From IMG/VR virus record IMGVR_UViG_3300030333_004777, positions 1 through 38,258 of that record: 38,258 nucleotides of DNA. One strand, written 5' to 3'. Of the stretch, positions 1 to 38,258 are shown piece after piece. This DNA comes from a virus. Every line of letters begins with the position of its first letter. Position 1 is the first letter of the stretch. Under the pieces are notes generated by a model, which did no database searches, was not told the DNA's origin, and worked only from the letters and a program-made list of their open reading frames with translations. The position numbers and the translations under genes were made by a program.

Positions 1-262
1 GGAAGTGCTTTGCTTCGTCCATAGCTTGACGGCTTAGAAGTTCTAAGTCTTTTACGTCTGTAGAAGGATCTGCGGATGCGACTTGACCAGCGATTGCGTA
101 CATGTTCTGAGCTTCGTTGACCATACGTCCACGGAAGTGCTCGACAAGATACTCATCAGATGGTTTAGAATCGAAGAAACGACGAACGTTTGAGCGTGAT
201 GCTTCAAATAATTCTTTGTTTCCTTCCTTGATCTTCTTGACGAAATCTGTTCCAGAAAGCAT
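1..262 (-). CDS. Possible ferritin-like protein, N-terminal part (cut by window edge)
   Basis: An open frame starts at an ATG at 260-262 and runs off the left edge, giving 87 residues that begin MLSGTDFVKK. The segment is helical and charged, rich in Arg, Glu and Ala, and ends with DEAKHF. An E-x-x-H pair of that kind is what ferritin-like di-iron helices use as metal ligands, and marine T4-like phages often carry a ferritin-like protein. Only one such pair is visible here, so the assignment is tentative. Codon use is more GC-rich and regular than in the methyltransferase upstream, which suggests a well-expressed gene. It is preceded by a CTAAATA late-promoter-like motif that overlaps the stop of the upstream gene, and by a weak AGGTAA ribosome-binding site. 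Confidence 0.55.
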   Translation of the reverse strand, partial: MLSGTDFVKKIKEGNKELFEASRSNVRRFFDSKPSDEYLVEHFRGRMVNEAQNMYAIAGQVASADPSTDVKDLELLSRQAMDEAKHF

Positions 263-285
263 TTTAAGTTACCTATCTACAATTG

Positions 286-792
286 TTATTTAGTATATAT
301 GAAAAAGTATCTGAGATCTTTTTCTTTTGTGTACTCCATTTTGAGACACTCTACACCATATTTATATTGTTCAGCGATTGAATATATCTTTTCTGGTGTC
401 CATTGATACCACTCTATAAATTGATCCCAACCTGCATGAGGTATGCCAGGATTGACTCTGAATATCGCTTTACTTCTCCAAAGTGTATGAAGCTTTTCTA
501 TCTGATTGTCAATTGTTTTTTCATCGCCAAAGTTTATTGATCCCAAACATAGAGCAATATCGTACGGTGCTGATTTATAATTTTCTATTGATACTTTTAT
601 ATCTGCAGCGTCATTGAAAGGATCTATACCCACTAAATTATGAATCTTATCTTTAAGTTTATTATATCCACATCCAACATCTAAGACACTAGATGGTTTT
701 TGATTATTAACGTAATCGACCAAAGAATAGCCAGAATGCTCAAGGTATTCATAATTCGTGTCTTTCCAGATCCCATTAAAATAAGAGTTCAT
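286..792 (-). CDS. Class I SAM-dependent methyltransferase-like protein
   Basis: A protein of 168 residues. Motif I of class I methyltransferases is clear at residues 36-44 (VLDVGCGYN), and the acidic residue closing the second strand is D57 in GIDPF. The next strand reads YDIALCLGSINF, as in motif IV. The protein is short for the fold and ends soon after strand 5, so it may have a minimal core. The substrate cannot be read from the sequence. The ATG at 792 was chosen: an in-frame ATG at 819 and a TTG at 822 would lengthen the overlap with the upstream sulfotransferase-like gene, which ends at 776. That gene and this one overlap by 17 bases and are probably co-transcribed. Small methyltransferases of this type occur in T4-like cyanophages. 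Confidence 0.75.
   Translation of the reverse strand: MNSYFNGIWKDTNYEYLEHSGYSLVDYVNNQKPSSVLDVGCGYNKLKDKIHNLVGIDPFNDAADIKVSIENYKSAPYDIALCLGSINFGDEKTIDNQIEKLHTLWRSKAIFRVNPGIPHAGWDQFIEWYQWTPEKIYSIAEQYKYGVECLKMEYTKEKDLRYFFIYTK
287..293 (-). promoter_or_regulatory. Late-promoter-like CTAAATA
   Basis: CTAAATA overlaps the stop of the methyltransferase gene and lies 25 bases before the ATG at 262. It matches the second motif before gp25. It would drive the possible ferritin-like gene late in infection. Confidence 0.45.
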
Positions 793-1516
793 CGCAGTTG
801 TAAAATACAAAAGGAGCATCAAACATTGGTACCTCTGACTTGAAGAACTGATGCACCATGATCAATTTATCATATTCTTCTTTACCCTCATCATCCCAAA
901 CATATCCCAATCTATTGATAAAGGTTTTGTTGGGTTGTATTATGTAGCAATCATGATCACGTACAAACTCTCTTATCATTTTATCATGCCTCTCAATGAG
1001 CATCTTCAGTTTTTCATAGTTCAGTGGGTGGTGCTCCTGTGTTTTTACCTTCATCCATGCCTTGTACTTTGGATAATTACCAGTGAAAGTCATGGCAATA
1101 TTCCACCCTTCATAACATAACTTAGTATCTCTTAGTACCAAGATTATTTTATTATTGGGAAAATTCTTTTTCAACCAATTCAGGTTCTTTGTTTCTGCAA
1201 AGAAGTGTGACCTAATTAGATAGTTCTGATCGTTGATCTCAGTGAATGGTCTAAGACACTCAGACTTGAAAGATTCTTTGGTATGATTCTTTTCTAGATC
1301 ATCAAACCCATCACCAAATTCCATAAGAGGATCCCAGAATGCCCCCTTATGATGAACACATCCTGTATCTCCACCTTTACCTGTCTCCTCTCTATCCCCT
1401 CTTCTATCAGATTTATTGAGATTCATCTTGGCACAACATCCCAGTAATAGTGAAAGTTTTGCCCATCCACTACCAGGTACTGCTATATAAAATATAAGTT
1501 GTTCGTCTTTTATCAT
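776..1516 (-). CDS. Divergent sulfotransferase-like / P-loop protein
   Basis: A protein of 246 residues. It begins with a strand followed by a P-loop-like turn (AVPGSGW at residues 12-18) and a hydrophobic helix (LSLLLG), matching the 5'-PAPS loop position of sulfotransferases. A later strand, KIILVLRDTK (123-132), places an Arg-Asp at the position of the 3'-phosphate motif, but the Pro and Ser of the usual RDPxxRxxS are missing. The region between holds HxxxxF and SHFF segments that could line an acceptor site. It is not closely similar to the five tandem sulfotransferase-like genes at the right of the window. Its start codon overlaps, head to head, that of the plus-strand gene at 1515. The family call is moderate and the function is unknown. 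Confidence 0.6.
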   Translation of the reverse strand: MIKDEQLIFYIAVPGSGWAKLSLLLGCCAKMNLNKSDRRGDREETGKGGDTGCVHHKGAFWDPLMEFGDGFDDLEKNHTKESFKSECLRPFTEINDQNYLIRSHFFAETKNLNWLKKNFPNNKIILVLRDTKLCYEGWNIAMTFTGNYPKYKAWMKVKTQEHHPLNYEKLKMLIERHDKMIREFVRDHDCYIIQPNKTFINRLGYVWDDEGKEEYDKLIMVHQFFKSEVPMFDAPFVFYNCDELLF

Positions 1517-1919
1517 GAAGATTTATTTGGCAGGACCTATAGAAATATGCTCAGAAGAAGAAATATTCTTATGGAGAAATTACGTACAAAGTAAAGTACC
1601 AGACACGATAGAAACTATCGTACCCAAATATCATTTAGGTAGTCAGTCTGAAATATTTGAAGATACAAAACTGAATGTTGAAAATTGTGATATAGTCTTT
1701 GCTCATCTACCTAAGTCAATAAATGAGAGGAGACCATCTTACGGCACAATATTTGAGATATCATACGGTCATGCTCTCGGCAAAAAAGTAATCATAATAT
1801 CAGATGATGATTTTGTGCACAAACATCCAGTGATGAATCAATTGGCAAATATGTACTATTCGTTAGACGCTGCCTTATCCGCTATCTCTCCACCATCAAC
1901 TGCAGGTGCAGGTGGTTGA
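1515..1919 (+). CDS. Nucleoside 2-deoxyribosyltransferase-like protein
   Basis: A protein of 134 residues and the only convincing plus-strand gene. It opens with MKIYLAGPI, the nucleotide-binding first strand of the nucleoside 2-deoxyribosyltransferase family. It has an ENCDIVFAHL strand with D59, then SYGTIFEISYGHALGK (75-90), where E81 matches the catalytic Glu of the family's GTxxEIGYA motif. Family members exchange or hydrolyse bases on deoxynucleosides; in a phage this would fit nucleotide salvage (inference). The last 12 or so residues (PPSTAGAGG) are low complexity and are encoded opposite the end of the coiled-coil gene at 1856-2038, so this tail may have arisen by overprinting. No clear ribosome-binding site is present. 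An AT-rich TATAAAAT stretch at 1486-1493 is the only promoter candidate seen. Confidence 0.75.
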   Translation: MKIYLAGPIEICSEEEIFLWRNYVQSKVPDTIETIVPKYHLGSQSEIFEDTKLNVENCDIVFAHLPKSINERRPSYGTIFEISYGHALGKKVIIISDDDFVHKHPVMNQLANMYYSLDAALSAISPPSTAGAGG

Positions 1920-2038
1920 AGTTCTTGTAACTGTTTAGTAAGAGTCAAAATCTTTGCCTCAAAAGCAATGTTCTGTGCAGTGAGATTGTTTATTCGTGTT
2001 TGATAGACTTGAAGAATTGCTTGTACTTCTTCATTCAT
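1856..2038 (-). CDS. Small coiled-coil protein
   Basis: A protein of 60 residues. Residues 1-40 show a regular heptad pattern of Val, Ile and Leu (VQAILQVYQTRINNL onward) typical of a parallel coiled coil, followed by a Pro/Ala-rich acidic tail. Small proteins of this shape are common in T4-like cyanophage structural regions; their role is not established. Its 3' end overlaps the plus-strand gene tail to tail over 1856-1919. It begins 29 bases after the nitroreductase-like gene. The AT-rich gap contains TATAAT (2047-2052) without a matching -35 box. The heptad pattern supports real coding here. Confidence 0.6.
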   Translation of the reverse strand: MNEEVQAILQVYQTRINNLTAQNIAFEAKILTLTKQLQELQPPAPAVDGGEIADKAASNE

Positions 2039-2067
2039 GATAAAAAATTATATTACTGTTTTATATA

Positions 2068-2847
2068 TCACATCCAAATTGCTATTTGTTCAGTCTTAGG
2101 TTTCTTTGTTTTGAATCCTGTTCTTGTATGTTCCTTGATATTATATACACCACCTGTTCTTCTTCTTACAATATCAGGATCGTCAGTTTTTACAAATTGA
2201 TCATCATGTCCCTCTGTACCTGCAAGTGACCAATCAAAATATCCCAGTCCAAGAAATACTATAAATTTTTCATCCCTTTTAATAGATTTGAGTATAGGAT
2301 TTACTTGCCTATGTAAGTTACAACAAAATGCAAAATCCACACCATGACTGTTTGCTACTAAAGCAACACTGTGAATGAATATGCCCATGTTTATGCAGTG
2401 CCTATAACTCTGCATGCCAGGATGTACTCGTTCAGGTTTATATCCTACGTAGTGATCGGTGTCTTTATCATCAAATATAGATTTATGAGTTATTACTGAT
2501 ATAAGATAAGGTGCTTGTGTTTGACAATTGAATGAACCAGGTCTTTTTACATATGCTTTTCTTATTTGTTCATCCCACTGCTCCTGTCCATACTTAGGAA
2601 TGTATGAGTTCGGAGTTAGTTCAATACCATTATCATCTTTTGTATAAAATGTGGGAGTATCTAAAACTAACTCTGCTTTTTGCTCTGCATACTCAGGACC
2701 ATGAATTTCTAAACGCCACGAAAAAAACTCTTTGTCAACAGGAGCAATGTTTATTGCTTCTTGTAATATCTCTTCTATTTTTTCTTTCGTAGGATAATTA
2801 TCTTGTTGGAAGTGTCTAAAGTTTATCCGTCTAAAAAGATCCACCAT
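2068..2847 (-). CDS. Nitroreductase-like flavoprotein
   Basis: A protein of 259 residues from the ATG at 2847. The N-terminus FRRINFRHF resembles the RRS-R-F phosphate-binding motif that anchors FMN in nitroreductases. The C-terminal half has the hydrophobic helix INMGIFIHSVALVANSHGVD and the strand FIVFLGLGYFD, which match the family's dimer helix and its GLGY-type end motif. Nitroreductases use FMN and NAD(P)H to reduce a range of substrates; the substrate here is unknown. The frame stays open upstream to 2919, but the ATG at 2847 starts just before the family motif and overlaps the tail-fibre gene by only 17 bases. Nitroreductase-like genes are known as accessory genes in marine T4-like phages. 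Confidence 0.65.
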   Translation of the reverse strand: MVDLFRRINFRHFQQDNYPTKEKIEEILQEAINIAPVDKEFFSWRLEIHGPEYAEQKAELVLDTPTFYTKDDNGIELTPNSYIPKYGQEQWDEQIRKAYVKRPGSFNCQTQAPYLISVITHKSIFDDKDTDHYVGYKPERVHPGMQSYRHCINMGIFIHSVALVANSHGVDFAFCCNLHRQVNPILKSIKRDEKFIVFLGLGYFDWSLAGTEGHDDQFVKTDDPDIVRRRTGGVYNIKEHTRTGFKTKKPKTEQIAIWM

Positions 2848-4306
2848 CGATTGTAATGTTTTCAAGAGAACGTGTTGTGCCAGAACAAGATATAACTTGT
2901 GTCTGACCAGCACAATCATTTACAAATAGAGATCCAATCTCTAGTCCTGAGTATGCACTCGCTGTCAATACCCCTGCTGACTCAGATACTTCTGCACCTA
3001 TTGCTATTCTACCTGCTGAGTCATCCCAATATATTGCTGCTTTCTTTGCAGAACCACTGTAGTAGTTCAATACAAGACCAACGTCTTTGTCTGTGTCACT
3101 GCTGAGTGCACCACCGTCAACAACTTGTAGTTCAAGAAGAACGTCTTCAATAGTTGTGTTTGTTGTATTGACCTGAGTGGTAGTACCATTGACTGTTAGG
3201 TTACCACCAACGGTGAGATTAGTTGTGACACTCGTAGCACCTGTGACTGTCAATGTAGAACCGTCAAATGTAAGATTACCATTGTCCTGTAGTTCACCTG
3301 ATGTACCTGCTAGTACAACTCTTCCAGATGTGAGGTCGGCTATTGCTGCAGATGTAGCAGAAACTGTACCACCAGATTGATTACCAGTGATATTACCAGT
3401 TACGTTTCCTGTGACATTTCCTGTGACGTTACCTGTCAAACCACCAACAAAACTCGTTGATGTAAAAGCACCTGTGCTTGGATTATAAGTCAATCCAGTA
3501 TCAGATTCTGCCCCCTGAGATCCAGTTGCACCATCAGCAAACAATGGGAAGACAGTTTCGTTTGTTGAGTTGTTTGCAGTAACAGTAAATTGAGTTGCTA
3601 AAGATGCTGTTCCTGTTGTGTCTTGGTTACCTGCGGAGTTGACACCTGGCAAGTTGATGTTTGCTGTACCATCAAATGATACGCCACCTATTGTTCTTGC
3701 TGTTTCTAGTGCAGTAGCAGTTGCTGCATTACCTGTACATGATCCTGATGACCCAGACGCATTACCAGTCACATTACCAGTCAGTGCACCTGCAAATCCT
3801 GTCGCTGTCAAAACTCCTGATGAAGAGTTGAATGTTAGATTAGATCCAGTCTTAGGTTCGATGTCACCTGTGGCAGATACAGCAAACATCGGGAAACATG
3901 TAGTGTCGCTTGACTCATCTGCAACTGTAATTTCTGTAACTGCACCTGCGTTCTGAGGTGTAGTATCAAATGAAAATTCACCTGATGAATTGCACTTCAA
4001 GAATCCATTATTGACTGCTTCTGCTGGCATTGTGTAGACTTGGTTGTCTGACAATGCAGCAGGTGCCTTGATTGTGATTGCACTAGCACCATTATTTTGT
4101 GCCTCGACTAACTTGACACCAGATGCATTAGTGCCATCTCCCTTCTCCCAAAATCTTGCTGATCCTATAAACTGGTTGTTGGTTGTTGTAGAGTCTATAC
4201 CAACATATAGGTCATTCTTATCGACGGTGAATCCTGGTTCACCTGCTTGTAAACCTGGCAAACTCGCAAGGTTACCTCTCTTAAACTGTAGTACTGGAGC
4301 AGCCAT
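2831..4306 (-). CDS. Tail-fibre-like protein with TGNV repeats
   Basis: A protein of 491 residues. The N-terminus (PVLQFKRGN, then LQAGEPGFTVDKNDLYVG) has the layout of the N-terminal domain of phage major tropism determinant and related receptor-binding fibres: a basic KRG turn followed by GEP and DLYVG. The middle is a Gly/Thr/Asn/Ser-rich shaft with LTGNVTGN repeats (about 170-185 and 289-308) and LTVGGNLTVNG segments, as in beta-helical fibre shafts. The C-terminal 110 residues (from about ELQVVDGG) look globular. It therefore probably forms part of a tail fibre or a fibre-tip adaptor. A late-promoter-like AATAAATA lies 25 bases before the start. The gene sits directly after the small virion gene 4342-4761 and overlaps the nitroreductase-like gene. 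Confidence 0.75.
   Translation of the reverse strand: MAAPVLQFKRGNLASLPGLQAGEPGFTVDKNDLYVGIDSTTTNNQFIGSARFWEKGDGTNASGVKLVEAQNNGASAITIKAPAALSDNQVYTMPAEAVNNGFLKCNSSGEFSFDTTPQNAGAVTEITVADESSDTTCFPMFAVSATGDIEPKTGSNLTFNSSSGVLTATGFAGALTGNVTGNASGSSGSCTGNAATATALETARTIGGVSFDGTANINLPGVNSAGNQDTTGTASLATQFTVTANNSTNETVFPLFADGATGSQGAESDTGLTYNPSTGAFTSTSFVGGLTGNVTGNVTGNVTGNITGNQSGGTVSATSAAIADLTSGRVVLAGTSGELQDNGNLTFDGSTLTVTGATSVTTNLTVGGNLTVNGTTTQVNTTNTTIEDVLLELQVVDGGALSSDTDKDVGLVLNYYSGSAKKAAIYWDDSAGRIAIGAEVSESAGVLTASAYSGLEIGSLFVNDCAGQTQVISCSGTTRSLENITIDGGSF
3381..3440 (-). repeat. Five tandem 12-base repeats encoding TGN(V/I)
   Basis: Five 12-base units lie end to end inside the fibre gene (3381, 3393, 3405, 3417, 3429), each encoding Thr-Gly-Asn plus Val, Ile or Gln. 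The units differ mainly at wobble positions, so the peptide repeat is better conserved than the DNA. Such units can expand or contract by recombination and change shaft length. A second, shorter set (LTGNVTGN) lies further upstream in the gene. Confidence 0.8.
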
Positions 4307-4330
4307 TTTTGTTTGTTTTTCCTGTCTTTA

Positions 4331-4338
4331 TATTTATT
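4331..4338 (-). promoter_or_regulatory. T4-type late promoter motif AATAAATA
   Basis: The octamer matches the NATAAATA form of the T4-like late promoter -10 element. It lies in the 35-base gap between the small virion gene ending at 4342 and the fibre start at 4306, so transcription would begin roughly 15-20 bases before the fibre ATG. Confidence 0.55.
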
Positions 4339-4341
4339 AAA

Positions 4342-4761
4342 TTACCAAGTTCCAGCGTCGAGATCAATTTTATCATCTAATTCAACATCAAGTTTATCGA
4401 CAAGGTTGTTTATAACTGTATCACTAAATCCAGCAGGACCTGATACATTACCAACTGCAGAATCTATAATGTCATCTGGAGAGACAAATTTAAAATTATC
4501 CTCCACAGCATCATAAGTAAGAATGAAGCTAGTGCCAACCCCTGCACTTATCATTGTTGAATTGATGTCTGAGATGTCTCTTAGGTTTGCCACTTCTTCG
4601 TCTTCAGCAGAAAATACAGATTTTTGTTCTCCTAGTTTTACAATAAAGAACTCATCATCTTGTACAACGTTGAATTCTTCTTTGTCTCTAGTGAATCTAA
4701 CTGATGGTTGTCCACCTATATCATCGTCAGCATGTGATGAACTTAGTCTTACAAGAGACAT
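4342..4761 (-). CDS. Small acidic virion protein of the fibre region
   Basis: A protein of 139 residues with no known catalytic motif. The N-terminal part is acidic and polar. Residues 70-139 (ISAGVGTSFILTYDA, then DNFKFVSP, then alternating Leu/Val/Asp to the end) resemble the start of a fibre shaft or an attachment domain. The final LDVELDDKIDLDAGTW has a heptad-like pattern. The position, between a small Ig-like virion protein and the fibre gene, suggests a structural protein that links or accompanies the fibre (inference). It starts 1 base after the stop of the upstream gene (4763), in an overlapping TGATATG context, so the two are probably translated together. Confidence 0.6.
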   Translation of the reverse strand: MSLVRLSSSHADDDIGGQPSVRFTRDKEEFNVVQDDEFFIVKLGEQKSVFSAEDEEVANLRDISDINSTMISAGVGTSFILTYDAVEDNFKFVSPDDIIDSAVGNVSGPAGFSDTVINNLVDKLDVELDDKIDLDAGTW

Positions 4762-4762
4762 A

Positions 4763-5104
4763 TCACATAGATGATGTAGGGTTTACCATTGCTTGTCCAG
4801 TGAAAATTTTTGTTTTTGCACCAGAAAAGTTGTTAGAGATTAATACATCATACTCGTATCTACCTGCGGTTATGATACCAGTTTGAGTAGGAGTCATGGA
4901 TAAAGTCACCTGACCATCAGTAGGTGTAGATCCATAAGTTACAGCAAATCCTATTGAACCTGCTGCAGCAGCATGCTTCCTCAATTTTGCACTAAAACTG
5001 AATCCAGAAAGATCCAAAGGGGAATTGTCTTGCTTCTTCACATCAAATGTTGAAGAGAAAGTTGTCCCTTGTTCTATTTGTATATTGACTGATGGAACTG
5101 CCAT
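4763..5104 (-). CDS. Small beta-sandwich virion protein
   Basis: A protein of 113 residues beginning MAVPSVNIQIEQG. It has alternating beta strands (FDVKKQDNSPLDLSGFSF, then AKLRKHA, VTLSMTPTQTG, RYEYDVLIS), in the style of the N-terminal domain of phage baseplate upper proteins such as BppU. Similar small proteins sit near fibre genes in marine T4-like phages. It is likely to be a minor virion or baseplate component (inference from fold style and position). A GATAAATA motif lies only 5 bases before the ATG and also supplies the stop codon of the upstream gene. Confidence 0.6.
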   Translation of the reverse strand: MAVPSVNIQIEQGTTFSSTFDVKKQDNSPLDLSGFSFSAKLRKHAAAAGSIGFAVTYGSTPTDGQVTLSMTPTQTGIITAGRYEYDVLISNNFSGAKTKIFTGQAMVNPTSSM

Positions 5105-5108
5105 AAAC

Positions 5109-5270
5109 CTATTTATCTCGTTGATGTATTAATTGTTTCAATAATTCTATCTCATTCTTGAGTCTATCTATTTCGTCCTTTTGTGAAAGACGTGCATTTC
5201 TATCATTCATGTAACGCACGTACGCTGCACTGTCAGTGTTCACTATCGCTGTCGTCTTCACATCCCTCAT
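5109..5270 (-). CDS. Small coiled-coil protein
   Basis: A protein of 53 residues from the ATG at 5270. It begins MRDVKTTAIVNTDSAAYVRYM and continues with a strongly heptad-patterned helix (EIDRLKNEIELLKQLI). Small proteins with an N-terminal NTDSAAY segment and a coiled coil occur in cyanophage virion modules. The frame is open to a TTG at 5351, but that stretch lies opposite the better-supported gene at 5233-5370, so the ATG at 5270 (or the GTG at 5261) is preferred. It overlaps that gene by 38 bases and ends 4 bases before the next one. Confidence 0.55.
   Translation of the reverse strand: MRDVKTTAIVNTDSAAYVRYMNDRNARLSQKDEIDRLKNEIELLKQLIHQRDK
5110..5117 (-). promoter_or_regulatory. Late-promoter-like GATAAATA overlapping a stop codon
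   Basis: The octamer matches NATAAATA but is only 5 bases from the ATG at 5104. It also encodes the end of the upstream gene (Asp-Lys-stop). If active, transcription would begin at or next to the ATG and the mRNA would be almost leaderless. Chance occurrence is a real alternative. Confidence 0.3.
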
Positions 5271-5370
5271 CAGTGACGGATGATTCTCTACTGGGATTTT
5301 TTTTGATGGGGTATGTCTCATCAAGTGTGCCCTCCAATACTTCTGCTGCAAGTGACCATGCGTTGATCAT
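5233..5370 (-). CDS. Small acidic protein, 45 residues
   Basis: A frame of 45 residues starting MINAWSLAAEVLEGTL and ending in an Asp/Glu/Ser-rich tail. It starts at an ATG that overlaps the upstream stop as ATGA (5367-5370), a coupling arrangement typical of real phage genes. Its N-terminus looks like an amphipathic helix. No domain is recognised. It shares its last 38 bases with the coiled-coil gene 5109-5270 in another frame. Support comes from the coupling and the sensible composition, so confidence is moderate. Confidence 0.5.
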   Translation of the reverse strand: MINAWSLAAEVLEGTLDETYPIKKNPSRESSVTDEGCEDDSDSEH

Positions 5371-5510
5371 GTTCTTTTTCCATTGCTAGGATACAGAGAT
5401 TTGATTCTCTTTTTACGTAGTTCCTCTTTCCTTCTTTTTGCTTCTACCTCTTCGTCCCACCATTCTACTGGCCAACGTCGAACTTTCAAAGCAGAAAGGA
5501 ACTTCTTCAT
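5367..5510 (-). CDS. Small basic protein, 47 residues
   Basis: A frame of 47 residues starting MKKFLSALKVRRWPVEWWDEE and continuing with a highly basic helix (AKRRKEELRKKRIK). The start codon overlaps the stop of the giant DUF4815 gene as TAATG (5510-5512), and its own stop overlaps the next start as ATGA. The Trp pair and the Lys/Arg-rich helix suggest binding to a nucleic acid or an acidic partner, but no family is recognised. Its place at the end of the wedge module hints at a small virion or assembly protein (inference). Confidence 0.55.
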   Translation of the reverse strand: MKKFLSALKVRRWPVEWWDEEVEAKRRKEELRKKRIKSLYPSNGKRT

Positions 5511-8500
5511 TATGCCACAGCAATAGCACGGAAGTCAAGTAACTTAGGTGCTGCTGCTTGGTTTGTTGATGAGAAGACAACTTTCACTTGGAATCCTGTA
5601 AATGGTGGTAAACCATTTTTTGTAAACTCATAGTCTACAAACTGGTTATCTAAACTAGGAACCACATTTCTATCAGGTTTACCATTATTATTCTTTTCAG
5701 AAATAACGAATCCAGCAGAATCTAAGTTTTCAAAACCAGGCATCAATTCAAATACTTTATCTAAGGAATCAGTATCTGCTCTGAATAATCTATACAACAC
5801 TCTGATATCTGAAGCTGGTGGTCTGAACGCACCGAAGATTACTTTGATTGATGTAGCAGGGTTCTCCAACATGACTACTTTAGTTTGATACAATTGATCA
5901 TGAGGATCATCAAGTTGATTTGATCTACTACTTGTTGCATAGTTATCAATAGGTTTATTGATTCTATTTGTTGACACATTGATAGAACTTTTGAATGCAT
6001 CAATCACAGGTGAGACATTTTCATTGTCAGTACCCAAATTCAAATCAACAGTCAAAGATTTTTCACCTGGCCTTGTTGTCATTTGAACTGACTCATTTAC
6101 TTTAGATGCAACCATGCGAAGGTCAGGGAATTTAGTTTCATTTACAAGTGAAATACCCTCATAAGATTTATCACCGAATGATACCTCACTACCACTTACA
6201 CTTGTTGCACCTGAAGTTCTAATTCTTGCATCGATAACTGTGCCTTTAGGTACACTATGTGCTATTGCAGGTGTAAGTGTGTCGAACAATACGTTAGTGG
6301 TGCCCTTACCTTTTGTACCACCACCAGGTTTATCCTTAGAGAATAATGTAGAACCAGTGATCTTCACATGATATGAGTCAAGAGTAACTTTATCCTCAAT
6401 AGAAGAAGATACATTTATCAATGAGTGCTGTGTGTTTATTTTTCTAAGTGATACACCAGACAATTCATATTTCTGTACAGGTGTTCCTATAGGATAAGTT
6501 CTTGCAAACGTATTATCATTTCCTCTGGTTATAGTACCACTCAACTGGTTAGTACCAACAGATGTATATTGTATGATTTCATCACCTAGCAATGCGAAAC
6601 CAGGATTGCTGGCTGTTACTTGTGCTCCCTCAAAGAAATTGAATCCAGTGCTACTTGCAACACTAACCACACTCGTGTCACTAACTCCATAAGCAACGGT
6701 AGTTTTTGTTGGGACAGTATCACCAGTGATGCCAAGTATCTTGACCGTATTATTTGCAGCGTGGTTTCCATGATTAGGATGTGAGACTTTGAAATGAAGT
6801 CCATCATACTGATCAGTATTTGTTGTAACTGTGGATGGTATGATACCTGCCACTGTCACACCATAACCTAAGGAAGCATCGTGATATTGTATTGGATTTG
6901 TTGTGTCAAATGTGCCCTTACTATTGGTAAGAAGAAGTGAATTTACACCAGTTGTTACACCAACAGTGAGTAATAGATTCTGACCTAATCCTCTAGTGCC
7001 AAGAGAAGCACTCAAAGTATCACCTACTTGATACCCTGTTCCAGTGCTACCATCTATAACTGTGACTCCAGTGATAACACCACTAGACACAGTGACGACA
7101 CCTACAGCTCCAGATCCAGTCCCTGTAAGACTTACAAAACTAACAGATGGATATGTTGCGTCTTCGTAATTTACACCACCATTTGTGATACTGAGTGTGT
7201 TGGCTGTTTGACCAAGATGTCCAAGTTTTGCTGCCACAATACCTGATGCTCCCGTATTGGCATCTTGTTTTATCTGTGTTCCAAGATCTATAATACCATC
7301 ACCAATAGCAGATCCAAGACCAACAGTCACACGCTTTGCAAATGTTTCTATTGGATTTTCAGGAAGATTATTTCTACTACTAAATGTGTCTAGTTGTGGA
7401 TTATAGAATCTGAGTGTTCCTGAGTCCAATGTAAACTTCGCCTTTCTTGCAACATACTTCATATCCTCCAACTGAGATGGAGTCCATGTTCCAGCTGTCT
7501 GTCCTTTGAATAGAGATCCAAGTGAAGGCTGTTTTGTTACTATAACCTGTCCCAGCTGTGTATTATCTGCAGTGGAAATTTCTGTCTCACCAACTTGACA
7601 TATCCACTGATTATATTCAGATGTAGCAGTAACAATAACAAATGCATACTCACCTCTTGGTAAGTATATTGGTGATTTGAATGTAAATGTGGTAGGTACA
7701 GTAGCATCTGATGATATATTGACCTGATCAGGATTCAATATTACTTGTCCATTTTTGACAATATTTCTTGATGGATATCCATTGACCACATTTACAACTC
7801 TTACGTCTATTGGTATAGTCTCAGATTTAGTTGCAAAGAAGAAGTCCACTGATGTCATGAAGATACCAGGATTTTCTTCAACTTGGAAAGTCTGTGCTAA
7901 TGGGTCATCATCCTCTTCAATCCAGTTTTGAATAATAGTTCTATTGATATTAGTAATATTCTGAGTAATATTTGTAATATTGAAAACAAGAGGATTTGGT
8001 ATAACTGGAGGTGCTGGCTCTGTTCTCTCAAGGGTAGTGTTTGTTATCAGTGTTCCCTCTGAGAAGTGGTCTGCTGCAGCTCTTGAGAAGTTTAGACCAG
8101 TAAATGAGTCCTGTGGTCTCAAACTAGAAAGCAATGCAGTGTTTGTACCATTCTCGAATCTATTTGGTGGTATGTAATAAGAACCAAGAACTGCCCCCAT
8201 ATCGTCAGTTACAAGTCTTAGTTGATTGATTTCTGCTTCAGCACCACTTGTCTCACCAACTAATCTCATACCCACACGAGCAAAACCAAAGAAATTACCA
8301 TCCGATTTTTGATTCAACGACTGTATGTCTATGTTCAAGACAGTAGTTGTTTCTGAGTATGCTGATGATAAACCTACGTTCGCTGAGTATGGATTATTGA
8401 TATATGTGACTGTAGGATTATTGAAAGGTCCGTCTTTGTGATTAGGTGCTGCTAATCTGAATCTAAGTTCTACACCCTGACTCGCATTTTGATTTGTTAT

Positions 8501-11500
8501 TAAGATTCCACTAACTGATTCACCAACTTGGAAAGCACCTTGTATAGGTGTAACCTCTAGTAGTTTTGGTATAGTGCGGATATTATTTTCAATCATATCC
8601 TCACCAGCAAATGTATTGAAGTGATTTGTACCTGGCTTCAAACGTGTACCAGTGAAAGCAATGTTCTGCTCTCTCATATCAGGTATCGCTTCTTCATTGA
8701 TTATAATATCATTTGAGAATCCAATACCATCATCTTCTACTTCAAATACTCTTTCTGTGAAAATATCTGATTCAGGATTGAGAGTTAGATTACCAGACCA
8801 ACTTCTTTCCATATATGGGTTGATATTTTCTACTCTTGTAGCAAAAGGTTGTTCTCTATCTAATACCTCTTCGTAATTTAATGTGACAAGATCACCTGTC
8901 TTTTTGATATTGGGTGAACCTAAGTCTGTGGCAAATCTGGGATCGACTGTAAGATCTGGAGTGCCATTAGTCCCCACAACAGCAGCAGAACCAATAAGCA
9001 GATCCACACTATCTGAATGTTTTCTTGCTGTGAGGTTTCCTTCATTGATATCATACTTGAGAGTTGGAACTGACTTGTCGGCAACAAGGAAGTTTTGGAA
9101 TGGATCTACCACAAAACCATTCTTGAACCTATCAAGACCTGTGGTGGGATCTGTAATGACAAGACTTTCAGTTTTATTTTCTAATAATGATAATGCTGTT
9201 ACCTCTTCTATAGTTCTTATTCTAGTATCAAGAGTCCCTATATCTTTCATCGTGTAACGTTTATTAGCACGGAAGTCTAATGTCACCTCACGTTTTGCGT
9301 TGTAAACGTATGGTTTATAGGTTATCTTTGCTAATTCAAATGACTCTGATATACCTTCTGGTTCAACAGGGTCAACAGCAGGTGTTCCTTGCTTTACAGT
9401 AAACGTGGAGTCTCTATTGAGGAACAACCTATCTATTCTACCAAGGTAGTGATTGTAATCAAACGTTATGTTCTCATCAGTAACAAGAACCGCAGGTGAC
9501 TGACCACCTCCACTAAAATCTCTTGAATCAAATTCAAATGGTGATCTGGTGCCAGAATATGAAGCTACTCTTGGTCTCAGATCAATAACATCTGTATTCC
9601 TTATATTATCAAAAGCAGGTACACCATCATAATTATTTTTTGTGTAACTGTTGGCTGTAAGAATGTCACCAGAATCTTCTGAGTTTATAATGTAATGATC
9701 AAAGAAGACTGTAAGTCTACCTTGTGGTTCAGGGAACCCTTGTTTACGGACTAATCTACCGTAATCATAATACTCGGCTCTCTGTCCTGTATCAAGAGTA
9801 AAGTTACCTCTAATATTAGGATCACCTGTTGCTACACTAGACAATATTGCTCTTACACCACTTTCTTCAAATCTTACTTCTTCATTTTCAATGAATCCAG
9901 TAGGATTTTGGAAAATAACATCAACTTTAGTTGTACCATTTCTCGATAGAACTTGTGCTGCTGCACCAGAACTTTGACCTATTCCAATCTCACCAACAAT
10001 AACGTCTGTATTATTACCATTAGGTCCGTTGAATGAACCTAGTGTAAGGAAAGGTACAATCGCATCACCTGTGCTAGACGATTCAAATACCGCTACTATG
10101 TTTACAACATCAGGAACATCTAAAGATATCTCTCTGTCTTGTACTCTCTTACCAAATACAGCACTTGGTGTAAGACCATCAGCAAGACCAGTGGTTATAC
10201 CTGAGTTAGTTCTATTTGATCCAGTGATAATCTTTTTAGCTTCTCTTATAAGTGTCTTCTGTTTTGACTTTACTTTCGATTTTTGTTGTGTGCTATGCAC
10301 AACTACATTTGATTGACTTGCTGTCAAACCTGATAATGTGACACCCTTACCACTACCTGTTATTAGGAATTGATCTGATGTAAGATCTTCTACGGTTCCA
10401 TCAGAATACACAACAGTATACCTTTCTTCATCAAATGGTGCATATACAAGTTCTGTGCCAGTCAATGATGGTAAGTCTAATTGACCGTCGCCATCGGTGC
10501 TCTGACCTGTGTTCTCTACTCTTATTTGAAGAAGCGAATCTGTAAGGTCTAAAGATTCTATGTTTTTGTTTGCTAACTCAGAATATAAGAAACCACTTGT
10601 AGAGTCTCTCAACTTACCTGCTACAATCTTGAGGTCACTCACTGTTGTAGTAGAACTAGGTAGTGCCTTATGACATACACCTGAAACTGTATTAGGTGCT
10701 GCCACAACAGTTACATTATTATTGAGAGAACTTACAGCACTCACCACGTTGAATGTGATGTCAGTTACTCCACCACGTTTATATGCAATAACATCTCCAA
10801 CCTTGAAGTTTGTCACCCAACCTGGTGTGCCACTTGTCACTACTCCACCACTGGTGATACTAAAAGATCTACCTGTAAGATCTTTCTTTGTTTCTAGAAC
10901 TACGTCAGCAGCGAATGTTCTACTTGCTGCTGTAGATCTAACTGATTTGACATCACTAAGGTCAAAATCACTAATTGATTGAATTACTCTACCATTGGTT
11001 TCACCATTGATAATTATTTGTTCGTCTAATATAAATTTACCTGATACTTGACTCAATTGTACAGTAGTACTATTAGATACTGCAGAGCGTAAGAAACCTC
11101 TGGCACCACTACTTTTACCTTCAATAACAGCAGGTAGTGCTATGGTGTGTGCTTGGTTGATTGTAAGTTCTGTATCTGTTTGGATATCAAATAAGAATAT
11201 CTCAAACACACTGCTATTTCCCGTATAACCTGCATTCTGCAACTTGTAGTCATATACTCTTGCCCTCCCTATTGAATTACCTGCAGCGTTTGATTTAGTG
11301 CTGCCTAATCTTGCACTTCGTAGATCAAGATAATCTGATGTAGCTGCTGAAAGATTGATTCTTGCCGAACTTAGAACATTATTCAATCTAAGTCTATTAC
11401 CTGCTTGGAATGGTACAGCAGATTGCTCAACCAATCTTGTTGTTCTTGGTTTTTCTACATCAAGAAATGTTGATCCCACAGATCTAGTTTCATATCCTCT

Positions 11501-12580
11501 TACGTACGCTTTACCAGGACCTACTCTAATGTTTAGTAAGTCTTTACTGGGCACATTACCCTGATTAGTTTTTCCTTCTGGAAAGAATGTGCCAAAAACA
11601 CTATGTCTATCATTCAAACATTCTTTTGCTTCTAAGTCAAACTTATCAACATAATAATCACCACTCTCGTCATATGTCCTTCTTGCAAATTCTTTTGCTA
11701 ATTCACCATACAGTGTTTGCTCAATAATTTTTTTTGTAGCACCTGTTTCAAGTCTCTGCAACTCAATGAAATTCTCATCTTGGAAATCATCTACCTCTTT
11801 CTTAGTAAGTGATAAACTAATCTTGAGCCTATCAGCACCAGGAGCAGTGTAATTGGAGAATCCAGCAGCATTATCGTATAAACTATTATCATCAACAGCA
11901 GTGATAATCTCCTCTTTAACATTGAATCCAACTCTATATGATGGTACGTTTGTATATTGATCGAGAATAATTGTTTCAGGTAGCACTTCTATAAAGGCAC
12001 CCCTAGCAAAGAATACACCTCTTGTGATAGAAAATGAAGATCCAATCGCATTAGCGTTTGAATTTATTGCAGATGCAAAATCAGATCCATTTGATATGGT
12101 TGTGGTGCCATATGTGAAATCTGCTAATGTTATAAGTGTCTCTCCATCTAAGAATTGCTCTGACAAATAATCGTCAGAACTCTTTTCATACTTTACAAAT
12201 AATGTCGTATTATTTGTGACAGAGTTGGTTGATGATAATACCTTTACAACTTTTGCTGTGATACCAGAAGTTTTACCTTTTATACTAAGTCCAACTAACT
12301 TGTCATAATACAATTCTACAGGAACACCAAAAAATGTAGATTCTATTTTGACAGATGTGTATTGGTTATCATATCTGAACACACCAGGAATCACCATAGA
12401 TCCCTCTTTGAAGATGTGTTTACCAAACTTCTCTACCTGACCCTGCAGTATAGATTGTAGTGTGGTTAGTTCTCTTGCTTGTATTGGACTGCCAGGTTTG
12501 AATAGAACTCTATTAAAGTTCTTTGATGAATCAAAATCATCAAAATATGGACTGACGTTTAGGTTGGTGTTCTGTGGCAT
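5510..12580 (-). CDS. Giant virion structural protein, DUF4815-type
   Basis: A protein of 2356 residues. The N-terminal segment (NVSPYFDDFD, then NRVLFKPGSPIQARELTTLQ and ILQGQVEKFGKHIF) is the hallmark of the DUF4815 domain found in large virion proteins of T4-like cyanophages. The rest is a long series of beta-rich repeats. It includes GxGY-type modules at about residues 1780-1850 that resemble modules in the neighbouring wedge proteins. Asn-rich FNITNITQNITNI near residues 1535-1550 may form a trimeric linker. No enzyme motif was seen. It begins 4 bases after gp8 and is followed without a gap by a small gene (TAATG). By position it may take the place of T4 gp9/gp10 in linking wedge to fibres (inference). 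Confidence 0.8.
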   Translation of the reverse strand: MPQNTNLNVSPYFDDFDSSKNFNRVLFKPGSPIQARELTTLQSILQGQVEKFGKHIFKEGSMVIPGVFRYDNQYTSVKIESTFFGVPVELYYDKLVGLSIKGKTSGITAKVVKVLSSTNSVTNNTTLFVKYEKSSDDYLSEQFLDGETLITLADFTYGTTTISNGSDFASAINSNANAIGSSFSITRGVFFARGAFIEVLPETIILDQYTNVPSYRVGFNVKEEIITAVDDNSLYDNAAGFSNYTAPGADRLKISLSLTKKEVDDFQDENFIELQRLETGATKKIIEQTLYGELAKEFARRTYDESGDYYVDKFDLEAKECLNDRHSVFGTFFPEGKTNQGNVPSKDLLNIRVGPGKAYVRGYETRSVGSTFLDVEKPRTTRLVEQSAVPFQAGNRLRLNNVLSSARINLSAATSDYLDLRSARLGSTKSNAAGNSIGRARVYDYKLQNAGYTGNSSVFEIFLFDIQTDTELTINQAHTIALPAVIEGKSSGARGFLRSAVSNSTTVQLSQVSGKFILDEQIIINGETNGRVIQSISDFDLSDVKSVRSTAASRTFAADVVLETKKDLTGRSFSITSGGVVTSGTPGWVTNFKVGDVIAYKRGGVTDITFNVVSAVSSLNNNVTVVAAPNTVSGVCHKALPSSTTTVSDLKIVAGKLRDSTSGFLYSELANKNIESLDLTDSLLQIRVENTGQSTDGDGQLDLPSLTGTELVYAPFDEERYTVVYSDGTVEDLTSDQFLITGSGKGVTLSGLTASQSNVVVHSTQQKSKVKSKQKTLIREAKKIITGSNRTNSGITTGLADGLTPSAVFGKRVQDREISLDVPDVVNIVAVFESSSTGDAIVPFLTLGSFNGPNGNNTDVIVGEIGIGQSSGAAAQVLSRNGTTKVDVIFQNPTGFIENEEVRFEESGVRAILSSVATGDPNIRGNFTLDTGQRAEYYDYGRLVRKQGFPEPQGRLTVFFDHYIINSEDSGDILTANSYTKNNYDGVPAFDNIRNTDVIDLRPRVASYSGTRSPFEFDSRDFSGGGQSPAVLVTDENITFDYNHYLGRIDRLFLNRDSTFTVKQGTPAVDPVEPEGISESFELAKITYKPYVYNAKREVTLDFRANKRYTMKDIGTLDTRIRTIEEVTALSLLENKTESLVITDPTTGLDRFKNGFVVDPFQNFLVADKSVPTLKYDINEGNLTARKHSDSVDLLIGSAAVVGTNGTPDLTVDPRFATDLGSPNIKKTGDLVTLNYEEVLDREQPFATRVENINPYMERSWSGNLTLNPESDIFTERVFEVEDDGIGFSNDIIINEEAIPDMREQNIAFTGTRLKPGTNHFNTFAGEDMIENNIRTIPKLLEVTPIQGAFQVGESVSGILITNQNASQGVELRFRLAAPNHKDGPFNNPTVTYINNPYSANVGLSSAYSETTTVLNIDIQSLNQKSDGNFFGFARVGMRLVGETSGAEAEINQLRLVTDDMGAVLGSYYIPPNRFENGTNTALLSSLRPQDSFTGLNFSRAAADHFSEGTLITNTTLERTEPAPPVIPNPLVFNITNITQNITNINRTIIQNWIEEDDDPLAQTFQVEENPGIFMTSVDFFFATKSETIPIDVRVVNVVNGYPSRNIVKNGQVILNPDQVNISSDATVPTTFTFKSPIYLPRGEYAFVIVTATSEYNQWICQVGETEISTADNTQLGQVIVTKQPSLGSLFKGQTAGTWTPSQLEDMKYVARKAKFTLDSGTLRFYNPQLDTFSSRNNLPENPIETFAKRVTVGLGSAIGDGIIDLGTQIKQDANTGASGIVAAKLGHLGQTANTLSITNGGVNYEDATYPSVSFVSLTGTGSGAVGVVTVSSGVITGVTVIDGSTGTGYQVGDTLSASLGTRGLGQNLLLTVGVTTGVNSLLLTNSKGTFDTTNPIQYHDASLGYGVTVAGIIPSTVTTNTDQYDGLHFKVSHPNHGNHAANNTVKILGITGDTVPTKTTVAYGVSDTSVVSVASSTGFNFFEGAQVTASNPGFALLGDEIIQYTSVGTNQLSGTITRGNDNTFARTYPIGTPVQKYELSGVSLRKINTQHSLINVSSSIEDKVTLDSYHVKITGSTLFSKDKPGGGTKGKGTTNVLFDTLTPAIAHSVPKGTVIDARIRTSGATSVSGSEVSFGDKSYEGISLVNETKFPDLRMVASKVNESVQMTTRPGEKSLTVDLNLGTDNENVSPVIDAFKSSINVSTNRINKPIDNYATSSRSNQLDDPHDQLYQTKVVMLENPATSIKVIFGAFRPPASDIRVLYRLFRADTDSLDKVFELMPGFENLDSAGFVISEKNNNGKPDRNVVPSLDNQFVDYEFTKNGLPPFTGFQVKVVFSSTNQAAAPKLLDFRAIAVA

Positions 12581-12584
12581 CGAA

Positions 12585-14123
12585 TCAGAATTCTAAAATA
12601 ATTTTGATATCTTCACGTTGGTTTGTTGCTCTAGTTACTTCAGGTCTTTGGTCAACGTAGATTATATTACCAGAGTATTTTTTGATCTCTGGGTTTGCTA
12701 ATCCACTATTATATGTTTGTCCAAAGTAGTATGTTCTTGAGTTTACTGTAGTTGAAACTCCCGTGAAACCTGTGTCAATAGACAAGGTTTCTGTTCCTCC
12801 AGTAGTGGTAACAATAATGTTAGTATCGCCTCCACTTGCAGGGTTAGCAGTGAATCTATTTAGTTTGTATCCGTAGGTAGGTTTATTGCCTGAGGTGTCA
12901 TTTGTAGCAAGAGATCTGTCTTGCCAATACTGTAATGATTTCGTGACTGGATCATATCCTATGATCTGACCCACAGCAGTAGAACCAACTCCAACTGTCT
13001 GTGTAACCTGACCATCTATAGCAACTGACATACTGGTTGTCGCTGCACCTGCCAATCTCAATCCATAAACACCCGATGCAGATGAAGCAGTAAGTAAATT
13101 TGTACTGCCAAACTGTAATGGGTTTTCTATGATACCTATTCTTGCAAACTGGTTACCAGTAGGAAAATCAGGGTTTGTAACATCACTATTCTCAATACGT
13201 GAGTATACAAGAACTTTGTTAGCACCTAGTTCTCTGTATATGTCGGCACCGTGACCACCTGGTGGTGGGACGATGACGGAGAATGAAGCACCACTACCAG
13301 TAACTACGTCATCTAAATCAAGAGTTCCAAAAGAATAACCACTACCACCATTTGTCACTTGAACAGCAGATGGTTTACCGTTGATGAATGTGACAGATGC
13401 CAGACCATCAGATCCATCTCCTCTTATAGGAACAGCGTTCTTTGTACCATTGAATTGATATGTCGCATCCGTGACATCTTCAATCACAATAGTTTCTATC
13501 TTACCATCTACAGCAGCATTTCTCACATCTGCTACGTCTGTGTTTGTTGCCCAGTTTTGTGGAACTGGTATAAACTCAGCACTGTCAAATTTTATAATAT
13601 CACTCGGTTTTATAGTATAAAGATACTTCCAAACATAACCATCACTTTCTAATCTAGGTTGTAGATCAGTGTGCACTGGTTCTTCAAGAGATATAACACC
13701 ACCACCACTGTTTGCTGGAGCTGCTCCGTTGTATATACATTCATAAACTCTAAAATCTGAGTTCATTACATAGAAGTTTGCTTTGTATAAACTAGATGAG
13801 TTTGTCTGTGGACTCAACTTGTCTATACTATAGTCTGGACGATACATTTCGTATATCGTACCACTTGTCCATGTAATCTTTTTGATTACCCTCAACACGT
13901 CGGATGAGGTGATTTTTTTGGCAGATATTAGAGAATCGTATACATTGTCATGCTCGTCAAAATTATCAATAGGTGATGGAGTGGCAGTGTTCCAATCCGA
14001 TGCTACAGAAGTAGCATTTGGTAGACCTATGAAGACATAATAACTGTTGTCAGTCGTCGAAATTCCACTAACGAAATTCGTCGCATTCAAAACTCTTATC
14101 TGATCAGTGATGATCGCTGGCAT
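12585..14123 (-). CDS. gp8: Baseplate wedge protein gp8
   Basis: A protein of 512 residues. The N-terminus (MPAIITDQIRVLNATNFV, then YYVFIGLPN and SPIDNFDEHDNVYDSLISAKKI) and the block YVMNSDFRVYECIYNG through ESDGYVWKYLYTIKPSDIIKFDS are characteristic of gp8 in T4-like cyanophages. gp8 is a wedge subunit that joins gp7, gp10, gp6 and gp53 in T4. T4 gp8 is 334 residues; the extra length here is in the C-terminal half and includes a GGSGYSFG-type beta module. The gene is preceded by a CATAAATA late promoter motif and followed after 4 bases by the DUF4815 gene. Confidence 0.85.
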   Translation of the reverse strand: MPAIITDQIRVLNATNFVSGISTTDNSYYVFIGLPNATSVASDWNTATPSPIDNFDEHDNVYDSLISAKKITSSDVLRVIKKITWTSGTIYEMYRPDYSIDKLSPQTNSSSLYKANFYVMNSDFRVYECIYNGAAPANSGGGVISLEEPVHTDLQPRLESDGYVWKYLYTIKPSDIIKFDSAEFIPVPQNWATNTDVADVRNAAVDGKIETIVIEDVTDATYQFNGTKNAVPIRGDGSDGLASVTFINGKPSAVQVTNGGSGYSFGTLDLDDVVTGSGASFSVIVPPPGGHGADIYRELGANKVLVYSRIENSDVTNPDFPTGNQFARIGIIENPLQFGSTNLLTASSASGVYGLRLAGAATTSMSVAIDGQVTQTVGVGSTAVGQIIGYDPVTKSLQYWQDRSLATNDTSGNKPTYGYKLNRFTANPASGGDTNIIVTTTGGTETLSIDTGFTGVSTTVNSRTYYFGQTYNSGLANPEIKKYSGNIIYVDQRPEVTRATNQREDIKIILEF

Positions 14124-14153
14124 TATTTTGAAACTAAATTAGTTCGTAATTGT

Positions 14154-14161
14154 TATTTATG
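14154..14161 (-). promoter_or_regulatory. T4-type late promoter motif CATAAATA
   Basis: The octamer matches NATAAATA and overlaps the stop codon of the gene ending at 14157. It lies about 30 bases before the gp8 ATG. The leader also holds a perfect AT-rich dyad (14132-14144, AACTAA-A-TTAGTT), too weak to be a terminator. Confidence 0.55.
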
Positions 14162-17100
14162 TGTAATCCAGTGACAATTTCGTTGTCCTTTGGATTTGAG
14201 GAGCAGTTGATAATCCTGTAAGACCATTCATGGGGTTCACAGTGAACGCCATACCTACAGCTCCTGTTGTAAATTTGGCGTAAGAATATGCACCATAGTA
14301 GTTACCTACACCTGAACTTAGTCCAGTTACGTTCACTCCATGACCTGATGCAATCTCAGTAAATACTCTGATAGTTGAACCTGCACCTACTCTTGCTATG
14401 TTGCTTACTTGGAATACTCCATCAACAGCAATTGTGGTCATACCAACTATTGTTGAACCCTTGAGTGACATTGCGGTCACACCTGATCCAATGTTTGATC
14501 TACTTACAAGGAAGAAATCACCTGTACCTATACCAGTCTCAGTGAATCCACCAAAATCATTATCTCTCAACACCGAGTTTGAAGGTATAGAAAATTCAAA
14601 TTGAAGACCTGTGGCAGTAGATCCAACACCAACAATAACACCTTGATCACCTTCCATAGTCACACCCTCAATTGACTTGTAAGGGTAATCAAATCCAGTA
14701 GAACCAAATGCAGTATTATCTTTATCAGTGTCTAAAACTTTGATAGCAAATTCTGATACGTTTGGATCTTCTGTCTTTGTAAAACCAATAATACCAGATT
14801 GTCCATACATGACAGTAGATGTAGTTCCTACTCCAGAGATAATTCTGGTCGCAGGTTGTACTCTACCCACATATAGACCTCTTGCCTTACTTACTTTTAC
14901 ACCATCAACAAATTTATCATCCTCTTGTTTTCTCCACGTCACAGGTCTAAGGGGTGTTTTAGCGTCTGTGATGCCTTGTCCCTTGTAGATTGTAGTTTGA
15001 AGTGTATCTCTTGATACAACCTCTCTGATAGTCCTAGGGTCTTGTTTGAGTATAGATCTATCTTTTGAAGGACTACCAATAGTTACAATGTCACCCTTCA
15101 ATATAGTTTCTACTGCCTCTGTAGTAATAACGTCAGCATCAGTGCCTCTATAGAATAATACTTGTAATGATGACCCTGTAGGAGGTGCCTCTGTAAACTT
15201 GATCTGTGAACCGCCATCAAATTGATATGCTTTACCAGGTTTTTGTAGAACATCATTGATAAAAATCAATAACACGTCATCTAAACTAATTGGACTACCT
15301 GCTGTTTTTTCAATACTTATAGGTTCTCCATTCTCTTTCAATGTAAACTGAGTTTTACTACTATTGAATTCGTTAGAGAAATTATCTAACACTTGGAATT
15401 TACCAAGACTCCATCCTGAGAATTTATCGTCACTTATTGATGTTACAGTAAATGTAGCAGGTTGGAAATTAGTTCCAGCACTGAAGTTTGTAGGTATCCC
15501 TGCAATTGTAAGCACCTCACCCACTGTAAATCCATATCCAGTATTTGTGATGTTAGGTTCTGATATACTATCAGCAATACTTACTTTGATTGATACGGAT
15601 GCACCAATACCTGTGCTACCACTTATTAGTTTGATGTCATCATAAGCATATGGAGAATCGAATTCTAATAAAGGCACATCGGTATATGTGTAACCTACAC
15701 CTGGTGTCCCATCCATAAAGACTTTCTTTATTCTTCCATCTTGCACAGAGAATGTACCTGCAGCAGCAGTTGTGGGATTACCACCTATGACTCTTACCTT
15801 GAATTGTGTTCCCTCTGACCTATATCCACCACCAGTAAATCCCATAGCGACAGTTATAGTACCAAAACCTGATACTACTGCAGTTCCAAAACCAGTTTGC
15901 AACTGCTGGTATCCAAACCCTTGAGTATTACCGAGTCCAGATATAATACCTTTTCTAGGTAATCTATTTGCATTGACATCTGATGTGCTGTAAGTCTCTG
16001 TCTGACCTGCTATATCATTACCAGTGAATGTTATTGAGGTAGCACCACCAACTTCATTGTAATTATAATCAATACCAGGTTTCTGGAATACGTTGTTGAT
16101 AAGTATGACACCAAAGTCAGTATTGATACCAGTGATATTTGATCCATTGCTTGTCAAAGTAAATGTTTTACCCACACCAGTAAAACCACCAGAGATGTCA
16201 TCGAGTATGGCATTACCTGAGTAATCAGACCTTATAAATGCTCTACCTTGAAACTCACTACCATCAACAACATCAGCAACAAGAAGATTATGTGTGCCAA
16301 TACCAGCAGATGTAAGAGTTATCCCGACACCTGTCAATGCACTTGGCTTGTCTTTTGCAAATGAGAAATCATTATTACCGTTTTTGATTATGAAGTAATC
16401 ATTATTACCGACAAGAGGTGAGGGTGGTGTTCTTGATCTAAGTTTTACTTGTGTACCAGTGCTGAATACTTCAGTCAATGCTGTAAATCTACTTGCAGAT
16501 ACATTGACCGCAGTGGATTGAATTCCTATCGTTTGCCTTGTGCCACCAAATGGTGTGTCAGCAAAATGTATTTTATTCCTTCTTATATTATAATCTCCTC
16601 TGACCAAATTCACTGGGTCATTTACCAGATGTGGTTCCTCCTGTGTGCCCATCCATGCACGATCCACAAGCACGTTGTCTGGCATGGTGCCGAACCCTAT
16701 AACTTGTATTCGCATGATCTCATTACCCATCTTGATGAGATCATAGTTCTTAAATTTATTGACATCTTGGAATCTTGCCTCACGATTGAACATCGTGCTT
16801 ACTAATGGAGTTGATACATTAGTATTCTCTAGAAGAGGTGATTGAATTACGTTGTCAATAGTGACTATACACTTTGTATCTACTTTTTGTGATGTAAAAC
16901 TCTGTGTTGTACCGACACCAACAGTTGTGAGTCCTATTGGTTGATTAGAATGAGCTAATGATTTGCTTGCAGCAAGTTTAAAAGTGTTCTCGCTTGTTTT
17001 TATGACAAAGACTGACAAGGGAAGAGTGGTAGCAGCACCTACGCCAGGACTATTATGATCTATCCCTATTGGTGTACCGTCAAATGCTTCGTATGATAAT

Positions 17101-17294
17101 TCTTCACCAGTAACATAGAAATGATTTTTGATATTGATTGTATTTCTTGGTGTCAATTGAACAACTGCAGCATCACCAGAATCTATCTCATGCGAAAACA
17201 ATGGATCTTGTTTATGCGTGAGTCTGAAAGATGTTTGAAAACTTTCACTCGCAGTATTGAATTGTTTATTTACTGACGCTAATTGAAATGCCAT
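14157..17294 (-). CDS. Large baseplate-region virion protein
   Basis: A protein of 1045 residues starting MAFQLASVNKQFNTA. It is beta-rich with many Gly/Thr turns and no enzyme motif. Blocks such as GNEIMRIQVIGFG, then VDRAWMGTQ, resemble the NEIITYTGIGSTT and CVRGFSG block near the gp7 N-terminus. Two modules of the type YFIIKNGNNDFSFA, then GVGITLTSAGIGTHNLL, match repeats in gp7. This suggests descent from the same repeat stock. The gene starts on the stop of gp7 (TAATG at 17294), so it is translationally coupled to it. The position between gp7 and gp8 supports a role in the baseplate wedge. A specific T4 equivalent is not clear. Confidence 0.75.
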   Translation of the reverse strand: MAFQLASVNKQFNTASESFQTSFRLTHKQDPLFSHEIDSGDAAVVQLTPRNTINIKNHFYVTGEELSYEAFDGTPIGIDHNSPGVGAATTLPLSVFVIKTSENTFKLAASKSLAHSNQPIGLTTVGVGTTQSFTSQKVDTKCIVTIDNVIQSPLLENTNVSTPLVSTMFNREARFQDVNKFKNYDLIKMGNEIMRIQVIGFGTMPDNVLVDRAWMGTQEEPHLVNDPVNLVRGDYNIRRNKIHFADTPFGGTRQTIGIQSTAVNVSASRFTALTEVFSTGTQVKLRSRTPPSPLVGNNDYFIIKNGNNDFSFAKDKPSALTGVGITLTSAGIGTHNLLVADVVDGSEFQGRAFIRSDYSGNAILDDISGGFTGVGKTFTLTSNGSNITGINTDFGVILINNVFQKPGIDYNYNEVGGATSITFTGNDIAGQTETYSTSDVNANRLPRKGIISGLGNTQGFGYQQLQTGFGTAVVSGFGTITVAMGFTGGGYRSEGTQFKVRVIGGNPTTAAAGTFSVQDGRIKKVFMDGTPGVGYTYTDVPLLEFDSPYAYDDIKLISGSTGIGASVSIKVSIADSISEPNITNTGYGFTVGEVLTIAGIPTNFSAGTNFQPATFTVTSISDDKFSGWSLGKFQVLDNFSNEFNSSKTQFTLKENGEPISIEKTAGSPISLDDVLLIFINDVLQKPGKAYQFDGGSQIKFTEAPPTGSSLQVLFYRGTDADVITTEAVETILKGDIVTIGSPSKDRSILKQDPRTIREVVSRDTLQTTIYKGQGITDAKTPLRPVTWRKQEDDKFVDGVKVSKARGLYVGRVQPATRIISGVGTTSTVMYGQSGIIGFTKTEDPNVSEFAIKVLDTDKDNTAFGSTGFDYPYKSIEGVTMEGDQGVIVGVGSTATGLQFEFSIPSNSVLRDNDFGGFTETGIGTGDFFLVSRSNIGSGVTAMSLKGSTIVGMTTIAVDGVFQVSNIARVGAGSTIRVFTEIASGHGVNVTGLSSGVGNYYGAYSYAKFTTGAVGMAFTVNPMNGLTGLSTAPQIQRTTKLSLDYT

Positions 17295-20200
17295 TAGTAC
17301 GTTACTGTCGTATTGTTAGCGGAGGAATCTGGTTTATCAATCTTTATCTCATGTGTTCTTATCGTATATGCTTTATTAGCAACAGGTAAGAATTTTAGTT
17401 GACTCATTGTGCTAGTAATATGTATGCTAGTATTTGACATATTACGTTTCATAGTGTCATCTGTGTATAGATGGTTGTATGTGTTATACGTAGCATTTCC
17501 TCCAAATGCATTTGATCCAACTATAAACACTGAGTATTCATCATCTGTTGTATTGTGTATCTCAACATGGTATCTGCATGTAGTATAGTTTGCATATGCT
17601 TTTTGAGAAATTATTTGCTCACTAGGAGATCCATTAGCAGGTAGTTGTACAAAAGAACTGTCTAGCATGGTATCACCAATATGATACTCGTCAACAATAC
17701 CTGAGTTACCATGTGTCTGTGCTACACCTACTGCCCTTGTAAGAGATGAGACTGTTACTGCCATACCTACAGGAGGTGTGTGCTGTAACTTCAAGACATC
17801 ATTGACATTATTGATAGAGAATGTACCTATATCTGTGTCAGCATCCATCTTACCTGTATTCGTGAATAATACATTATTAGATCCATCTATCAACCACAAG
17901 AATTCATCAATCTCTTTCTCACCATTAGGACCTCTTGCTGATACAAGAATACTTCCTGACTTGTACATGGTGGCATCCACCTCGTCAACATCCTGTAGTG
18001 TATTGCTTACTGCAAGGGTTTTAGTAATACCTTTATATTCCACCAAACCAAAGGCAGTAGATGCCACCCCTACAGCGTTTGTAATAATCTCTTTATGGAA
18101 TGTGATGTCATACTCTAATGCTGAGTTAGTGGGCACATATAAGACACTAGCAAGAGGTCCACTTGTTTCAGTAATGAACTCACCCAAATCATCATCATCT
18201 GCTAATTCTGAATATGTGTTGAGATATGCTATTGAACCATCATGGAAGACAACAAACTCAGAGTATTGAGTTGCATTGAATGATATCCCTGATGCTACAT
18301 CAAGAACAACTTGAGCATAGTATTTTACAGCATTGATTCCATCACCACCAGGTCCTCCTGTCAACATGTCAAATGTATCGAGTTCGACTGACCTTATAAG
18401 GTTGGGGTCTGAGTAAAATTGTGGACTGATATCGTCTAATTCAAGGACTCTATTTGACTTACAAATAAGACCATCAGCAAATTGTCCAGTAAGGAAAGAT
18501 ACTTCGTCACTAATGTTTTGATCAAGGTTTGTGTTCTCAGTTACTAAGTCAAAATTATGTCTGTCTAAAAGTGATGCTTGAGCGTCTATAACTACAACGT
18601 TACCTGCACCTGATGATATACCTGCAGGTTGTGGTGCTACGTTAGGAACAGAATTTATCAGTAGATCTGAGTGTTTCTTGAAACCTGCTATGTGAGCAAG
18701 AGAGTCAACTGGTTCACTCCAACTATTGATACCAACAGAACTCTTGAGTGAATATGCAAAGTTTTGATAATAATCATTATCCTGTACTCTTTGATAGAAC
18801 TCATTGAGTTTACCTGTGTCTCTTTCCCATCCAAATGCTTTTTCAGATGAGGTATCAAGGGTAAAGTAACCTTCATACGCCTGTGATGAATCTATTGTAC
18901 CACCTGCTTTAGAAAACTTACCAGTTACAGTATCACCTGTGCTAAATCCTACAAGTGAATCTATTCTTAGTACATTTCTTGTTTTACCTTTTCCTATAAT
19001 AACTTTTGACTCTTTACCTGATGATGATACAACTGGTTCTCCATTTAGAAATGTGCTTTCAATAAGATTTACTTTGAATTTAGCAAGGTCTTTATCTTTT
19101 ACTACGACACCATACTTACCAAGATCGTGTATGCCAGGATCTTTATCAACAGCATAGGTAAGAGTTGCCTCATTGATATTACCAAACGCTGTATTGATAC
19201 CTGTGAGTGTAAATGATTGATATCCATAGTCGGCAGAGTTATATCCGTTACCTGTTGTTACACCTGTGTTTTCCACAAATACTTTATCACCAACTTCAAA
19301 TGGTAGTGGCACAGCAGTGGTAAATCCTGTGGATGGTGTTTGTAATCTTAGAGTTACATTAGGTTCTGTATAAGTGCAACTTATAATACCAATACCATTA
19401 CTATTATTGACAGCGAATAATTCAACGTCACCTGAACTAAGATTACCACCTGCAAAAATAACTTTGACATTTGATACAGATCCACCTGTCAATTCTGCTT
19501 CAAATTCTGCGTTTTCATTTACAGTATCTGATTTACTATTGTATACAACAAAATCAGGTGGTGTAAGATAGTTTCTACCTGTTGATGTTATAGCCACACT
19601 ATCTACAGCAAAATTATCCTTCAAGAATAATACCTGTGGAACTGCTGCCTGTGGTTGTAGTGTCAAATCTGATGGATAATCATATCCAGTATCGACTAAT
19701 TGAACCTTATCTAACTTACCAATACTATTACCAAATGCTTTGAGATTAGCAGAAGATCCTGTGGTAGACGCTACTGACACCTGAGGGACATCATTGTAAC
19801 TTGTACCACCACCTGTTAGTAAAACTTTTGCAACACCACCCCTTACATTCAATGAATTTGTTATATAAGAGATTTGTGATTCACTTGAATATCCCACCTT
19901 TTCAGGTATGGTGAATAAATTCCAACTAAATGTATCATTAGTTTTGGATAGTATAGTGTGAGTGCCTGTAAATTTACTTGGATTTACAAATATCTTAGAG
20001 TAATCTTTGATTCCTTTATTGACCTCAATTACCTTTGTATTCTGTAATGGTAGGAACTTATAATACAATATGTCTGGAACACGATTAGTGAAATGTATCG
20101 ATGTCTTAGAATCTGCATTGCCAGGTATACCTGTATTGACAACTTCTATAGCAGATTTACCAGTTCCTACGAAAGGTTTGTTGAAATCTTGATCAAGGAA

Positions 20201-23200
20201 GAACTGTAGTTTAGTATTTTCAAGTGATGAGTCTGACGTATCAATCTCAAGTGTGTCACCTGTAATAAGTGATATTGGTGGATTGATTGAAGAACCAATA
20301 CTCACATATCTTGAACCAGGATCATACACTGCTGTCACAGAACTGGTGGCAGAAGATACAATTGTCAACTCTAAAGAGTCTTCTACCTCAAATGTATGAT
20401 TTGGTGATGTTGCTGTAGTGCTGATAATTCTAAGTGTGCCTGTTACAACATCATCTCTCTTTGTCTTAAATGAGTGTGTGTTTCCTACACCTACATTACC
20501 ACTAAACATCACTCTATCAAGTGAAGAACTGATACCTGTCTGTGTTGTTACTATACCAACTAGGTTTTTATCAATTGCTTGTATGAATACCTCAGGTGGT
20601 AGTGGTCTTTTGAACGCACCTGCCACTCTTTTCATCGCATCTGTTTGATACGTTAGTGATGTACCTGCACCAGGATTATACTCTACTCTGTCACCCGTCT
20701 TGAAGGGGTGATTTGGCATATAGATTGTTCTTGTCGGTATGAATATATCCTTAGTTTCATTGTTGAAGAATGAAACAATTTGATGACCACCTCTTCCCGA
20801 CACTGTTACTGTAGTACCAATTCCTACACCAAAAGTACTACCTGTTCCGACCACCGACTCTGCATTGAAATAATATGCAGTATTTTGTTTAGTAGTGAGA
20901 TCAACTGGTTTATCTAAATCATATGTGAATTCACTTTCTACTCTTGTGATGGTTGATCCAAATGTATGTGCAGCACCTGCTGTTCCAAACTGAGCACGTA
21001 TCATCTCAACTCTATTGTTCTTGACATCAAAGTTGATGATCTTGAGTTGTTCGCTATCAATCTGTACTATGTCATTGATTTGGAATTTATAATCTTTTAT
21101 GACATCTGGTATCCAGTCTGTGATAAGAACACTTGTAGTAAGTCCTGTAACGTTGACACTTCCCATTGAAACACCAAGACCTGTGGTTCTTTCTTTGAGT
21201 CTTATTTTTGTATTACGTGCAGCGAGGTTAGCGTGAGTGGTTGTAGAGATACCTAAGATTTCTACAAATGAGTTGTCTGCAACACCATGAGGACCTGTGT
21301 GAATACCTGTGACTTGTTGACCATTAGCGACTAAAACAATATCTTCTATTTCTGTGATAGTCGATGTGATAGTGGTGATGCCAGGTCCTTCTACATAATT
21401 GACTTTACCTGTAGCACCAAAACCACCAGTAAGACTATTGTCAAAAGATAGTTTGTCATTTACATTATAATCTTTACCAGCAGTGACAATATCAATTCTT
21501 TCTATATCACCACTACTTGTTTTTTCTATCTTTGAGTTTATAAGTGTATTTCTATTTGCCTGAGCTACGTACTCATATTCATTGATATTGTAAGGTTCAG
21601 TGTTTCTTACAAGACCAAGAGATGGAAGATCTAAATCTTGATTTGATTCATATGCAGTATTGAATGTCTGCAACTTAGAATGATATGTGTCACCAATAAT
21701 GTATGGGAATAGTGGTGTCCTAGAGTTGTTGAATGGGCTGTTAGGGTTGTTTACCTCTATTTCTTCTACCGTTGTGTAATAAGCGTACACACCATTTGGA
21801 AACTCAGGTGTTGCTGCGAATCTACCATTATGTTCATCAAGATCACCTGTGCCCTCAACGTATGTAAAGTCTTCAATAAAGAATCCAGCAGGGTAGATAT
21901 TGATATTAGGTCCGTCAACCCTTTGACTCGCTAACTTACGATAACTTGATTCAATATACTTCTTCTTACCATCAACAACAGCAAAAGGTCCGTATATTGG
22001 ATGTCCATCATAGGCATAACCAAGAATAGGTGAGTGATCCTGTCCTAAATCACCTAGGAAATTTCTAAGATTGCGTGGAACATAATAATTTACATAAGGA
22101 TTACCTAAATCACTGTCTCTAGGTGTTTCTAAGAATCCATCGTCATCTTTTACGTCACCAAACTTGGCATATCTCTCTACTTGGTTGATAGTCCACTTTT
22201 TGACTTCACTTGAGAATATAGCACCTTGGCCTGGTGTTTTTGCTTTGGCGGTTGTTTGTGATTGAGTATATCCAGCACCCTTGTCTATGATATCAATGCT
22301 TGTTATAACACCATTAGATATATTAGCTTTTGCTTTTGCACCAATACCGTCACCTTCAATCACAATATCTGCACTGAAGAAGTTTTCACCACCATTCTTG
22401 ATAATGATTTGATCTACCCGTCCATTCACAATAAATGGTTGAAGGAAAGCTTTCTCACCAATAGTTGGTTCAATAACTGGTTTGAAGTTGTCGTTTATAA
22501 CAGTAGATCCAAAATCACTGCCCTTGTTACTTACATGAACCGCAGATATCTTTCCTCTTATAATAGGTGTTGCAGTTGCGTTGATTGTTGATATACCTTG
22601 TCTACCACTTATGTCTATAGATATTGGGGGATCTTGAAATATGTGCTCACCCAAACCACTGTCATTCAAACTAATGTATGATGATAATTCTTTATCATTA
22701 GATAATCTGAAACTATCATCATCAATCTTGTCAATAAAATATTGACTGTTTATTGTAAGACCACCTATAGCAGATTCAGTTGATGAATACTTTACTATTT
22801 CTGAATTATCAAATCCATGAGAAGGAATTACAATGGTGTCAGTAAATGTATTGATACCTGTGCTAGTGTGCACCTCTCTATTCTTGAATAGACCTGCATC
22901 CTCAATTAAGATCTTATCAACTTTTTGTCTTCTTGCTATAGTTTTGAAACTCTGTTGACCTCCACCATTAGCGGTAAGATTTATAGTTCCAATACCTGCT
23001 AACGCTTTAGTTTTTGATTCTGATATGTGAATTTGGAAGTCATCTATTTTTACAACAAAATAAGGTGCTGTATCAACAAGAACACCAGGTGTGATTCCAA
23101 TACCAATGCCTGTGCTACCATTTGTTTGATATATGATCTCCTCACCATGTTCAAATCCATGCACTTGTGGAAATACAAATCTGTCAGTGTCAGTGTTGAC

Positions 23201-25567
23201 CACACCACCAGTTGATGTTGAATCAAATTCAACAATTTGATGAACTAACTTCATCTTTGCTTTTGCTATGGCTGTTGTATTATTACCACCAATAACTTTT
23301 ACTGTGGGTGTTTCTTCGTAATCAGAACCTTCAGTCTCAACAAGTATTTCCTCTAGTGTTCCTTCTACTTGTGCAATCACTGATGCTGCAGCACCTGTAT
23401 GTCCATCCTGTGAGACTGTCAACTTAGGTGGGTTGACAATATCAAAATTAGAACCAGTATTTAATACCTCTACACTCTGCAAAGGTCCGAAATACACTAT
23501 GTCGGATGACTTGTAAGAATATGCTTCGACACCATTTGCAAATAGTCCGACACCACCCTGTACTGTCTTATCCTTTATTACACCAAATTCAGGCTCTCCA
23601 AATTTCCTTAGGATTTTTTGTGCACCCAAGTCAGTGCCATATAAGTTGGATGGTGTGAGTGTATGTGATGTCTGCGAACCAATATCGTTACCTATAAACG
23701 CAGTCAGGAACTGACCTCTTCTTACGTTCTCTCCAGTGTATGCTAATTTGACTGTATTACTATCAACTCTCTTTACGTAATATGATTCACCATCATTCAG
23801 GTTAGTCAATGTGCCTATACCAGATGAAGAATATGTTACTAAGTCACCATCATATAGGTCATGATCTGATACAGTAATCTCTACTTGTGTTGTATTGACT
23901 CCAACATTAGTAAAAGATCTAACTCTTTTTTGTGGATCAATTGACCAATGTGGCAAACTATTAGAAGCAACATGCACAGCACTTCCATCGTTATATGTGT
24001 TCTGCACGTCAGCTGTGCTATTTGCTTGTATTTTTAATTTTCTTCTTATCTTATATTTCTTTGTTGTATCAAGTGTAGGCACACTTACAGATATTGAATC
24101 GTCTTGATCTTCATCAAAAACGAATGTTATCGTACCATTCAACTTATTATCAGGGTCTGTTTGATCAATTACCTCTATCTCATCACCCACATAGAGAGAG
24201 AAGTTTGCTGCTGCAAGTTTGAAGTTGTAACTATTAGTGCTCTTGAGTGTATATCTCTCAATAGCATATGTCGATGCTGTATTGTATATCCATGTACTAA
24301 ATCTTAGGTCATTTTCAATTCTACCAAGTTGTTTGATATTAATTTCAGCATCTTCCTGTTGATTGATTGCAGATCCTTCAAATTTGTTGAGAACACCTAG
24401 CACATTGAATTTTACTGGTTTAGATAGATCACCATCCTCATACGAAGTTGCCACAATACCAGATCTTACTGTAGATCCAATACCACAAGGAGATGTCAGT
24501 GTTGATATACCTGTAAATTGTGTAAGTGATTTTCCTAAGTATGATATCTTTCTATTTTCAAAATCAATACTACCTGTGACACCAAACCCAACAGTAGAAT
24601 CCACATCTATCACTGTAGATCCCACAGGTGCTGATCTTGTTATAAATGTTTTACCAATCTGTTGAAACTTACCTATAACAGTGCCTTTTGACAAAGCGAT
24701 TTTGTAATATGTTTTGTTACCAAAGACTGCCCTCTCTACTCCTGTGATCGAACCACTGGTTTGTAGTGGTGTCGTTTCTTGAATTATACTACTACCAGAT
24801 ATCTTCAAAGGGTTACCAGATATCAATTCACATATAAGAACTTCATTGACTCTATACTCAGCGTCCGATGGACTTATCATATATTTTGACGGTTGAATCA
24901 TATCAACCTTCTCACCATATAAAGCACCAAATAGTATCTTGAATGCTTCTTCTGTTCCCTTTGATTTGTAAAAATCTTTTGATTGTCTAAGGAAATTACT
25001 TTGATCTAATTTATTAAATAAATTTCTCTCTGAAAAACCAGGTAAAATTTGTTTCTTTAGTTTTTTTAGAAACTCATTTAGGAATACATTACTAAGGTTG
25101 ATTACTTTAGAATCTACAGCATGTGTGCCTATACCTGTCTGTGAAAAAGTAAGATACTCAGGACTATTTGTTTTTCTATTATTCTCTATACCACTGAATC
25201 CTCTCACACACCCTGTAAAGGTAGTGCTACCTATTCCTGTATATGTGATGATCTCATTATCTATTTTGAGGAGTCCCCATTGATTCGGCCACCCTTTTGT
25301 AGAGTCAACATATATCGTAGTATCTCTACCATTTGCATACTGTGACAATGAAGTAATCCCAGTAAGAGTCTCAGGGTTTAGAAAATTAAGACTCTTATAC
25401 TCTACAAGATTATCAGCTATATCAATTGCTCCCCCTTGAAATTCTTGGGAAATATAGTACTGCTTCATGAACTCGCCAAAGCGAGGATTCTCATTGTCAA
25501 TTACCTCTGGTATTTGACTTTGAATTATTTCATGTACTTTTACTTTCGTAAGAGATGTTTGGATCAT
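17294..25567 (-). CDS. gp7: Giant baseplate wedge protein gp7 with YHYH-type domain
   Basis: A protein of 2757 residues, over 2.5 times T4 gp7 (1032). The N-terminal 240 residues (VKVHEIIQSQIPEVI, NPRFGEFMKQYY, and FYKSKGTEEAFKILFGALYG at about 200-220) match gp7 of T4-like cyanophages, the protein that starts wedge assembly. At about 1180-1265 the blocks GYAYDGHPIYGPF and DLDEHNGRFAATPEFPNG fit the YHYH domain, with its DGxPIYGP and LDExNGR signatures. The rest contains repeated YxVxKxDxxxxxLA and GxGY beta modules. The C-terminus (about 2600-2757) looks like a separate beta domain. It starts on the gp6 stop and ends on the next start, both as TAATG. Confidence 0.8.
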   Translation of the reverse strand: MIQTSLTKVKVHEIIQSQIPEVIDNENPRFGEFMKQYYISQEFQGGAIDIADNLVEYKSLNFLNPETLTGITSLSQYANGRDTTIYVDSTKGWPNQWGLLKIDNEIITYTGIGSTTFTGCVRGFSGIENNRKTNSPEYLTFSQTGIGTHAVDSKVINLSNVFLNEFLKKLKKQILPGFSERNLFNKLDQSNFLRQSKDFYKSKGTEEAFKILFGALYGEKVDMIQPSKYMISPSDAEYRVNEVLICELISGNPLKISGSSIIQETTPLQTSGSITGVERAVFGNKTYYKIALSKGTVIGKFQQIGKTFITRSAPVGSTVIDVDSTVGFGVTGSIDFENRKISYLGKSLTQFTGISTLTSPCGIGSTVRSGIVATSYEDGDLSKPVKFNVLGVLNKFEGSAINQQEDAEINIKQLGRIENDLRFSTWIYNTASTYAIERYTLKSTNSYNFKLAAANFSLYVGDEIEVIDQTDPDNKLNGTITFVFDEDQDDSISVSVPTLDTTKKYKIRRKLKIQANSTADVQNTYNDGSAVHVASNSLPHWSIDPQKRVRSFTNVGVNTTQVEITVSDHDLYDGDLVTYSSSGIGTLTNLNDGESYYVKRVDSNTVKLAYTGENVRRGQFLTAFIGNDIGSQTSHTLTPSNLYGTDLGAQKILRKFGEPEFGVIKDKTVQGGVGLFANGVEAYSYKSSDIVYFGPLQSVEVLNTGSNFDIVNPPKLTVSQDGHTGAAASVIAQVEGTLEEILVETEGSDYEETPTVKVIGGNNTTAIAKAKMKLVHQIVEFDSTSTGGVVNTDTDRFVFPQVHGFEHGEEIIYQTNGSTGIGIGITPGVLVDTAPYFVVKIDDFQIHISESKTKALAGIGTINLTANGGGQQSFKTIARRQKVDKILIEDAGLFKNREVHTSTGINTFTDTIVIPSHGFDNSEIVKYSSTESAIGGLTINSQYFIDKIDDDSFRLSNDKELSSYISLNDSGLGEHIFQDPPISIDISGRQGISTINATATPIIRGKISAVHVSNKGSDFGSTVINDNFKPVIEPTIGEKAFLQPFIVNGRVDQIIIKNGGENFFSADIVIEGDGIGAKAKANISNGVITSIDIIDKGAGYTQSQTTAKAKTPGQGAIFSSEVKKWTINQVERYAKFGDVKDDDGFLETPRDSDLGNPYVNYYVPRNLRNFLGDLGQDHSPILGYAYDGHPIYGPFAVVDGKKKYIESSYRKLASQRVDGPNINIYPAGFFIEDFTYVEGTGDLDEHNGRFAATPEFPNGVYAYYTTVEEIEVNNPNSPFNNSRTPLFPYIIGDTYHSKLQTFNTAYESNQDLDLPSLGLVRNTEPYNINEYEYVAQANRNTLINSKIEKTSSGDIERIDIVTAGKDYNVNDKLSFDNSLTGGFGATGKVNYVEGPGITTITSTITEIEDIVLVANGQQVTGIHTGPHGVADNSFVEILGISTTTHANLAARNTKIRLKERTTGLGVSMGSVNVTGLTTSVLITDWIPDVIKDYKFQINDIVQIDSEQLKIINFDVKNNRVEMIRAQFGTAGAAHTFGSTITRVESEFTYDLDKPVDLTTKQNTAYYFNAESVVGTGSTFGVGIGTTVTVSGRGGHQIVSFFNNETKDIFIPTRTIYMPNHPFKTGDRVEYNPGAGTSLTYQTDAMKRVAGAFKRPLPPEVFIQAIDKNLVGIVTTQTGISSSLDRVMFSGNVGVGNTHSFKTKRDDVVTGTLRIISTTATSPNHTFEVEDSLELTIVSSATSSVTAVYDPGSRYVSIGSSINPPISLITGDTLEIDTSDSSLENTKLQFFLDQDFNKPFVGTGKSAIEVVNTGIPGNADSKTSIHFTNRVPDILYYKFLPLQNTKVIEVNKGIKDYSKIFVNPSKFTGTHTILSKTNDTFSWNLFTIPEKVGYSSESQISYITNSLNVRGGVAKVLLTGGGTSYNDVPQVSVASTTGSSANLKAFGNSIGKLDKVQLVDTGYDYPSDLTLQPQAAVPQVLFLKDNFAVDSVAITSTGRNYLTPPDFVVYNSKSDTVNENAEFEAELTGGSVSNVKVIFAGGNLSSGDVELFAVNNSNGIGIISCTYTEPNVTLRLQTPSTGFTTAVPLPFEVGDKVFVENTGVTTGNGYNSADYGYQSFTLTGINTAFGNINEATLTYAVDKDPGIHDLGKYGVVVKDKDLAKFKVNLIESTFLNGEPVVSSSGKESKVIIGKGKTRNVLRIDSLVGFSTGDTVTGKFSKAGGTIDSSQAYEGYFTLDTSSEKAFGWERDTGKLNEFYQRVQDNDYYQNFAYSLKSSVGINSWSEPVDSLAHIAGFKKHSDLLINSVPNVAPQPAGISSGAGNVVVIDAQASLLDRHNFDLVTENTNLDQNISDEVSFLTGQFADGLICKSNRVLELDDISPQFYSDPNLIRSVELDTFDMLTGGPGGDGINAVKYYAQVVLDVASGISFNATQYSEFVVFHDGSIAYLNTYSELADDDDLGEFITETSGPLASVLYVPTNSALEYDITFHKEIITNAVGVASTAFGLVEYKGITKTLAVSNTLQDVDEVDATMYKSGSILVSARGPNGEKEIDEFLWLIDGSNNVLFTNTGKMDADTDIGTFSINNVNDVLKLQHTPPVGMAVTVSSLTRAVGVAQTHGNSGIVDEYHIGDTMLDSSFVQLPANGSPSEQIISQKAYANYTTCRYHVEIHNTTDDEYSVFIVGSNAFGGNATYNTYNHLYTDDTMKRNMSNTSIHITSTMSQLKFLPVANKAYTIRTHEIKIDKPDSSANNTTVTY

Positions 25568-27696
25568 TAGTATCCGTATCCGCTACTGGATGATGAACTT
25601 GAACTTGATGATGTAGTTGATGTCGAAGTTGTAGACATAGGTGTCGATGATGTATCTATCGCACTTGTTGGGGTGCTTGTTATTGGTAGACTATCAGGGG
25701 AATGAGATGCACCTGTCATTTTATTGCCATTTGGCATGGTGTGGAAGGCACCATAATAAGGTTGTCCGTTCACATATCCAACCAGTGTGCTGGCAGTGGA
25801 TGTGCTAGTTATGATTGCTCCTCTTACTTTGGCACCATTAGTGTAACTAGATTGAGGATTATATCTTGTTCCAGAAGTATTTGCTCCTGTTGATATAGGA
25901 TCTTCTCTCATCAAGAAATTACTATTCGCAACGTCAAACTGCAAATACAATTCCTTCCTTGCTAACACATCATTTGATTGAGGTATAGCTTGAATCTCAA
26001 CAATGTTATCAGACAATACAGTTGATGTTATATTCACTGTGTCTAAAATTACTTCACCCTTCTCATAATCTACAGATCCAAATGATGAAGATAATATCTT
26101 GACTGATGAGTCAGAATCAATTTGGAATAGGAACAATGATCCCTTATTACCTGAAATGAACTGATCAGAGAAGTATACAGTCCCCTGTACTCCAGATACA
26201 CTGAATCCAGTAGACTTTATATTATAACTTGATTCATTTCTATGGAAGGTGTTATCAAAACATATTTCATATTGTGCAAACTGATTGATTTGAGCAACTA
26301 AGTTTCTTCTGATCCTTATAGTGGTGATATTTGATGTGATAGAATCATCGACTCTATCAATAAGTGACAATACTTTACTATACTTGAATCTACCACCAAA
26401 CTTATTCAACTCAGGACCGCTTGCAAAAGAGGTCAATGAAGAAATGACATCTGTTTTGAGATTTTCTGGATCACCTATGAAGTTTGCGTTGTAGTAAACA
26501 TAACTATCAATCTCGACATATAAAAACTTCAAATCAATCAACTCAGGCACAATACCTGCTACAGAGTAACTTTTCAATGATGATAATATTTGTTTTTTGG
26601 TAAACTCTGATAAGAAAGAACCATTCTTAGGTTTCGCTGCTATGTACACCCTACCATATTTGGGTGGTGTCAATTCTTCACCCCCAAAGGCACTTACAGA
26701 CTCTATGTTTGCATACACTGAGGGAATTATTGCTTCGTAATCACTTGCAGTCACTGCTCTATGTTGAGACGAGTAAAGTCTAGGAGCATAGTATCTGACA
26801 CTGCGTAAATCCTCTATTTCATCACCATTTTCTGAAGGATACTGTGGTGATAGAGTTGTTGTAAGGTTAGTTTCAGTGGCACCGTCTTCATCTTTTACAA
26901 TACCTGCAAAAGACACTCTAGCAACACCATTACCATTCTTACCCTCAGTCTTGATGTATGATATATCAACAACATTGCCATTATCTAATTTTGCACCGAA
27001 TATACCATCTCCAAATAGCACCTCGTACTTCTCATCCGTGGTTTCTTGTATAAGATAAATGTTTGATGTAGAGGTGACACCTATAATATTATCTACAAGT
27101 TTATACTCAGTGGCAGTTGTGCTTGCGTTATTTTCTTTTACATTTATCCTTATTGTAGATGTGTCTACACCATTGTTAGGTATTATAAATCTTTGATTGG
27201 GTTGAGAATCATTTATTACGAATGTTGATTTGAGATATTGTCCTTGAAACATTTCAATAGATCCAACTGCTGTGCCATCTAATGCAGTGCCTGTCACTTT
27301 TTCTGGTATAGAGAATATGTAATTTACATTTGACACAGTTCCATTTGCAATTACACCTGGTTGAAATGTAACAGTTGTTGTTGTCGTTGATATACCTGTC
27401 ATATTATAATCAACGAGCATTTTTGCTGCTCTCTTAGACCTAGGCACGTAACCTATATTTCTTGCTAAAGAAACAACGTTTTCTCTTAGTGTTGCACTGT
27501 CAATGAATGTCTCATTGACTATCATGTTACTATTGTACGCTGTCGTATATGAATTATATGCTAATAAGTTTACTATAACTGATAGGTTAGATCCCTCGAA
27601 ATCCATATCCGAGAAATTAGAGTTTTCTCTCAGATAATTCTTTATAGAAGATTTTATATCTTCAAAATTTAGGTTTGTGAATTGTTGCAGTGCCAT
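25567..27696 (-). CDS. gp6: Baseplate wedge protein gp6
   Basis: A protein of 709 residues; T4 gp6 is 660. The N-terminus (FTNLNFEDIKSSIKNYLREN, then DFEGSNLSVIVNLLAYNSYTTAYNSNM and LRENVVSLARNIGYVPRSKRAAK) is the conserved gp6/baseplate J start. The blocks ETTDEKYEVLFGDGIFGAKLDNG and YYAPRLYSSQHRAVTASDYEAII are typical of the J-like core. gp6 forms the ring that ties the wedges together. The C-terminus is unusual: a YYGAFH...MTG segment at about 638-664, then a Ser/Thr tract ending in ten Ser and GYGY. It is coupled to gp25 upstream and gp7 downstream by TAATG overlaps. Confidence 0.9.
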   Translation of the reverse strand: MALQQFTNLNFEDIKSSIKNYLRENSNFSDMDFEGSNLSVIVNLLAYNSYTTAYNSNMIVNETFIDSATLRENVVSLARNIGYVPRSKRAAKMLVDYNMTGISTTTTTVTFQPGVIANGTVSNVNYIFSIPEKVTGTALDGTAVGSIEMFQGQYLKSTFVINDSQPNQRFIIPNNGVDTSTIRINVKENNASTTATEYKLVDNIIGVTSTSNIYLIQETTDEKYEVLFGDGIFGAKLDNGNVVDISYIKTEGKNGNGVARVSFAGIVKDEDGATETNLTTTLSPQYPSENGDEIEDLRSVRYYAPRLYSSQHRAVTASDYEAIIPSVYANIESVSAFGGEELTPPKYGRVYIAAKPKNGSFLSEFTKKQILSSLKSYSVAGIVPELIDLKFLYVEIDSYVYYNANFIGDPENLKTDVISSLTSFASGPELNKFGGRFKYSKVLSLIDRVDDSITSNITTIRIRRNLVAQINQFAQYEICFDNTFHRNESSYNIKSTGFSVSGVQGTVYFSDQFISGNKGSLFLFQIDSDSSVKILSSSFGSVDYEKGEVILDTVNITSTVLSDNIVEIQAIPQSNDVLARKELYLQFDVANSNFLMREDPISTGANTSGTRYNPQSSYTNGAKVRGAIITSTSTASTLVGYVNGQPYYGAFHTMPNGNKMTGASHSPDSLPITSTPTSAIDTSSTPMSTTSTSTTSSSSSSSSSSGYGY

Positions 27697-28100
27697 TATA
27701 ACCTAGTTGGTTCGAGAATGAAATTGACTGATTGGGTTGGTGTATTGAGTCCAACAATATCATAAAATATAGTTACATCAATAGAGTTTTCGTCAGGTGT
27801 AGAAAGAAATTTTACATCTGTCAGGATTACTCTGGGTTCAAAATTCTTTATACTTGTCTCAATTTCCTTTTGAATCGGATCAACATAATCATCACTAGCA
27901 AGTTCAAACAGTGAACCGCTTATACGTGATCCTAACAAGCGATTAAAAAATACTTCTCCCGTTTGTATACGAACTAGATTCTGTACAGAACGTTTTATAG
28001 CATCTTCATTTTTCAGCACAAGAATATCATCCGTTACGGGATGTTTTTTGAAAGATAAAGAAATATCTTTGAATCCTTGTGAAAAAGTCTGTGCTGGCAC
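27696..28100 (-). CDS. gp25: Baseplate wedge protein gp25 (gp25/lysozyme-like fold)
   Basis: A protein of 134 residues, close to T4 gp25 (132). It has the family layout: FKDISLSFKKHPVTDDILVLKNEDAIKRSVQNLV, then GEVFFNRLLGSRI with the GERxFxPxxG-like turn, then the EIETSIKNFEPRVILTDV helix and strand near the C-terminus. gp25 sits at the junction of wedge and sheath and is related to type VI secretion TssE. The start is a GTG at 28098-28100, chosen because the family begins here and no upstream in-frame ATG exists. Two late promoter motifs lie 22-38 bases upstream, so this gene opens the late wedge operon. Confidence 0.9.
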   Translation of the reverse strand: MPAQTFSQGFKDISLSFKKHPVTDDILVLKNEDAIKRSVQNLVRIQTGEVFFNRLLGSRISGSLFELASDDYVDPIQKEIETSIKNFEPRVILTDVKFLSTPDENSIDVTIFYDIVGLNTPTQSVNFILEPTRL

Positions 28101-28121
28101 TAGATCTTTATAGTCTGGGTA

Positions 28122-28138
28122 TATTTATCATTATTTAG
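28122..28138 (-). promoter_or_regulatory. Paired late promoter motifs GATAAATA and CTAAATA before gp25
   Basis: GATAAATA at 28122-28129 and CTAAATA at 28132-28138 lie side by side between a terminator and the gp25 GTG. GATAAATA matches the NATAAATA late consensus of T4-like phages; CTAAATA is a close variant also seen before the gene at 1-262. The location, straight after a terminator and before a 23-kb structural run, is where a late promoter is expected. Confidence 0.65.
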
Positions 28139-28141
28139 AGC

Positions 28142-28167
28142 AAAAAAAAGACCCTCTATTGAGGGTC
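28142..28167 (-). terminator. Rho-independent terminator
   Basis: On the minus strand a perfect 7-bp stem, GACCCTC / GAGGGTC, with an AATA loop (28150-28167), is followed by eight T residues (28142-28149). The TAG stop of the 62-residue gene overlaps the stem and loop, so it ends the glycosyltransferase unit just before the gp25 late promoters. Confidence 0.9.
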
Positions 28168-28344
28168 GTCTTCATGTCCAAGGTATCTAACCTCTATTTC
28201 ATCGGGATGAGGAAACCCTTCCCTGTAATAATCCTCTGCCAATTCTTGAACTTTATCTTCCATTTCCTCCTCTGTTATTGATTTGAACTCTAGTGACCCT
28301 TTGATGTATATGTCATATAATTCCATGTTCGTTATATTGATCAT
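28156..28344 (-). CDS. Small acidic conserved phage protein, 62 residues
   Basis: A protein of 62 residues, acidic, with the pattern ELYDIYIKGSLEFKSITEEEMEDKVQELAEDYY, then GFPHPDEIEVRYLGHED. It reads as two strands, a helix and a strand. Small proteins of this design are frequent in cyanophage genomes, with unknown function. A second in-frame ATG at 28326 is also possible as the start. It follows the glycosyltransferase after 9 bases, and its stop lies inside a terminator hairpin, so the two genes form one unit. Confidence 0.7.
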   Translation of the reverse strand: MINITNMELYDIYIKGSLEFKSITEEEMEDKVQELAEDYYREGFPHPDEIEVRYLGHEDDPQ

Positions 28345-28353
28345 CGGAAGTAT

Positions 28354-29106
28354 CTATATGATTCTAGTTTTCTCGTGCCCGACTCTACACTGTGGATCTA
28401 CCCATATTTCAAACCCTGCTTTTATCGCATCAAGACAAAATGATACGTCCTCACCACACATATCTTGTACCTCACCAGAGTCAAATACCTGCATTTGTGG
28501 GGCAAACCATGGATACTTCATCTCTGGATGTTCAAAGACACCCTTCTTGATGAGTAACCAACCAAACCCAGAGTAGTCAACAGTAAATGGTTTGCGTCTC
28601 TTGACAATTCCTTCAACCATCTCATGATTCATAACTCCACCATTTTCCTTGAAATCATCCTCTTCTAACCAATGTGCACATGATGTAGTTCTACCATCCT
28701 CAGTTGCATACCAACCACCTGCTATGTCTTTATCCATAGCAAGCACACGATAGAAACTCTCGTTAGAGAATATTATGTCACTATCAATCCATAGTTGATA
28801 ATCATAGTTGAGTTTGCCATCCCAAGGTAATTGGTCAGGTCCTCGTAATACATTCGCACCAAGACATTTGCATCTTGCAAAGTTTACCATAGAACTATAG
28901 TCTTGTGCTATCTGTATATTTGCTCCGTTCTGTACCAACTCAAAGCAGAGTGATACGAAATTCTTTAGGAAGATGTATGATACACCTCTACCAGGTAAAC
29001 AGAAAACAACACTCTTTCCTTGTAAGAGTTTCTTTGCTGCTTCGATGTCAAATTCATCTTTCTTCTCGATTGGTGGTTTAGAAACCACCTTAAATCCTTT
29101 AGCCAT
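28354..29106 (-). CDS. GT-A type glycosyltransferase-like protein
   Basis: A protein of 250 residues. Features of a GT-A glycosyltransferase are: KSVVFCLPGRGVSYIFLKNF (nucleotide-side strand and loop), the D-x-D metal site in DYQLWIDSDIIF (D108, D110), AGGWYATEDG (about 129-138), the acceptor-side GEDVSFC (218-224), and H244 in CRVGHEK, the likely third metal ligand. The donor and acceptor sugars are not evident. Similar proteins are common in T4-like cyanophages, where they may glycosylate the host surface or virion proteins (inference). A near-consensus sigma70 promoter lies directly upstream, so it can be expressed early and apart from the cassette before it. Confidence 0.75.
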   Translation of the reverse strand: MAKGFKVVSKPPIEKKDEFDIEAAKKLLQGKSVVFCLPGRGVSYIFLKNFVSLCFELVQNGANIQIAQDYSSMVNFARCKCLGANVLRGPDQLPWDGKLNYDYQLWIDSDIIFSNESFYRVLAMDKDIAGGWYATEDGRTTSCAHWLEEDDFKENGGVMNHEMVEGIVKRRKPFTVDYSGFGWLLIKKGVFEHPEMKYPWFAPQMQVFDSGEVQDMCGEDVSFCLDAIKAGFEIWVDPQCRVGHEKTRII

Positions 29107-29127
29107 AATTAGAGTTCAGTCATAATC

Positions 29128-29156
29128 ATTATAACACTTTATATAGCGTCTATCAA
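29128..29156 (-). promoter_or_regulatory. Near-consensus sigma70 promoter
   Basis: TTGATA (29151-29156) and TATAAT (29128-29133) are separated by exactly 17 bases; only one base differs from the sigma70 consensus. The -10 box lies in the 32-base gap before the glycosyltransferase, and the -35 box inside the end of the SGNH gene. Transcription would begin near 29120. Host-type promoters of this kind serve early genes in T4-like phages. Confidence 0.75.
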
Positions 29157-29780
29157 CTCAATAACTTTATTTGCCATTATCTTGTGCCCTTCTGCACTTG
29201 GATGCCCACCATTCACACCTTGAGCATAGTTTTGCGGATCTACCCTATCCATCCCTAATAATTGATTTTGTATCAAGACAGGATTGTAATCTTTACAGAG
29301 TTGCCTCCAATATCCGACGTGACCATTATAAAATTCTTTAGGTCTCAGAATGCTAGGTTCAAAGTGATCTGCAATCATGGAAACATATTTTTGACCAACA
29401 CTCTTACAATATGCGTCAAATAAAAAAATGTTTTTCCACATGTTCTCAACACCAAGCACATCATTGTATATTTTTGTATAATAATTTCTTTGAGTATTAG
29501 TCTTTATATTTTGTGGTGTGTATAACTGAGGATCTTTATATCGATCATAAAACTCTATTCTAGATGTCACTGTAAATTGTAATACAACTATATCTGTTTT
29601 TGTGTTTTGTAGGTATTTGATTGTATTTCTAACAATATTATCATTACTAATACCACATTTGGATATGTTGACGTGACCACATTTATAGTGATTAGAAACA
29701 AGGGTGCTATATCTCTCTCCTATTCTATTGTGTAGTTCATCACCCCATGTGATACTACATCCACTAAAACACAGTGACAT
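29139..29780 (-). CDS. SGNH/GDSL-type hydrolase
   Basis: A protein of 213 residues. Block I is SGCSITWGDEL with S9 as nucleophile, block III is GISNDNIVR with G43 and N46, and block V is GGHPSAEGH with H193. These are the conserved positions of SGNH hydrolases, which remove or transfer acyl (often acetyl) groups, typically on polysaccharides. The residue three before the catalytic His is Asn190, where Asp is usual; this may tune or weaken the triad. An in-frame ATG at 29783 is equally possible, and a longer frame to 29807 is less likely. It overlaps the carbamoyltransferase by about 17 bases, so it belongs to the cassette. Confidence 0.8.
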   Translation of the reverse strand: MSLCFSGCSITWGDELHNRIGERYSTLVSNHYKCGHVNISKCGISNDNIVRNTIKYLQNTKTDIVVLQFTVTSRIEFYDRYKDPQLYTPQNIKTNTQRNYYTKIYNDVLGVENMWKNIFLFDAYCKSVGQKYVSMIADHFEPSILRPKEFYNGHVGYWRQLCKDYNPVLIQNQLLGMDRVDPQNYAQGVNGGHPSAEGHKIMANKVIELIDAI

Positions 29781-31140
29781 CATACTTATGCGAAAATTGT
29801 ATTGCATCTCCTATAGTGTTCACCATAGGTTTACCTTTTATATTCAAAGATGTATTCAATAATACAGGACATCCAGTACGTTCATACCAACACTCCAGTA
29901 TGGGTCTTAGAATACTCTCTGAGTCTTTTGGTACTGTTTGTACCCTAGCAGATCCATCGACGTGTATACAGGCAGGTATCGCCTTCTGCTGCTTACATTT
30001 ATAAACGTAAGACATGTACCTAGATTCTCTTGGCATATCAAAGTAATCTTGGCAATGTTCCTCAAGTATTGCAGGTGCGAAGGGTCTGAACTTATCTCTT
30101 CTCTTGATATCATTTACTAAGTCTTTTGTTCCAGCTTCCCTTGGATCCGCCAATAAACTTCTATTACCGAGAGCACGAGGACCAAACTCAGCACGGCCAT
30201 TTGCAACCCCCACGACTTTTTCTTTGAGAAGTGCATCGACAACTCTCCTTGGATCACACAACTTCTGTATATTATACCCTAGGTAAGGACTGAAGGCAAC
30301 CTTCTTACCATATGCTAGACATGCTGCCCCCAGAGCACCCCCTGCGTCACCAGGACAAGGCATAATCCATAAGTTATACATTTCCCTCAATCCAGTGTTT
30401 ACTACACAGTTGAGGGCAACACCACCCCCATAGCATATGTGTTTGCTATATTGTGATGCTTTTGCAAATATGTTATTGAGTTCTAATTGTAGTATTCTCT
30501 CTGCACTCTTTGCGATATCACACTTATCATAGTCACCCAACCTCGCACCCTTGTGATTATTCTTATGCAACTGCCTTTCCACCACGTTCATGTTCACAGG
30601 ATTACCAAACGCTGCCATACCCATAAAGATGTACTCTTCGTCTAGTGGACGCAATCCCGCCCATTTTGTAAGTGCTGAATACCACAAACCTATAGATTGC
30701 GGATACCACTGCGACCATCTCTTCTTATAGCAAGCGTGACCATTCTTATACTCAGCAGTCCATATTGATGTAGTATCCCATTCTCCTATGCTATCAACAA
30801 CAACTATCGCTGCTTCTTCAAATGGTGATGTTTGAAACGCTGCTGCAGCGTGTGACTTGTGGTGACTATGATATTCTGTAGGTTTCAAGGACAAATGTCT
30901 TGGTCTTCTCCACGCTTTCTGACCTGCGAAAAACTGCCGTGTTCTCTTCAACCATGGTCTTTCATAGAATGCTATCTTACCATCATGACATAATAACTGT
31001 GCTGTAGACGCAGCAGTTATATCAAGATGTTTATCATGCTTTATCTTTGAGTATCTCTCGGAGTGAGTAGCATAACAAATCCTTCCATCATTGACTACAG
31101 CGACTGCTGCGTCATGGAATCCTTCACTGAATCCGATCAC
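29764..31140 (-). CDS. Carbamoyltransferase, NodU/CmcH/TobZ family
   Basis: A protein of 458 residues. It begins IGFSEGFHDAAVAVVNDG, has HSHHKSHAAAAF (91-101) with the metal-binding HxxSHA, then GGGVALNCVVN (238-248) and PGDAGGALGAA (263-273) of the Kae1-like domain. The C-terminal domain has EFGPRALGNRSLLADPR (318-334) and NTSLNIKGKP, both diagnostic. Such enzymes transfer carbamoyl from carbamoyl phosphate via carbamoyl-AMP to a sugar or antibiotic hydroxyl. It is shorter than usual (about 550-600), mainly in the insert between the two domains. Start is GTG at 31138-31140; it overlaps the preceding gene by 17 bases. Cyanophages are known to carry such genes; the acceptor is unknown. Confidence 0.85.
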   Translation of the reverse strand: MIGFSEGFHDAAVAVVNDGRICYATHSERYSKIKHDKHLDITAASTAQLLCHDGKIAFYERPWLKRTRQFFAGQKAWRRPRHLSLKPTEYHSHHKSHAAAAFQTSPFEEAAIVVVDSIGEWDTTSIWTAEYKNGHACYKKRWSQWYPQSIGLWYSALTKWAGLRPLDEEYIFMGMAAFGNPVNMNVVERQLHKNNHKGARLGDYDKCDIAKSAERILQLELNNIFAKASQYSKHICYGGGVALNCVVNTGLREMYNLWIMPCPGDAGGALGAACLAYGKKVAFSPYLGYNIQKLCDPRRVVDALLKEKVVGVANGRAEFGPRALGNRSLLADPREAGTKDLVNDIKRRDKFRPFAPAILEEHCQDYFDMPRESRYMSYVYKCKQQKAIPACIHVDGSARVQTVPKDSESILRPILECWYERTGCPVLLNTSLNIKGKPMVNTIGDAIQFSHKYDVTVF

Positions 31141-32080
31141 GTAACCTGTTTCGCCTCCTCATATCTTTCATATCTCTAATTATAACATATTCTTTCGCTA
31201 CTTTCTCATACTCATCTCGTTCAGGATAATTACCTGGATGTGTAGTGTCTCGTGGTATGTCATAGTCAAAACCAAAAATCTCCTTATAGTCATCTGTATC
31301 CATATTGAAGTATGTAATTTCTATTCCTTTGTGTTGTAAATACTTTTCAAGTTTTCTAAAATTTCTCACAAAACCATCAAGATGTCTCCAAATTACATTT
31401 TTATCTTCTTTTATAATCTTTGCTCTCTTGAGTTTACTTGCAAAACAATCGATCAAATTCTCTTTGTATGGTAATATATTTTTTCTTGATTTGTATATAC
31501 TCAATACATATCTCTCAAGTTCATCCACTTCGCTTATATCTGGAGCATCAAAAACTCCTTTTCCCATAATAGTCAGAGGATTGAAAACTATATCCACATC
31601 ACATAGTTCATCAACAATCGGTCTGATACATCTTGTATTACTCAAAATGTATGGTTCCAAAAAAGTTTCAAGATAATTACCAGATGGTGTTACTGGGAAA
31701 TGCTTTTGTAATTCTGCAAACCACTTATTAGTAAAGAAGACATCAACAGGGTCTTTATCTTTCATCAGAATGTCAGGAGGATGTCTTTCGTCTAAATTTC
31801 CGAAATATTCAGTTATAAGGTTTTCTCTCTCTTCAAAAGAACTATTGTGTGCATCTTGCAAATAACGATGAGTTTCTAAAACTTCGGTTTTAGTTTTTAC
31901 CCGTGTCTCTACTTTTGATTCTCCTTTCCTTACAAAAAAAGTTTCTTGTACTTTTTTATTGCGTTTGTAAAAATAATACCTCCCTGCAGTTTTGGTGTAT
32001 GACTTGTTGTTGATATCACATAATTTCATCAAATGCATCTTACCCATATTAGGTAATGCCCAATAATTACAACCAATCAT
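31124..32080 (-). CDS. Protein of unknown family, copy 2 of a tandem pair
   Basis: A protein of 318 residues, clearly paralogous to its upstream neighbour over its whole length. Shared blocks are NYWA-PNMGKMH near the N-terminus, NKSYTK, MKDKDPVDVFFT, DELCDVD, PYKENLIDCFASKLKR, YFNMDxDDY-E-FGF, THPG-YPER and a basic end MKDMRRR. The family was not recognised. No P-loop, DxD or HxD motif is seen, so it is not a simple copy of the sulfotransferases around it. The many conserved Trp, Asn, Asp and His residues suggest an enzyme or a binding protein. The ATG at 32080 has a GGAAGA site upstream; a GTG at 32092 is the alternative. It overlaps both neighbours by 14-17 bases. Confidence 0.7.
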   Translation of the reverse strand: MIGCNYWALPNMGKMHLMKLCDINNKSYTKTAGRYYFYKRNKKVQETFFVRKGESKVETRVKTKTEVLETHRYLQDAHNSSFEERENLITEYFGNLDERHPPDILMKDKDPVDVFFTNKWFAELQKHFPVTPSGNYLETFLEPYILSNTRCIRPIVDELCDVDIVFNPLTIMGKGVFDAPDISEVDELERYVLSIYKSRKNILPYKENLIDCFASKLKRAKIIKEDKNVIWRHLDGFVRNFRKLEKYLQHKGIEITYFNMDTDDYKEIFGFDYDIPRDTTHPGNYPERDEYEKVAKEYVIIRDMKDMRRRNRLRDRIQ

Positions 32081-33155
32081 ATATTCTTCCACGCCTTCTC
32101 ATGTCTTTCATTTTCCTCATCGCCAAATACTCCTTCGCTATAGATTCAAACTTTTCTCGTTCAGGATAGTCGCCAGGATGTGTATTGGTGCGTGGTAGTT
32201 CATTCTTCTCAAACCCAAATGTTTCCCCATAATCATCTCTATCCATATTAAAGTATACTGGTTCTATGCCATTTTTCTTAAAGTACAATTCGATTCTTCT
32301 TACTTGCTTTACAACAGTGTCAAGGTATTTCCATAATATTCCCTTATCAATCTCATATAAGATCGCAGCATTTTCAGTTTTATGCACCTGTAATACGTGT
32401 TTATGACTGAATCTTTTCAACTTACTTGCAAAACAATCAATCAGATTTTCTTTGTATGGAATGACATTCTTTCTATCTTTATATAATTTCAAAACATGTT
32501 TTTCTACTTGAGTGGCATCAGTAAGTTCTCGTTTTGGATGAGCACCTAACATATGTCTCCCCATGATTGAAAATGGATCAAAGATAAAATCAACATCACA
32601 TAATTCATCTACAAAAGGCACTATACTTGGATGCAGTCCGTCTACCTTCAAATATGGTTGTAAAAAAGTATCAAGATAGTTGTTGCCTGGTGACACTGGA
32701 AAATATTTTTGCTGCTCCCTGAAATACCTATCAGTAAAGAATACCTCGACAGGATCTTTATCTTTCATCAGTTCATCAGGAGGTTTTCTGTCATTTACAC
32801 CCCCAAAATATTTCACCATCAAATCACCACCAGCTTCACTGGTGTTAGAAAACATTTTTGTATTATCATTAGGACCACCACATACCTCATTCAAAAAGGC
32901 ATGTTTTTTACCAGAGATCTTATCAGCTACCTCACCAAAAGTCATTTTACTTTTGATTGGTGTCTCTATCTCGGATTGTCCTCTTCTCAATACGAATGTC
33001 TTTTCTATTCTTTTCCTATACAGATCAGGGTCATGCCATTGTTTGTAAAAATAATATGGGTGTTTGATTTTTGTATATGACTTCCTATTCACCTCAATAA
33101 GTTGCATCATATGCATCTTACCCATATTAGGTGTTGCCCAATAATTAATCCTCAT
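32067..33155 (-). CDS. Protein of unknown family, copy 1 of a tandem pair
   Basis: A protein of 362 residues beginning MRINYWATPNMGKMHMM, paralogous to the gene downstream. Compared with that copy it has two main insertions: one near residues 80-110 (GKKHAFLNEV region) and one near 255-270 (KHVLQVHKTENAA). The blocks PYKENLIDCFASKLKR and YFNMDRDDYGETFGF are almost unchanged. No family or motif was recognised. The start was set at 33155 by alignment with the paralogue; ATGs at 33158 and 33164 are in frame. It overlaps the 30-residue gene upstream by 11 bases. The context among sulfotransferase-like and carbamoyltransferase genes suggests a role in the same pathway (inference). Confidence 0.7.
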   Translation of the reverse strand: MRINYWATPNMGKMHMMQLIEVNRKSYTKIKHPYYFYKQWHDPDLYRKRIEKTFVLRRGQSEIETPIKSKMTFGEVADKISGKKHAFLNEVCGGPNDNTKMFSNTSEAGGDLMVKYFGGVNDRKPPDELMKDKDPVEVFFTDRYFREQQKYFPVSPGNNYLDTFLQPYLKVDGLHPSIVPFVDELCDVDFIFDPFSIMGRHMLGAHPKRELTDATQVEKHVLKLYKDRKNVIPYKENLIDCFASKLKRFSHKHVLQVHKTENAAILYEIDKGILWKYLDTVVKQVRRIELYFKKNGIEPVYFNMDRDDYGETFGFEKNELPRTNTHPGDYPEREKFESIAKEYLAMRKMKDMRRRGRIYDWL

Positions 33156-33237
33156 CATCTTCATAGATGTACGGATCCTGACGACGCAGTTTCCATAACT
33201 TGTACTCACCTATGATCCAGTTCCAAAGTTTTTTCAT
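33145..33237 (-). CDS. Microprotein, 30 residues
   Basis: A 30-residue frame, MKKLWNWIIGEYKLWKLRRQ followed by a DPYIYEDDED end. It has an amphipathic, Trp-rich, basic N-terminal half and an acidic tail, a design I recognise from tiny cyanophage proteins. The ATG lies 2 bases after the stop of the sulfotransferase-like gene (33240), and the stop overlaps the next gene by 11 bases, so it fills an otherwise empty gap. The function is unknown. A membrane-edge or protein-binding peptide is plausible from composition only. Confidence 0.6.
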   Translation of the reverse strand: MKKLWNWIIGEYKLWKLRRQDPYIYEDDED

Positions 33238-33239
33238 TT

Positions 33240-34139
33240 TTATAACCATGACTGAGGTATATATCCGAATTCTTTATCCCATGCTTCATATACTTTCGCA
33301 AGTTTGTTCATACCCCAAATAAGGTCGTCATCTGCCAATTCTTGTAAATCTGGAGGTGTATTGTCGTAGTTCACGCCAATATACGGACAATATACATTTG
33401 CATGGACTATATCAATATCACGTCCTAGAAACTCACTGAGACCACTCTGATCGTACCAAAACTCTTCCATGATAATTGGATAAGTGTCAAATACACTTTT
33501 ATAGTTTTTATAGATTTTTAGGTAGTCACAATTGTGATCTAACTGTTTTGACTTCCAATATTCAATACTATCCTTATATCCACTTATATCTACTGTGCCA
33601 CCACTCCATTCCATAGGATGTTGACCTGTATTGTATTTGTACTCTACTGACGCTTCAGAATACCATCTTCTTACTGGATTACGGAATATAACTGTTGCTT
33701 TGACTGTAAAGTGTTTTTCCAACTCATTTTTGATAGAAGTAAGAAAATCGGAGGGTAAAATCGAATTACTATTAGAAAAATCTGATAATCCAATATATCC
33801 CTTATTTTTGTGACTTTCCCATAGATCAAGATAATATTTTATGTAAGTATGGATGGTTGTTCGCTTTTTGAAGATATTTTGCAAATATGCCAAATCAAGT
33901 TGTTTAGAATTACAATCAATCGCAGATTGCACTCTATACTTGTGTCTTTCGTCAAAATATCGTTTTGCTTGCTTTGGATTGCTTTGTAAAAGGTAAATGT
34001 AGTATAATATGTTATTTTCGTGAACAAGACCGTGATGTGCAATTTTTTGACGACTGTGAATCGTTTTACAATAAGGTTTCGTTCCAGACCACGCTACCCC
34101 TGCATTTATTAGTAATAAAGGTTTATTTGCCCCACTCAT
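33240..34139 (-). CDS. Sulfotransferase-like protein, type A, copy 3
   Basis: A protein of 299 residues. The 5'-PAPS loop position reads INAGVAWSGTKP (11-22), with Trp in place of the basic residue usual before S-G-T. The 3'-phosphate motif is intact: RNPVRRWYS (153-161), fitting RDPxxRxxS. Between them lies GLSDFSNSN (117-125), shared as DFSNxN by the type A copies. Further on are IIMEEFW, then SEFLG and the end FGYIPQSW, all conserved in the array. The fold and PAPS use are inferred; sulfotransferases move sulfate from PAPS to a hydroxyl or amine. It overlaps the upstream copy by 17 bases (ATG inside its last codons). Confidence 0.75.
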   Translation of the reverse strand: MSGANKPLLLINAGVAWSGTKPYCKTIHSRQKIAHHGLVHENNILYYIYLLQSNPKQAKRYFDERHKYRVQSAIDCNSKQLDLAYLQNIFKKRTTIHTYIKYYLDLWESHKNKGYIGLSDFSNSNSILPSDFLTSIKNELEKHFTVKATVIFRNPVRRWYSEASVEYKYNTGQHPMEWSGGTVDISGYKDSIEYWKSKQLDHNCDYLKIYKNYKSVFDTYPIIMEEFWYDQSGLSEFLGRDIDIVHANVYCPYIGVNYDNTPPDLQELADDDLIWGMNKLAKVYEAWDKEFGYIPQSWL

Positions 34140-35046
34140 CTGGTATGTACCCGAATGTTTTCTTGAATTCCTTATATACTTGATCCATTAGTCGACGACA
34201 CTGCTTATACTGATCATCAGTGATATCTACTTTGTCAGAATTATATTGATCACTCAAATATTCATATTTTGGTGGATTAGAACCCATATCAGGATAATAT
34301 ACATTCTCATGCACCTTTGTAAATTTATATTCTAAGAAATCCGATAATTGCTCTAATTGTTCTTTTTCATTATCAGGATTCCAGAATTCTTCCATTATTA
34401 TTGCTTTTACATTCTCAGCACCCCATATGGTAGCATGTCTCCTGTATATTGAAGAGTAATAAGCATTTGGTTCAAATGCTCCTGACAACCATTGATACAT
34501 GACTTCTATTGGTGTCTTATCTCCAAATTCATTTCTCTTTACGCACTTATTAGCCACAGAGAACAATCTTCTAACAGGATCTCTGAATTGCATGGTCACC
34601 TTGACATCAAAGTGCTCTAGAAGGCTATCTTTGATCGTCATCATGAAGGGAATTGATAAAATAGCATTTTGATTAGAAAAATCACCTACCCACTCGTAAT
34701 CATGCTTACAATTTTCCCAATGTTTCTTGTAATACCAAATATAATTTTCAATAGATAGGGAATCATAAAAAAATCGGTTTTCTTCCTCTTTAGTCCACTT
34801 ACCTACGACATATGGTGATAGGTGTGTTAGTAAATCTGGTTTTTTTCGTTTTTTTGCAACATCTGGTTTAGGTCTCTTCCCATCCATACGAATATTGTCT
34901 TCACCTGACATCATATTGGAAAGGTACATGTGTTCCTTAGTATGACCAGTATAAACGCACTTATGATCCCATGAAACAGTATAATGGAAGGGGGATGTTG
35001 CAGAAAAACAAGTTCCGACATTGAGAAGTAGTTTTATCTTTCCCAT
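34123..35046 (-). CDS. Sulfotransferase-like protein, type A, copy 2
   Basis: A protein of 307 residues. The 5' loop reads NVGTCFSATSPF (9-20), with Phe before S-A-T. The 3'-phosphate motif is RDPVRRLFS (155-163). DFSNQNAIL (122-130), IIMEEFW and the end FGYIPDEW mark it as a member of the same array. Residues 45-80 carry a basic stretch (KRPKPDVAKKRKKP) not found in the sister copies; it may bind an acidic acceptor or form a loop. The start overlaps the upstream copy by 13 bases. Sulfotransferase function is inferred from the PSB motifs and not proven. Confidence 0.75.
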   Translation of the reverse strand: MGKIKLLLNVGTCFSATSPFHYTVSWDHKCVYTGHTKEHMYLSNMMSGEDNIRMDGKRPKPDVAKKRKKPDLLTHLSPYVVGKWTKEEENRFFYDSLSIENYIWYYKKHWENCKHDYEWVGDFSNQNAILSIPFMMTIKDSLLEHFDVKVTMQFRDPVRRLFSVANKCVKRNEFGDKTPIEVMYQWLSGAFEPNAYYSSIYRRHATIWGAENVKAIIMEEFWNPDNEKEQLEQLSDFLEYKFTKVHENVYYPDMGSNPPKYEYLSDQYNSDKVDITDDQYKQCRRLMDQVYKEFKKTFGYIPDEWGK

Positions 35047-35951
35047 TGACTCGGTATGTAATTAAAGTATGATTTAAAGTTATTATAAACCCATGATAAC
35101 TTATTTCTACCGTATTGTAAATCATCATCAGACAAATCTTGCATATCGGAACTCCATTGATCTCTTAGACCCTCTATTTCTGGTCTGCTTGTTCCCCTCT
35201 CTGGAAAATATACGTTATCATGCATTCTGTCAATTTTCATACCTAGAAAATCAGATAACCCACTTGGATCTTCCCACACTTCTTCCATAATAATAGGATA
35301 CACCTTTTTAAAAGCTGATTTCCAATTATTCAAATTTTTGATGTAATCTGGCACCAGATAAGGTTCTGGACGATCTAATTTTGATTTCCAAAAAGAAATA
35401 CTGTCAGGATACTGCTGCTTTATCATCTGCCAATGAGCAAGTTTTGCTGGATCTCTTATTTTCCACCCCTCATAAGCTTTATCATTTTCAGTGCTCATTT
35501 TATACCACGCTGAAATTTGTGAATATGATCTACGAACAGGATGCCTCCAAATCATCGTAACTCTTACATCAAATTCTTCTTCTAACGCAGGTGCTATCTC
35601 TTTGAGAAAGTAATCAGGTAGATCACCATTGCTATTTGAAAAATCACAAACACCTTTATGACTATCTACTACCTTACTCTTCATATACTGAATATACCAA
35701 GGTAATGTGGTATTTTTTCTCACAAAATCAAACTTTCTATGTTTATGATCAGTGTGCCAATAGTATCTCGCATGAACTGGTTTATATTTTCTCTCATACA
35801 AGTAATATAACATATTAGGTTCTGTCGTCGAACCCTTTTTATCGCTTGTGAAGTTATGATGACCATAACCCACGTTATCAAGAGTGTAGCATAGAGGTTT
35901 TGTGGCAGACCACCCTACCCCTGCGTTTATATGAAGGATTGGTTTAGTCAC
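35034..35951 (-). CDS. Sulfotransferase-like protein, type A, copy 1
   Basis: A protein of 305 residues. The 5' loop reads INAGVGWSATKP (8-19) with Trp before S-A-T; the 3'-phosphate motif is RHPVRRSYS (136-144), with His in place of Asp or Asn. VCDFSNSNGDLP (101-112), IIMEEVW, LSDFLG and the end FNYIPSQW are shared with copies 2 and 3. It starts at a GTG (35949-35951) that overlaps the 2OG oxygenase by 8 bases; no ATG start is better placed, and the downstream sequence aligns with the family start. The acceptor is not evident. Confidence 0.75.
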   Translation of the reverse strand: MTKPILHINAGVGWSATKPLCYTLDNVGYGHHNFTSDKKGSTTEPNMLYYLYERKYKPVHARYYWHTDHKHRKFDFVRKNTTLPWYIQYMKSKVVDSHKGVCDFSNSNGDLPDYFLKEIAPALEEEFDVRVTMIWRHPVRRSYSQISAWYKMSTENDKAYEGWKIRDPAKLAHWQMIKQQYPDSISFWKSKLDRPEPYLVPDYIKNLNNWKSAFKKVYPIIMEEVWEDPSGLSDFLGMKIDRMHDNVYFPERGTSRPEIEGLRDQWSSDMQDLSDDDLQYGRNKLSWVYNNFKSYFNYIPSQWER

Positions 35952-36537
35952 ATTCTATAAAATAATCAAAGTCCGATCTGTGAGATCTTATCTCATCAGG
36001 ATCAGCAAAAAATATAGTCAAGTTCACCCTTTCAGTGTCACCTGCCATATATCTGTGCCATGTTTTTGGTCTTGGATTGTGTGAGAACAATCTATTTGGT
36101 TTCCACTCTACTTCTAGTTCCCTTTTTGTCGGTTGATCTGGTTGACCGTGATCTCCGTCATCGTTTGTTGACGGATTGTCGCATAAGATAGTACCAATGT
36201 TTTTTTCAGGACTCACATATAATATTGAAGTATGTATTCTTGAAGTATTGTCGATATGAGTTGGATATTTTACATGTGGGGGTACTATTGCCCAATGATT
36301 CAATTTTACTAATTTTTTATAATCTCTATGTTCTTGAAAATTCATTATATCCTTTGTAATTTCAGGAATCAAATCATCTTTTACATATCTCGCATACTTA
36401 TTGCTACGACAATTGATACCTTCTTTTTTATACCTTTCAAACTCAATTTTCGCTAAATCTTCAATAACTTTGAATCTTTCTGGTGATAAAAAATTATCAA
36501 TAAGACCATATTCCCAAGGATCATAATAAATTTTCAT
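35944..36537 (-). CDS. 2-oxoglutarate/Fe(II)-dependent oxygenase
   Basis: A protein of 197 residues. The iron ligands are visible: H94 and D96 in YPTHIDNTS, and distal H161 in KTWHRY, with R170 nine residues later in ERVNLTIFF to bind 2-oxoglutarate. The spacing fits the double-stranded beta-helix fold, and the length is normal for phage members. These enzymes hydroxylate or otherwise oxidise small molecules, sugars or proteins. Many T4-like cyanophages carry them. It lies between the type B and type A sulfotransferase-like genes; it starts 1 base after the upstream stop and overlaps the next gene by 8. A hydroxyl made here could be an acceptor for the neighbours (speculative). Confidence 0.8.
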   Translation of the reverse strand: MKIYYDPWEYGLIDNFLSPERFKVIEDLAKIEFERYKKEGINCRSNKYARYVKDDLIPEITKDIMNFQEHRDYKKLVKLNHWAIVPPHVKYPTHIDNTSRIHTSILYVSPEKNIGTILCDNPSTNDDGDHGQPDQPTKRELEVEWKPNRLFSHNPRPKTWHRYMAGDTERVNLTIFFADPDEIRSHRSDFDYFIECD

Positions 36538-36538
36538 A

Positions 36539-37450
36539 TTAGATGTGCCAGTAATCAAATTTATAATCTAAAGGTTCTCCCCACTGCCTAGGTAAAGAAC
36601 CATATCTATCTTTCCATAAATCGTATTCAGCTTGATATTGGTCTTTAATAGAGTTATACTTGTCAGTTGTAAGTTCCTCTAATTCCTGTCCGAATGCCTG
36701 ACAGGGAACATCATCATCATGTTCAACAAGATGACCTTTGTCAGGAGAGTAAAGGTTTTTCCACAGATCAGTTACAGGATGATCTAAGAAGTCTGAGAGT
36801 TGTTTTTTTGCATCTCCCTCCCACAGTTCTTCCATAACAGTAACATGTACGTCATCAAAGATTGATGAAATGTGGTCGATCACCTTTGTATAATTCATAA
36901 CAACAAGTGGTCGAGGAGTTTTGAGTTTACTATAAAGATATTCTGAAAAAGCACGACGAACGGGATCTCTTGCAATCAGAAGAACCTTGACATCAAACTC
37001 AGACTTGAGTGTATCATAGAATTCCTTAAGATCCTCTCTCATTGTTTTGTAACCCATATAACAATCACCTACAGACTTATAACCTTTACTAATAACATGA
37101 TCATGAAGTGCATGATAGAAATCCATGTACTTTGATGTGGTGTGGTCACCATCCATCAGTTTAGTAAAGTGTGATACAGGAAAATCACTAAGTGGTTCAA
37201 GATCCACAGTGAGATTCATCCGATGAGTGCCTGGTTCGTCACTCTTATAGTTCTCCCATGTACCATTACGCACATGTTCGTAGATGTCGGAAATATTTCT
37301 AGATGATTCAGGTCTACCTTCTGGTCCAAGATACTTAAACTGCTTTGTATACCCAAAGTGAGCATACTTAGCATTACGTTGAAGAGTGTATACCAGAGGT
37401 GAAGTTGCTGACCAGCTAAATCCACCCACGAGGAGCATTTTTGGTTTCAT
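36539..37450 (-). CDS. Sulfotransferase-like protein, type B, copy 2
   Basis: A protein of 303 residues starting MKPKMLLVGGFSWSATSPL. The 5' loop has Trp before S-A-T; the 3'-phosphate motif is RDPVRRAFS (161-169). The segment FYHALHDHVISKGYKSVGDC (111-130) is almost the same in the upstream type B copy. TVMEELWEGD, then LSDFLDHPVTDLWKNLYSPDKGH and the end YGSLPRQWG follow. Compared with type A, the DFSNxN block is replaced by GDCYMGYKT. The start is an ATG that overlaps the previous stop as ATGA (37447-37450), preferred over longer in-frame starts. A TATAAATA at 37520-37527 lies 70 bases upstream, inside coding sequence. Confidence 0.75.
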   Translation of the reverse strand: MKPKMLLVGGFSWSATSPLVYTLQRNAKYAHFGYTKQFKYLGPEGRPESSRNISDIYEHVRNGTWENYKSDEPGTHRMNLTVDLEPLSDFPVSHFTKLMDGDHTTSKYMDFYHALHDHVISKGYKSVGDCYMGYKTMREDLKEFYDTLKSEFDVKVLLIARDPVRRAFSEYLYSKLKTPRPLVVMNYTKVIDHISSIFDDVHVTVMEELWEGDAKKQLSDFLDHPVTDLWKNLYSPDKGHLVEHDDDVPCQAFGQELEELTTDKYNSIKDQYQAEYDLWKDRYGSLPRQWGEPLDYKFDYWHI

Positions 37451-38258
37451 GAGTAAGTTATTGGTTGTCCCCAATGCAGAGGAAGAGAACCGAAGGTATC
37501 TTCCCATGAATCGTAAATGTATTTATATTTCTCCTTGTAATGATAATAATTTTCAGGAGTTAGTTCTCCCAGAGACTGCCCGTACGACTGACAAGGTACA
37601 TCTTTATCAAATTTTATGAGGTGACCTCTGTCTGGAGCATATAGGTTTTTCCACAGGTCTGTGATAGGGTAATCTAAAAATTGTGATAGTTGTTTTTTAG
37701 CAGTGCCATCGCCTTCCCAGAGTTCCTCCATGACAATTAGATGCACGTTATCTTCGCCAAATAGTTTATGAGCAAGCTTGAGATTGTCTATGTAATTAGG
37801 AAAACTTAAATCACATGTGCAAATTTCTTTGTCATCCATATGTCTTTGTGTTTGAAAAAGATAATATGAGTTAGCTCGACGTATAGGATCTCTTGCTATC
37901 AATAGAAACTTTACATCAAACTCGGATACAAGTGTTTTATATAACCCACTTAGACTTTTCTTTCGGGTTTTCCATCCAATATAACAATCACCTACAGACT
38001 TATAACCTTTTGATATAACATGGTCATGAAGTGCATGATAAAAATCTACCAACTTTCTTTCTGTTCGATCACCAGTCATAAGTTTGGTAAAGTATGATAC
38101 AGGAAAGTCACGAAGAGGTTCATAATCAATAGTCTCATTCATTCTATGACTACCAGGTTCATCACTCATATAATTTTCCCAAGTTCCATAAAAGACATGT
38201 TTATATACATCCCAAATACTTCTTGTTGTGTGAATATTATGGTCTTTTGCAGGTAAGT
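37447..38258 (-). CDS. Sulfotransferase-like protein, type B, copy 1 (5' end cut by window)
   Basis: The frame is open to the window edge: 29 further codons precede the ATG at 38169, and these (for example SIWDVYKHV and GTWENY) align with the downstream type B copy, so the gene continues beyond the window and its 5' PAPS loop is not visible. At least 269 residues are present. The 3'-phosphate motif is RDPIRRANS. FYHALHDHVISKGYKSVGDC, IVMEELWEGDG and YAPDRGHL, and the end FGSLPLHWG, match copy 2. It ends in an ATGA overlap with that copy. High similarity along the whole length indicates a fairly recent tandem duplication. Confidence 0.75.
   Translation of the reverse strand, partial: LPAKDHNIHTTRSIWDVYKHVFYGTWENYMSDEPGSHRMNETIDYEPLRDFPVSYFTKLMTGDRTERKLVDFYHALHDHVISKGYKSVGDCYIGWKTRKKSLSGLYKTLVSEFDVKFLLIARDPIRRANSYYLFQTQRHMDDKEICTCDLSFPNYIDNLKLAHKLFGEDNVHLIVMEELWEGDGTAKKQLSQFLDYPITDLWKNLYAPDRGHLIKFDKDVPCQSYGQSLGELTPENYYHYKEKYKYIYDSWEDTFGSLPLHWGQPITYS

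Follow-up and report, generated by a model that had tools for sequence, protein, structure and literature searches.

Phage-borne proteins with a sulfotransferase fold have been annotated singly in cyanophages and OM43 phages (S-SCSM1, P-SSM7, S-SRM01; Sulfotransfer_3); to our knowledge, no sulfotransferase arrays have been reported for these genes, and phage-encoded sulfation has hardly been tested so far. The function of the cyanophage and OM43 phage proteins has been called unclear (PMC10580990). Regarding genomic location, a cyanophage study (Sullivan et al. 2010, PMC3037559) deals with LPS gene clusters and with the interval between gp46 and gp25, a reported insertion hot spot. A precedent for the importance of surface substituents comes from Campylobacter, in which a capsule substituent serves as a phage receptor and its loss leads to resistance (PMC5808241).

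The window analyzed here comprised 38,258 nucleotides, i.e., positions 1 to 38,258 of the 43.1 kb record IMGVR_UViG_3300030333_004777, in which at least seven sulfotransferase-like copies were identified, four of type A and three of type B (Table 1). An earlier note on the window had described five copies in a row; these five open reading frames (ORFs) proved homologous, but the count was limited by the window edge, beyond which two additional copies are located. The seven copies have 21 invariant alignment columns in common, including the R-x-P-x-R-R-x-x-S, E-x-x-W, and terminal P-x-x-W motifs already recognized as shared, and their profile E-values (1e-56 to 1e-124) are far past chance. Overlaps of 17, 13, and 8 bases were found along the array, with another of 4 bases if B1 starts at ATG 37450 instead of 37507, and the overlaps described previously are thus real. 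However, the seventh copy is divergent, with start codons 10 bases apart, so the array is not strictly the single co-directional unit that had been proposed, a proposal that the window edge had limited as well. A scaffold gap of 10 N (contig 38259-38268) interrupts copy B2; the start of its protein is encoded past the gap in a different frame (contig 38255-38341), and the whole gene spans approximately 37447-38341. The gene between the copies that had been called a 2OG oxygenase had no match of its own in the Pfam or PHROG searches, but the call is backed by an H-x-D...H...R motif kept in the 11 family members.

Table 1. Features of the sulfotransferase-like array and the adjoining island, in window positions unless marked as contig positions.
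Feature	Position	Strand	Evidence and remarks
gp25 and gp6 baseplate wedge genes	25567..28100	-	PHROG 261, 219; conserved flank, host-group marker
Late-promoter-like motifs before gp25, island end	28122..28138	-	CTAAATA and GATAAATA
Glycosyltransferase-like protein, kept before gp25	28354..29106	-	PHROG 1574, 1.9e-114
SGNH-fold esterase-like protein	29139..29807	-	AF2 pLDDT 95.1
NodU/NolO-like carbamoyltransferase	29764..31140	-	Carbam_trans_C 1.6e-55, Carbam_trans_N 1.4e-33, PHROG 1601 6.8e-95
Second 'Cfam' paralogue	31124..32092	-	Family in maps
Island gene 'Cfam'	32067..33209	-	Family in maps
Copy A1, sulfotransferase-like, 299 aa	33240..34139	-	ORF and alignment
Copy A2, sulfotransferase-like, 307 aa	34123..35046	-	ORF, alignment, profile E 5.8e-112
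Copy A3, sulfotransferase-like, 305 aa, modelled copy	35034..35951	-	AF2 pLDDT 93.0, pTM 0.91
2OG-Fe(II) oxygenase-like gene	35944..36558	-	ATG start probably 36537
Copy B1, sulfotransferase-like	36539..37507	-	ORF, alignment; ATG at 37450 favoured by homology
Copy B2, sulfotransferase-like	37447..38258 (window part)	-	Pfam Sulfotransfer_1 match; 5' part outside window
Third type B copy (B3)	contig 38338-39219		Profile search; outside window edge
Fourth type A copy (seventh overall)	contig 39230-40144	+	Profile search; outside window edge

Upstream of the baseplate genes gp25-gp6 lies a conserved island whose variable portion is the array; it is composed of sulfotransferase-like copies and genes encoding SGNH esterase-like proteins, a NodU-like carbamoyltransferase, 2OG oxygenases, and a glycosyltransferase-like protein. 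According to the maps of S-CAM9 and S-SSM7, this is the same genomic place as the gp46-gp25 hot spot; however, the isolates looked at carry small hypothetical genes there in place of a decoration island. The gp6 product was 64% identical to that of Marine virus AG-345-D19 and about 50% identical to those of Synechococcus phages. Judged from such sequence markers, the assignment to a T4-like cyanomyovirus, infecting ocean cyanobacteria, is supported, which bears out and narrows the phage origin suggested earlier. The glycosyltransferase-like product also weakly matched phage glycosyltransferases, and its PHROG is present in 105 phage records, mostly of cyanophages. The best solved matches of the SGNH model were TesA and GDSL/carbohydrate esterases, and this family comprises 145 genes in 51 loci. 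The carbamoyltransferase was found in 49 of the 50 gp25-linked loci and is adjoined in the maps by the 'Cfam' family (19 genes in 18 loci). Nod-factor decoration genes, which encode carbamoyl- (NodU), sulfo- (NodH), and other transferases, add the same kinds of substituents to one glycan; the likeness, with the island carbamoyltransferase assigned by Pfam, is one of resemblance only and, unlike Nod-factor systems, the island bears no recognised chitin-oligomer synthesis genes. Late-promoter motifs precede gp25 in 45-49 of the 50 loci and are rare before sulfotransferase-like genes; as a rule, none was found before the island genes or the array in these loci, which is not proof of early expression. 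A search of 25 records detected no phage APS kinase; the host would therefore need to provide PAPS, and a phage-supplied donor was discarded. A role in defense was likewise set aside, as PADLOC gave merely single scattered weak matches.

The AlphaFold2 model of one copy (A3) displayed the sulfotransferase alpha/beta fold, and every top solved match in Foldseek was a sulfotransferase. VIA Z values for this model were 15-16.3 for the heparan sulfate 3-O-sulfotransferases 3-OST-1/3/5, NDST1, and 3rnl, and at most 12.4 for olefin-synthase, tyrosylprotein, and cytosolic sulfotransferases (10-12 for the latter two). Other P-loop families were rejected, since kinases and GTPases ranked below sulfotransferases in Foldseek (E 0.03 and weaker). 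Structure prediction thus yielded neither of the outcomes that the earlier note had named as contradicting its sulfotransferase assignment, namely that the core is absent or that a different P-loop family fits better. The best PDB sequence match was 3rnl, a bacterial sulfotransferase from Alicyclobacillus acidocaldarius (E 2.6e-7, Z 16.1), although the identity was 17% and the sequence match spanned about 100 residues; HS3ST5/3A1 followed at approximately 2.5e-4. HS3ST1/3/5 and the NDST1 sulfotransferase domain, which belong to animal enzymes that sulfate sugar chains, resemble the copies in predicted fold (Z 15-16), in the 3'-phosphate motif, and in a common stretch from R-D-P-V-x-R-x-x-S to an L-x-x-F-L block. 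In contrast to these enzymes, the copies are phage-borne and multi-copy, share 12-17% identity with them, and have no Lys/Arg at the usual position of the 5' loop. The Pfam profile check suggested previously gave a divided answer: B2 scored 24.6 bits against the Sulfotransfer_1 (PF00685) cut-off of 22, whereas the other window copies remained below it. PF00685 matched 3 of 71 family members at E <=0.01, overall Pfam coverage was poor (7 matches among the 71 at the same threshold), and no member matched PHROGs at E 0.001. As part of the best overall explanation, we consider it probable that the copies are carbohydrate-type sulfotransferases and make up a family whose known members all come from uncultivated viruses to date.

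Residues at the predicted donor site were compared in 196 aligned rows, i.e., 195 full-length copies with the reference copy counted twice. The 3'-phosphate motif R-x-P-x-x-R-x-x-S (R136, P138, R141, S144) was kept in at least 191 of these rows, and almost all of 71 rows carried G11, S/A/C15, A/G16, and T/S17 in the loop between strand 1 and helix 1. Where the phosphosulfate loop begins, Lys/Arg is usual, but none of the 195 full-length copies had a basic residue and W, F, Y, or H was located instead; the motif and the placement within the model served to set this correspondence. Of the 195 copies, 191 have Lys/Arg at residue 18 or residue 43, which might replace the missing residue. The counts are striking, but the tree shows no more than 2-3 such changes, with no usable independent pairs, and Lys18-Lys43 compensation is not claimed. 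In the K-E block after strand 2, aligned by pattern and corresponding to the site of the catalytic Glu in heparan-sulfate-type enzymes, Glu44 was found in 176 of 196 rows, and the type B copies examined had Q or V. The absent basic residue, the type B substitutions at position 44, and the poor Pfam coverage count against the explanation favoured below, in which PAPS binding, sulfate transfer, donor, and acceptor are inferred.

The survey of related viruses revealed the island in 50 loci of uncultivated viruses, with 1-9 sulfotransferase-like copies per locus. A tblastn search with five copies reached no isolate phage, and the Sulfotransfer_3 phage proteins belong to another family; in the searched phage collection, relatives were present in one single-particle genome only. 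Two pattern scans of genome contigs for a cellular origin, using narrow patterns, detected no relative. An own paralogue was the nearest relative for just 7 of 108 copies, the rest mostly having orthologues in other viruses. For instance, A1 has orthologues about 80% identical in loci L003-L006 (dN/dS 0.18 against that of L003), and A2 has one in locus L005 that is 88% identical. The median dN/dS of 0.11 over 60 pairs corresponds to purifying selection, and the frames were almost always intact. Judging by these comparisons, the copies are mostly old paralogues. Because they are diverged, have orthologues elsewhere, and are under purifying selection, several fixed activities are favoured over generated variation. 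Of the two possibilities raised earlier, selection for several acceptors is therefore preferred, while selection for variation within one genome found no support; recent amplification was rejected for most copies, and only the type B trio, in which stretches of the B1 DNA are approximately 76-79% similar to B2 and B3, resembles a comparatively recent tandem duplication.

We favour, as the probable explanation, a glycan-sulfating module that would redecorate glycans of the host surface or the virion. The evidence counted for this explanation comprises the fold, the profile matches to 3rnl and HS3ST5/3A1, the 3'-phosphate motif, the island content and gene order, the low dN/dS, the small share of copies nearest to their own paralogue (taken as a sign of distinct roles), the late promoter that precedes gp25 but not consistently the island genes, the Campylobacter precedent, and the additional sulfotransferase genes described at the end. 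During infection, each copy would draw on host PAPS to sulfate its own site on a surface glycan, and other groups would be attached or taken off by the SGNH, carbamoyl, and 2OG enzymes. The target is most likely the host's own surface polysaccharide, a choice held tentatively; its remodelling could hide or alter receptors, for example in superinfection exclusion or by lowering re-adsorption of progeny, and viruses would differ in copy number because their hosts carry different glycans. A bolder extension, which we regard as rather unlikely, is that uncultivated T4-like cyanophages exchange sulfotransferases, with their non-canonical phosphosulfate site, as a swappable set; sulfate and other groups would then be written in combination on a glycan of host or virion, the set of copies defining a glycan 'type' of each virus lineage. 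If the glycan module is real, this conserved multi-enzyme decoration island would make the alteration of cell-surface or virion glycans by cyanophages directly testable. The family is also a source of numerous diverged proteins of carbohydrate-sulfotransferase-like type, which have an unusual donor site, are missing from PHROGs, and are poorly covered by Pfam.

The next candidate target, a lesser but serious possibility, is a tail glycan of the virion. The same enzymes would then modify the virion's own glycans (tail or baseplate fibres), with sulfates altering adsorption or particle stability; gp25-gp6 follow the island directly and share their orientation with many island genes, and phage tail-fibre families are matched by a gene at 2831-4306 of the window. 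Nevertheless, the late promoter is situated after the island and before gp25, island genes having none as a rule, and we know of no glycosylation of these virions. It is improbable that the sulfotransferase fold, with a 3'-phosphonucleotide-type donor, moves a different group to the glycan, as in the O-methyl phosphoramidate transferases of capsule loci. Such a transfer would fit the lack, in all copies, of the basic residue in the 5' loop, and the corresponding NCBIfam family matched 2 of 71 members (best E 2.9e-4); however, NF058596 reached 15 bits at best against a cut-off of 600, over a partial profile (18 records) and with no match in the window's record, no window copy matched the family at E 0.1, and the maps contain no recognised phosphoramidate pathway genes. 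Hypermodification of phage DNA bases by the carbamoyltransferase, 2OG oxygenases, and glycosyltransferase- and sulfotransferase-like enzymes is very improbable: NodU/TobZ-type carbamoyltransferases and 2OG oxygenases do occur in phage base-modification pathways, but the annotated genes of the island in the window include no recognisable thymidylate-synthase-like hydroxymethylase, the SGNH esterase expansion has no obvious place, and we know of no sulfated DNA bases. That the copies are functionless relics or stuffer genes, as was once discussed for cyanophage LPS clusters (PMC3037559), is scarcely credible given the purifying selection, the intact frames, and motifs kept in nearly all copies.

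Beyond the array family, some islands hold separate Sulfotransfer_2-type genes, two of which display a canonical I-P-K-A-G-G-T-S loop. In locus L033, one copy situated outside the island is flanked by genes for a gp46-like protein and a nucleotide-sugar epimerase.

The five open reading frames that an earlier note had described as tandem sulfotransferase-like paralogues were present and mutually homologous by alignment. The count of five held for the window, while the whole record (43,101 bases, its first 38,258 making up the window) carries seven copies of types A and B, the additional ones being B3 and A4. These two are oriented head to head with start codons 10 bases apart, and B2 is split by a 10-N scaffold gap directly after the window end, its N-terminal piece lying on the far side. 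The alignment revealed 21 invariant columns common to all seven copies.

Relatives were collected from IMG/VR (75 loci, 195 full-length proteins), and 71 representatives were aligned. With this alignment, AlphaFold2 modelled copy A3 with a pLDDT of 93.0 and a pTM of 0.91. Structure prediction, one of the checks proposed in the note, supported the suspected fold: Foldseek against the PDB placed sulfotransferases at ranks 1–22. The VIA-align 2 scores fell into three groups, the highest being that of heparan sulfate 3-OST, NDST1, and 3rnl (Z 15.0–16.3), followed by olefin-synthase, curacin, and tyrosylprotein sulfotransferases (Z about 11–12.4), and cytosolic sulfotransferases (Z about 10–10.8). 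An independent sequence profile matched 3rnl (2.6e-7) and HS3ST5/3A1 (about 2.5e-4) across the 3'-phosphate region, whose motif is retained nearly without exception among the copies. In carbohydrate and cytosolic sulfotransferases, the 5' loop is headed by Lys or Arg; here, its head was W, F, H, or Y in 195/195 copies, and 191 of the 195 bear Lys/Arg at position 18 or 43. This residue may supply the charge instead, a replacement we advance only as a hypothesis because the tree shows just two or three such exchanges.

In the tree of 127 proteins, the nearest relative was determined for 108 copies from multi-copy loci, and it was a paralogue from the same locus in only 7 (3.0 with shuffled labels). 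For A2, A3, A1, and A4, it was a copy of another virus (77–94% identity), while type B copies were nearer one another, their DNA being about 76–79% identical across parts. The median dN/dS of 60 cross-virus pairs was 0.11; only one pair exceeded 1, a value that depends on a dS of 0.01. The copies are thus maintained as distinct working proteins, in combinations differing between viruses.

Gene order was largely conserved in the 50 loci holding gp25: gp6, gp25, the glycosyltransferase-like PHROG 1574, in most cases an SGNH gene, a carbamoyltransferase (49/50), and a variable stretch composed of 1–9 sulfotransferase-like genes, further SGNH genes, 2OG oxygenases, HpcH aldolase, and Cfam. SGNH genes form a second expanded family of this island (145 in 51 loci, with as many as 10 in one locus), and by BLAST identity the nearest relative was never their own paralogue (0/135). 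A model of the copy in the window adopts the SGNH fold, and its closest structures include TesA and carbohydrate esterases. Cfam comprises paralogous proteins of unknown function tied to the carbamoyltransferase, with N-Y-W-A-x-P-N-M-G-K-M-H near the start; the window members had no match in Pfam. The aldolase occurred in 11 loci, and in some islands (L042, L043, and others) a radical SAM-like protein adjoined the carbamoyltransferase and SGNH genes. Some islands also contain a sulfotransferase of another type, Sulfotransfer_2; in L009 and L013, its canonical I-P-K-A-G-G-T-S loop can be recognised.

Coordinates of sulfotransferase-like and accompanying genes (L-numbers, loci holding relatives; L002, the locus in the window's own record)
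Feature	Window or locus position	Contig position	Strand	Remark
B3, sulfotransferase-like		38338-39219	-	past window end
A4, sulfotransferase-like		39230-40144	+	past window end
SGNH esterase-like	window 29139-29807			
SGNH esterase-like	L002 7097-7684	40096-40683		
SGNH esterase-like	L002 9108-9821	42107-42820		
Cfam	window 31124-33209			
HpcH/HpaI aldolase	L002 7677-8420	40676-41419	+	Pfam 2e-22
Radical SAM-like	L043 5899-7173			Pfam 1e-5, below cut-off
Sulfotransfer_2	L009 1333-2070			
Sulfotransfer_2	L013 3413-4150			
Sulfotransfer_2	L026 12731-13666			
Sulfotransfer_2	L031 12716-13672			
Weakly sulfotransferase-like	window 776-1516		-	
Nucleoside deoxyribosyltransferase-like	window 1515-1919		+	Pfam 1.1e-6
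Nitroreductase-like	window 2068-2919		-	4e-4, below cut-off

The gp25, gp6, and further baseplate proteins identified a T4-like phage. Its gp6 was closest to Marine virus AG-345-D19 (64%), followed by Synechococcus myoviruses (about 50%); psbA/psbD-type genes were present in 4 of 46 searched records, among them a 192-kb contig, a 122-kb contig, and AG-345-D19, and AG-345 is a sort plate of extracellular particles from a Pacific cruise (PMC6122165). On account of these relatives, the host of the window's own virus is most likely a marine picocyanobacterium. Late-promoter-like motifs preceded gp25 in 45–49 of 50 loci and only 3–7 of 207 sulfotransferase-like genes, so the island apparently does not share the gp25 late promoter. 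This pattern mildly favours a function within infected cells, although it does not prove timing.

The best-supported reading is a glycan-decoration module by which a polysaccharide would be sulfated at several positions with PAPS from the host. Fold, motifs, selection, and context were demonstrated computationally, and we infer catalysis, donor, acceptor, and biological role. A search of 25 records yielded no phage APS kinase. Remodelling of the host surface is a somewhat likelier purpose than modification of virion glycans, and phage receptors depending on one capsule substituent are a known precedent (PMC5808241). Single phage sulfotransferases have already been annotated, their function being called unclear (PMC10580990). 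The family is not represented in PHROGs, tblastn of five members against a phage collection matched only records of one single-particle genome, and a literature search mostly outside subscription journals yielded no paper on such arrays.

Regarding location, the gp46–gp25 interval is among the cyanophage hot spots of Sullivan et al. 2010 (PMC3037559). Cultured S-CAM9 and S-SSM7 also have a PHROG 1574-sized gene before gp25 (77% identical in S-SSM7), but small hypothetical genes upstream. Sulfotransferase-like copies are not confined to the island: the 192-kb contig bears six in three places, one of them (L033) with a gp46-like gene on one side and a nucleotide-sugar epimerase on the other. Near the window start, a further gene with weak sulfotransferase likeness (Sulfotransfer_3, E 7e-4 by six-frame scanning and 0.028 in hmmscan, below cut-off) lies close to a tail-fibre-like gene and has two relatives in AG-345-D19; the window also contains nucleoside deoxyribosyltransferase-like and nitroreductase-like genes.
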